43,001 bases of DNA from Kineococcus siccus (GTDB lineage Bacteria; Actinomycetota; Actinomycetes; Actinomycetales; Kineococcaceae). Below are positions 1 through 43,001 of this stretch, piece after piece (position 1 is the first letter of the stretch; each line of letters begins with the position of its first letter). The position numbers and the translations under genes were made by a program. Where the stretch lies: assembly GCF_009906795.1 (NCBI RefSeq), contig NZ_JAAALN010000011.1, positions 1-43,001 of the forward strand, given 5' to 3'. The notes beneath the pieces are model-generated. The model saw only the letters and a list, made by a program, of their open reading frames with translations. It was not told where the DNA came from and did no database searches.

Positions 1-34
1 AGGGGGCCGTCGGGGTGCTCGTCGTGGTGGGCAT
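1..34 (-). CDS. 5' end of a divergent gene cut by the window edge
   Basis: An ATG on the minus strand (plus bases 32-34) opens a frame reading MPTTTSTPTAP before the window ends. A GGAGA element lies upstream at a usable distance. It is divergent to the LysR gene, the usual layout for a LysR regulator and its target, often a transporter or reductase. Only eleven residues are visible, so neither the product nor the reality of the gene can be settled here. Confidence 0.35.
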   Translation of the reverse strand, partial: MPTTTSTPTAP

Positions 35-104
35 GGCTCCAGTCTCCGGCGGCGGTCCCCATGCGTCCAATGAATGTCGGGCATGCTTCCCATGACGCCG
101 ACTC

Positions 105-1013
105 ATGCCGCAGACTCCTGCGGTGGACACGACGGTGCTGCGCTGGTTCCAGCAGGTCGCGGACGGGACGAGCGTCACGGACGTGAGCGCGCTCGAGCGC
201 GTCAGCCAGTCGGGCGTCTCCCGCGCGCTGGCCCGGCTGGAGGACGAGGTGGGCACCCCGCTGCTGCGCCGTTCCGGGCGCTCGCTGCGGATGACCCGGG
301 CCGGAGCGGCGTTCAAGCACCACGTCGACGTCGTGCTGCACGCCCTCGACGACGGGCTCGCCGCCGTCGACCAGGTGCTCGACCCCGAGACGGGCACCGT
401 GACCCTGTCGTTCCAGCCCTCGCTGGGGTCCTGGCTCGTCCCCGAGCTGCTCGCCACCTTCCAGGTCGGGCACCCGCAGGTGCGCTTCGACCTGCGGCCG
501 CTGCGCGACGAGGTCGTCGGCGCCGTGCGGGCGGACGGCGACGTGGACCTGGAGCTGACCACGGTCCGCCCGGCCGCGGGCGCCCTGCGCTGGCAGCGCC
601 TGCTGCGGCAGCCCCTGCACCTCGCGGTGGGCCGGGACCACGCGCTCGCGGGCCGCCGCTCGGTGGCCTTCTCCGAGGCGGCCGCGCTGCCCTTCGTCGT
701 CCTCCCGGCCACCTCGGAGCTGCGCGGCCGGTTCGACGACCTCTGCGCGGCCGCCGGCTTCCGGCCCGTCGTCGCCCACGAGTGCGGGGACCTGCCGACC
801 GTGCGCGGGTTCGTCGCCGCGGGTCTCGGCGTGGCGGTCGTGCCCGTCGCGGTCGCGGGGACGGCCGTGCCGGCGGAGGCGGGCGTGCGCACGGTGGCGA
901 TCAGCGACCCCGCGGCGACCCGGGAGATCGGGCTGGCCTGGTCACCGCAGCGCCGGCTGCTGCCCGCCGCCGAGCGGTTCCGCACCCACGTCCTGGACCG
1001 CGCCCGCGGCTGA
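105..1013 (+). CDS. LysR-family transcriptional regulator
   Basis: The 302-residue protein has the LysR layout: an N-terminal winged HTH (about residues 9-68, with SQSGVSRALARLEDEVGTPL typical of the recognition region) and a periplasmic-binding-like effector domain (about 90-295). Length matches the family. It should control the divergent gene that starts at position 34. The 70 bases between the two contain ATG/CAT-rich dyads that could hold a T-N11-A LysR box, but I could not fix one. The 3' end overlaps the convergent diguanylate cyclase gene by 72 bases. The effector is unknown. Confidence 0.88.
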   Translation: MPQTPAVDTTVLRWFQQVADGTSVTDVSALERVSQSGVSRALARLEDEVGTPLLRRSGRSLRMTRAGAAFKHHVDVVLHALDDGLAAVDQVLDPETGTVTLSFQPSLGSWLVPELLATFQVGHPQVRFDLRPLRDEVVGAVRADGDVDLELTTVRPAAGALRWQRLLRQPLHLAVGRDHALAGRRSVAFSEAAALPFVVLPATSELRGRFDDLCAAAGFRPVVAHECGDLPTVRGFVAAGLGVAVVPVAVAGTAVPAEAGVRTVAISDPAATREIGLAWSPQRRLLPAAERFRTHVLDRARG

Positions 1014-2099
1014 GGGGGGTGCGGCGGCACGGGCCCGCTTCGCGTCGTACATCGCCTGGTCGGCCCGCACGACGAGCGACTCCCACGCGGTCGAGGCGTC
1101 GTGCGACACCGCCCACCCGGCGCTGACGCCGACCACGACGCGGACCTCCCCGACGGCCACCGGCTCGCCCACGACCTGCCGGGCCCGCCAGGCCACGGCG
1201 GCGACGTCGGCCTCGTCGGCGACCGCGCGCAGCAGCAGCACGAACTCGTCGCCGCCCACGCGGGCGACGTGGTCGCCCGGGCGCACGACGGTCCGCAGGC
1301 GCTGGGCGACGCCGACGAGGAGGGCGTCCCCGACGGGGTGGCCGTGCGTGTCGTTGACGGGCTTGAAGGCGTCCAGGTCCAGGTAGAGCAGGGCCGTCCC
1401 GTGGCCGGGAGCGCCCTCCGCGAGGGCGTCGGGCACGACCTCCTCGAGGCCTGCCCGGTTCAGCAGGCCCGTCAGGGGGTCGTGCGTCGACGCCTCGTGC
1501 AGCTGCTCCACCCGCAGGTGCTGCTCCGCCGCCAGGGCCGTGCGGCTCGCGGCGAGCTCGGTCGACAGGGCGCCCGCGTAGCGCAGGAAGACCAGGCCCG
1601 CGATGACGAGGGCGCCGCCCACCGTGGTGCCCGCGCCCACGGGCAGCGCCGTGGGGACGACGCCCGCCTGCACGCCGGCGAGGAGGGCGACCGAGCCCCC
1701 CACCATGACGACCGCGGCCGCGGCCTCGGTGCGCCGACCCGGCGAGCGAGGCAGCGTGATGAGCGACGTGCCGGCGATGATGACGGGGTAGAGGCTGGGC
1801 AGGGCGGAGCTGGCGACCCCGGCGGCGCTCAGCACGCCCACGAGCACCAGGCGCAGGACGGGGCGCCCCGCGGTGCTGCCGCGGTTCAGCAGCGCGACGA
1901 CCGGCCGGGCGGACATCGACGTCGCGAGCGACCACGCGAGCAGCTGCGGCAGCAGCGGTTGCTCCGGCCCGCCGGCCGCGACGATCGCGTACCAGCCCAC
2001 CGTCAGCAGCGCCGACACCGTGAGCATCTGCCGCGCGACGACCCACGCGTCGCGCAGCAGCGCGCCGACGCGTCCGGGCGGGGGCGACCGATGAGCCAT
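942..2099 (-). CDS. Membrane diguanylate cyclase (GGDEF)
   Basis: 385 residues. Residues about 20-175 form several hydrophobic segments, giving an unnamed multi-pass sensor. Residues about 200-365 form a GGDEF domain with an intact GGDEF signature at 282-286, so it should make cyclic di-GMP from two GTP at the membrane. An RPGD motif at 273-276, exactly five residues before GGDEF, is the RxxD inhibitory site, so product feedback is expected. No EAL domain is present. The start is an ATG next to the divergent second cyclase gene. The C-terminal 23 codons overlap the end of the LysR gene in the opposite direction. Confidence 0.9.
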   Translation of the reverse strand: MAHRSPPPGRVGALLRDAWVVARQMLTVSALLTVGWYAIVAAGGPEQPLLPQLLAWSLATSMSARPVVALLNRGSTAGRPVLRLVLVGVLSAAGVASSALPSLYPVIIAGTSLITLPRSPGRRTEAAAAVVMVGGSVALLAGVQAGVVPTALPVGAGTTVGGALVIAGLVFLRYAGALSTELAASRTALAAEQHLRVEQLHEASTHDPLTGLLNRAGLEEVVPDALAEGAPGHGTALLYLDLDAFKPVNDTHGHPVGDALLVGVAQRLRTVVRPGDHVARVGGDEFVLLLRAVADEADVAAVAWRARQVVGEPVAVGEVRVVVGVSAGWAVSHDASTAWESLVVRADQAMYDAKRARAAAPPSAAGAVQDVGAEPLGGGQQPALR

Positions 2100-2199
2100 G
2101 GCGGGTCATCGACGGCGGGGGCCTCGAGCTGAAGGCCCCAGGACCGGTCCGCGGCGGTTGTTCTCTCAAGTGCCGCCCCGGGCGTCCCGATGGGGGAGG

Positions 2200-4212
2200 G
2201 TGGACAAGGACGACTGGCTCGCCGTCGCGGCCGAGGCGGCCGGTGCACCCGTGGAGGTCCCGGGCCTGCACCGGACGCGCCCCGTGGGGGTCACGGCACC
2301 GCCGCAGGAGGCGGCCCGGCTGGCCGTCCTGCACGAGTACCGGCTGCTCGACGCCCCCGTCGACGACGAGCTGACCGCGGTCGTCCGCGCCGCCGCCCTG
2401 GTGGCCGGGGTGCCGCACGCGACCCTCAACCTCATCGACGAGCACCGCCAGTGCCAGCTCACCACCGTCGGCTTCGAGGGCAGCGACTCCGCCCGCGAGG
2501 ACTCCATGTGCGCCCTGCACTTCCTCGACGGTGAGACCGTCGTCGTCCCCGACGCCGGCCGGGACGCCCGCTTCGCCGGCAACCCGTGGGTGGACGGCCG
2601 GCTGGCGGCCGTGCGCTTCTACGCCTCGACGCCGCTCGTCAGCCCGGGCGGTCACGCGCTCGGCTCGCTCTGCGTCTTCGACACCGTCCCGGGGCGGCTC
2701 ACCGACGCGCAGACCGCGGTGCTGCGGGACCTGGCCGGCGTCCTCGTCAGCCTCTTCGAGCGCCGCCGGCAGGCCCGCTCCGCCGAACGGCAGGCGCAGG
2801 AGGCGGCCGAGGCCCGGGAGCTCATGGCCGTCGTGATGGGTGAGGCCGAGGAGCGCTGGGAGCTGAGCGAGGTCATCGCCGAGACGGTCGACGTCGGTCT
2901 CGCGGTCGTCGGGCCCGACGGCCGGCTGAGCATGCTGAACCGGACCGCGCGGGCGTGGCACGGGCTGGACGCCGACGCGGGCGTGGACCCCGCCGACCAC
3001 GCGGGGGTGTACGCGCTGTTCGCGGCGGACGGCGTGACCCCGCTGGCGCCGGCGGACGTGCCGGTCCACCGCGCGCTGCGGGACGGGTCGGTGGACGGCC
3101 TGGAGATGGTCATCGCCCCGCACGGGCAGCCCCGGCGCACGGTCGTGTGCTCGGGCCGCACCATGCACCGCCCCGACGGCACGCTCCTGGGCGCCGTCGT
3201 CGCCATGAACGACGTCACCCGGGCCCGCGTCCGCGAGGCGGCGCTCGCCGAGGCGCACGACGCGCTGGCCGCGCACGCCACCCGGGTCGAGGCGCTGGCG
3301 CAGGCCTCGCGCGCGCTGTCCAGCGCCGAGGAACCCCGCGCGGCCGTCTGCGACGCCGTGCTGGGGCTCACCGGTGCCGACGCCGCCGTCCTGCTCGAAC
3401 CCGACGCCGACGGCCGCCTGCGGACCAGTGCCCGGGCCGGCCTGCCCCTCCCGGCCGGCGCGTCCTCGGTCGACGTGCCGGCCCCCTGCGCGGACGTCTT
3501 CGCCTCCGGGCAGACGGTTTTCGTCGCGGACACGGGCTCCGCCGCCCGCTCGGGCGTCTGGCAGCCGGTGGTCCTCGCCGGCGGTCGCTGCGTCGGCGTG
3601 CTCGGCGTCTTCTTCACGACCCCGCTCACGTCGCCGCCCCCGCACGTCCTGCCCGTCCTGCAGACGCTGTCGGGCGAGGCCGCGCACGCCATCGAGCGCG
3701 CGGAACTCCTGCGGCAGCTGGCCGAGGCCGCCGAGGTCGACGCCCTCACCGGCCTCGCCAACCGCCGCCGCTGGGACGCCGCCGTGGCCGGGGAGATCCA
3801 GCGCGCCGAGCGCACCGGTGCGCCGCTGACCCTGGCACTCGTCGACCTCGACCACTTCAAGCGCTACAACGACACGCACGGCCACCTCGCCGGGGACGCC
3901 CTCCTGCGGGAGTTCGCGACGGCGGCGACCTCCTGCCTGCGCGGCATCGACACCCTCGCGCGCTGGGGCGGCGAGGAGTTCGTCGTCGCGCTGCCGAACT
4001 GCGTCGCCGCCGACGCCCGGGAGGTGGCCGACCGGATCCGGGCCGTGGTGCCGCACGGGCAGACCTGCACGGTCGGGATCGCGCAGTGGGCGCCGGGGCT
4101 GCAGGCCGCCGACGTCATCGCGCGCGCCGACCAGGCGCTCTACGGCGGTAAGCAGTCCGGGCGCGACGTCACCGTCGTGCACACGGCCGCGGTGAGCGGG
4201 GTCGGCGCGTGA
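2200..4212 (+). CDS. Cytoplasmic GAF-PAS-GAF-GGDEF diguanylate cyclase
   Basis: The GTG at 2200 gives 670 residues. An in-frame ATG at 2098 is possible, but it would leave no room for a promoter because it overlaps the divergent start codon. Order: GAF (about 40-185), short coiled coil, PAS (about 215-335), second GAF (about 350-500), GGDEF (about 510-660). The active site reads GGEEF (about 590-594) and is preceded by RGID five residues upstream, a canonical RxxD inhibitory site, so catalysis and product inhibition look intact. No membrane segments are seen. Its stop overlaps the GTG of the next gene by four bases (GTGA), indicating translational coupling with the kinase-like protein. Its PAS domain closely resembles the first PAS of that neighbour. 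Confidence 0.9.
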   Translation: MDKDDWLAVAAEAAGAPVEVPGLHRTRPVGVTAPPQEAARLAVLHEYRLLDAPVDDELTAVVRAAALVAGVPHATLNLIDEHRQCQLTTVGFEGSDSAREDSMCALHFLDGETVVVPDAGRDARFAGNPWVDGRLAAVRFYASTPLVSPGGHALGSLCVFDTVPGRLTDAQTAVLRDLAGVLVSLFERRRQARSAERQAQEAAEARELMAVVMGEAEERWELSEVIAETVDVGLAVVGPDGRLSMLNRTARAWHGLDADAGVDPADHAGVYALFAADGVTPLAPADVPVHRALRDGSVDGLEMVIAPHGQPRRTVVCSGRTMHRPDGTLLGAVVAMNDVTRARVREAALAEAHDALAAHATRVEALAQASRALSSAEEPRAAVCDAVLGLTGADAAVLLEPDADGRLRTSARAGLPLPAGASSVDVPAPCADVFASGQTVFVADTGSAARSGVWQPVVLAGGRCVGVLGVFFTTPLTSPPPHVLPVLQTLSGEAAHAIERAELLRQLAEAAEVDALTGLANRRRWDAAVAGEIQRAERTGAPLTLALVDLDHFKRYNDTHGHLAGDALLREFATAATSCLRGIDTLARWGGEEFVVALPNCVAADAREVADRIRAVVPHGQTCTVGIAQWAPGLQAADVIARADQALYGGKQSGRDVTVVHTAAVSGVGA

Positions 4213-7200
4213 GCGCGGCGGCGGTGCTGCGCAGCGCGGGTTTCGCCGCGGTGTTCAGCGCGGCGGTCCTCCTGGGCCGGCTGACGGTGATGGACGGGAC
4301 CAGCCTCAGCCTCGTGTGGCCGGCGGCCGGGGTGGCCGTCGTCTGGTTCTGCGTGCAGCGCAGCGCCGGCACGCGCGTCCTCGACCTCGGGCTGCTGGCC
4401 GCGGCCACCTTCACCCTCAACGTCGTGACCGGGGCGCCCGCGGTGCTCGGGGGCGCGTTCGTCCTGGCCAACGTCGTGCAGGTCCTCGTGTTCGAGGCCC
4501 TGTTCCGGCGGTGGTGCCCGGACGCGTGGGGTGCGGGCGGGCTGGCACCGCTCACGGGTGCCGCGCAGCTGATGCGCCTGGTCACCGCCGCCACCCTGGC
4601 GACCGGCGCCGGTGCCCTCGTGGGTCCCACGGCGGTGTGGGCGGTCACCGGCACCTGGTCCTGGCTGAGCGCGGTGGTCTGGATGACCCGGAACACCGTG
4701 AGCATCCTGCTGATCGCGGGCACGGCGTTCCGGATCGGGTACCTCCTCGCCGCGGGCCGCAGCCGGCCGCGGGGGTGGCCGCGCGGGTGGCGGGCCGTGG
4801 AGTCCACCGCCGTCCTCGTCTGCTCGGTGCTCGGCTACGGCCTGGTGTTCGGCGTCCTCGACGGGCTCCCCGTCGTGTTCCCCCTCATCGCGCTGACCGC
4901 GTGGGTGGCGCTGCGCTTCGACACCACCGTCGTCCTCGTGCACGGGCTGGTCGTCGGCACGGCGGCCGTGCTGCTGACGCTCGCCGGTCAGGGTCCGTTC
5001 GCGCTCGTCGTCGACGACCCCACCCGCGCCGTCGTGGTGCAGGTCTACGTCGGCGTGCTGACGGCGGTCGGCCTGGCCCTCGCCCTGGGCCGCGACGAGC
5101 GCGACGCGCTGCTGGCCCGGATGGCCGACGTCGCCGCGGTCAGCCGGCGGCTGGCCGCGGAAGCGGCTGCGGCCCAGGCCCGCGCGGAGCAGCAGCAGGA
5201 GCGCGCGGAGGCCGCCGCCGCCGACGCCGAGGCGCGCGGGGAACTCGCGCAGGCGGTGCTGGAGTCCGTCGACGTCGGCATCGTGGTGGCGGGCGCCGAC
5301 GGACGCCTGCTGATGTTCAACCGGGCCGCGCAGGAGTTCCACGGGCTCGACGCCGACGCGGACCTCGACCCGGCCGAGCACGCCGGCCGCTACGACCTGT
5401 TCGACGCCGACGGGGTCACGCCGCTGGCGCCCTCGCGGGTCCCCCTCGCGATGGTCCTGCGCCACCGCACCTTCGCGGGCGCGGAGATCGTCATCGCGCC
5501 GAGCGGCCGGCCGCCGATCATCGTGACGTGCTCGGGTCGCCGCATGACGCGGGCCGACGGCACCCCCCTGGGCGCCGTCGTGGCCATGACCGACGTCACC
5601 GCCCAGCGGCAGGCACAGCGCGCGCTCGAGGCCGCGCGCCGCGAGGCCGCCGAGCAGGCGGAACTCCTGCAGCTGATCTTCGACAACGTGAGCGACGGCA
5701 TCCGGGTCCTGGACCGCGACGGTGAGATCCGGCTCAACAACGCCGCCGTGCAGCGCATGCTCCTCGTGCCGGGGCCCGGGGGGACGTCCGCCTGGGGCCC
5801 CGACTACGGCTACTTCCACGCCGACGGCGCGCGCCCCGTGGCCCGGGAGGAACTCCCGCTGGTCCGGGCGATGAGCGGTGACCCCGTCGACGACATGGTC
5901 ATGGTGGTGCGCAACGAGCTGTGCCCGGCGGGTGCGGTGCTGTCGATCTCCGCACGTCCGCTGCCGGGGGCCGACGGCCCGCGCGGTGCCGTCGCGGTGT
6001 TCCGCGACGTCACGCGCGAGACGCGGCAGCGTGAGGCGCTGCGCCGCAGCGAGGCGGAGCTGCAGCGGGCGTTCGAGGCCTCGCTCGTCGGCAACGTCCA
6101 CCTCGCCCTCGACGGCACCGTCCTGCGCATCAACGCGGCCGGGGCCGCGGTGCTCGGGAGGACGCCCGAGGAGGTGGTGGGCCGCGACTGGGCCCGGTTC
6201 ATCCACCCCGACGACCTCCCGGCGCGCCGGACCGCGGTGCGGGCCGTCCTCGACGGCGAGGAGCAGGCCGCCACCGGTCTCGTGCGTCACCGGCACCGCG
6301 ACGGGCGCACCGTGCACAGCCAGGTCAGCACCGTCGTCGTGCGCGACGAGGACGGCCGGCCCCTGCACGCGGCGAGCCAGCTGGTCGACGTCAGCGCCCG
6401 CGTCGCCGCGGAGGACACCCTGCGCCGTCAGCGCGACGTCTACGCCCGCCTGCTGCGCGCCCTGAGCGACCTGGGCGAGGGCGTCCTGGTCGAGCACGGC
6501 GAGCAGGTCACCTACGTCAACGACGCCTTCGCCCGGCTCAGCGGCCGCAGCAGCGCGACGCTCCTGCGGCTGCCGACGTCGCTGCTGCTGGTGCCGGACG
6601 GCGAGCACGAGGCGTGGACGGCCCGCAAGGAGCCGCGAGCGGGGTCGGCCGGCCCCGTGGTGACGGCCCTGCGCCGCCCGGACGGGAGCACGGTGCCGGT
6701 CGAGGCCAGCACCGTCCGGCTCGCGGAGGCGGGTGACGCCACGCTGACGATCGTGCGCGACCTGTCGGGTCGGGTGCGCGACCAGGCGGCGCTGGCCGCG
6801 ACCCGCGAGCAGCTCGGGCTCGCGGCGCGCGCCGGCGACGACCTCGTGGCGAGCCTGGACCGGGACCTGCGGCAGCCGCTGTCCACCACGACGGAACTGG
6901 CTGCGCTGCTGCTGGACACGTGGCACGAGCTGTCCGAGGAGGAGAAGCGGCACCACCTGACGCGCATCCGGCGGGCCGGGCAGTGGGCGGACGACCTGCT
7001 CGACGACATCCTCACCACGGCCCGGCTGGACCGGGGTTACCCCGTCCCCGGTCCCGAGCGCGTGCACGTCCCGGCCCTCGTGGCCGACCTCCTCGACCGC
7101 CTCGGGGCCGACGCCGGCGCGGTGGACACCGCAGCCGTGCAGGACGTCACCGTGCTCGCCGACCGCGGGCACGTCGAGCGGATCGTCTCGACGCTGCTGC

Positions 7201-7544
7201 GCAACGCGCTGGAGCACGGCCGCCCACCCGTGCGGGTCCTCGCGCGCCGCCGGGGCGAGGAGGTCGCGGTGGAGGTGGTGGACGCGGGCGACGGCGTTGC
7301 GCCGCAGCACGTCCCGCAGCTCTTCGCCCGCTCCGGCCGGTCCGCCGGGACGCACGAGGGGCGCACGGGGCTGGGCCTCGGGGTGGCCCGCGCCCTCGCG
7401 GTCGCGGGCGGCGGCGACCTCACCCACCGCGCGGCCGCCTCGGGTGCCGCGTGGTTCACCCTGACCCTGACCGCTGCGGGGCCGGTCGGGAACTCCGGTG
7501 GCGGGCTCCTCGACCGGACGCCGGCGGAGGCCGCGCGGCCGTGA
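4209..7544 (+). CDS. MASE1/multi-PAS histidine-kinase-like protein lacking the H-box histidine
   Basis: 1111 residues. An N-terminal MASE1-like integral membrane sensor (about 5-290) is followed by a coiled coil rich in A, E and R (about 300-345), four PAS-type domains (about 350-460, 480-600, 615-740, 745-860), a DHp-like helical pair (about 870-930) and a HATPase_c domain (about 960-1095). The ATPase keeps an N box (NALEH), a G1 box (DAGDGV) and a G2 box (GLGLG). The H-box region reads DRDLRQPL where family members read SHELRTPL. The phospho-acceptor position (885) is therefore arginine, from codon CGG at 6861-6863. Classical autophosphorylation should be impossible, so the protein may signal allosterically or act on another protein. 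It is coupled to the upstream cyclase by a 4-base overlap, and no response regulator follows. Confidence 0.85.
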   Translation: MSAAAVLRSAGFAAVFSAAVLLGRLTVMDGTSLSLVWPAAGVAVVWFCVQRSAGTRVLDLGLLAAATFTLNVVTGAPAVLGGAFVLANVVQVLVFEALFRRWCPDAWGAGGLAPLTGAAQLMRLVTAATLATGAGALVGPTAVWAVTGTWSWLSAVVWMTRNTVSILLIAGTAFRIGYLLAAGRSRPRGWPRGWRAVESTAVLVCSVLGYGLVFGVLDGLPVVFPLIALTAWVALRFDTTVVLVHGLVVGTAAVLLTLAGQGPFALVVDDPTRAVVVQVYVGVLTAVGLALALGRDERDALLARMADVAAVSRRLAAEAAAAQARAEQQQERAEAAAADAEARGELAQAVLESVDVGIVVAGADGRLLMFNRAAQEFHGLDADADLDPAEHAGRYDLFDADGVTPLAPSRVPLAMVLRHRTFAGAEIVIAPSGRPPIIVTCSGRRMTRADGTPLGAVVAMTDVTAQRQAQRALEAARREAAEQAELLQLIFDNVSDGIRVLDRDGEIRLNNAAVQRMLLVPGPGGTSAWGPDYGYFHADGARPVAREELPLVRAMSGDPVDDMVMVVRNELCPAGAVLSISARPLPGADGPRGAVAVFRDVTRETRQREALRRSEAELQRAFEASLVGNVHLALDGTVLRINAAGAAVLGRTPEEVVGRDWARFIHPDDLPARRTAVRAVLDGEEQAATGLVRHRHRDGRTVHSQVSTVVVRDEDGRPLHAASQLVDVSARVAAEDTLRRQRDVYARLLRALSDLGEGVLVEHGEQVTYVNDAFARLSGRSSATLLRLPTSLLLVPDGEHEAWTARKEPRAGSAGPVVTALRRPDGSTVPVEASTVRLAEAGDATLTIVRDLSGRVRDQAALAATREQLGLAARAGDDLVASLDRDLRQPLSTTTELAALLLDTWHELSEEEKRHHLTRIRRAGQWADDLLDDILTTARLDRGYPVPGPERVHVPALVADLLDRLGADAGAVDTAAVQDVTVLADRGHVERIVSTLLRNALEHGRPPVRVLARRRGEEVAVEVVDAGDGVAPQHVPQLFARSGRSAGTHEGRTGLGLGVARALAVAGGGDLTHRAAASGAAWFTLTLTAAGPVGNSGGGLLDRTPAEAARP

Positions 7545-7759
7545 GGGGACCGGGCGACGGGCGCGAGTAGCCGGGCCGCGCGCGACGTGGCACGGTGGTG
7601 CGCGAGTGGAGACCCCCGCCGACGCACCCCGCGGAAGGTCCGCCCCCGTGTCCCTCGCCCCAGACCGCTCCCGCGCGCACACCCGCCGGTCGGCGGCGCC
7701 CGCTCCGCCGGTGCCGGGGTCCTCGTCCCGTGCGCACCCGAGGCGATGAGCGTGGTGCG
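7545..7759. other. Intergenic gap before the PLD-like gene
   Basis: Open frames cross this 215-base stretch, but their proline/arginine-rich translations look like GC-rich noise. The PLD-like similarity begins only after 7760. A mini-frame, ATG at 7746 to TGA at 7763, overlaps the chosen GTG and encodes five residues. No convincing promoter was found. Confidence 0.4.
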
Positions 7760-9385
7760 GTGAGCGTGGGGCGAGACCGCGCCGCCCACTGGTTCCTCAC
7801 CGCCCGCGAGCGGGGGAACGACGCCACGCGGTTGCCGGCCTGGAGCACCGGGAACCGCGTGCGGGCGCTCGTCGACGGCGCGGAGTACCTCGGGACGCTC
7901 GCCGCCGCGCTGGCGGACGCGGGCCGCGGCGACCGCGTGCTCTTCGCGGACTGGCAGGGTGACCCCGACGAGCGGCTCACCGACGACGGGCCCACCATCG
8001 CGGACGCGCTGACGGCCGCCGCCCGTCGCGGCGCGGTCGTCGAGGGCCTGGTGTGGAGGTCCCCCTGGGACTGGCAGCGCCTCGTGCCGTCCCGCAACCG
8101 CCACCTCGCCCAGCGGGTGCGCGGCGGCGCGGAGGTGCTGCTGGACCAGCGCGTGCGCAGCCTCGGCAGCCACCACCAGAAGTTCGTCGTCGTCCGCCAC
8201 GCCGACCGGCCCCACGACGACGTGGCCTTCGTGGGCAGCCTCGACCTCGCGCACAGCCGCCGCGACGACGCCGACCACCGCGGGGACCGGCAGCGCATGT
8301 CCTTCGGCGGCCGCTACGGCCGGCACCCGTCCTGGCACGACGTGCACACCGAGGTCCGCGGACCGGCCGTGGCCGACGTCGAGACGGTGTTCCGGGAACG
8401 GTGGGAGGACCCCGCGCCGCTGTCCCTGCTGCCGTGGCAGGTGGTCTCCGACGTGGTGCGGCGGACGCTGCGCCGCGTCGTCCACGGCCCCGCCACCACG
8501 CCCGCCGAGGGGCCGCGGCCCCCCTCGGTCACGACGGCCGGACCGTCCGCCGCGGCGGTGCAGCTGCTGCGGACGTACCCCCCGCGCCGACCCCGGTACC
8601 CGTTCGCGCCCGACGGGGAGCGGAGCATCGCCGCCGGCCACGCCAAGGCGCTGCGCCGGGCCCGGCGGCTGGTCTACCTGGAGGAGCAGTTCCTCTGGTC
8701 GGAGGAGGCCGTGCGGCCGTTCGCGGCGGCGCTGCGCCGCACGCCCGGGCTGCACCTGGTCGTGCTCGTGCCGCGGCACCCGAAGCGGGGTGGCGTCGCG
8801 GCGGTTCCCCTGCTGCACGGGCAGGTGCGTGCGCTGCGCGTCCTGCGCGCCGCCGGCGGCGACCGGGTCTCGGTGTTCGACCTCGAGAACGAGCGGGGAG
8901 AGCCGATCTACGTGCACGCCAAGGTCACCGTCGTCGACGACGTGTGGGCCTGCGTGCGCAGCGACAACCTCAACCGCCGCTCCACGAGCCACGACTCCGA
9001 GCTGTCCGTCGCCGTGCTCGACCAGGACGTCGACCACCGCGAGCCCGTCGACCCCGCGGGCCTGGGCGACGGGGCCCGGGTGTTCGCCCGCGACCTCCGG
9101 CTGCGACTCCTGCGGGAGCACCTGGGACGCAGCGGTGGGGGTGGCGGGGACGCGGACCTCCTCGACCCCGTGGCGGCCGTGGAGGTGCTGCGGCGCAGTG
9201 CCGCCGCGCTGGACGGCTGGCACGAGGGGGGACGACGCGGCCCGCGGCCGCCCGGCCGGTTGCGCCGGCACCGCGACCCCGTCCTGCGGCGCGGGCCGTC
9301 GCTGCTCGCCGCGCCCGTCCAGCGCCTCGTCCTGGACCCGACGGCGGCCGCCGCGGGCGCGCGCCCACCGGCGCCCCTACGCTGA
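7760..9385 (+). CDS. Phospholipase-D-like (HKD) family protein
   Basis: The GTG at 7760 gives 541 residues and drops about 55 low-complexity residues. Two HKD regions are visible. The first is HQKFVVVR (about 138-145), where the usual aspartate after HxK is arginine. The second is HAKVTVVDD (about 386-394), a full HxKxxxxD. The family hydrolyses or transfers phosphodiesters, classically phosphatidyl lipids, using one histidine from each motif. No signal peptide or membrane helix is evident, so the protein is probably cytoplasmic or peripheral. The altered first motif may weaken catalysis, although other actinobacterial PLD-like proteins seem to share this layout. The substrate is unknown. Confidence 0.8.
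   Translation: MSVGRDRAAHWFLTARERGNDATRLPAWSTGNRVRALVDGAEYLGTLAAALADAGRGDRVLFADWQGDPDERLTDDGPTIADALTAAARRGAVVEGLVWRSPWDWQRLVPSRNRHLAQRVRGGAEVLLDQRVRSLGSHHQKFVVVRHADRPHDDVAFVGSLDLAHSRRDDADHRGDRQRMSFGGRYGRHPSWHDVHTEVRGPAVADVETVFRERWEDPAPLSLLPWQVVSDVVRRTLRRVVHGPATTPAEGPRPPSVTTAGPSAAAVQLLRTYPPRRPRYPFAPDGERSIAAGHAKALRRARRLVYLEEQFLWSEEAVRPFAAALRRTPGLHLVVLVPRHPKRGGVAAVPLLHGQVRALRVLRAAGGDRVSVFDLENERGEPIYVHAKVTVVDDVWACVRSDNLNRRSTSHDSELSVAVLDQDVDHREPVDPAGLGDGARVFARDLRLRLLREHLGRSGGGGGDADLLDPVAAVEVLRRSAAALDGWHEGGRRGPRPPGRLRRHRDPVLRRGPSLLAAPVQRLVLDPTAAAAGARPPAPLR
9378..9383 (+). promoter_or_regulatory. Candidate -10 element for the 9437 gene
   Basis: TACGCT fits the TANNNT -10 consensus and overlaps the last codons of the PLD-like gene. 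It would start transcription near 9390 and leave a short leader of about 47 bases before the GTG at 9437. No clear -35 hexamer is seen. Confidence 0.35.
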
Positions 9386-9436
9386 CCCGCGCGCCGACGT
9401 CCGGTCCGCGACGACACGACCACGAGGGAGCACGCC

Positions 9437-10171
9437 GTGGCCAGGAGCCCCGCCGTCACCGACGCCCAGATCAGCCGCGCCCTGGGCGTCTACGCCGGGA
9501 TGGTCGCCCACGTGCTGACCGACCCGCAGCGGTGGCTGGGCCTCGACGAGGACCCGCCGCCGTCCGCGCCCTTCCCCCGCAAGGCGTTCGACGCCCTGAA
9601 GGACCGCGCCCTGGGTGACGTCACCCCCGCGTCGGCGGGCTGGGGCGGCCAGCCGGTGCAGAAGCGCGTCGACTGGTGGGTGACGCGCATCGGCATCAGC
9701 GCGGGCCTCGCCGCCGCGACCCCCCGCTTCGCCGGCGCCCTGAGCGACCGGATCCCGCTGCAGGCCGCCCTCGGTGCCTCCGCGGCCGGCCTGGCCGTCT
9801 GCGCGACCGCCCGCGAGCACGGACGCACGGCCCCGGCCGACTGGGTGCCGCTGCTGGCCCGGGTGCTGTTCGAGCGCGAGCTGCCGCCCGCGCCCGTCCC
9901 CGGCGACGAGGAGCTGGAGCAGGAGCTCGCGCGCGACCAGGCGCCCGCGGAGGACGGCGCCCTCGCGGGGGCCCAGCGGGCCGCCCGCACGGTGTGGCAG
10001 CTCGCCCGCGCCCTGTTCGGCGTGCAGGGCCTGCTCGACGAGCGCCCCCGCGGCAGCCTGCTCACGCGGGCGATCGGCAAGCTGCCCGTCGTCGGGATCG
10101 CCGGCGGGTGGCTCGACGAGCGGGGCGGCATCCGCAAGGCCTCGAAGGAGACGGCGAAGCTGCTGCGCTAG
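9437..10171 (+). CDS. Conserved-looking hypothetical protein, possibly EcsC-like
   Basis: 244 residues from a GTG preceded by a GAGGGAG ribosome site. An alanine-rich helical middle (about 85-125) could be membrane associated. The C-terminal segment TRAIGKLPVVGIAGGWLDER is the most distinctive part and recalls EcsC-type proteins in its glycine pattern, but that is an impression only. It follows the PLD-like gene in the same direction by 51 bases and is convergent with the alcohol dehydrogenase. No catalytic motif is recognised. Confidence 0.65.
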   Translation: MARSPAVTDAQISRALGVYAGMVAHVLTDPQRWLGLDEDPPPSAPFPRKAFDALKDRALGDVTPASAGWGGQPVQKRVDWWVTRIGISAGLAAATPRFAGALSDRIPLQAALGASAAGLAVCATAREHGRTAPADWVPLLARVLFERELPPAPVPGDEELEQELARDQAPAEDGALAGAQRAARTVWQLARALFGVQGLLDERPRGSLLTRAIGKLPVVGIAGGWLDERGGIRKASKETAKLLR

Positions 10172-10242
10172 CCGGCGTCCACAGCGACGCGGGGGAGTCG
10201 TCTCAGCGGTCGCGGACCCCTTGCGCTGCCGCCGCGACCTCC

Positions 10243-11310
10243 TCAGCCGACCGTGCCCCGGGGCGTGCCGGGCGCCGGCAGGTCGGAGAGGTCGAGGGTG
10301 AAGCGGTAGCGCACGTCCCCCGCCGCCAGGCGTCGCAGGGCGGTGTTCACCTCCGCTGACGGGAGGACCTCGACGTCGGCCGTGATGCCGTGGCGACCGG
10401 CGAAGTCCAGCAGGTCCTGCGTCCCGCGGTGCCCACCGCTGCCCGCGGAGGCGAGCGACTTCCGCCCGACCAGCAGGTCGAGGGTCTCGACCGTCGTCGT
10501 GCCCAGGTGCCCGAGCGAGCACAGGGTCCCGTCGAGGGCCAGCAGCCGCAGCAGGGGAGCCAGGTCGTGCGGCGCCGGGACGCAGTCCAGGACCAGGTCG
10601 CACGAACCCTCGGCGGCCGCCATCGCGGCCGGGTCGGCGGAGACGAGGGTGCGCTGGGCCCCCAGCCGGCGGGCGTCGGCGGCCTTCGCGGCGGACGTCG
10701 TCACGGCGGTCACGTCGGCGCCCAGGGCGGCGGCGAGCTTGACCGCCAGGTGCCCCAGCCCGCCGAGCCCGACGACGCCGACCCGGGTGCCGGGCCCGAC
10801 GCCCCAGCGCCGCAAGGGTTCCCACACCGTCACGCCGGCGCACATCAGCGGGGCGACGCCGGCCGGATCCAGGTGGGCGGGGCGGTGGTGGGCGAACCGT
10901 TCCCGCACCACGTACTCGCCCGCGAAGGCGCCCTGCGTGAGCGTGCCGTCGTGCCGGTCGGGTCCGCCGTAGGTGAGGGTCGGGAAGCGGCGGCAGTAGT
11001 TCTCCTGCTCGACCGCGCACATGTCGCACGTCCCGCAGGAGTCGACGATGTTGCCCACCGCGACCGGGTCGCCGACCGCGAACCCGCGCACCGCCGACCC
11101 CGTCGCGCTGACGTGGCCGACGAACTCGTGGCCGGGCACCAGGGGGAACGTGCCTGCGGGGTCGCGCAGGGCGTGCAGGTCGCTGTGGCACACCCCGCAG
11201 TGCGTGACCGCCACGGCGAGGTCGTCGGGGCGCAGGTCGCGGCGGACGATCTCCGCGCGCTCCAGGGGGACGCCGGGGGCCGGGGCTCGGTACGCGGTCG
11301 TGGTGCGCAC
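10243..11310 (-). CDS. Zinc-dependent alcohol dehydrogenase (MDR family)
   Basis: 355 residues from a GTG with AGGAG seven bases upstream. Catalytic-zinc residues are seen in CGVCHSDLH and the following GHE. The structural zinc cluster reads CGTCDMC followed by a fourth cysteine in QENYC. The Rossmann motif GLGGLG sits near the middle. This is the YahK/cinnamyl-alcohol type of cytosolic NAD(P)H aldehyde reductase or alcohol dehydrogenase. It is divergent from a TetR regulator, with two near-identical operators in the shared 100-base promoter region, so it is very likely the TetR target and induced by a substrate-like aldehyde or alcohol. Confidence 0.9.
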   Translation of the reverse strand: MRTTTAYRAPAPGVPLERAEIVRRDLRPDDLAVAVTHCGVCHSDLHALRDPAGTFPLVPGHEFVGHVSATGSAVRGFAVGDPVAVGNIVDSCGTCDMCAVEQENYCRRFPTLTYGGPDRHDGTLTQGAFAGEYVVRERFAHHRPAHLDPAGVAPLMCAGVTVWEPLRRWGVGPGTRVGVVGLGGLGHLAVKLAAALGADVTAVTTSAAKAADARRLGAQRTLVSADPAAMAAAEGSCDLVLDCVPAPHDLAPLLRLLALDGTLCSLGHLGTTTVETLDLLVGRKSLASAGSGGHRGTQDLLDFAGRHGITADVEVLPSAEVNTALRRLAAGDVRYRFTLDLSDLPAPGTPRGTVG

Positions 11311-11340
11311 GGGTCTGCTCCTGAGGTTCTCGGTGAGGCA

Positions 11341-11354
11341 ACCAACTGGTTGGT
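11341..11354. promoter_or_regulatory. TetR operator 1 (ACCAAC-TG-GTTGGT)
   Basis: A 14-bp dyad with perfect 6-bp arms. It sits beside the predicted start of adh transcription (minus-strand TTGCTC, 16 bases, TTATCG), where binding would block transcription. The same core with the same flanks (GCA before, AGC after) recurs 48 bp away. Confidence 0.75.
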
Positions 11355-11388
11355 AGCCCGACGATAACCTGCCTCGGGGTATGGAGCA

Positions 11389-11402
11389 ACCAACCGGTTG
11401 GT
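11389..11402. promoter_or_regulatory. TetR operator 2 (ACCAACCGGTTGGT)
   Basis: A perfect 14-bp palindrome immediately upstream of the TAGGCT -10 element of the TetR gene, where a repressor would block its own promoter. It is spaced 48 bp centre to centre from operator 1. Confidence 0.78.
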
Positions 11403-11408
11403 AGCGGC

Positions 11409-11414
11409 TAGGCT
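11409..11414 (+). promoter_or_regulatory. -10 element of the TetR gene, leaderless
   Basis: TAGGCT is followed by six bases and then GTG at 11421, which puts the expected transcription start on the start codon. No ribosome site precedes either GTG (11415 or 11421), consistent with a leaderless mRNA. Confidence 0.55.
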
Positions 11415-11420
11415 GTGGCG

Positions 11421-11996
11421 GTGCGGGATGCAGGAGCGACACGACGACGGCTGCTGGAGGCGGCGACGGCGGAGTTCGCGGCCCACGGGATCGCGGGGGC
11501 GCGCGTCGACCGCATCGCGGCGGCCGCGCGCTCCAACAAGGCGCAGATGTACGGCTTCTTCGGCAGCAAGGACGGCCTGTTCGACGCCGTCCTGGCCGAG
11601 CACTTCGAGCTGATCGTCGACGCCGCACCGCTGGACGGGGCCGACCTGCCCGGGTACGCGGTCGCCCTGTACGACGCCTACCTCGCGCACCCCGAGGTGG
11701 TCCGCCTCGCGACCTGGTCCCGGCTCGAACGGCACCCGGTGGGGGACCTGTTCGCGGACGGCGTCGACCACGGCGCTCCCAAGGTGGCGGTCGTCGCGGC
11801 CGCCCAGCGCGACGGCCACGTCGACCCGGCGCTCGACCCCGGCGACGTCCTGTCCCTCGTCGTGGGGATGGCGACGACGTGGAGCCCGGCGAGCATCCTG
11901 CTCGCCGCGGGGCCGGACGAGGCGGCGGCGGTGCACGACCGTCGCCGCGAAGCCCTCGCGGCCGCGGTGCGCCGGGCCGTCACGACCGGGTCGTGA
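11421..11996 (+). CDS. TetR/AcrR-family repressor
   Basis: 191 residues from the GTG at 11421, or 193 from the GTG at 11415. I prefer 11421 because it lies at the predicted transcription start. The N-terminal HTH spans about residues 5-50 (TRRRLLEAATAEFAAHGIAG, then MYGFFGSKDGLFDAVLAEHF), and the C-terminal ligand domain is of the usual length. It is divergent from the alcohol dehydrogenase, and the two operators between them indicate repression of both genes. The inducer is unknown. Confidence 0.9.
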   Translation: MRDAGATRRRLLEAATAEFAAHGIAGARVDRIAAAARSNKAQMYGFFGSKDGLFDAVLAEHFELIVDAAPLDGADLPGYAVALYDAYLAHPEVVRLATWSRLERHPVGDLFADGVDHGAPKVAVVAAAQRDGHVDPALDPGDVLSLVVGMATTWSPASILLAAGPDEAAAVHDRRREALAAAVRRAVTTGS

Positions 11997-12036
11997 CGGG
12001 AGCCTCGGAGCGCGCTCGCCTGCAGGACAACGGGTC

Positions 12037-12507
12037 TCAGCCGCCTGACGTCGCGCGGCGCTGCCGGTCCTCCTCCGCGCCGTAGAGGTCGGCCATCGAC
12101 CGCAGGAACCACGCGATCCGCTCCAGGTCCTCGGCGGTGGCGCCGCCGAGCAGTTCCTCGACCGCGTCGAGGAGGGGGCGGAAGCGGCGGTCGGCCTCCG
12201 CGGCCGTCGCCTCGGCCGCGGAGACCACGACCTTGCGCCGGTCGGAGGCGTGCTGCGTGCGCTGCAGGTGGCCGGCGCCGTCGAGCCGCTTGAGCGCCTG
12301 CGTCGTCGCCGCGGTCGAGATCCCCACGGCCCTCGCGACCTCGGTGGGCGTGCTCGGGCCGCGGGCGATGAGCTGGTAGACGACGTCCAGGCTCGTGCGG
12401 TCGATGCCCAGTCCGTCCGCCACGGCCCGCTCGAAGCGCTGCTGGCGCACCGACATCCGCTGCAGCAGCTCCATCAGCTCGTGCACCTGCGCGTCCTCCG
12501 CGGCCAC
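12037..12507 (-). CDS. MarR-family transcriptional regulator
   Basis: 156 residues with a winged-helix core at about 35-105 (SLDVVYQLIARGPSTPTEVA, the HTH stretch AVGISTAATTQALKRLDGAG and the wing RTQHASDRRKVVV). The length is typical of MarR. A GTG at 12486 (codon 8) has a better-placed GGAGG than the GTG at 12507 and may be the true start. It is divergent from an FAD monooxygenase whose promoter contains a dyad, so it probably represses that gene and itself in response to a small aromatic compound or drug. That last step is inference. Confidence 0.88.
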   Translation of the reverse strand: MAAEDAQVHELMELLQRMSVRQQRFERAVADGLGIDRTSLDVVYQLIARGPSTPTEVARAVGISTAATTQALKRLDGAGHLQRTQHASDRRKVVVSAAEATAAEADRRFRPLLDAVEELLGGATAEDLERIAWFLRSMADLYGAEEDRQRRATSGG

Positions 12508-12592
12508 CTGACCACCCCCGTCCTCTCGGGCGCGACCGACTCCGCCGCACCGACCCGCGTGATCGGCGTCAGCCTCTCACCTCCGCTCATTA

Positions 12593-12622
12593 GTTGCACG
12601 GATTGACAACCGAGTTTATGGT
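12593..12622 (+). promoter_or_regulatory. Leaderless promoter of the monooxygenase with a MarR-type dyad
   Basis: TTGCAC (12594-12599), 17 bases, TATGGT (12617-12622), then six bases to the ATG at 12629. That geometry starts transcription on the A of ATG. The dyad GTTG (12593-12596), 10 bases, CAAC (12607-12610) overlaps the -35 and spacer, an effective place for a repressor. The divergent MarR protein is the obvious candidate. Confidence 0.6.
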
Positions 12623-12628
12623 CCTGCC

Positions 12629-13855
12629 ATGCCCTCCTCCCGCACCGCCCTCATCGCCGGCGCGAGCATCGCCGGCCCCGCCCTCGCCCACTGGCTGTCC
12701 CGCTACGGCTGGGACGTCACCGTCGTCGAGCGCGCCCCTGCCCCCCGCACGGCGGGGCAGAACATCGACGTCCGCGGCGTGGGCGCCGTGGTCCTCGAGC
12801 GCATGGGCGTCCGGGACGCCGTCGCGGCGCTGCGCACGGGGGAGGTCGGCGCCTCCTTCATCGGCCCGGGCGGCCGCGTCGTGGGCGCGTTCCCCGCCGA
12901 CGGCAGCCGCGTCGACGGCGCCACCGCTGAGCTCGAGATCCTGCGCGGTGACCTGTCCCGCGTCCTCGTCGAACCGACCGCGGGTCAGGTCGAGTTCGTG
13001 TACGGCGACCGCGTCGTCGCCGTCGACGACCCGGGCGCACGGGGAACGCCCGAGCGCGCCACGGTGCACCTGGAGTCGGGTCAGACCCGCCGGGCCGACG
13101 TGGTCGTCGCGGCCGACGGCCTGTCCTCCGGCACGCGGGAGGTGCTCGGCTTCCGCTCCGGCGTGCGGTACATCGGGCTGGAGTCCTCGTACTTCACCAT
13201 CGCGCGGACCGCGCAGGACGACGACTGGTGGCGCTGGTACAACCCGGGCCGCGGCCGCTCCGTGCAGCTCCGGCCGGACCCCTACGGCGGCATCCGCGCC
13301 GTGCTGTCCTCGCTCGTGCCCGCGGCCGTCGCCGCGAACGCCCCGCGCCGCAGCCGGTCCCAGCAGGTCGCGCACCTGCGGGCCGAGTTCGCCGACGCCG
13401 GCTGGGAGACCGCGCGGGTCCTGGACGGGCTCGACGCGGCCGAGGACCTGTACTTCGAGCACCTGGGCCAGGTGAAGGCGCCGCAGTGGTCGCGGGGGCG
13501 GGCGGTGCTGGTGGGCGACGCCGCGCACTGCGCGTCCCCGCTGAGCGGCATGAGCACGACGCTCGCGCTCACCGGCGCGTACGTGCTGGCGGGGGAGCTG
13601 GCCGCCCGCGAGGACCACACCGACGCCTTCGCCGCCTACGAGCGGCGGATGCGCCCCTTCGTCGAGCAGGCCCAGAAGCTCCCGCCCTTCGGCCCCCGGC
13701 TCGCGACGCCCGTGACCCGGTTCGGCGTCGCGGCCTTCGCCGCGGCCGTCAGGGTCATCTCGACCCGGCCGCTGCGGACCCTCGGCGACCGCTTCGCCTC
13801 CCGCCCCGCCGACGCCATCGACTTGCCCGACTACGGGCACCTGCTGGTCCGCTGA
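12629..13855 (+). CDS. FAD-dependent aromatic-type monooxygenase
   Basis: 408 residues, standard for single-component flavin hydroxylases (PheA/TetX-like). Seen: an N-terminal Rossmann variant GASIAGPALA for FAD (about 10-20), the DG motif VVAADGLSSGTR (about 162-173), and the GD motif LVGDAAHCASPLSGMST (about 294-310). These proteins use NAD(P)H and O2 to hydroxylate or epoxidise aromatic or polyketide-like substrates, or to inactivate drugs. The substrate cannot be read. The first A of the ATG is the predicted transcription start. Regulated by the divergent MarR protein by inference. Confidence 0.88.
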   Translation: MPSSRTALIAGASIAGPALAHWLSRYGWDVTVVERAPAPRTAGQNIDVRGVGAVVLERMGVRDAVAALRTGEVGASFIGPGGRVVGAFPADGSRVDGATAELEILRGDLSRVLVEPTAGQVEFVYGDRVVAVDDPGARGTPERATVHLESGQTRRADVVVAADGLSSGTREVLGFRSGVRYIGLESSYFTIARTAQDDDWWRWYNPGRGRSVQLRPDPYGGIRAVLSSLVPAAVAANAPRRSRSQQVAHLRAEFADAGWETARVLDGLDAAEDLYFEHLGQVKAPQWSRGRAVLVGDAAHCASPLSGMSTTLALTGAYVLAGELAAREDHTDAFAAYERRMRPFVEQAQKLPPFGPRLATPVTRFGVAAFAAAVRVISTRPLRTLGDRFASRPADAIDLPDYGHLLVR

Positions 13856-14138
13856 TGGGTAAGAAGGCCTGTCTGGCAACGGATGTCACCCGCGGTGCGT
13901 CGAGCGAGTGTCAGGTCAGCAGCGTCGCCGTCCGCTGATCAGACTGACGTCACGGTGTCGATCACGCACGTGGAGTCCGTGTCGGCGGCGACTGCTCTGA
14001 TGGGGGAAGGGGGGTGCCTGCGACAGGCGCCCGCAGCCGCCTGAGCTTGGCGGCGTGTCTGCTTGCCCCCGGACCAACGAGCACTTATGGTTTTGGTACC
14101 TCAAGTGAGGTGCCGATCTCATAAGCTCGGGAGTGTGC
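13856..14138. other. Left chromosome/island transition, no gene seen
   Basis: Base composition falls from very GC-rich to moderate across this 283-base stretch. The decamer GTCCGCTGAT occurs at 13847-13856 (end of the monooxygenase) and again at 13930-13939, and could mark an insertion scar. No copy of the tRNA-Lys 3' end was found here by eye. Confidence 0.4.
14095..14114. promoter_or_regulatory. Operator-like dyad upstream of the ImmA/IrrE pair
   Basis: GGTACCTCA-AG-TGAGGTGCC is a 20-bp inverted repeat with eight of nine pairs matching. It lies about 25 bases before the ATG at 14139. Binding by the XRE domain of the second gene of the pair is a reasonable inference. Confidence 0.5.
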
Positions 14139-14861
14139 ATGACGGTCAGTGATTCGCAAGGTGGGCGCGATGACGAATGGCAGCGTCAGCAGGAGGACCG
14201 CGCGAGGCGGGAATCTGAGCGGAGGCGTCTGTCGCCATTCCGTCTCACCACCGAGATGTGCCATCAGGTCTGTGCGGCGGCACTCGTCGAGTACCGGAGT
14301 GCACCTTCGCGCGGCTCAGCCAATGGGCCTGGGACCTACGCCTACCAGGGCGGGCTCTCAGAGCTGACTGACCAGCTCGAAGATGTTGGATACCTGCGTG
14401 ATGACGTCCTGAATCTTCCCGTCTTCATCAACGAGGATCTCGGACGGGCCATGCTGTTCACCTCTGGCGATGAGCTGACGGGCACTGTCGTCAAGGGACA
14501 GGCGCCTTCGACGAAGTACCCCAAGGGCGGGGTTACGCACCGGTTGATCCAGGGTAACCGTCGTCCTGGTCAGGATGTGCTTGGCTCGAGCGTCTCCTTC
14601 GAGGCTCTCCGCTCGGATTACGAGAGGCGGAGCGAGGAGATCAGTCAGCTATTGGAAAAGCTACAGGTCTATGTCTACCTCATGCATTTTGATCTGCACA
14701 CCATGCAGATTCGCCATGAGATTTCATTGCCTCGCCCACGGCAAGGAGACGGGTATGTGAAGTCTTGGCTCGAGCGGAACTTGATCTCCGCGTATCCTAT
14801 TGGGCCTGAGGAAATCCGTGGCGGAGAGACCGAAGTTAACTTTCCGGTTGACCCTCTGTAA
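14139..14861 (+). CDS. Hypothetical protein paired with XRE-ImmA/IrrE gene
   Basis: 240 residues from an ATG with GGGAG five bases upstream. A GTG two codons earlier is less well placed. The N-terminus (about 1-35) is charged and arginine/glutamate-rich. The rest is mixed alpha/beta with a helical segment LSELTDQLEDVGYLRDDVLN and the stretch LLEKLQVYVYLMHFDLHTMQ. I do not recognise the family. Codon use is less GC-biased than in the chromosomal genes. It is 13 bases from the metalloprotease gene, so the two probably form an operon, perhaps an effector or toxin and its regulator; that function is inferred from context only. Confidence 0.65.
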   Translation: MTVSDSQGGRDDEWQRQQEDRARRESERRRLSPFRLTTEMCHQVCAAALVEYRSAPSRGSANGPGTYAYQGGLSELTDQLEDVGYLRDDVLNLPVFINEDLGRAMLFTSGDELTGTVVKGQAPSTKYPKGGVTHRLIQGNRRPGQDVLGSSVSFEALRSDYERRSEEISQLLEKLQVYVYLMHFDLHTMQIRHEISLPRPRQGDGYVKSWLERNLISAYPIGPEEIRGGETEVNFPVDPL

Positions 14862-14874
14862 GTGGGGAGTGAAA

Positions 14875-15996
14875 TTGATCGAGCCATCGCGCCTAGTTCT
14901 TGCTAGAAAGCGCGCCGGGCTCACGGCATCGGCCCTTGCTCGGCTCGTGGATGTTACACCGCAAAGCATTCACAATTATGAGGCGGGGCGTCAAAGTCCT
15001 AGTGAAGAGACGTTGGGCCGCATTGCGGGCGCCTTGACGCTTCCGGAAAGCTTCTTTCGTCTAGGCCCTGTCTCTGACATAACAGCGGATGAAGTCTCTT
15101 TCCGTGCGCGAACTAAGATGGCGTCGCGTGTTCGAGGCATGGCGATATGTTCCGCCCAACTTGCTGTCGAAGTACGGGACTACGTGCTGTCGAATTTCAA
15201 AGTTCCGTCGGTCGATGTGCCCTATATCGAGCAGGACATGGAACCCGCCCTTGCCGCAGACTACGTTCGTTCGCGCTGGGGTTTGGACCGTCATGCTCCT
15301 GCACCCAACATGGTGCATCTGTTGGAGTCAAAGGGCGTGGCAGTGTTCTCGCTGCCGCCACTCGGTGAGCACCTTGATGCCTTTGCGTTCTGGCGTAATG
15401 ACGAACCGTTCGTGCTACTAAACCTGCAGAAGAGCGCCGAGCGGGGTCGGTTCGACGCGGCTCACGAGCTGGGACATCTCGTGCTGCATCGAGATACCAC
15501 CCGGCTCAACGGACGTGACATTGAGCGAGAAGCCAATGAATTTGCTTCAAGCTTCCTAATCCCAGCGACAGGAATTAACCGTCGCGTGCGTTCGAGCATC
15601 ACCTTGGATCGAATACTGCAAGAAAAATCGTATTGGCGTGTTGCGGCCATGGCCATGGCCTATCGGCTGCATGCGCTTGGGTTGCTGTCCGATTGGTCCT
15701 ATAGAAGTAATATTATTGCCTTGGGGCGCTTGGGTTATAGGACGGGTGAGCCGGCGGGCATGGAGCGCGAAAGATCGCTTCTCTTCCAAAAGGTCTTTGC
15801 GGCTAGCGGACGTGGTGCTGTAATCAAAGAAATGTCGAGCGAGACGGGACTTCCCTTAGGGGTGCTTGGAGAACTTACGTTCAGTGTTGAGCCGACTACC
15901 GTGCCCTCCTTGGGGGCGGCAAGCCCCAGCGCGAAGCGGATGGACGAAGTGAGCTCGGCGTGGCCTCGTCCGAAGCTAAAGGCCGTTGGCCACTGA
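14875..15996 (+). CDS. XRE HTH + ImmA/IrrE-type metalloprotease
   Basis: 373 residues from a TTG with GGGGAG five bases upstream. An in-frame GTG at 14869 is an alternative. The N-terminal XRE helix-turn-helix (about 4-60) contains GLTASALARLVDVTPQSIHN. It is followed by an ImmA/IrrE (DUF955) domain with the zinc signature HELGH (197-201) and a downstream EREANEFASSFLIP segment supplying the third ligand. Relatives cleave or inactivate repressors and antitoxins (ICEBs1 ImmA, Deinococcus IrrE) and often regulate phage or toxin modules. Here it follows a gene of unknown function and precedes a DUF262 gene, so a stress- or phage-responsive switch for this module is plausible. Confidence 0.85.
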   Translation: MIEPSRLVLARKRAGLTASALARLVDVTPQSIHNYEAGRQSPSEETLGRIAGALTLPESFFRLGPVSDITADEVSFRARTKMASRVRGMAICSAQLAVEVRDYVLSNFKVPSVDVPYIEQDMEPALAADYVRSRWGLDRHAPAPNMVHLLESKGVAVFSLPPLGEHLDAFAFWRNDEPFVLLNLQKSAERGRFDAAHELGHLVLHRDTTRLNGRDIEREANEFASSFLIPATGINRRVRSSITLDRILQEKSYWRVAAMAMAYRLHALGLLSDWSYRSNIIALGRLGYRTGEPAGMERERSLLFQKVFAASGRGAVIKEMSSETGLPLGVLGELTFSVEPTTVPSLGAASPSAKRMDEVSSAWPRPKLKAVGH

Positions 15997-16049
15997 TCTA
16001 CTGAAGCCCCGACGCGCTGTTTGGCTCAGCAATTTCCGCTCAAAAGTGC

Positions 16050-16101
16050 GCAAGTAGTGGCCAATGTGCACTTGCTTTATTCTTGACTTCCACTCTAGAT
16101 G
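16050..16101 (+). promoter_or_regulatory. Promoter and dyad upstream of the DUF262 gene
   Basis: GCAAGT (16050-16055) and ACTTGC (16070-16075) form an inverted repeat that runs into a possible -35, TTGCTT (16072-16077), followed by 18 bases and TAGATG (16096-16101). Transcription would start roughly 35 bases before the ATG at 16145. A related sequence, CGCACTTGTGCG, occurs at 18265-18276 ahead of the SLATT-RT genes, so one regulator may serve both. Weak. Confidence 0.35.
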
Positions 16102-16144
16102 CCTCAAGCTCTCGTACTTCGGTGCATAACGAAGGGACGCACAC

Positions 16145-17815
16145 ATGGACGCCCGCAATCGCTCGGTCGCTGACTGGTTACCTAGACTTCGGAGTGGACA
16201 AGTCCAACTGCCCCGGTTCCAGCGCTTTGAAGCATGGGGTTACGGCCAGGTCAAGGCTCTCCTGGAGAGCATCATCAATGACCTCCCCGCCGGCGCTGTA
16301 ACGGTTCTTGAGGTCGGTGATAACCCGCCCTTCAAGCATCGCGAGTTGGCGGGAGCTCCAGAATCAAAGGAGCGGCTCAATGAATTGCTTCTCGATGGGC
16401 AACAGCGCCTTACCGCGCTTTGGCGCAGTCTTACGGGTGACTATGAGGATCGGACGTACTACATCCTGTTGAATGAGGAAAGTAGTACAGACTACGGCGG
16501 CAGGGCAGTTGCGGCAGTTAAGCGCACTTACAAAGAGGGGAAGAAGTACCCCTTATGGGCTGATGACCCTGTGCAGTGCCTTGCTAAGGGCTATGTGCCG
16601 GCGACACTCTTGCTGCCGGAAACGGTTGGGGGGCCGCCACTTCAGGATTGGATCAAGGCGGCGACTAGCGGTGACGCCGCTCAAGGCATGGAGCTTATGG
16701 AATTGTTGACTAAGCTCCGAGGTAAGGTTAGCTCGTTCAATTTGCCGGCAATTTCCCTTCCAGTAGGTACGTCGAAGGCAACCGTCCTAGAAGTATTCAC
16801 TCGCATCAACACCGGCCACACGCCGCTCAGTGCCTTCGATATCGTGACCACCGATGTTGAAGAGGCAGTAGGCGCATCCCTTCATGACCTACTCGACACA
16901 CTTACGGGGACAGTGGCGGGCTTGAGTCGGTATGGCGATGTTCAAGACATCGTCTTGCGAACTGCTGCGCTCATGCAGAATCAAACTCCGGACCGGCCCA
17001 GCATTCTAGATCTGAACTGGAATCGAGTCGTGGATGAGTGGCCCTTGTTGGTCGATGGAGCACTCAAAGCCGTCGAATTCTTGGAGCAGGAGCGTTTGTT
17101 CGATGCGGCGCGCTTGCCTATCGTCACGCCGGTTCCGGCGCTCATTGCCCTTTGGTCCCAAACAAATGATTTGAAGCCAGATGCGGTGGGTGCTGCCCGC
17201 ACCAACTTGCGGAAGTACCTCTGGCGTGCGTTCTTTACTGAGAGGTACGAGAGCTCTGCTCATACGCAAGTGATTAAGGATGTGCGTGAGCTTGGAGAGC
17301 TGCTTCACGGCAAGAGGTCGGCCGATAAGGTTGACATCTTCAACCTGCCCTTGCCCGCCAGCGATGAACTAGCAACGGCGGCTTGGCCAAAGAAGCGGGA
17401 CCGCCTGGCGCGGAGCGTGTTGGCTGTGTCCCTCTATGGCTCAGCAATTGACTTGGCTGACGGCTCAAGCGTCAGCGCCGCCAGCCTGGGCCGGCGCGAG
17501 TACCATCACGTCTTCCCGGAAGGGTACCTCAAGAAGTTGGGCGAAAAGACTCCGTCTTCGCTCGCTTTAAATTGTGCCTTGATTACATGGCGCACAAATC
17601 GAACCATCAGCGACAAAGAGCCGTTGCAGTACATGAAGGAACGGTCGGAGGCCAGTAGCCTTGGTGACGAAGAGATTCTCTACCGATTGAAGACGCACGC
17701 TATTCCGTCAGCGCCGCTTTTGGCTAACGACTACAAGGCATTTTTGGACGAACGTCGTGAATTGGTCGAGGAAGCCATGAAGCAACTAACGGAGGGCATG
17801 CCGTTCAGTCCTTGA
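16145..17815 (+). CDS. DUF262/HNH protein, GmrSD-like
   Basis: 556 residues from an ATG preceded by AAGGGA. The N-terminal DUF262 (about 5-230) carries the signature LLLDGQQRLTAL (DGQQR at 84-88), a ParB-like NTP-using fold, and RINTGHTPLSAFDI further on. The C-terminal part (about 445-500) has a DUF1524/HNH-like pattern, EYHHVFPEGYL followed by ALNCALITWRTNRTI and a KEP segment. This combination is that of type IV restriction enzymes acting on modified phage DNA (GmrSD) and of related anti-phage nucleases. The protein stands alone, without obvious S or D partners, so the two activities are fused. Target modification is unknown. Confidence 0.82.
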   Translation: MDARNRSVADWLPRLRSGQVQLPRFQRFEAWGYGQVKALLESIINDLPAGAVTVLEVGDNPPFKHRELAGAPESKERLNELLLDGQQRLTALWRSLTGDYEDRTYYILLNEESSTDYGGRAVAAVKRTYKEGKKYPLWADDPVQCLAKGYVPATLLLPETVGGPPLQDWIKAATSGDAAQGMELMELLTKLRGKVSSFNLPAISLPVGTSKATVLEVFTRINTGHTPLSAFDIVTTDVEEAVGASLHDLLDTLTGTVAGLSRYGDVQDIVLRTAALMQNQTPDRPSILDLNWNRVVDEWPLLVDGALKAVEFLEQERLFDAARLPIVTPVPALIALWSQTNDLKPDAVGAARTNLRKYLWRAFFTERYESSAHTQVIKDVRELGELLHGKRSADKVDIFNLPLPASDELATAAWPKKRDRLARSVLAVSLYGSAIDLADGSSVSAASLGRREYHHVFPEGYLKKLGEKTPSSLALNCALITWRTNRTISDKEPLQYMKERSEASSLGDEEILYRLKTHAIPSAPLLANDYKAFLDERRELVEEAMKQLTEGMPFSP

Positions 17816-18360
17816 GGCGCTGGGTGGGGCCGAAACCGGCGCGCAGTGCCGCAGGCCGGCACCACCCCCTTGACGAAGTAGAGAGAGCGGAGAGGAGGTT
17901 CGCAGAGGGCGGCCAACCTATGCTGACAGAGCGCCGGCGTGCGGGTGGGGCGAGGCAGCTGCCGTCGTGTTGCCGTTGCAGTTGCCGTCAACCCGTAACG
18001 ATCACCGACATAGGTGGAAGCCATCGCTGGGTGGCCACGTCCACTACTTCGCCGGCCTCTTCGTCCCGAAGCTTCGCGGAGACACTGGGCGCCCCACTGT
18101 CGCTCTCTTCGCTCCTCTGGACGAGTACGCACTCCTCCTAGCTCGTGCGAACCCGTAGTCACGCAGATGGAGACGCAGGCTAAGACTCTCCACCAGCGGT
18201 CAGCACGCCGGCGCCTGCGCGACCGATGTCGAGTCTCCTGCGGCCGCAGCTCGGTCACTGTGTCCGCACTTGTGCGCTGCCCTCAGCGTTGTCAGCGTCA
18301 CAGCCCCAGCGCAAGACAGCCGAAGTTACCCGAAGTACTCACACGGCCACGATTTGCCTG
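17816..18360. other. Long non-coding stretch between the DUF262 gene and the RT module
   Basis: About 550 bases without a convincing gene. Short open frames on both strands, such as 17967-18158, have no start signals or recognisable domains. The stretch holds the paired GTTGCCGT repeats (17969-17988), a near-palindrome CGCACTTGTGCG (18265-18276) and, at its end, the promoter of the candidate RNA. The left end of the AICE may fall here. Confidence 0.5.
17969..17988 (+). repeat. Paired GTTGCCGT direct repeats, left copy
   Basis: GTTGCCGT occurs at 17969-17976 and 17981-17988, a period of 12 bases; the second copy reads on as GTTGCCGTCAACCC. The same word occurs in tandem at 29385-29410 near the tRNA. 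Both pairs run in the same direction. This is consistent with arm-type binding sites for the element's integrase, one pair near each end. Confidence 0.5.
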
Positions 18361-18366
18361 TAGGGT
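18338..18366 (+). promoter_or_regulatory. Promoter of the candidate RT-associated RNA
   Basis: CTCACA (18338-18343), 17 bases, TAGGGT (18361-18366). The expected start, 18373, coincides with the first paired base of the long closing helix of the RNA. The same TANNNT plus six-base geometry is seen at several gene starts in this window. Confidence 0.6.
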
Positions 18367-18372
18367 GAGCGT

Positions 18373-18508
18373 TGGCGGTTCGGTTGCTTGCTCGATTGGG
18401 CAGAACTGATAATCTGCGGCGCAAGCCGTTCCTTCGGGAGACTCGATTTCACGGGTGGTGACTTGATTTGTTATTTGACCGGAAACGGTCAGCAGCCGAA
18501 CCGCTGCT
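18373..18508 (+). ncRNA. Candidate structured RNA of the SLATT-RT system
   Basis: Bases 18373-18388 (TGGCGGTTCGGTTGCT) pair with 18491-18506 (AGCAGCCGAACCGCTG) in an uninterrupted 16-bp helix: 13 Watson-Crick and 3 G-U pairs. Inside are four hairpins: 18400-18417 (GCAGA/TCTGC), 18417-18428 (CGGC-GCAA-GCCG), 18429-18440 (TTCC-TTCG-GGAG) and 18477-18490 (GACCG-GAAA-CGGTC). Three have GNRA or UUCG tetraloops. The third and fourth are separated by a 36-base linker containing a direct repeat. The 3' strand can alternatively fold as AGCAGC-loop-GCTGCT. Position just upstream of SLATT and RT suggests a template or cofactor RNA. True ends are unknown; it may continue into the mRNA. Confidence 0.7.
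18440..18469 (+). repeat. Direct repeat framing a possible cDNA template
   Basis: GACTCGATTT (18440-18449) and GACTTGATTT (18460-18469) match at nine of ten bases with a 20-base period. They fall in the only long unpaired linker of the candidate RNA, between two tetraloop hairpins. A third partial copy, CTCGATT, is at 18391-18397. This is what a repeatedly re-used template would need, but function is inferred. Confidence 0.55.
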
Positions 18509-18521
18509 ACAACCCGAGGGC

Positions 18522-19117
18522 TTGCTTGAGGCCATCAGCAATTTGGCCAAGCGGTCATATGACACCTACAAAGGTCGACTTGAGGCTCACAAGCGTTTGA
18601 GTGCTCGCGGAAGCGCCTGGAACACCGCTCTCGTCGCTCTTTCTCTAAGTACCGTTATCGCCTCCGTGGGACTGCTTAGCGATTCCAACATCTATGGACC
18701 CAAAGGCGATTCGCTTATTGTTTCGGTGTCAATCTTGATGCTAATAGTATCGCTCGTCATCTCAAGCGCGAATTATGGATCGCGCAGCGCGCGAATGGAA
18801 GAAAGTTACAAAAGAATCCAAAAGATATCGGTTCAGGCCGAGAATTTGAGGGATCTGGCGCTCGGGCCACCGAAGAAGAGTATCGAGTGGTTTTTGCCGA
18901 CTACTACGCAGCTATTGACGGATCAGAGAATCATAGTGATGGCGATTACAGTCGCATTCTGCTTCGAGACGCGTCCGTCCAGTTGACTGCCGCCTCAGAA
19001 AAGCGTCATAAGCGCATTGCGGGCCGCCAAGCCGCACTCACGTACGCCCCCTACCTTTCCGTAGCGGCTGCCGCCTTATTCATTACTCCCTACATTCTCT
19101 GGCTTCTCGATGGCTGA
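18522..19117 (+). pseudogene. SLATT-domain membrane effector gene, frameshifted as read
   Basis: The first frame gives LEAISNLAKRSYDTYKGRLE, two membrane helices (NTALVALSLSTVIASVGLL and DSLIVSVSILMLIVSLVIS) and the helix ending RIQKISVQAENLRDLALG. The reading then has to move to the -1 frame for ATEEEYRVVFADYYAAIDGS and a third hydrophobic helix before the stop. One extra G in the GGG run at 18864-18866 would restore LALGATEEEYRV. SLATT proteins (family 5 is known with reverse transcriptases) are predicted pore-forming effectors. The start is uncertain: TTG 18522 or 18543. An open frame from TTG 18468 exists but overlaps the candidate RNA. The end overlaps the RT start by eight bases. Confidence 0.75.
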
Positions 19118-20495
19118 ACTTGAGCGAATTAGCGCAAGCGAGGCGTTCCGTTCGGCTACAACACAGAGGAACCTGCGCGAGATCTATCACCATCACGTCG
19201 CGGATAGCCGGGCCCGAGGGCGTGATGGTCTCGCTGGAGAGCACCTACTTAGTGGATTGCACCCTCTTTGCCGCCAGTTAAGTTTTTCCTTGCGCTCCGG
19301 CATGCAGGAGTTCACACAGTATCGAGAACTGCTGGCATCGAAGGGGGCGGGCAAGGCGCCTCGAGTGCTGTCCATACCCACCGCGCGGGATCGAATTGCA
19401 CTCAAAGCCTTATCGCAGACCCTAATTAGGGTCTTTCCGGAAGCATCGGGCGTTATACCTCAGGTTCGAGTGCGCGAGGTGTCGACAGCCCTAAGTGAGG
19501 GCATGTTCGACTCTTTTGTTCGGCTGGACGTCAAAAACTTCTATCCCTCCATACCTCTATCTGAGATTCAACGGGCTCTCACGACGCGCATCCATACTGC
19601 TTCGCTGATCGACGTCCTCTCTCGGGCCGTTAGTACACCAACTGTGGCTGACCGTTCGCCTCGTCGAGAGCTAGCAAACTTGGTAGGGATTCCCCAGGGA
19701 CTGTCCATATCGAACGTGCTGGCCGAGATTGTCGTAAACCCTATCGATTCCTACTTCAAATCTCGGACTGACCTGCACTACTTCCGATTCGTCGATGACG
19801 TTTTGATTCTGTGTGACCGAAACCTGGCTAGCGAACTAGCAGAGGAAGCCCGGTCTAGATTCGCAACCATTGGCCTTGAGACCCATCCCGTAAATGAACT
19901 AGGCAGCAAATCAACGGTGGGTGCCGTCAGTGATGGATTCGATTACCTTGGCTATCTATTCGGCGGCGGACACACATCGGTCCGCAAGTCCAGCATTTAC
20001 AACGTCGAGTCAACGCTAGCTCGCGCTTTCACGCGGTACAAAAAAGACCTAGCCGAGTCGAACGGAGCGCTGCAGCGCGAACAGATTTTGAATCGCTGCC
20101 TCTGGACCGTGAACGTTACCGTCTCGGGGTGCATCTACAAGCGCTCAGCGCGAGGGTGGATGCATTATTTTAGGCAGATGGACGATTTGGTCCTAGTAAA
20201 AAGGCTGGACGCGACCCTGCGGCGATTTCATAAGCGCTTCCGCATGCCTAATACCTTTGAGCCAAAAACCTTCATGCGAACCTACTGGGCTATCCGGAAC
20301 CCTAAAAATTCCCCTGCCGGCTACGTTCCTGATTTCGACGCGTACTCGACTGACAGAATGCGCAAACACCTGTCTGAAGTACTTGGAGAGAACGACGCCT
20401 ACGAGATCGAGCCAATTGAGGTTGAGAGGCGTTTCAAAACTCATATTGACAGAATGGTAACCGAACTAGAACGTGATGTTGCGTCAGTCTCCTGA
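19110..20495 (+). CDS. SLATT-linked defence-type reverse transcriptase
   Basis: 461 residues. RT blocks in order: RVLSIPTARDRI (about 85-96), block A SFVRLDVKNFYPSIP (aspartate 140), block B VGIPQGLSISNVLAEIV (192-208), block C YFRFVDDVLIL with catalytic FVDD at 227-230, block D GLETHPVNELGSK, and block E FDYLGYLF (277-284). A C-terminal extension of about 170 basic residues follows, without maturase, integrase or HNH motifs. It is not a group II intron or DGR RT. Its SLATT partner and lone context fit the UG/Abi (DRT) class, I believe UG10/DRT10. It is translationally coupled to SLATT through overlap at ATGGCTGA. Low GC compared with the AICE genes that follow. Confidence 0.88.
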   Translation: MAELERISASEAFRSATTQRNLREIYHHHVADSRARGRDGLAGEHLLSGLHPLCRQLSFSLRSGMQEFTQYRELLASKGAGKAPRVLSIPTARDRIALKALSQTLIRVFPEASGVIPQVRVREVSTALSEGMFDSFVRLDVKNFYPSIPLSEIQRALTTRIHTASLIDVLSRAVSTPTVADRSPRRELANLVGIPQGLSISNVLAEIVVNPIDSYFKSRTDLHYFRFVDDVLILCDRNLASELAEEARSRFATIGLETHPVNELGSKSTVGAVSDGFDYLGYLFGGGHTSVRKSSIYNVESTLARAFTRYKKDLAESNGALQREQILNRCLWTVNVTVSGCIYKRSARGWMHYFRQMDDLVLVKRLDATLRRFHKRFRMPNTFEPKTFMRTYWAIRNPKNSPAGYVPDFDAYSTDRMRKHLSEVLGENDAYEIEPIEVERRFKTHIDRMVTELERDVASVS

Positions 20496-20521
20496 CGGTC
20501 AAGCTTAGCTACTGGGTTGTG

Positions 20522-21088
20522 TTACATCACCGTGCGGTGGTAGCGGACCTCGGTGAGCTCGGAGCGCACGCAGGCGTCCAGGTGGCGCAGCGAGGAGCGG
20601 ATGCGCGGGGCGATGCCGCCGTCCAAGCGCTCCTCGGCGTCCCGGGCGGCCACCTCGGCGCTGTCGGGGTCGGCCACGGCGATGCGCACCCGGCACCCGT
20701 CGCCGGCCTTGGCGACCAGTCGAGTGCCCAGGGCGGGGTAGAGCTCGGGCAGGAACTGCACGGCGTAGCCGAGCACGTCCACGGCGTGGCGGGCGTCGTC
20801 GATGAGGCGCGTCCACAGCGAGCTAGGAGCGTCGGCGCGGTGGGCGTAGGCGGCGACGACCTCGGCGGTGCTGCCAGCGCTGCTGTCGAGCCGAGCCTCG
20901 CTGGTGGGCCACAGGTAGGCCTCGTCCTCGGCGACGAGCTTGGCCACCGCCCAGCGGTGCCGCTGGTGCGGCACCCGGCCCTTGAGCCAGCGCTGCACCG
21001 TCTTCTCGTCCACGCCGGTCACCTTATGGACGTCCTCGACGGTCACGGTCGCACGCACCATCGCGCGCCGCAGGCGTTCGTTCTCCAC
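20522..21088 (-). CDS. AICE HTH regulator, C-terminally truncated
   Basis: 188 residues from a GTG with GGAGG five bases upstream. The N-terminal HTH (about 1-60) reads VEDVHKVTGVDEKTVQRWLK, then VPHQRHRWAVAKLV and EDEAYLWP. The middle (about 85-165) is the PLD-like sensor region typical of actinobacterial element regulators (YAVQFLPELYPALGTRL, VRIAVADPDSAEVA). Family members continue after HRTV with a segment like YNSIYRADDELLVNTHIYG. Here the protein stops at RYHRTVM, so about 60 residues are missing. The break abuts the RT module, which probably replaced the end of the gene. It faces a divergent operator and the transfer operon. Repressor function may be lost or altered. Confidence 0.8.
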   Translation of the reverse strand: MENERLRRAMVRATVTVEDVHKVTGVDEKTVQRWLKGRVPHQRHRWAVAKLVAEDEAYLWPTSEARLDSSAGSTAEVVAAYAHRADAPSSLWTRLIDDARHAVDVLGYAVQFLPELYPALGTRLVAKAGDGCRVRIAVADPDSAEVAARDAEERLDGGIAPRIRSSLRHLDACVRSELTEVRYHRTVM

Positions 21089-21103
21089 GTCACCCTCCTC
21101 GCT

Positions 21104-21162
21104 GGGACGTTTTGACACTATCCCAGGGCGTCCCAAAACGTCCCACAGTGACGTTCGAACGT
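21104..21162. promoter_or_regulatory. AICE operator region: long inverted repeat plus a perfect palindrome
   Basis: GGGACGTTTTG (21104-21114) and CAAAACGTCCC (21134-21144) are an 11-bp perfect inverted repeat with a 19-bp spacer. The hexamer CGTCCC also repeats directly at 21129 and 21139. ACGTTCGAACGT (21151-21162) is a 12-bp perfect palindrome. All lie between the HTH regulator and the divergent transfer/replication operon and are likely binding sites of that regulator. Confidence 0.72.
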
Positions 21163-21249
21163 CCTTACGAAACCGGTGGACTCGGGATCACGGCGAGGAG
21201 CCGCTGAGGCAGGCCGCGGACACGAGCCGCTGACAACGAGGAGGACGAC

Positions 21250-21684
21250 ATGGCGATCCAGGGTGCGATCCCGCTGGGGCAGGACCTGGTGTTCCCGCAC
21301 GGGGCGTACGTGGTGGGCGAGGTCGAGCAGGTGCAGGACTTCGACCGCCGCCAGGCCGGCGAGGTGGACACGCAGTCGCGCGACAAGAACACCGGGGAGC
21401 GGCTGTGGGCGGTGCGGGTGATGGACGCCGACCCGGAGGCTCGCCGCGGTCAGGCGGAGGTCGTGGTCAAGATCGCCGCGGAGCACCAGCCGGTGCCGCC
21501 GGCGCCGCTGCCTGGCCTGCCGTTCCGCCCGGTGGTCTTCGAGGGCCTGACGGCGACGCCGTACGTGGACACCAACCGTGCCCGGCCCCGGCTGGCGTGG
21601 TCGCTGAAGGCCACGGGCATGTCCGCCCCTGGCAAGAGCACCGCGGCGAGCACCGCCAAGGTCGACGCGGGGCGGGCTGCCTGA
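21250..21684 (+). CDS. Small AICE protein of unknown function
   Basis: 144 residues from an ATG with GAGGAGG five bases upstream. It is a compact beta-rich protein (VYVVGEVEQV-like opening, then VRVMDADPEARRGQAEVVVK) with an alanine-rich tail. No catalytic motif is seen. Its position as first gene of the translocase/initiator operon is that of the conserved hypothetical proteins found in many AICEs. The stop overlaps the next start by one base. Confidence 0.72.
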   Translation: MAIQGAIPLGQDLVFPHGAYVVGEVEQVQDFDRRQAGEVDTQSRDKNTGERLWAVRVMDADPEARRGQAEVVVKIAAEHQPVPPAPLPGLPFRPVVFEGLTATPYVDTNRARPRLAWSLKATGMSAPGKSTAASTAKVDAGRAA

Positions 21685-21947
21685 TGCGGGCGGCGCACCT
21701 GCGCCATGCACGGGCGGAACGCAGCATCGCCGGGCAGATCGGTGCACTGCTGCGTTCCCGTCCCACCTCACAGACGCCGTATCGGGACCGTGCGACGTGG
21801 TTCGAGCGCAAGGCGCAGCTGTTCGGGCGCCTTGCCGAGCACTACGGCCAGGGCGACCCGCAGGAAGCGGCCGAGTGCCGCTACCTCGCCACCGTGGCCG
21901 CCGAGGAGGCGAGCCGGCTCCGCTCGGTCCAGGCGTTGGCTCGGTGA
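21684..21947 (+). CDS. Small helical AICE protein
   Basis: 87 residues, basic and helical (AERSIAGQIGALLRSRPTSQ, then FERKAQLFGRLAEHYGQGDP). No known domain. It overlaps the preceding stop by one base and the GTG of the translocase by four, so it belongs to the same operon and is probably translated. It may be a transfer or replication accessory protein. Confidence 0.65.
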   Translation: MRAAHLRHARAERSIAGQIGALLRSRPTSQTPYRDRATWFERKAQLFGRLAEHYGQGDPQEAAECRYLATVAAEEASRLRSVQALAR

Positions 21948-23428
21948 TCGGCGCACCGAGGGATGTGGTGACGCGCCAGCCCGCCCAGCGGGACACCACC
22001 TCCACTGACGACTGGGTGGCGGACCTGCTGTTGATGCTGCTCGAGCTGGCCTGGTGGCTGCTCAGGGGCGTCGTGCGGCTGGCGTGGCGCTTCCCCGTCC
22101 CCGCTGGGGTCGCGCTGGTCGGCTGGTGGGCCTACAGCACCGACCACCTGCTCGCGGTCGGCATCGTGGCCCTCGTCGTGGTGGTGGCCGTGGTGACGTG
22201 GCGTCTGGCCTGGCCCAGCTCGTTCCTGTGCTGGGTCTCGCGGCCGGCGTGGCGGCGGCGCAAGCGGCGGACGATCCGGCACAGCTGGCCCGATCTGTGC
22301 GAGCGGGTCGGCCTGGCGCTGACTGTCGTCGAGCACCGCTCCGGTGCCCGCTCGTCGTGGACGCCGGGGCTGTCCCGGCTGCGCTGGACCTCCCGTGAGC
22401 ACCTGGTGCTCTCGGCGCGGGTGCGGGTGGTCGCCGGGCAGACCGTCGACGACCTCGCTGCGGTGGCGGAGAACCTGGCGGCGGCGTGCGGGGCGTGGTC
22501 GTGCCGGGTGCGCAAGACGTCCCCGAACACCGCGGTCCTCACGTGGCTGTTCGGTGACCCGCTGGCGCACGTCGTCTCCCCGCTGCCCGTGCCGGACGTG
22601 GCCGACGCCGCGGCGGTGCCGGTGGGACTGCGCGAGGACGGACAGCCCTGGCTGCTGCGCCTGGCCGCCACCCACGTGCTCGTCGTCGGGGTCACCGGTG
22701 CCGGCAAGGGCTCGGTGGTGTGGTCGCTGCTCGGTGGCCTGGCCGGCGGCATCCGCGACGGGCTGGTGCAGGTGTGGGCCGTGGACGGCAAGGCTGGCAT
22801 GGAGCTCGAAGCGGGCCGGGCCCTGTTCACCCGCTTCGCCACCACCGTCGAGGACGGCGTGCAGCTGCTGGAGGACGCCGCCGTGCTGATGACCGAACGC
22901 GCGGCCCGGATGGCCGGTACCGCCCGCCAGCACGAGCCCTCCACGAGCGAGCCGCTGCTCCTCGTCCTGGTCGACGAGGTGGCGCTGCTGACGGCGTACA
23001 CCCCGGATCGCAAGCTGCGCGACCGGGCGGAGAAGGCGCTGGCCGTGATCGCCACGCAGGGACGGGCACCGGGTGTGGTGCTGGTGGCGGCCCTGCAGGA
23101 CCCGCGCAAGGAGGTCCTGGGCCTGCGCAACCTCTTCCCGACGAAGGTGGCGATGCGGCTGGATGAGAAGTCGCAGGTCGACATGGTCCTCGGCGAGGGG
23201 GCCCGCGACTCCGGGGCGCTGTGCCACCAAATCCCCGACACCACCCCGGGCGTCGCCTACGTCAAGGTCGACGGCATCCGCGAACCCGTGCGGGTGCGCG
23301 CCTCCTACTACGACGACGGCGCCATCGAGCAGCTGGCGCGGACGTACGCGCCGACGGGCCGGCCGGTGTTCTCCGTCGTCGACGACAAGCAGGCCGGCGA
23401 GCAGGCCCATGAGGAGGGGGCCGCGTGA
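21944..23428 (+). CDS. FtsK/SpoIIIE-type DNA translocase (TraSA-like)
   Basis: 494 residues from a GTG overlapping the previous stop (GTGA). Two or three N-terminal membrane helices (about 20-95) are followed by a linker and an FtsK ATPase domain with Walker A GVTGAGKG (about 249-256) and Walker B LLLVLVDEV (about 339-347). In AICEs and conjugative Streptomyces plasmids such a single protein forms a septal hexamer that moves double-stranded DNA between mycelial cells. The usual C-terminal wHTH that reads clt sites is not obvious; the tail is short. It is coupled to the initiator gene by another 4-base overlap. Confidence 0.88.
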   Translation: MIGAPRDVVTRQPAQRDTTSTDDWVADLLLMLLELAWWLLRGVVRLAWRFPVPAGVALVGWWAYSTDHLLAVGIVALVVVVAVVTWRLAWPSSFLCWVSRPAWRRRKRRTIRHSWPDLCERVGLALTVVEHRSGARSSWTPGLSRLRWTSREHLVLSARVRVVAGQTVDDLAAVAENLAAACGAWSCRVRKTSPNTAVLTWLFGDPLAHVVSPLPVPDVADAAAVPVGLREDGQPWLLRLAATHVLVVGVTGAGKGSVVWSLLGGLAGGIRDGLVQVWAVDGKAGMELEAGRALFTRFATTVEDGVQLLEDAAVLMTERAARMAGTARQHEPSTSEPLLLVLVDEVALLTAYTPDRKLRDRAEKALAVIATQGRAPGVVLVAALQDPRKEVLGLRNLFPTKVAMRLDEKSQVDMVLGEGARDSGALCHQIPDTTPGVAYVKVDGIREPVRVRASYYDDGAIEQLARTYAPTGRPVFSVVDDKQAGEQAHEEGAA

Positions 23429-24930
23429 GCGCCACGACCGCTCCTGCATCGCATGTTGTGGCGGCTGCTGTGGAGGCTGAGGCCGGTCAGCGCTTGCTGT
23501 CCCCGACGTTCGAGCGGTGGGCCGAGCAGGCCGCGAACTGCGGGCACTGCGCCCGACCGATCCGGTTGCGCGGGCAGGCCACTACCGTCGACCGGGCCAC
23601 CGGTGAGGTCCTGTCGACCTACGACTCGGCCACCGAGCCGGACGGGGTGCTGTACGCGCGCTGCGGCAACCGGCGGGCGAGCGTGTGCCCCTCGTGCAGC
23701 CACGAGTACAAGGGCGACATGTGGCACCTGCTCGCCGCCGGCGCCGCCGGGGGGATGAAGGGCGTGCCAGAGTCGGTGGCCACCCACCCGCTGGTGTTCG
23801 CCACGCTGACCGCTCCCTCCTTCGGGGCTGTGCACGGTGTGCGGCGCCGCTCGGGACGTCCGACGAAGTGCCGGCCACGTGCCACCTCCGCGACGTGTGA
23901 GCACGGTCGGCCGCTCGGCTGCCGCACGGTGCACGCCGAGGGGGACCGCCGGTTGGGACAGCCGTTGTGCGCGCAGTGCTACGACTACACCGGGCACGTG
24001 GTGTGGCAGTGGTGGGCACCGGAGCTGTGGCGCCGCTTCACCATCACGCTGCGCCGGGTGCTGGCCGCCTCCCTCGCGCTGACGCAGAAGGAGGCGCACG
24101 CCCTGGTGCGGGTCTCGTTCGCGAAGGTCGCGGAGTTCCAGCGCCGCGGCGTGGTCCACTTCCACGCCCTCATCCGCCTGGACGGGCCACCGACGAGGTC
24201 GGAGGAGTTCCCAGCTCCACTCATCGACGTGAGCGCCCAACGGCTGTGCGAGCTGGTGCACATCGCCGCCTCGCGAGTGTGGTTCGACGCGCCCGCCACC
24301 GCACCGGGCGAGCCACTGCGCCGGCTGCGGTTCGGAGCCCAGGTCGATGCTCGCGCCGTCACCGCGGACGCCACCCGAGAGACCGGACGCGCCGATGATC
24401 CGGACGAGGGCCTGCATCCGGAGACGGTCGCGGCCTACATCGCCAAGTACGCCACCAAGGCGTGCGACGACTTCGGGCTGCCGCCCCAGCTCCGCGATCC
24501 CGAGGCCGCCCGGCGCATGGGCATCGCCGAGCACGTCTGCCGCCTGCTGGCAGAAGTGCATCGCCTGGCACGCACCGGCGGGGCGAGGTACCTGGCGCTG
24601 GCCAAGTGGGTGTCGATGATCGGCTTCCGCGGTCACTTCTCGACGAAGTCCCGCCGCTACTCCACCACTCTCGGCCGGCTCCGCTCCGCTCGGAAGCGGT
24701 GGGCCGTCGAGCGACTGCGTGACCGCCTCATCCGCCCGGCGTCCGTCGATGAGCGCGATGCCATCCCGTCCGAGGGTGAGGACACCACGCTCGTCGTCAG
24801 CTCGTGGTCATTCGACGGCATCGGGTGGCTGACTGCGGGGGATGCGGCGCTGGCCGCCACTGCTGCGGCACAGGCTCGCGAGTGGACCGATGAGCGGGCC
24901 AAGAGGCGACGTGAGCTGCTGCGTAGGTGA
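23425..24930 (+). CDS. Rolling-circle replication initiator (RepSA-like, HUH)
   Basis: 501 residues from a GTG overlapping the translocase stop. An N-terminal cysteine-rich segment (CGHCARP, then CGNRRASVCPSC) resembles the zinc ribbon of pSAM2/pIJ101-type initiators. Motif 2 is VVHFHALIRL (about 242-251), the HUH metal site. Motif 3 is AAYIAKYATK (about 335-344), carrying the nicking tyrosine and the lysine of YxxK. It should nick the double-strand origin and start replication of the excised circle. A strong inverted repeat just downstream (24999-25065) is a candidate origin or terminator. Confidence 0.88.
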   Translation: MSATTAPASHVVAAAVEAEAGQRLLSPTFERWAEQAANCGHCARPIRLRGQATTVDRATGEVLSTYDSATEPDGVLYARCGNRRASVCPSCSHEYKGDMWHLLAAGAAGGMKGVPESVATHPLVFATLTAPSFGAVHGVRRRSGRPTKCRPRATSATCEHGRPLGCRTVHAEGDRRLGQPLCAQCYDYTGHVVWQWWAPELWRRFTITLRRVLAASLALTQKEAHALVRVSFAKVAEFQRRGVVHFHALIRLDGPPTRSEEFPAPLIDVSAQRLCELVHIAASRVWFDAPATAPGEPLRRLRFGAQVDARAVTADATRETGRADDPDEGLHPETVAAYIAKYATKACDDFGLPPQLRDPEAARRMGIAEHVCRLLAEVHRLARTGGARYLALAKWVSMIGFRGHFSTKSRRYSTTLGRLRSARKRWAVERLRDRLIRPASVDERDAIPSEGEDTTLVVSSWSFDGIGWLTAGDAALAATAAAQAREWTDERAKRRRELLRR

Positions 24931-24998
24931 CGTGGTGGTGGGGGAGCGGGGACCACTGCAGGGCGTCCGCCCGATGTAGAGCGCCTTCCTGGTCGGTC

Positions 24999-25065
24999 GG
25001 TGCCCGTCAAGGGACGAGCGCAGCGAGATCACGAAGTGACGCCAGAGGCGCCCTTGACGGGCACC
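24999..25065. repeat. 15-bp perfect inverted repeat, candidate origin or terminator
   Basis: GGTGCCCGTCAAGGG (24999-25013) and CCCTTGACGGGCACC (25051-25065) pair perfectly across a 37-base loop, at whose centre TCAC-GAA-GTGA (25029-25039) forms a small hairpin. It lies in the 240-base non-coding gap between the replication initiator and the excisionase. A double- or single-strand origin of rolling-circle replication, or a transcription terminator between operons, are the main options. No T-tract follows, which argues slightly for an origin. Confidence 0.6.
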
Positions 25066-25169
25066 GGGCGGCCTGGACCCTGCGGCATCGGGAGGCCGCC
25101 CCAGGCGAGGCAGAAGACAACGGCGACCACGACCGGCGCGTACGCGACGAGGTCAGGAACGGGGTGTTG

Positions 25170-25355
25170 ATGATGGAGAAGCTGCTGCTCTCTCCGGAAG
25201 AGGCGGCCGAGGTGCTCGGCGTGGGACGTTCGACGGTGTACGACCTGATGAGGATGCGCCTGCTGCCGAGCGTGAAGATCGGCCGCTCGCGCCGCATACC
25301 GGTCGAGGCGCTCCGTCAGTACGTGCAGCGGCTGACGACGTCGGACGTGGCATGA
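25170..25355 (+). CDS. xis: Excisionase (MerR/AlpA-type HTH)
   Basis: 61 residues. SPEEAAEVLGVGRSTVYDLM followed by LLPSVKIGRSRRIPVEAL is the DNA-binding excisionase fold (HTH_17). The start could be ATG 25170, ATG 25173 or GTG 25164, the last having the best-placed AGGA. The stop overlaps the integrase ATG by four bases, so excisionase and integrase are made together. It directs the integrase towards excision of the element. Confidence 0.85.
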   Translation: MMEKLLLSPEEAAEVLGVGRSTVYDLMRMRLLPSVKIGRSRRIPVEALRQYVQRLTTSDVA

Positions 25356-26485
25356 GCAAGCGCGCCAACGGCGAGGGCACCATCTACCAGCGCAAGGACG
25401 GGCGCTGGGAGGGATCGTGCTACGTGCTGTTGCCATCCGGCGGCCGAGCTCGGCGCAGCGTCTACGGGCGGACGCGCGCAGAGGTGCGCGAGAAGCTGAC
25501 GGCGCTGCAGCGGGAGAGTGACCGTGGTGTGCCGGTCGAGGCGTCGGGAACGCTGACCGTGGGTGCCTACTTGGAGACGTGGCTCCGCGACGTCGCAGCA
25601 CCGAAGGTGCAGCCAGCCACGTACCGGGGCTACGAGATGTACATCCGGCGGCACCTCGTCCCGGGCCTCGGGCGCAAGAGGCTGTCGCGGCTGTCGCCAG
25701 CGGACGTGCGCGCTTTCCTCGCCGACCGCCGTGCAGCTGGTCTGTCGCCGGCGTCGGTCAAGCAGGTCCACGCGATCTTGCGTGCCGCATTGCAGCACGC
25801 CGTGCGTGAGGACCTGCTTCCCCGCAACGTTGCCCGCCTCGTCGTGGTGCCGAACGCCCCGCGCCACGAATGGCAGCCGTTGTCGATCGAGGAGGCACGA
25901 GCGCTACTCGATGCGGCTCGAGGTGATCGCCTGTACCCGCTGTGGGCAGTGGCGCTGGCTGTGGGGTTGCGCCGCGGAGAAGCGCTCGGCTTGCGCTGGT
26001 GCGACGTCGACCTAGACGCCGGGTTGCTGCACGTGCGCCAGGCGCTGCAGCGCACGACGGAAGGACTGGTGCTCGTTCCGCCGAAGTCTGAACGCTCCCG
26101 GCGTACCGTGCCTCTTCCTGCTGTCGCACGCGGTGCTTTGCGTGAGCATCGACAAGTGATGGCGGCGGAAGCGCTGCGGGCGGGTCGGCCCATGACTGCT
26201 GACACGCTAGTGTTCATCACGCCGATCGGGACTCCCATGGAGCCTCGCAATGTGAGTCGCGCGTTCGTCGATCTATTGCAGGCAGCAGGGCTGCGGCGGA
26301 CGCGGCTCCACGACCTGCGGCACACCTGCGCCACGCTGCTGCTGGCTCAGGGCGTGCCGGCCCGTGTCGTCATGGAAGTTCTTGGGCACAGCGGCATCAC
26401 TCTGACCATGAACACGTACAGCCACGTCCTACCGACGGTGTTGCAGGAAGCGGCGACCCACATGGACCAGATTTTTGAAGGCTAG
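25352..26485 (+). CDS. int: Tyrosine-family site-specific integrase
   Basis: 377 residues. The N-terminal arm-binding domain (about 1-60, GTIYQRKDGRWEGSCYV) is followed by a core-binding SAM-like domain (about 68-155) and a catalytic domain. Catalytic residues seen: arginine in GLRRGEALGLRW (about 205), HDLRHTCATLL (histidine 320, arginine 323), LGHSGITLTM, and nucleophile tyrosine 356 in MNTYSHVLP. Full length and apparently intact. Unusually, it is about 3 kb from the tRNA-Lys attachment site, with two cargo genes in between, whereas AICE integrases normally lie beside att. Confidence 0.9.
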   Translation: MSKRANGEGTIYQRKDGRWEGSCYVLLPSGGRARRSVYGRTRAEVREKLTALQRESDRGVPVEASGTLTVGAYLETWLRDVAAPKVQPATYRGYEMYIRRHLVPGLGRKRLSRLSPADVRAFLADRRAAGLSPASVKQVHAILRAALQHAVREDLLPRNVARLVVVPNAPRHEWQPLSIEEARALLDAARGDRLYPLWAVALAVGLRRGEALGLRWCDVDLDAGLLHVRQALQRTTEGLVLVPPKSERSRRTVPLPAVARGALREHRQVMAAEALRAGRPMTADTLVFITPIGTPMEPRNVSRAFVDLLQAAGLRRTRLHDLRHTCATLLLAQGVPARVVMEVLGHSGITLTMNTYSHVLPTVLQEAATHMDQIFEG

Positions 26486-26623
26486 AGGAGCTGGCTCTCG
26501 TTCGCCGCCGTCTCTACCTCCAGATTTTTTGCACGAGATAGGACTGCGCCTGTTGCAAATGGCGCCGCCGTGTTAGAGGCTAGCAGTCCGCCGTTGTAGC
26601 AAACGAGTACCAGTGAGGTTTCT

Positions 26624-28102
26624 ATGCCTGCTAGCTCTACTTCTTTCGGCAGCTTGTACTTCGGTGAGGCTGGCGCGGAAGTTGAGGCAGAGAAATACCC
26701 AGAATTATTCAAGAACAGCTTTTACGATCTAGCTGGTGTTGTCGCAAAAGTGAACGATGGTGACGCATTTTTGCTTATCGGGCCAAAGGGGGCTGGTAAA
26801 TCCAGCTATATCGAGTATGTTCAGTTAATGTCAACCGACTCCGTGGGGCAATTTGTTACGAAAAAAGATCTTGGGGAGCTAAGGGGCGCACTGCAGAGCG
26901 ACTCCACCCTTTCCAGGGCGGGCTCGGAGATCACGGAGTTGGCATGGTCTACCTGGCTGTGGATTCAGCTATTCGATTCTGTAATGAAGGACCAGAGTTC
27001 GTCGTGTCATCGTGATCCGTCTATTGCTGGGTTACATCGCGAGTTGCGCAGTGCGGGTCTATTGAGCGGCGACTTTCGCAGCGTTGTTCAGGCTGTCCGG
27101 AAAAAGCAGCATAAATTCTCGGCACCTAAATTTTACGAGTACACGAGTGAGAGCAGTGGCGAGACGCGAGTTAATATTTCGCAGCTGCGCGATATTCTTG
27201 AAGTGGTAGTAACTCAGGCCGAAACTTCCAATCAGCACATGCTCGCCCTAGATGGTCTCGATAGTGCCATTATTGGCAGCACAAGTTACTGGCAGCAATT
27301 GGCGGCGCTATTGCGGGCCTGTACGGTAGTGCATCGCAAGGTGCGAAGCGCTCAGAGTCACATCCGAGTAGTTATGCTTTGTCGAAGTGATGTCCTGCTA
27401 AAGATTCCTCTCCCAGACTCCAATAAAATTCGTCAGGGTTGGGGATTAGAGTTTGATTGGTCCTATGGACTGGATACTCCAGAAGACTCGCACCTGTGGG
27501 ATCTTGTAGAGAAGAAGGCCTCTGCGCGAGGCCGGCCAATCGCTAACCTCATCGACACTTACTTTCCTCAAGACATGGAGGTAGGTGGACGCACACATTT
27601 ACGCAGGATTCCCATGCCGCGGTACCTAATGGAGCTCACGCGAGGCACGCCTCGGGATATGATTATGTTGCTTAAAAAAATCCAACAGCAGGCGCCGAAT
27701 GTCACCGAATTGAGCGTAAGGCATGTCAGGGCAGGAGTTAATGCTTATTGTAAGGATTACTTCGCCGGCGAGGTGGCGAATGAGCTCGTTGGCCTTGTCC
27801 CGGATGCCATCGCGTCCGGCGCGGTAGGGGCGCTGTCCAGACTGCCTAGCCGACGATTTACGCGAGGTGAATTCCTCGATGTCTTTCGTGATCTGCTCAC
27901 GGCCAATGAAGTTTCAGCCGACGAGTTGCTACAGCAATTGTATTTGGCTGGCGCGGTGGCTAATGTTATCCCTGGGCAGAGAGAAGATTATGTCCGGTTC
28001 TACCACCGTCGAAGTCATGCGGACGTTTCTCTGCAGGGGCCCTTCCTGCTACATACGGCCCTGACGATTTCGTTGAATCTTCCTTTCGGCGCGAGGCTCT
28101 GA
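26624..28102 (+). CDS. P-loop ATPase, Sll1717-like, defence-associated
   Basis: 492 residues from an ATG with GTGAGG six bases upstream. The opening LYFGEAGAEVEAEKYPELF and Walker A GPKGAGKS (53-60) fit the P-loop family named after Synechocystis Sll1717. Walker B is in HMLALDGLDSA (about 205-215). A region about 260-350 includes RVVMLCRSDVLLKI (sensor-like), and a C-terminal helical or winged-helix part follows (about 395-490). Relatives appear in defence islands as sensor ATPases, but the mechanism is unclear. Markedly A/T-rich next to the integrase, so separately acquired. It is convergent with the DUF91-like nuclease gene, so the two are not an operon. Confidence 0.75.
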   Translation: MPASSTSFGSLYFGEAGAEVEAEKYPELFKNSFYDLAGVVAKVNDGDAFLLIGPKGAGKSSYIEYVQLMSTDSVGQFVTKKDLGELRGALQSDSTLSRAGSEITELAWSTWLWIQLFDSVMKDQSSSCHRDPSIAGLHRELRSAGLLSGDFRSVVQAVRKKQHKFSAPKFYEYTSESSGETRVNISQLRDILEVVVTQAETSNQHMLALDGLDSAIIGSTSYWQQLAALLRACTVVHRKVRSAQSHIRVVMLCRSDVLLKIPLPDSNKIRQGWGLEFDWSYGLDTPEDSHLWDLVEKKASARGRPIANLIDTYFPQDMEVGGRTHLRRIPMPRYLMELTRGTPRDMIMLLKKIQQQAPNVTELSVRHVRAGVNAYCKDYFAGEVANELVGLVPDAIASGAVGALSRLPSRRFTRGEFLDVFRDLLTANEVSADELLQQLYLAGAVANVIPGQREDYVRFYHRRSHADVSLQGPFLLHTALTISLNLPFGARL

Positions 28103-28187
28103 CTTTCGTGCACGACTTTTGTTCATTTCAGGGCTGATCTGGATCGCTGCCCCGCGATTGGGCGAAGGCTGGCGACCTGCACACCTT

Positions 28188-29270
28188 TTAGGTGGTTGGC
28201 GCTTCGCCACTCGCCAGGAACTCGGTGGCCATGGCGTACAAGCTCTTACCTTGGTACGTCCATGCATCGGGTCCTGAAATAGTCGGCGCAGAACCATCAG
28301 TGGCACACGCAATGATGTGCTGTACAAGTTTGGTGGGGGACCAACCGTCCACATCAGGTTCTCCCAACCAGTGGACCGGCTTCTGCCGGTCACTCCGCCA
28401 GGTAGCGACCGATCGAGCAGGATCCTCCGAGATCCACTGGTTGACTGCAGTGACCACCTCGGGCTTCTGCAGTGTCTCGAGGCGCAGAGTGAGTTGGCTG
28501 CCGTTCGGGATCAGTAAGTTGTCGACGATGACAGCCGCTGAACGCTGCTGCCGGGTGCGTTGTGCGATCTTGGCGCTCACGCTCCCGGCGTTCGTCGTGA
28601 CTGTGGGACCCAGGACTCGATCTGCCATGTCATCGATCGGGAAGATCTGTTGGAAGGTCGCGCACAGGCCCGACCCGTCGTTGGGGTCGACGAACAGGCT
28701 GAGCTCGACGCAGTAGATCTCCAGCTCTTGTGGGGCCAGCTCAGTCAGCCAGCTGACGGTGGACATCACCTGAGATGGGAAGCGCTCGGCAATCAGCACA
28801 ATGCGCGGTCGCGTGAGGAGCTCCTCGCCCCACTCTCCCTCGACGTGATCCGTCAGCCGTGCGAGAGCGGCCTCAGGTGTCACCGGCTCCTCGGCTGTCC
28901 GGTTGAGGTACTCCGCGTGCACTGCGCCGAGCGCCTCCTTGGTGAAGCGAGCCACGAGGGCTGCGTAGGTCAACGCTTGGAGGTGGACGCGCTTGTCACC
29001 GTCGCGCTTGAGCTCCACGACCACGAGCTGGCCGGTCGAGTCCAGGCCGAGGACGTCCAGGCGCTCTGTGGCCACCTGCCCGCCGGCAGTCGCCCAACGG
29101 TCGAACTGCTGCGTGATCACGCGGACGTTGCCGCCGAGGACCTCCGGGTGCTCCACTACCCAAGGCTCGAGGTGGTCCACCTCCAAGAGCCCCTGCTTGT
29201 CCAAGCGCGTCCGCTCGAAGGGAGTGGCCTTCGCGCCAACCACCCTGAAGACGTGTGCAGCTGGACTCAC
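28188..29270 (-). CDS. DUF91/NucS-like PD-(D/E)XK nuclease protein
   Basis: 360 residues from a GTG. The N-terminal half has a DUF91-type pattern: EPWVVEHPEVLGGNV, then ERLDVLGLDSTGQLVVVELK, with the D-(x)n-ExK nuclease core (aspartate near residue 70, EXK near 84-86), then HLQALTYAALVARF. The rest (about 180-360) is an additional alpha/beta region ending in SGPDAWTYQGKSLYAM, not recognised. NucS-type enzymes cut branched or mismatched DNA; related proteins occur as defence nucleases. GC content is intermediate between cargo and chromosome. It is the last gene before tRNA-Lys. Confidence 0.72.
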   Translation of the reverse strand: MSPAAHVFRVVGAKATPFERTRLDKQGLLEVDHLEPWVVEHPEVLGGNVRVITQQFDRWATAGGQVATERLDVLGLDSTGQLVVVELKRDGDKRVHLQALTYAALVARFTKEALGAVHAEYLNRTAEEPVTPEAALARLTDHVEGEWGEELLTRPRIVLIAERFPSQVMSTVSWLTELAPQELEIYCVELSLFVDPNDGSGLCATFQQIFPIDDMADRVLGPTVTTNAGSVSAKIAQRTRQQRSAAVIVDNLLIPNGSQLTLRLETLQKPEVVTAVNQWISEDPARSVATWRSDRQKPVHWLGEPDVDGWSPTKLVQHIIACATDGSAPTISGPDAWTYQGKSLYAMATEFLASGEAPTT

Positions 29271-29384
29271 AGTGATCGCCCCTCGTCGTCGGCCTCAAGC
29301 GCACCCTAGGGGCTGCTGCGGGCGACGTGCATGTGCCTCCAGAATGCACCGGACCCGCGCGACGCCGGCGTGCTCACCGCAGAG

Positions 29385-29410
29385 GTTGCCGTCACCCGTT
29401 GCCGTCACGG
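29385..29410 (+). repeat. Tandem GTTGCCGTCAC repeats next to tRNA-Lys, right copy
   Basis: GTTGCCGTCACCC (29385-29397) is followed at once by GTTGCCGTCACGG (29398-29410): 11 of 13 bases match. They sit about 50 bases inside the tRNA end. With the similar pair at 17969-17988 they are candidate integrase arm-type sites marking both ends of the AICE. Confidence 0.55.
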
Positions 29411-29456
29411 CGTCCGAGTGGTGCCTCGCAGGAAGCATCAGTGCAGGTCGAGCGGG

Positions 29457-29529
29457 TGGGCCCCCAGGGGCTCGAACCCTGAACCCGCGGATTAAAAGTC
29501 CGCTGCTCTGCCAGTTGAGCTAGAGGCCC
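29457..29529 (-). tRNA. tRNA-Lys (anticodon TTT)
   Basis: A full cloverleaf on the minus strand. Acceptor GGGCCTC/GGGGCCC (one U-G pair); D arm GCTC-AACTGGCA-GAGC; anticodon arm GCGGA-CTTTTAA-TCCGC with TTT in the loop; five-base variable loop; T arm CAGGG-TTCGAGC-CCCTG. Discriminator A. CCA is not fully encoded (ACC follows the acceptor). Its 3' end points into the island, as expected for an integrase attachment site, and the gene remains intact. Confidence 0.95.
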
Positions 29530-29538
29530 GGGCGCGCA

Positions 29539-29571
29539 GGCCCGGGCGCATCCTCTCAGACGTCCCGGGCC
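29539..29571 (-). terminator. Inverted repeat after the MHS transporter gene
   Basis: GGCCCGGG (29539-29546) and CCCGGGCC (29564-29571) pair perfectly across 17 bases. The hairpin begins 22 bases past the transporter stop and separates it from the tRNA gene transcribed in the same direction. There is no T-run, as is common for actinobacterial terminators. Confidence 0.5.
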
Positions 29572-29592
29572 GGCACCCGACGGCGGGGCGGG

Positions 29593-30963
29593 TCAGCGGC
29601 CGGCGACCGCGAGGCGGTGCTCGTCGAGGGCGTCCTCGACGGAGGTGAGGTCGCGGGCGCGGGTCTCGGTGGCGAGGAAGGTCGTACCCAGGGTGATCGC
29701 GGCGAGCACGGCGGTGTAGATCGCGAGCGGGACCCAGGAGCCGTCGAACTCGGCGATGAGGATGGCGCCCAGCACGCCGGCGAGGCCGCCGGCGATCACG
29801 GCGCTGAACTCGCGGGCCACGGCGACGCCGAGGTAGCGGTGCCGGTTGCCGAACATCTCGGGCAGCATCGCGCACTGGGCGCCGAGCATGGTGTTGACGC
29901 CGAAGCCGATGGCCACCGCGATGACGACGATGACCAGCCACGCCTGTCCGAGGGAGATCAGCCACCACCCGGGGAAGGCCAGCAGCAGCAGCACCGCGGC
30001 GCCGAAGCGGTACACGGGCACGCGGCCGAACCGGTCGGACAGGTGGCCCGCGAAGGGCACCGAGACCATGCCGATCAGCGAGGCGACGGCCACGGCGACC
30101 GGCCCGATCGAGCGGTCGACCATCACGGTCCCGGTGGCGTAGGCGACGGCCAGGGAGTTGAAGAGGTACGACCCGCCGTTCTCGCCCATCCGCAGGCCGA
30201 TGCCGCGCAGGACGCTGGGCAGGGAGTGCCCGAAGACCTCGCGCAGCGGACGTTCCGCGACCTGCTCCTGCTTCTCCAGCACCACGAAGGTCGGGCTCTC
30301 CCGCAGGCGGAGCCGGATGAACAGCGCCACGAGGATGAGGACGACCGAGGCGAGGAACGGCACGCGCCAGGCCCAGCCCAGCAGCACGTCCTCGGGCAGC
30401 CCACCGAGGTAGGCGAACGTCAGCGCGGCGAGGAGGGTGCCGGCCTGGATGCCGATGAAGGGCAGTGCCGCGAAGAACCCGCGGCGCTTGACGGGGGAGT
30501 ACTCGGCCATGAGGACGGTGGCCCCGGCCTGCTCGGCCCCGGCCCCGAAACCCTGCAGCAGCCGCAGCACGACGAGCAGGATCGGCGCCCAGATGCCGAT
30601 GGTGTCGTAGGTCGGCAGGGCGCCGACGAGGGTGGAGGCGCCGCCCATCAGCAGCACCGTGGAGATCAGCACCCACTTGCGGCCGATGCGGTCGCCGATC
30701 GTCCCGAAGAACAGGCCGCCGAGCGGGCGGGCGACGAACCCGACGCCGAACGTCGCGAAGCTCGCGACGAGCGCCGTCGACGGGTCGAGGTTGCTGAAGA
30801 ACAGCTTCGAGAAGATGAGCGCCGACGCCAGCCCGTACAGGGCGAAGTCGAAGTACTCCAGGGCGCTGCCGACCGAGCTGGCGAGCGTCGCCCGGCGCAG
30901 GTTCGCGGCGTACTCGGGGTCGTCGGCGCCTCGGACGGGCGGTGTCGCGGCAGAGGATGACAC
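29593..30963 (-). CDS. MHS-family (metabolite:H+ symporter) MFS transporter
   Basis: 456 residues from a GTG with AAGGAG upstream. Twelve hydrophobic helices. The conserved loop between helices 2 and 3 reads GGLFFGTIGDRIGRKWVLIS, and its cousin in the second half reads GHLSDRFGRVPVYRFGA. The opening RRATLASSVGSALEYFDFAL is typical of the shikimate/proline-betaine/alpha-ketoglutarate (MHS) group. It should import an organic acid or osmolyte with protons. The operator motif in front of it also occurs in front of the dehydrogenase at 32009, and an IclR gene lies directly upstream in the same direction, so a shared catabolic regulon is likely. Confidence 0.88.
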   Translation of the reverse strand: MSSSAATPPVRGADDPEYAANLRRATLASSVGSALEYFDFALYGLASALIFSKLFFSNLDPSTALVASFATFGVGFVARPLGGLFFGTIGDRIGRKWVLISTVLLMGGASTLVGALPTYDTIGIWAPILLVVLRLLQGFGAGAEQAGATVLMAEYSPVKRRGFFAALPFIGIQAGTLLAALTFAYLGGLPEDVLLGWAWRVPFLASVVLILVALFIRLRLRESPTFVVLEKQEQVAERPLREVFGHSLPSVLRGIGLRMGENGGSYLFNSLAVAYATGTVMVDRSIGPVAVAVASLIGMVSVPFAGHLSDRFGRVPVYRFGAAVLLLLAFPGWWLISLGQAWLVIVVIAVAIGFGVNTMLGAQCAMLPEMFGNRHRYLGVAVAREFSAVIAGGLAGVLGAILIAEFDGSWVPLAIYTAVLAAITLGTTFLATETRARDLTSVEDALDEHRLAVAGR

Positions 30964-31048
30964 GGTGGTGATCTCCTTCGATCGGACCGCTGCAACCGGG
31001 GCGCCGGGTTACCCGGCGTCGAGCTGACGCGCCAACCTACCAAGGAGC

Positions 31049-31072
31049 TGAACCGCGTTCAAGACTCTGAAC
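31049..31072. promoter_or_regulatory. IclR-type operator before the transporter gene
   Basis: Three half-sites in a row: TGAAC (31049-31053), 3 bases, GTTCA (31057-31061), 6 bases, TGAAC (31068-31072). The same half-sites with the same 6- and 3-base spacings, in mirrored order, occur at 31972-31994. Confidence 0.65.
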
Positions 31073-31086
31073 GCCCGGATCGGCCG

Positions 31087-31881
31087 TCAGGGCAGGACCG
31101 GGGCCACCATCGGGTTGGACAGCTGCCCGGCCGCCTCGCGCAGGGCCGCCACGACCTCGTCGCGCCGCTCGCCCGTCAGGTGGGCCCCGAGGGGGTCGAT
31201 CGTCGAGACGCCCAGGGCGAGCGTCTGCTCCCCGCTGTGCCGCGCGGGCACGCACAGGGCGAGGCCGACGACGTTGGGGAACACCTCGCCCTCGTCGAGG
31301 GCGTACCCGCGCGTCCGGGTGGCGTCGAGCTTGGCCTGCAGGCCCGCGAGCGTGGTCGTCGACCGCTCGGTGAGCTGCGGGACCACCGTGCCGCGGAAGC
31401 GCACCGCGACCTCCTCGGTGGGCAGTTCCGCGAGCAGGGCGTTGCCGACCGCGGTCAGCGCCGCCGGGAACCGGTCGCCGATGCCCGCCGTGAGGCGCAG
31501 CGGCGCACGGCCTTCGTGACGGGCCAGGTACAGGACGTCGGTGCCGTCGAGCACGGCGATCTGCACCAGCTCGTGGCTGAGGACGGGGGAGCGGGTGCAG
31601 ACGCGGTAGAACTCCCGCACCTGGTCGAACGTCGCGAGGTACGCCCCGCCGAGCTCCACGGTCCGCCGGCCGAGGACGTAGCCCGTCTCGCGGCGCTGGA
31701 TGAGGCCCGACTCCTCCAGGACGGCGCAGACGTTCGACGTCGAGGACTTCGCGGCGCCCAGGGCGCGGGCGATGTCGGCCAGCGGCTGCGGCACGCCGCG
31801 GCTGTCGGCGAGGAGCGAGAGGATGCGCACGGCCCGGCTCACGGCCGGCGCGAGGCCGTTCTCCGCGGGGGACTGCGCCAC
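31087..31881 (-). CDS. IclR-family transcriptional regulator
   Basis: 264 residues from a GTG with GGAG six bases upstream. N-terminal winged HTH (about 10-75: AVSRAVRILSLLADSRGVPQ, then SSTSNVCAVLEESGLIQR) and C-terminal effector-binding domain (about 85-255: YLARHEGRAPLRLTAGIGDR, then GYALDEGEVFPNVVGLALCV). It lies between the transporter gene, same strand downstream, and the divergent dehydrogenase gene. Matching operators at both promoters make it the likely local regulator, with an organic acid as inducer. Confidence 0.9.
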   Translation of the reverse strand: MAQSPAENGLAPAVSRAVRILSLLADSRGVPQPLADIARALGAAKSSTSNVCAVLEESGLIQRRETGYVLGRRTVELGGAYLATFDQVREFYRVCTRSPVLSHELVQIAVLDGTDVLYLARHEGRAPLRLTAGIGDRFPAALTAVGNALLAELPTEEVAVRFRGTVVPQLTERSTTTLAGLQAKLDATRTRGYALDEGEVFPNVVGLALCVPARHSGEQTLALGVSTIDPLGAHLTGERRDEVVAALREAAGQLSNPMVAPVLP

Positions 31882-31971
31882 CGTGGTCTCCGTCCTGCTC
31901 GACCTGCAACTCCACCAGTGCTGAGGCGGGAGGCGCGCTGCGGTGCACGCTCGCCGCACTGTAGCGCGGCG

Positions 31972-32002
31972 GTTCAGCCGCTTGAACGACGTTCTGTAGC
32001 CT
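31972..32002 (+). promoter_or_regulatory. IclR-type operator and leaderless promoter of the dehydrogenase
   Basis: GTTCA (31972-31976), 6 bases, TGAAC (31983-31987), 3 bases, GTTC (31991-31994) mirrors the transporter operator. It is followed by a -10 TAGCCT (31997-32002), six bases and the ATG at 32009, so transcription should start on the start codon. Confidence 0.65.
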
Positions 32003-32008
32003 GCACGG

Positions 32009-32947
32009 ATGACGAGTCGAGGAGGACGTCGGCAGGACGGACCGGCCCGCGCGGTGGGGGTCGTCGGCCTGGGGGTGATGGGGCGGCCCATGGCCGGCCA
32101 CCTGCTCGCGGGGCTCCCGCCGGGCTCGAGCGTCCACATCACCGCGCGGCGTCCCGCAGCCGCCGCGTCCCTCGTCGCCGACGGCGCCACCTGGCACCCC
32201 ACGGCCCGCGAGGTCGCCGCGGTCGCGGACGTCGTGGTCGTCATGGTGCCCGACGCCCCGGACGTGCGGGACCTGCTGGAGGGCCCCGACGGGCTGCTCG
32301 CGGGCGTGAGCGCCCCGACCGTCCTGGCCGTCAGCTCGACCGTCGCCCCCGACGCCGTGCGCGAGCTCGACGCCGACGTGCGCGCCCGGACCGGGGGACT
32401 GCTGCGCGTCGTCGACGCTCCCGTGAGCGGCGGGGAGGAGGGGGCCGTCGCGGGGACCCTCTCGGTGATGGTGGGCGGCGCCGCCGCGGACGTCGCGGAG
32501 GTCCTCGACGTCTTCGCCACCATGGGCACGGCCGTGCACCTGGGGCCGCTCGGCGCGGGGCAGGTCGCCAAGGCCTGCAACCAGATCATCGTCGCGGCCG
32601 AGGTGCTGGCCCTCGGCGAGGCCGCCGTGGTCGCCGAGCGCGCGGGCCTGGACGTGCGCGCGCTGTTCGACCTGCTCGGCCGGGGGTTCGCCGGCAGCCG
32701 CGTGCTCGAGGTGAAGAAGGAGCGGTTCGCCACCCATGACCACAGCCCGTCGGGGGCCGCGAAGTTCATGGTCAAGGACCTGCGGGCCGCGACCGGCGAG
32801 GCCCGGCGCACCGCGACGCCGACCCCGCAGGCCGACCTGCTGCTGCAGGTGTTCACCGACCTGACCGCCCAGGGGTACGGCGACCAGGACACGGCCGTCG
32901 TGCAGGCCTGGCTCGAGGCGACCCCCCGCCGGGACGACCCCGCCTGA
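32009..32947 (+). CDS. NAD-dependent beta-hydroxyacid dehydrogenase (3-hydroxyisobutyrate/tartronate type)
   Basis: 312 residues. The N-terminal Rossmann motif GVVGLGVMGRPMAGHLL (about 16-32) is followed by the substrate-binding signature DAPVSGGEEGAVAGTLSVMV and the catalytic-lysine helix GAGQVAKACNQIIVAAEVLA. This family oxidises 3-hydroxyisobutyrate, glycerate/tartronate semialdehyde or related acids with NAD(P). The exact substrate is not readable. Shared operators with the MHS transporter suggest uptake and oxidation of the same acid. Confidence 0.88.
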   Translation: MTSRGGRRQDGPARAVGVVGLGVMGRPMAGHLLAGLPPGSSVHITARRPAAAASLVADGATWHPTAREVAAVADVVVVMVPDAPDVRDLLEGPDGLLAGVSAPTVLAVSSTVAPDAVRELDADVRARTGGLLRVVDAPVSGGEEGAVAGTLSVMVGGAAADVAEVLDVFATMGTAVHLGPLGAGQVAKACNQIIVAAEVLALGEAAVVAERAGLDVRALFDLLGRGFAGSRVLEVKKERFATHDHSPSGAAKFMVKDLRAATGEARRTATPTPQADLLLQVFTDLTAQGYGDQDTAVVQAWLEATPRRDDPA

Positions 32948-32980
32948 GCAGGCGGGGCCGTCGTCAGCGGGTGGTGCGGG

Positions 32981-33430
32981 TCAGAACGCCGCCGGGTCCG
33001 TGCCCGCGCGGACGCCCTGCCGCTGGGGGGCGGCCTGCTCGGCCGCCGCTGCGGCGGCCTGCGCCTGCTGGGCCTCGAGGGCCTGCGCGTACTGGACCTT
33101 CACCTGCTCCATGTCGAGGCCGCGCACCTGCTCGATCAGCTGCTCGAGCGCGGGCTCGGGCAGCGCGCCGGGCTGGCCGAACACGGGGATGCCGTCGCGG
33201 TAGGCCACGAGCGTCGGGATCGAGGTGATGCCGTAGCGCGCGGCGAGCGCCTGCTGGTCCTCGGTGTCGACCTTCGTGAACGTGATGTCCTCGTGCTTCT
33301 CCGAGGAGCGCTCGAAGACCGGACCGAACTGCTTGCACGGGCCGCACCACTCGGCCCAGAAGTCGATGAGGACGATCCCATCCTTCACCGTCTCGTCGTG
33401 CGTCTCCAAGGTCAGGGCACTGGTGCTCAT
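32981..33430 (-). CDS. Thioredoxin
   Basis: 149 residues. The thioredoxin fold carries the active site WCGPCK (WAEWCGPCKQFGPV, about 25-38) and the cis-proline segment ITSIPTLVAY. After the usual 105 residues there is a C-terminal tail of about 40 residues rich in alanine and glutamine (QAQAAAAAAEQAAPQ), unlike compact thioredoxin 1. Cytosolic disulfide reductase or stress thioredoxin. No thioredoxin reductase gene is nearby. It is convergent with the dehydrogenase gene. Confidence 0.92.
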   Translation of the reverse strand: MSTSALTLETHDETVKDGIVLIDFWAEWCGPCKQFGPVFERSSEKHEDITFTKVDTEDQQALAARYGITSIPTLVAYRDGIPVFGQPGALPEPALEQLIEQVRGLDMEQVKVQYAQALEAQQAQAAAAAAEQAAPQRQGVRAGTDPAAF

Positions 33431-33533
33431 GCGGGTGCCAACCACACCGGTGCCGCGAGCCTTCCCGCGGCCCGCGGCCGGGGCCCCGACCAGGCACAGT
33501 GGGGAGCATGACGCCGCGCCTGGGACCCCGCCG

Positions 33534-34253
33534 GTGAAGCGGCTCGTGCGGGTGCTCGTCACCCTCGTGGCGCTCGCCGTCATCCTCGTCGCGGCCGACC
33601 TCGGGGCGCGCTCGTACGTGCTGCGCCGGGTGGCCGCCGAGGTCCAGCAGGAGCAGCGCCTGCCGTCGACGCCGACGGTCACGGTGGCCGGCGGGTCCTT
33701 CCTGCTGCAGGCCGCGCGCGGGCGCTTCGAGGACGTGACCCTGACGGCGCCGGCCTACGCGGGCGAGGTCGAGCTGCGCGACGTGACCGTCCGCTTCCCG
33801 CACGCCGACGTGCCGCGGGCGGTGCTGCTCGGCCGGCCCGCGACCGTCCGGCTGCCCCCCGGGACGGTCCGCGCGAGCGTGCCGTACCCGTCGCTCGCCG
33901 AGCGCGCCTCCGTCGGGGGCGTCGACGTGAGCCTGGCCCGCGCGGGAGCGGACCTGCGGGCCACCACCCGCGTCCCGCTGCTCGGCGAGGTCGGCCTCGT
34001 GCTGTCCCCGCAGCTCGCCGGGGACGTCGTGCAGCTGACCCCCGAGTCCGCCTCGCTGCGCGGGCGGGAGATCGGCCTCGGCCAGCTGCGCCGCCTCGCC
34101 GACCTCGCGGGCGTCGACACCCCGCTGGACCGCATCGACGTGTCCCTCGACGGCGTCCCCGGCGAGGTCCGGCTGACCCGCCTGGAGGTCGCCGACGCGG
34201 GCGTCGTCGTGGACGGGACCGTGGCCGCCTCGCAGGTGCCGGTGGGCGGCTGA
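33534..34253 (+). CDS. DUF2993 (LmeA-like) phospholipid-binding protein
   Basis: 239 residues from a GTG. One N-terminal signal or anchor helix (LVRVLVTLVALAVILVAADL, about 4-23) is followed by the DUF2993 beta-rich domain (LPSTPTVTVAGGSFLLQAAR, then GRFEDVTLTA). In mycobacteria LmeA of this family binds phosphoinositides and helps lipoglycan elongation in the cell envelope, so an envelope role is likely. The start is uncertain: CACAGT (33495-33500) plus seven bases leads to an ATG at 33508 that opens a 9-codon frame whose stop overlaps this GTG. Confidence 0.8.
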   Translation: MKRLVRVLVTLVALAVILVAADLGARSYVLRRVAAEVQQEQRLPSTPTVTVAGGSFLLQAARGRFEDVTLTAPAYAGEVELRDVTVRFPHADVPRAVLLGRPATVRLPPGTVRASVPYPSLAERASVGGVDVSLARAGADLRATTRVPLLGEVGLVLSPQLAGDVVQLTPESASLRGREIGLGQLRRLADLAGVDTPLDRIDVSLDGVPGEVRLTRLEVADAGVVVDGTVAASQVPVGG

Positions 34254-34335
34254 CGCCCCGGTGAGGTGGCCGGCGGATCGGCCCGCTGGCAGGCTGCGGC
34301 CCCGCAGCCGCGCAGCCGAGTCGCAGGAGGAGCCC

Positions 34336-35415
34336 GTGGAGCACGACGAGCTGACCCGGCGGGTGCTGGGCGCGCTGCTGGCGCTGCAGCGCCAGTCCTG
34401 GGAGCAGGGCGTCACCAGCCACGCCCTGCTGGACCTCGGGGAGACCGCGCTCGCGCGCGTCGCCGCCCGCGGGGCGGTCGTCCTGCAGACCCCCGCCGGC
34501 CGGCTCGCGGACGTCTCCGACTCCGGGCTGGTCAACTCGGGAGCCGCCGCCGAGGTGGTCGCGTGGGCCGCTCGCGCCGCCGGGGACGGTGCCACGGACC
34601 TGCGGGGCGCGCACGAGCGGCAGCTGCGCTGGCTGCTGCACGACTGCCCGCGCGCCGACGACGGCACCCTGTTCCACCTCGAGGGGTCCCGGCAGGTCTG
34701 GACGGACACCGTCTACATGGTCGTGCCGGCCCTCGTCGGCGCGGGTCACGTGGCCGAGGCGCTGCGCCAGCTGGAGGGGCACCGGCGCCGGCTGTTCGAC
34801 GAGACCACCGGGCTGTACGCCGCCCGCTTCGACGAGGACGCCGGTGCGCGGTGCGACGCCCGGGCCTGGGGCACGGGCAACGGCTGGGTCGTCGCGGCGC
34901 TCGCCCGTGCGCTGCACCTGCTCGGCGGCTGCGGCGACGGCGGTGCGGTGGAGGAGGCGCAGCGACTGCGGGAGGAGTGGGCGCCGCACGCGCGCACGGT
35001 CGTCGACGCGTGCCTGCGCCACCGCCGCGCCGACGGCGTCTTCACCGACGTCGTCGACGACCCGGCCACGTTCTCCGAGGCGAACCTCGCGCAGATGCTC
35101 GCCTACGCGTGCCTCACCGGCGCGAGCGACGGCTGGCTGCCGCCGGGGTACGCCGCGACGGGCTCGGACCTCCTGGCCGCGGCGCGCGAGCGCGTCGACG
35201 CCGACGGCCTCGTGACGGGCGTCTGCGGGGCGCCGCACTTCGACCACCGGGGCGTCTCGGCCGAGGCGCAGGCGTTCTTCCTCCTGGCCACGGCCGCCGA
35301 GCGGCGGCACCGCACCTCAGCCGGCCCCCTCGCGACGGGACGGGGCCGGCTGACGCCACCGGTCGAGGGTCCGGAGCACCCGCACTACCCTCCGGACGGT
35401 GACCTACATCGCTGA
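34336..35415 (+). CDS. GH88/GH105-type unsaturated glycuronyl hydrolase
   Basis: 359 residues from a GTG with AGGAGG five bases upstream. An alpha/alpha-barrel protein with the family landmarks QRQSWEQGV, SRQVWTDTVYMVVPAL and RAWGTGNGWVVAAL, the WTD and GNGWV segments around the active site of YteR-like enzymes. Members hydrate and release unsaturated uronic acids from pectin (rhamnogalacturonan) or similar oligosaccharides after lyase cleavage. No signal peptide, so it acts on imported oligosaccharides. It overlaps the aldo-keto reductase start by 17 bases and probably forms an operon with it and the epimerase. Confidence 0.82.
   Translation: MEHDELTRRVLGALLALQRQSWEQGVTSHALLDLGETALARVAARGAVVLQTPAGRLADVSDSGLVNSGAAAEVVAWAARAAGDGATDLRGAHERQLRWLLHDCPRADDGTLFHLEGSRQVWTDTVYMVVPALVGAGHVAEALRQLEGHRRRLFDETTGLYAARFDEDAGARCDARAWGTGNGWVVAALARALHLLGGCGDGGAVEEAQRLREEWAPHARTVVDACLRHRRADGVFTDVVDDPATFSEANLAQMLAYACLTGASDGWLPPGYAATGSDLLAAARERVDADGLVTGVCGAPHFDHRGVSAEAQAFFLLATAAERRHRTSAGPLATGRGRLTPPVEGPEHPHYPPDGDLHR
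35386..35391 (+). promoter_or_regulatory. Candidate internal leaderless promoter of the aldo-keto reductase
   Basis: TACCCT, then seven bases, then the GTG at 35399. No ribosome site is present before that GTG, so an internal leaderless start inside the end of the glycosidase gene is plausible. Confidence 0.4.
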
Positions 35416-36448
35416 CGACGGACGGTACGACTCGATGCCCTACCGCCGCTGCGGGCGCAGCGGTCTGCAGCTGCCCGCGGTGTCCCTGGGCTTCTGGCAC
35501 AACTTCGGTGACGACAAGCCGTTCGAGACGCAGCGGGCCATCGTGCGCCGCGCCTTCGACCTCGGCATCACCCACCTCGACCTGGCCAACAACTACGGCC
35601 CGCCCTACGGCGCGGCGGAGACGAACTTCGGCCGCCTCGTCCGCGAGGACCTCAAGCCCTACCGCGACGAGCTCGTGATCTCCTCCAAGGCCGGCTGGGA
35701 CATGTGGCCGGGGCCCTACGGCGACCGCGGTTCCCGCAAGTACCTCACCGCGTCGCTGGACCAGTCACTGCAGCGCATGAGCCTCGACTACGTCGACATC
35801 TTCTACCACCACCGCCCGGACCCCGAGACCCCGCTCGAGGAGACGATGGGCGCGCTCGACGCGATCGTCCGCTCGGGCAAGGCGCTGCACGTCGGCATCT
35901 CCTCCTACGGCCCGGAGCGGACCCTGGCGGCCGCGAACATCCTCCGCGAGCTCGGCACCCCCCTGCTCATCCACCAGCCCTCCTACTCGATGTTCAACCG
36001 CTGGATCGAGGCGGGCCTGCTCGACGCGCTCGAGGCCGAGGGCGTCGGCTGCATCCCGTTCACGGCGCTCGCGCAGGGCCTGCTGACCGACCGCTACCTC
36101 GACGGCATCCCGGCCGACTCCCGTGCGGCGCAGGGCAAGTCGCTCGACCCGGGCATCCTCACCGACGAGAACCTCGCCCGGATCCGGGGGCTGAACGAGA
36201 TCGCCGTCGGCCGCGGCCAGACCCTCGCGCAGCTCGCCCTCTCGTGGGTGCTGCGCGACCCGCGCGTCACGACCACCCTCATCGGCGCCAGCAGCGTCAA
36301 GCAGGTCGAGGACAACGTCGCGGCCGTCTCGAACCTCGAGTTCAGCGACGAGGAGATCGCGAGGATCGACGAGTTCGCCGTCGACTCCGGCGTCGACCTG
36401 TGGGCCTCGGTCCGCGAGGCCGGCGACACCGCCGCGACCGGCGGCTGA
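35399..36448 (+). CDS. Aldo-keto reductase, YghZ/MgrA (glyceraldehyde-3-phosphate reductase) type
   Basis: 349 residues. Catalytic tetrad segments: aspartate and tyrosine in THLDLANNYGPPYGAAETNF, lysine in LVISSKAGWDMWPGPYG, histidine in DIFYHHRPD. GSRKYLTASLDQSLQRMSLDY and LIGASSVKQVEDN are NADPH-dependent AKR landmarks. GWDMWPGPYGDRGSRKY is characteristic of the E. coli YghZ group, which reduces L-glyceraldehyde 3-phosphate and methylglyoxal, but with these neighbours a sugar-derived aldehyde is equally possible. It is followed after one base by the epimerase gene. Confidence 0.88.
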   Translation: MTYIADDGRYDSMPYRRCGRSGLQLPAVSLGFWHNFGDDKPFETQRAIVRRAFDLGITHLDLANNYGPPYGAAETNFGRLVREDLKPYRDELVISSKAGWDMWPGPYGDRGSRKYLTASLDQSLQRMSLDYVDIFYHHRPDPETPLEETMGALDAIVRSGKALHVGISSYGPERTLAAANILRELGTPLLIHQPSYSMFNRWIEAGLLDALEAEGVGCIPFTALAQGLLTDRYLDGIPADSRAAQGKSLDPGILTDENLARIRGLNEIAVGRGQTLAQLALSWVLRDPRVTTTLIGASSVKQVEDNVAAVSNLEFSDEEIARIDEFAVDSGVDLWASVREAGDTAATGG

Positions 36449-36449
36449 C

Positions 36450-37424
36450 GTGCGCGTCGTCGTCGTCGGGGCCACGGGCCACGTCGGCAGCTACCTGGTG
36501 CCCCGCCTCGTCGCGGCGGGGCACCGGGTGGTCGCGGTCAGCCGGGGGACGCGCGAGCCCTACCACCCGCACCCCGCGTGGGCGCAGGTGGAACGCGTCG
36601 TCGCCGACCGCGACGCGGAGGACGCGGCCGGCACGTTCGGCGCCCGCATCGCCGACCTGGGCGCGGACGCCGTCGTCGACCTCGTGTGCTTCACGCCCGA
36701 CTCGGCGCAGCAGCTCGTCGACGCCCTGCGCGGGCGCACCGGCCTGCTGCTGCACTGCGGCACGATCTGGGTGCACGGCACGGCGATCGCCGCCCCGCTG
36801 ACCGAGGACGACCCCCGGGAACCCTTCGGCGAGTACGGGACGCAGAAGGCGGCGGTCGAGCGGCTGCTCCTCGACGAGGCGCGCCGCGGGGGACTGGCCT
36901 GCACCGTCCTGCACCCCGGCCACATCAGCGGCCCCGGCTGGCCCGTCATCACCCCGCTCGGGAACCTCGACCCCGACGTGTGGCACCGCCTCGCCACGGG
37001 GCAGGAACTGCTCGTGCCCGGCACGGGCGTCGAGCTGATGCACCACGTGCACGCCGACGACGTCGCGCAGGGTTTCCAGCGCGCGCTGGAGCACCGCTCG
37101 GCCGCGGCGGGCGAGAGCTTCCACGTCGTCTCCGACCGGGCCCTCACCGTGACGGGGTTCGCGCGCGGGGCCGCGGCCTGGTTCGGGCGCGAGGCCGTCC
37201 TGCGCCCCGTGCCGTGGGAGGAGTTCCGCGCGGCGGCGGGCGAGCACGCCGGCGCGAGCTGGGAGCACCTGTCCCGCAGCCACTCCGCGAGCACCGACAA
37301 GGCGCGGCGGCTGCTCGGCTACGCGCCCCGCTACACGACGCTGCAGGCGGCGGCGCAGGCCGTGCGCTCGCTCTCCGAGCGCGGCGAGGTGGACCTGGGC
37401 GGCGCGGAGGTGCCGCTGCTCTGA
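36450..37424 (+). CDS. NAD-dependent sugar epimerase/dehydratase family protein (SDR)
   Basis: 324 residues from a GTG one base after the reductase stop. Rossmann [10 protein letters not shown] (about 8-17). The active-site motif is [10 protein letters not shown], YxxxK with the tyrosine preceded by glutamate. The substrate side includes [20 protein letters not shown] and [12 protein letters not shown]. It probably alters a nucleotide sugar or free sugar within the same carbohydrate pathway as the glycosidase and reductase. The specific reaction is unknown. Confidence 0.85.
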
Positions 37425-37450
37425 CGCTCCCGGGTGCTACGGTCGCCCAC

Positions 37451-37529
37451 GACACGGGGTGCTCCGCGGACGCGGAGCTGAGATCACACCCGTCGAACCT
37501 GATTCAGGTCATGCTGACGAAGGGATGTC
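37451..37529 (+). promoter_or_regulatory. TPP riboswitch (THI element)
   Basis: Conserved parts are in order: ACACGGGGTGC at the 5' side, GCTGAGATCACACCCG in the middle, GAACCTGAT, and ATGCTGACGAAGGGATGT at the 3' side. GACA (37451-37454) pairs with TGTC (37526-37529) to close P1. The likely ribosome site AAGGGA lies inside the 3' strand of the aptamer, nine bases before the thiM ATG, so thiamine pyrophosphate should block translation directly. Confidence 0.95.
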
Positions 37530-37534
37530 ACGGC

Positions 37535-38362
37535 ATGGGAGCCGTCGAAGCACCAGCACGCCCGGGCGCGGACGAGGTCGCCGCCGTCGCCGACGCCGTG
37601 CGCCGGGAGGCGCCGCTCGTGCACTGCCTCACGAACTCGGTCGTCACGACCATCACGGCCAACGCCCTGCTCGCGGTCGGCGCCGCCCCGGCCATGGTCG
37701 ACAACGTCCACGAGTCGGCGGCGTTCGCGGCCGTCGCCTCGGCGGTGCTCGTCAACGTCGGCACCATCGACGAGAACCGGGCCCGCGCCATGCACCTGGC
37801 GTCGGCCGCCGCGGCGGCGGCGGGCCGGCCGTGGGTGCTGGACCCGGTCGCGGTCGGGGGGCTGGAGTTCCGCACCCGCGTGGCCCGCGAGCTGCTGGGT
37901 GCCCGCCCGGACGTGGTGCGCGGCAACGCCTCCGAGGTGATGGGCCTCGCGGGGGCCGGAGCGGGCGGCCGCGGAGTCGACTCGACGGCGGCGGTCGAGG
38001 CGGCGCTCGAGGCCGCGCGCGACCTGAGCCGCCGCACGGGGGGCGCGGTCGCGGTCTCCGGCGAGGTGGACGTCGTCGTGCACGGCGACCGGACGGTCCG
38101 CGTCACGGGCGGGCACCCGCTGCTGACGCGCACCACGGGCGCCGGCTGCGCCCTCGGCGCGCTCGTGGCCGCCTACGCCGCCGTCACCGACGACGTGCTG
38201 CTGGCCGCGGTCGCGGCGCACCTGCACGCGGGCCTGGCGGGGGAGCGCGCCGCCGCGGTGGCCGCGGGGCCGGGCAGCTTCGCCGTCGCGTGGATCGACG
38301 CCCTCGACGCGGTCGACGCCGACGCCCTCGCCGCGGCGGTCGCCGGCGGGCGGCTCGGCTGA
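37535..38362 (+). CDS. thiM: Hydroxyethylthiazole kinase
   Basis: 275 residues from the ATG directly after the riboswitch. [20 protein letters not shown] (about 28-47) is the substrate-binding signature, and [18 protein letters not shown] holds the catalytic cysteine in the anion hole. It phosphorylates 4-methyl-5-hydroxyethylthiazole for thiamine salvage. It overlaps thiE by one base. The cluster lacks thiC, thiG or thiS here, so it is a salvage and finishing operon. Confidence 0.95.
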
Positions 38363-38994
38363 TGCGCGCCCCGCTCGACCTCTCGCTCTACCTCGTCACC
38401 GACACCGCGCTCTGCGGGACGCGCGGCGTCGCGGACGTCGTCCGCGCCGGGGTGGCGGGCGGCGTCACGGCCGTCCAGGTCCGCGCCAAGGACGCCCCCG
38501 ACCGCGAGCTGCTCGCCCTCGTCCGCAGCGTGCAGGAGGTGCTGCGGGACACCGGTGTCGCGCTGCTCGTCGACGACGCCGTCGACGTCGCGCTCCTCGC
38601 GGGCGCGGACGGCGTCCACCTCGGGCAGTCCGACCTGCCCGCGGCGCAGGTGCGCGACCTCGTCGGCCCCGACCTGCTCCTCGGGCTGTCCGTCTCCAGC
38701 GTCGAGGAGGTCCGCGCCGCACCGCTGGACGCCCTGGACTACCTCGGCGTCGGCCCTGTCTGGGCCACCCCGACGAAGCCGCGCGCGGCGGCGCCGCTCG
38801 GCCCCGCGGGCGTGGCGGCCGTCGTGGCCGCCGCCGCGCTGCCGTGCGTGGCGATCGGCGGCCTGCACGCGGGCACCGTCGCGGCGCTGCGGGACACGGG
38901 CGTCGCGGGGTTCTGCGTGGTGTCGGAGATCTGCGCCGCGGCGGACCCGGCGGCCGCGGCCCGCGGGCTGCGCGCCGCGGGGGCGCTCGCGTGA
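38362..38994 (+). CDS. thiE: Thiamine-phosphate synthase
   Basis: 210 residues, normal for ThiE. TIM-barrel motifs: [11 protein letters not shown] (about 31-41), [11 protein letters not shown] (about 83-93), [13 protein letters not shown] (pyrophosphate-binding, about 124-136) and [12 protein letters not shown]. It joins hydroxymethylpyrimidine pyrophosphate and thiazole phosphate to thiamine phosphate. It overlaps thiM by one base and thiD by four and is under the TPP riboswitch. Confidence 0.95.
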
Positions 38995-39818
38995 GCACCG
39001 CGGCCCGCGTCGCGCTCAGCATCGCGGGCTCCGACCCGAGCGGCGGCGCGGGGATCCAGGCCGACCTGAAGACGTTCGCGGCGCTGGGCACCTACGGCAC
39101 GGCCGTCCTGACGGCGCTGACGGCGCAGTCCACGCGCGGGGTCGCGGGGGTCCAGGCCGTCGAGGCGGACTTCGTGCGCCACCAGCTCGACGTGCTGCTC
39201 GACGACGTCACCGTGCACGCCACCAAGGTCGGGATGCTGGCGAGCGCCGCGACGGCGCGGGCCGTCGCAGGTGTGCTGTCCTCGCGCACCGTCGGCCCGG
39301 TGGTCCTGGACCCCGTGATGGTCGCCACGAGCGGCGACCGCCTCCTCGACGACGACGCCGTCGCCGTCCTGCGCGACGACCTGCTGCCCGCGGCCGACCT
39401 CGTGACGCCCAACGTGCCCGAGGCGGCGGTGCTGCTGGGCGTGCCCGCCGCCCGCAGCGTGGACGACTGCGTCGCGCAGGCCGAGGAGCTGCTGCGGCGC
39501 AGCGGGACCGCGGTCCTGCTCAAGGGCGGTCACCTCGCGGGCGAGGACAGCGTCGACGTCCTCGCCCGGCCGGCCGGGACGCACCTCGTGCGCCGGGCCC
39601 GCGTCGCGACGTCGGCCACGCACGGCACGGGGTGCACGCTGTCCTCGGCGATCGCCGCCCTGCTCGCCCGCGACCCCGGCGCCGACCTCCTCGTCGTGGT
39701 CGACGCGGCCCGCGACTACCTGCAGACCGCGCTCACCGGCGGCGCCGGGCTCGGGATCGGCCACGGTTCCGGCCCGCTGGACCACTCCGGGCTCGCCGCC
39801 GCGCGGCCGCCGAGCTGA
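38991..39818 (+). CDS. thiD: Hydroxymethylpyrimidine (phosphate) kinase
   Basis: 275 residues from a GTG overlapping the thiE stop. [20 protein letters not shown] near the N-terminus is the HMP-binding signature, and [17 protein letters not shown] contains the catalytic cysteine of this ribokinase-like family. It phosphorylates HMP and HMP-P to the pyrophosphate used by ThiE, completing salvage of both thiamine halves. It ends 12 bases before the convergent antiporter gene. Confidence 0.95.
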
Positions 39819-39830
39819 ACCGGCGCCCGC

Positions 39831-41708
39831 TCAGCCGATCAGCTCGTCGACCCAGCACCAGCGCCACGCCTCGCCGGGCTCGGCGCTGACGATGACGGGG
39901 TGCGCGCTCGCGGTGTGGTGGCGGCGCGCGTGGCGCTGCGGCGAGGAGTCGCAGCAGGCCGTGTAGCCGCACGCGAGGCACGTGCGCAGGTGCACCCACT
40001 CGGTGCCCTCGCGCACGCAGTCCGGGCAGGCGTCGGGCACCGGGCCGGAGGCCGCGGCGGGCGCCGTCCGCAGGTGCCCGCAGGCGGCGTCACCGGCCGG
40101 GTGCGGGGCCAGGGCGCGGTCCTCGTCGAGGGCGTCGAGGTCCTCGACGCGGTCGAGCAGCGCCTCCTCGAAGTCGACGGCCCGCATCGCGGCCTGCAGC
40201 ACCTCGGGCTCGGCGGTCCCGGTGTCGCGGGCGCGCACGACGACGCGGCGCTCCGCGGCGAGCATCTCCTGCCGCAGGTCCGCGTAGAGCACCGACGGGG
40301 TCATCCGGTCCGAGAGCGGGCGGCCCAGGCGTTCCCACGCGGCGTGCGAGCGCGCGATCGAGCGCCCGCGCAGCATGGCCACGGTGTGCGGCGGCTCGGC
40401 GCCCGTCAGCACCTCGTCCAGCCGCTGCAGCCCGGCGGCCGACGCGGCGTCGCCCAGGGCCGCGGCCTGCAGCGCGTCCTCGGCCGGGTCCGGCGGCGGC
40501 AGGCCGACGCGGCGCACGACCCACGGCAGCGTGGAGCCCTGCAGCAGCAGCGTCCCGACCACGACGGCGAAGGCGGCGAGCAGCAGCACGTCGCGCTCCG
40601 GGACGTCCTCGGGCAGCAGCTGCGCGGCGGCCAGCGTCACGACGCCGCGCATGCCGGCCCACGAGACCAGGACCGTGACGCCCCGCGACCAGCCCAGGCG
40701 CCGCACCGACGCCACGGGCACGGCCCGCAGCAGCGCCGCGACGCCGCCGATGAACACGAAGCGGCTGAGGATCGTCGCGGCGAGCACCGCGGCGCAGACG
40801 CCCACGATCCGCGCGGCGCTGAGCTCGCTGCGCGCGGCGTCCGCGACCAGCCGCGGCAGCTGCAGGCCGATGAGCAGGAAGACCGCGTTCTCCAGGAGGA
40901 ACGCGATCGTCCGCCAGTTGGTGGCCTCCGCCAGGCGCGACGCGGCGGTCTGCACGGCGGGGGAGTAGTGCGCCATCGCCAGGCCCGTCACGACGACGGC
41001 GAGGACGCCCGAGACGTGCACGGCCTCGGCGGGCAGGAACGCGAGGTAGGGCGCGACGAAGGACAGCACGGTGTCCAGCACGGGGTTGCGCACGTGGCGG
41101 CGCACGGACACCAGCACCAGCGCGACGAGCGCGCCCACGAGGACGGCCCCCACGACCGCGAGCACGAACTCCCCGCCGACGGTCAGCGGTGACGGGGTCG
41201 CGGTGAGGGCGGCGACGGCCACGCTGAGGGAGATCAGCGCGGTCGCGTCGTTGACGAGGCTCTCCTCCTCCAGCAGCGTCGCGACGCGCCGCGGCAGGCC
41301 CAGGCGGCGTCCCAGCGCCGCGGCCGCGACCGCGTCGGGCGGGGCGACGACCGCGCCCAGCGCCATGCACGCCGCGAGGGCCACGCCCGGCAGGACGAGC
41401 GAGGTGGTCCAGCCCACCGCCACCGTCGTGAACACGACGAGGACCACCGACAGCAGCACGGTCGGCAGCTTGTTGCGGCGGAAGTCGAACAGCGACGTCC
41501 GCGCCGTCGTGGCGTACAGCAGCGGGGGCAGCAGGCCGTAGAGCACGAGGTCCGCCTCGAGGTCCACCGCGGGCACGGGCGGCGCGAACGACACCACGGC
41601 GCCGACCGCGACGAGCACGAGGGGCGTCGGCCAGCCGAAGCGGTCGCACGCGGCCGCGACGACGCAGACCGCGACGGTCAGGGCCACCAGGCCGAGGGCG
41701 ACCTCCAC
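39831..41708 (-). CDS. Na+/H+ antiporter (CPA1) with C-terminal UBP zinc finger
   Basis: 625 residues from a GTG that lies seven bases after a minus-strand TAGGGT (41721-41716), a leaderless layout. About 12 membrane helices (1-400) form the CPA1 exchanger, with the core GAVVAPPDAVAAAALG and EEESLVNDATALI segments. A cytosolic linker follows (about 410-555), then a zinc-finger UBP domain (about 560-620) with cysteine/histidine pairs in CGHL, CPDC, CLACGYTAC and ARRHHTASAH. It exports Na+ in exchange for H+ at the membrane. The UBP finger, known in eukaryotic deubiquitinases, is found fused or alone in actinobacteria with unknown role and may be regulatory. Confidence 0.9.
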   Translation of the reverse strand: MEVALGLVALTVAVCVVAAACDRFGWPTPLVLVAVGAVVSFAPPVPAVDLEADLVLYGLLPPLLYATTARTSLFDFRRNKLPTVLLSVVLVVFTTVAVGWTTSLVLPGVALAACMALGAVVAPPDAVAAAALGRRLGLPRRVATLLEEESLVNDATALISLSVAVAALTATPSPLTVGGEFVLAVVGAVLVGALVALVLVSVRRHVRNPVLDTVLSFVAPYLAFLPAEAVHVSGVLAVVVTGLAMAHYSPAVQTAASRLAEATNWRTIAFLLENAVFLLIGLQLPRLVADAARSELSAARIVGVCAAVLAATILSRFVFIGGVAALLRAVPVASVRRLGWSRGVTVLVSWAGMRGVVTLAAAQLLPEDVPERDVLLLAAFAVVVGTLLLQGSTLPWVVRRVGLPPPDPAEDALQAAALGDAASAAGLQRLDEVLTGAEPPHTVAMLRGRSIARSHAAWERLGRPLSDRMTPSVLYADLRQEMLAAERRVVVRARDTGTAEPEVLQAAMRAVDFEEALLDRVEDLDALDEDRALAPHPAGDAACGHLRTAPAAASGPVPDACPDCVREGTEWVHLRTCLACGYTACCDSSPQRHARRHHTASAHPVIVSAEPGEAWRWCWVDELIG

Positions 41709-41773
41709 GCAGGTCACCCTAGGCGTCCCCGCGGCGGCCCCGCGCACGCCGCCGGGCGCACCCCCCGCACGGC

Positions 41774-42994
41774 GTGGAAGGCTCAGCTCCGGACGGCGGC
41801 AGCGTCGTCGTCGTGAACTGCGGGAGCTCGTCGGTGAAGCTGGCGGTCGTCGACCCCGTCACGGGTGAGCGGTCGCTGTCCTGCCTGGGCGAGCGGCTCG
41901 GCTCGCCCGAGGCCGTCGCCCACCTCACGACCGCCGCGGGGCGTCGCACGGTGCCGCTGGCCGCCGGGTCGCACCGCGAGGCGCTGGAGCAGCTGCTCGC
42001 CGAGGTCCTCGCCGCCGACCTGCCCCCGCTGACGGGCGTCGGCCACCGCGTCGTCCAGGGCGGCTCGCGGTTCCGCGCCTCCGTGCGCGTCGACGACGCC
42101 GTGCTCGCCGAGGTGCTGGAGCTCGCGGCGCTCGCGCCCCTGCACAACCCCGCCAACGCCGCCGGCATCGAGGCCGCGCGCGCCGTGCTGGGCGACCTGC
42201 CGCACGTCGCGGTCTTCGACACCGCCTTCCACCAGACGATGCCCGAGCGGGCCTACCGCTACGCCGTGCCCACGCGCTGGTACGAGGAGTTCGGGGTCCG
42301 CCGCTACGGCATGCACGGCACCAGCCACCGCTTCGTCAGCGGCCGCGCCGCCGAGCTGCTCGCGTCCCAGGGGCGCGACCCGGCCACGCTGCGCCTGGTC
42401 GTCGCGCACCTGGGCAACGGCTGCAGCGCCACCGCCGTCCTCGGCGGCCGCTCCGTCGACACGACGATGGGGCTGACGCCGCTGGAGGGCCTCGTCATGG
42501 GGACGCGCTCGGGCGACGTCGACCCCGCCGTGCTCGACCTGGTGTCCTCGCGCACCGGGGAGGACGTGCACGAGCTCGTCCGGCAGCTGAACTCCGCCAG
42601 CGGGCTGCAGGCCCTCTCGGGGCTGACCAACGACGTCCGGGAGCTGTCCGCGGCGGCGGAGAGCGGCCACGCCGGGGCCGCGCTCGCGCTGGACGTCTTC
42701 ACCTACCGCGCCGCCAAGCACGTGGCCGGGCTGACCGTGGCCCTGGGTGGTCTCGACGCCCTGGTCCTCACGGGCGGCATCGGCGAGAACGCCGCGGGCG
42801 TCCGGTCCGGGTTGCTGACCCGGCTGCGCCACCTCGGCCTGGAGGAGGACGCCGCGGCCAACGCCGACCACGGCCGGGGAGGGGACCCCGCGGGCCGCAT
42901 CACGGTCGCGGGCGACGGCCCGCTCGCGCTCGTGGTGCCGACGGACGAGGAGCTGCTCATCGCCCGCGACACCGTCGAGCTCGTCGCGTCCTGA
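41774..42994 (+). CDS. ackA: Acetate kinase
   Basis: 406 residues from a GTG. Family signatures: VVVVNCGSSSVKLAVV near the start, GHRVVQGG, ALAPLHNPANAAGI, YGMHGTSHRFVS, VAHLGNGCSATAV and LTGGIGENAAGVR. It interconverts acetate and ATP with acetyl phosphate. The phosphotransacetylase partner is not in this window; it is often adjacent, possibly beyond the left end of the gene's operon or elsewhere. It is divergent from the antiporter gene with a 65-base gap. Confidence 0.95.
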   Translation: MEGSAPDGGSVVVVNCGSSSVKLAVVDPVTGERSLSCLGERLGSPEAVAHLTTAAGRRTVPLAAGSHREALEQLLAEVLAADLPPLTGVGHRVVQGGSRFRASVRVDDAVLAEVLELAALAPLHNPANAAGIEAARAVLGDLPHVAVFDTAFHQTMPERAYRYAVPTRWYEEFGVRRYGMHGTSHRFVSGRAAELLASQGRDPATLRLVVAHLGNGCSATAVLGGRSVDTTMGLTPLEGLVMGTRSGDVDPAVLDLVSSRTGEDVHELVRQLNSASGLQALSGLTNDVRELSAAAESGHAGAALALDVFTYRAAKHVAGLTVALGGLDALVLTGGIGENAAGVRSGLLTRLRHLGLEEDAAANADHGRGGDPAGRITVAGDGPLALVVPTDEELLIARDTVELVAS

Positions 42995-43001
42995 CCCCAC
43001 C

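Follow-up and report, generated by a model that had tools for sequence, protein, structure and literature searches.

A putative DRT10-type ncRNA beside a UG17 reverse transcriptase and a frame-broken SLATT gene on an actinobacterial island

The locus and its genomic setting

The window, i.e. the whole stretch of 43,001 nucleotides that was analysed, carries on its forward strand an ncRNA of DRT10 type (about 134 nt, 18373-18506 from the central helix strand P1 to its partner P1'), recognized by its fold, by covariation and by covariance models, followed by a frame-broken gene for a SLATT_5 effector (18522-19117; the start is uncertain, a TTG at 18522 being possible) and by the gene for a 461-aa UG17 (DRT10) reverse transcriptase (RT; 19110-20495). 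The combination of a UG17 RT, SLATT and an upstream ncRNA has been named DRT10 in a 2025 preprint by Tang et al. (PMC12632851). A name for the system (DRT10 = UG17) therefore exists in that preprint, and the window holds a divergent actinobacterial member of it. The word "actinobacterial" never occurs in the main text of the preprint.

The locus lies within a low-GC island at 14.0-29.5 kb (14000-29530), in which the GC content is 52-74 % per kb vs about 76 % in the host. The island genes comprise FtsK/TraB-like, replication-initiator-like and excisionase-like ones, as well as an integrase located close to a tRNA gene, the core roles being read from sequence. The island has the look of an integrative element of actinobacteria with defence genes as its cargo. 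Just upstream of DRT10, 14800-17815 encodes an RmrA-like protein (HTH + ImmA/IrrE) and another with a DUF262/GmrSD_N domain. The presence of the RmrA-like and GmrSD_N-domain genes beside DRT10 suggests a small defence island. An ordinary TPP riboswitch (66 bits) is located in another part of the window, at 37445-37542.

The RT gene is open over 461 codons, and its product has an intact [YF]xDD active site in the form FVDD, retains all columns invariant across 48 UG17 RTs and ends in ...ASVS, the terminal Ser being conserved in most of the UG17 RTs collected. The PADLOC RT_UG17 profile matched it with E 1.1e-132, which makes it the class of RT found in DRT10 and corrects the initial annotation, where its class was given as UG10. 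UG10 models gave E 3e-10 and 3e-9, and that identity was rejected. The same applies to DRT9, since the Drt9 profile gave E 1.4e-9 and the poly-U template is absent from the RNA loop described below. In the RT tree the window groups with the actinobacterial loci L112, L009 and L010 (SH-aLRT 96), the next branches out being L002/L003/L013 and L011 (SH-aLRT 91 and 93), and this clade is separate from the Eco3-like and Eco1-like RTs of E. coli; the identity to aligned proteobacterial UG17 RTs is about 31-38 %. The structural model of the RT reached a mean pLDDT of 94, with a low-confidence C-terminal tail (pLDDT 38), and its nearest solved folds are the group II intron, G2L4 and DRT9 RTs (DRT9 9nlx, E 7.7e-14).

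About 90 UG17 loci were collected by scanning genomes, from hits on plasmids and by searching whole genomes. The system is rare: it was found in 3 of the 395 sampled genomes of the class and in 4 of the 396 sampled genomes of the order, the window's own included. No relatives of the RT were found in the viral contigs searched and no nucleotide relatives in the plasmids searched; the phages searched yielded only remote RTs.

Structure and conservation of the upstream RNA

The central helix P1 is formed by 18373-18388 (5' strand) and 18491-18506 (3' strand, P1') and comprises 16 bp, 13 of them Watson-Crick and 3 G-U, as had been proposed in the initial annotation. It encloses five hairpins, SL2 to SL6, one more than had been counted there, and the GCAA, UUCG and GAAA tetraloops attributed to three of them were seen in SL3, SL4 and SL6, respectively. 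SL2 (18388-18403), with the core UUGCUC-GAUU-GGGCAG, is supported by the fold and by covariation and is followed by a conserved single-stranded element, ACUGAUAA (18406-18413), defined from alignments A3 and A4 and the motif list. This element is common to the Eco3-type DRT10 RNAs, where it reads CUCUGAUAA (alignments A3 and A4). SL3 with its GCAA loop (18416-18429) and the short SL4 with its UUCG loop (18430-18439) are predicted from the fold, SL4 being longer in the relatives than in the window. SL5 (18441-18456), predicted by folding and covariation, is the counterpart of the essential SL5/template boundary of Eco3 DRT10 (PMC12632851). The 20-nt template loop (18457-18476), positioned by homology, separates SL5 from SL6 (18477-18490), a hairpin with a GAAA loop that lies in the predicted fold between the template loop and P1' and was found in the actinobacterial RNAs.

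Folding of 18373-18510 gave -63.3 kcal/mol, in comparison to -43.3 ± 3.8 kcal/mol for 200 dinucleotide-preserving shuffles (z -5.32), none of which folded as well. An Rfam search returned no match at 18.3-18.5 kb.

A promoter, CTCACA-17-TAGGGT, had been proposed to start transcription at 18373. Its elements are in place, with a weak −35-like CTCACA at 18338-18343, a 17-nt spacer and the −10 element TAGGGT at 18361-18366 (forward strand), which follows the TANNNT pattern conserved before the helix in relatives. In 8 of the 9 actinobacterial loci TANNNT ends 5-7 nt ahead of where P1 begins; it occurs almost nowhere else within 40 nt, and its random placement reached at most 2 of the 9 loci in 20,000 trials. 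A generic sigma-70 promoter scan of the locus, on the other hand, called no promoter, and no common −35 was seen by eye across the 9 loci. The conserved −10 element supports a transcription start at 18373, the first base of P1, which should be read as a position deduced from that element and not as a mapped end.

The covariation alignment comprised nine actinobacterial upstream RNAs; L119 was not taken as independent, its RNA and SLATT start being the same as those of L009. RNAalifold recovered P1, SL2 and SL5 from this alignment, with 12 pairs showing changes on both sides. In the alignment as given 96.7 % of cells were paired, in comparison to 85.5 % after shuffling and 30-46 % when the partner was slid by 1-3 columns. 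The compensatory changes in the 16-bp helix that the initial annotation had named as decisive were present: both-sided changes occurred in 8 of the 12 counted P1 pairs among the 9 loci, with 100 % of the cells paired, and in 4 of the 7 pairs of SL2.

A covariance search had also been proposed in the initial annotation. The model R3, built from seven relatives with the window left out, matched the window at 18375-18504 with 87.5 bits (E 4.5e-19). When both strands of the 43-kb window were searched with R2, a model of 17 proteobacterial DRT10 RNAs that contains no actinobacteria, the sole match was 18372-18507, full length and weak (11.8 bits, E 0.34); the same model gave E 0.02 on the actinobacterial loci L010 and L009 and E 4e-25 on the E. 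coli RNA. In the opposite direction, the actinobacterial models matched Pseudomonas loci just upstream of SLATT, again weakly (E 0.009 and 0.03); the scores of models across phyla are low. These results show homology between the window RNA and the RNAs that precede SLATT-UG17 pairs, those of E. coli included.

The RNA identified by RIP-seq in the characterised systems is 137 nt long, immediately precedes SLATT and folds into a large central stem plus four smaller stem-loops (PMC12632851). The window has an RNA of this kind, about 137 nt long and upstream of SLATT, with a closing stem and one hairpin more than the E. coli type. The earlier interpretation is partly supported. The proposed cofactor or template RNA of a SLATT-linked defence RT, located directly upstream of SLATT, appears right in kind; the RNA was called undescribed, but its family has already been defined experimentally for DRT10 = UG17 (PMC12632851). 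The segment 18373-18506 is very probably the ncRNA of a DRT10 (UG17) anti-phage system located on an apparent integrative element of a GC-rich actinobacterial host.

The SLATT gene and its overlap with the RNA

Homology to SLATT_5 spans the gene, yet it runs in two frames, with an unclear start. The frame of 18522 is followed by that of 18851-19117, and the break, which the initial annotation had missed, falls within about 18855-18868. No SLATT start codon preceded by a ribosome-binding site in a suitable position was found just after the RNA in the window. In nearly all of the UG17 loci collected SLATT is a single open frame; it is split in the window and in L036, and SLATT was not detectable in L080 and L086. 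Because of this prevalence of a single open frame, a mutation or an assembly error is likelier than programmed frameshifting, which was set aside. The window copy has either lost SLATT or carries an indel from the draft assembly (495 contigs). With the SLATT frame broken and the start codon of the relatives missing, the RNA/RT arm looks intact, and the effector arm, barring an assembly error at the frame break, is probably inactive.

The same defects raise the question of present activity. The locus could be a decayed DRT10 in which the RNA and the RT persist only through recent insertion and nothing is functional, a reading compatible with the family assignment. The low GC content of the recent island and the lack of any UG17 match among the genomes sampled from the same genus speak for it together with the frame break and the missing start, but the full 461-aa RT frame with all the columns invariant over 48 UG17 RTs, the fully paired RNA helix and the possibility of an indel error in an assembly of 495 contigs make decay unlikely, roughly a one-in-several prospect.

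The position of the SLATT start in relatives brings the RNA and the effector gene together. P1' of L002, L003 and L013 contains a GTG that is in frame with SLATT, with GGAG upstream of it in the 3' strand of SL6, and in L013 this GTG is the only ATG, GTG or TTG that follows the upstream stop and precedes the conserved SLATT domain. A GTG occupies the same P1' site in L009, L010, L112 and L063. In the folded RNA the GTG start is predicted to be fully paired, and the ribosome-binding site located in SL6 of L002, L003 and L013 is predicted to be paired as well. The window has GCA (18492-18494, within P1') where the relatives carry the SLATT GTG, and the helix is kept. In L011 the SLATT start is an ATG downstream of the RNA, and proteobacteria likewise start SLATT after the RNA.

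It is conceivable, although we would sooner bet against it, that in the actinobacterial DRT10 branch folding of the RNA and SLATT translation are mutually exclusive, the template RNA also locking translation of the effector. If so, one transcript would serve either as the RT cofactor or as the SLATT message, RT/RNA folding would gate a toxic effector, and the window would represent a member in which the lock was lost (GTG to GCA with the helix kept) along with the SLATT frame.

A stricter version, in which the RNA is only a cis-regulatory leader of the SLATT-RT operon (an attenuator or a ribosome-binding-site lock) with no template role, is very improbable. The predicted pairing of the GTG in P1' and of the ribosome-binding site in SL6 in L002, L003 and L013 would suit such a leader, and so would a read-through transcript, which is plausible because the terminator scan revealed no terminator-like site after the RNA. 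Nevertheless, homologous E. coli RNAs bind the RT and template cDNA (PMC12632851), the helix is kept in the window without the GTG, and in L011 and proteobacteria the SLATT start lies downstream of the RNA. The Leucobacter locus L045 also argues against a leader: its gene order is RT then SLATT (2278-4487), and the ncRNA model matches 2278-2441, just before the RT and with SLATT downstream of the RT.

A stable fold arising by chance, good folding being common among GC-rich spacers, deserves practically no credence against a z of -5.3 vs shuffles, the covariation and the out-of-sample homology; it is already refuted by the covariation and the out-of-sample model, and the RNA structure at 18373-18506 is confirmed as genuine.

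Proposed mechanism and comparison with known systems

DRT10 has been described as a telomerase-like system, in which a short ncRNA template is copied into tandem-repeat DNA (PMC12632851). In the same work a 20-nt template loop patterned as A-B-A' was placed immediately 3' of SL5, and the RT was reported to prime from its own C-terminal Ser or Tyr and to yield tandem-repeat single-stranded DNA (PMC12632851). Carried over from the E. coli systems to the DRT10 assignment of the window, this would mean that the RT binds the ncRNA, that SL5 sets the 5' template boundary and that a primer on the C-terminal serine of the RT allows reverse transcription of the 20-nt loop (18457-18476). The new strand would then slip back from A to A' to give tandem-repeat single-stranded DNA, AACAAAT repeats being the best guess. 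In the known systems the SLATT membrane effector is believed to be under the control of this repeat DNA.

The guess derives from the longest direct repeat in the loop, AUUUG (18466-18470) and AUUUG (18473-18477) separated by UU (18471-18472), which is tentatively taken as the candidate A-B-A', AUUUG-UU-AUUUG, with AACAAAT as the predicted cDNA repeat; UUGA-UUUGUUAU-UUGA is an alternative template pattern. The 5-nt A/A' repeat is not significant for the window alone (P 0.18) and weakly significant over the nine actinobacterial loops (P 0.027), and the same method applied to 17 Eco3-type loops gave P 0/500. The E. coli allele L118 of the DRT10 RNA holds CAATGATTCCAAT, i.e. the Eco3 template as published with the A' after it.

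These data widen the range of the DRT10 ncRNA to include a divergent clade of actinobacteria, supported by covariation. They add the 3' hairpin beside the template (SL6) and the overlap of the RNA with the effector start codon in relatives, which bear on how the repeat DNA and SLATT connect. A locus in which SLATT is broken while the RT and the RNA are intact may serve as a natural experiment on whether the effector is dispensable or costly.

The closest known system is the Eco3DRT10 type (PMC12632851), which shares with the window the UG17 RT with a SLATT_5 partner, an RNA of about 137 nt that immediately precedes SLATT, a closing central stem with hairpins, the conserved CUGAUAA element, the C-terminal Ser of the RT and a loop of about 20 nt with a hairpin next to it on the 5' side. 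It differs in that the actinobacterial RNAs have SL6 3' of the template loop, whereas in the E. coli Eco3-type RNA examined SL6 is missing and the closing strand comes after the loop. In addition, the window RT belongs to the actinobacterial clade, P1 of the window is long (16 bp), SLATT starts inside P1' in the relatives of the window, and in the window SLATT is broken.

The UG10 RTs are also of the UG class, but the profile match of the window RT to them is far weaker than to UG17; the partner recorded for 61 % of UG10 RTs is an AE_Prim_S_like primase domain, not SLATT (PMC8934634). The DRT9 ncRNA has a similar overall architecture (PMC12632851), and DRT9 is among the best fold matches of the RT; however, the window loop, GGUGACUUGAUUUGUUAUUU, has a longest U run of 3 and thus no poly-U template, and by profile the RT is not Drt9. 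Telomerase RNA is alike in principle: its short template comes with an alignment segment and with a boundary element on the 5' side, as argued in PMC12632851. The window system, unlike telomerase, is bacterial and would be protein-primed, and the likeness is claimed in the working principle and not as sequence homology.
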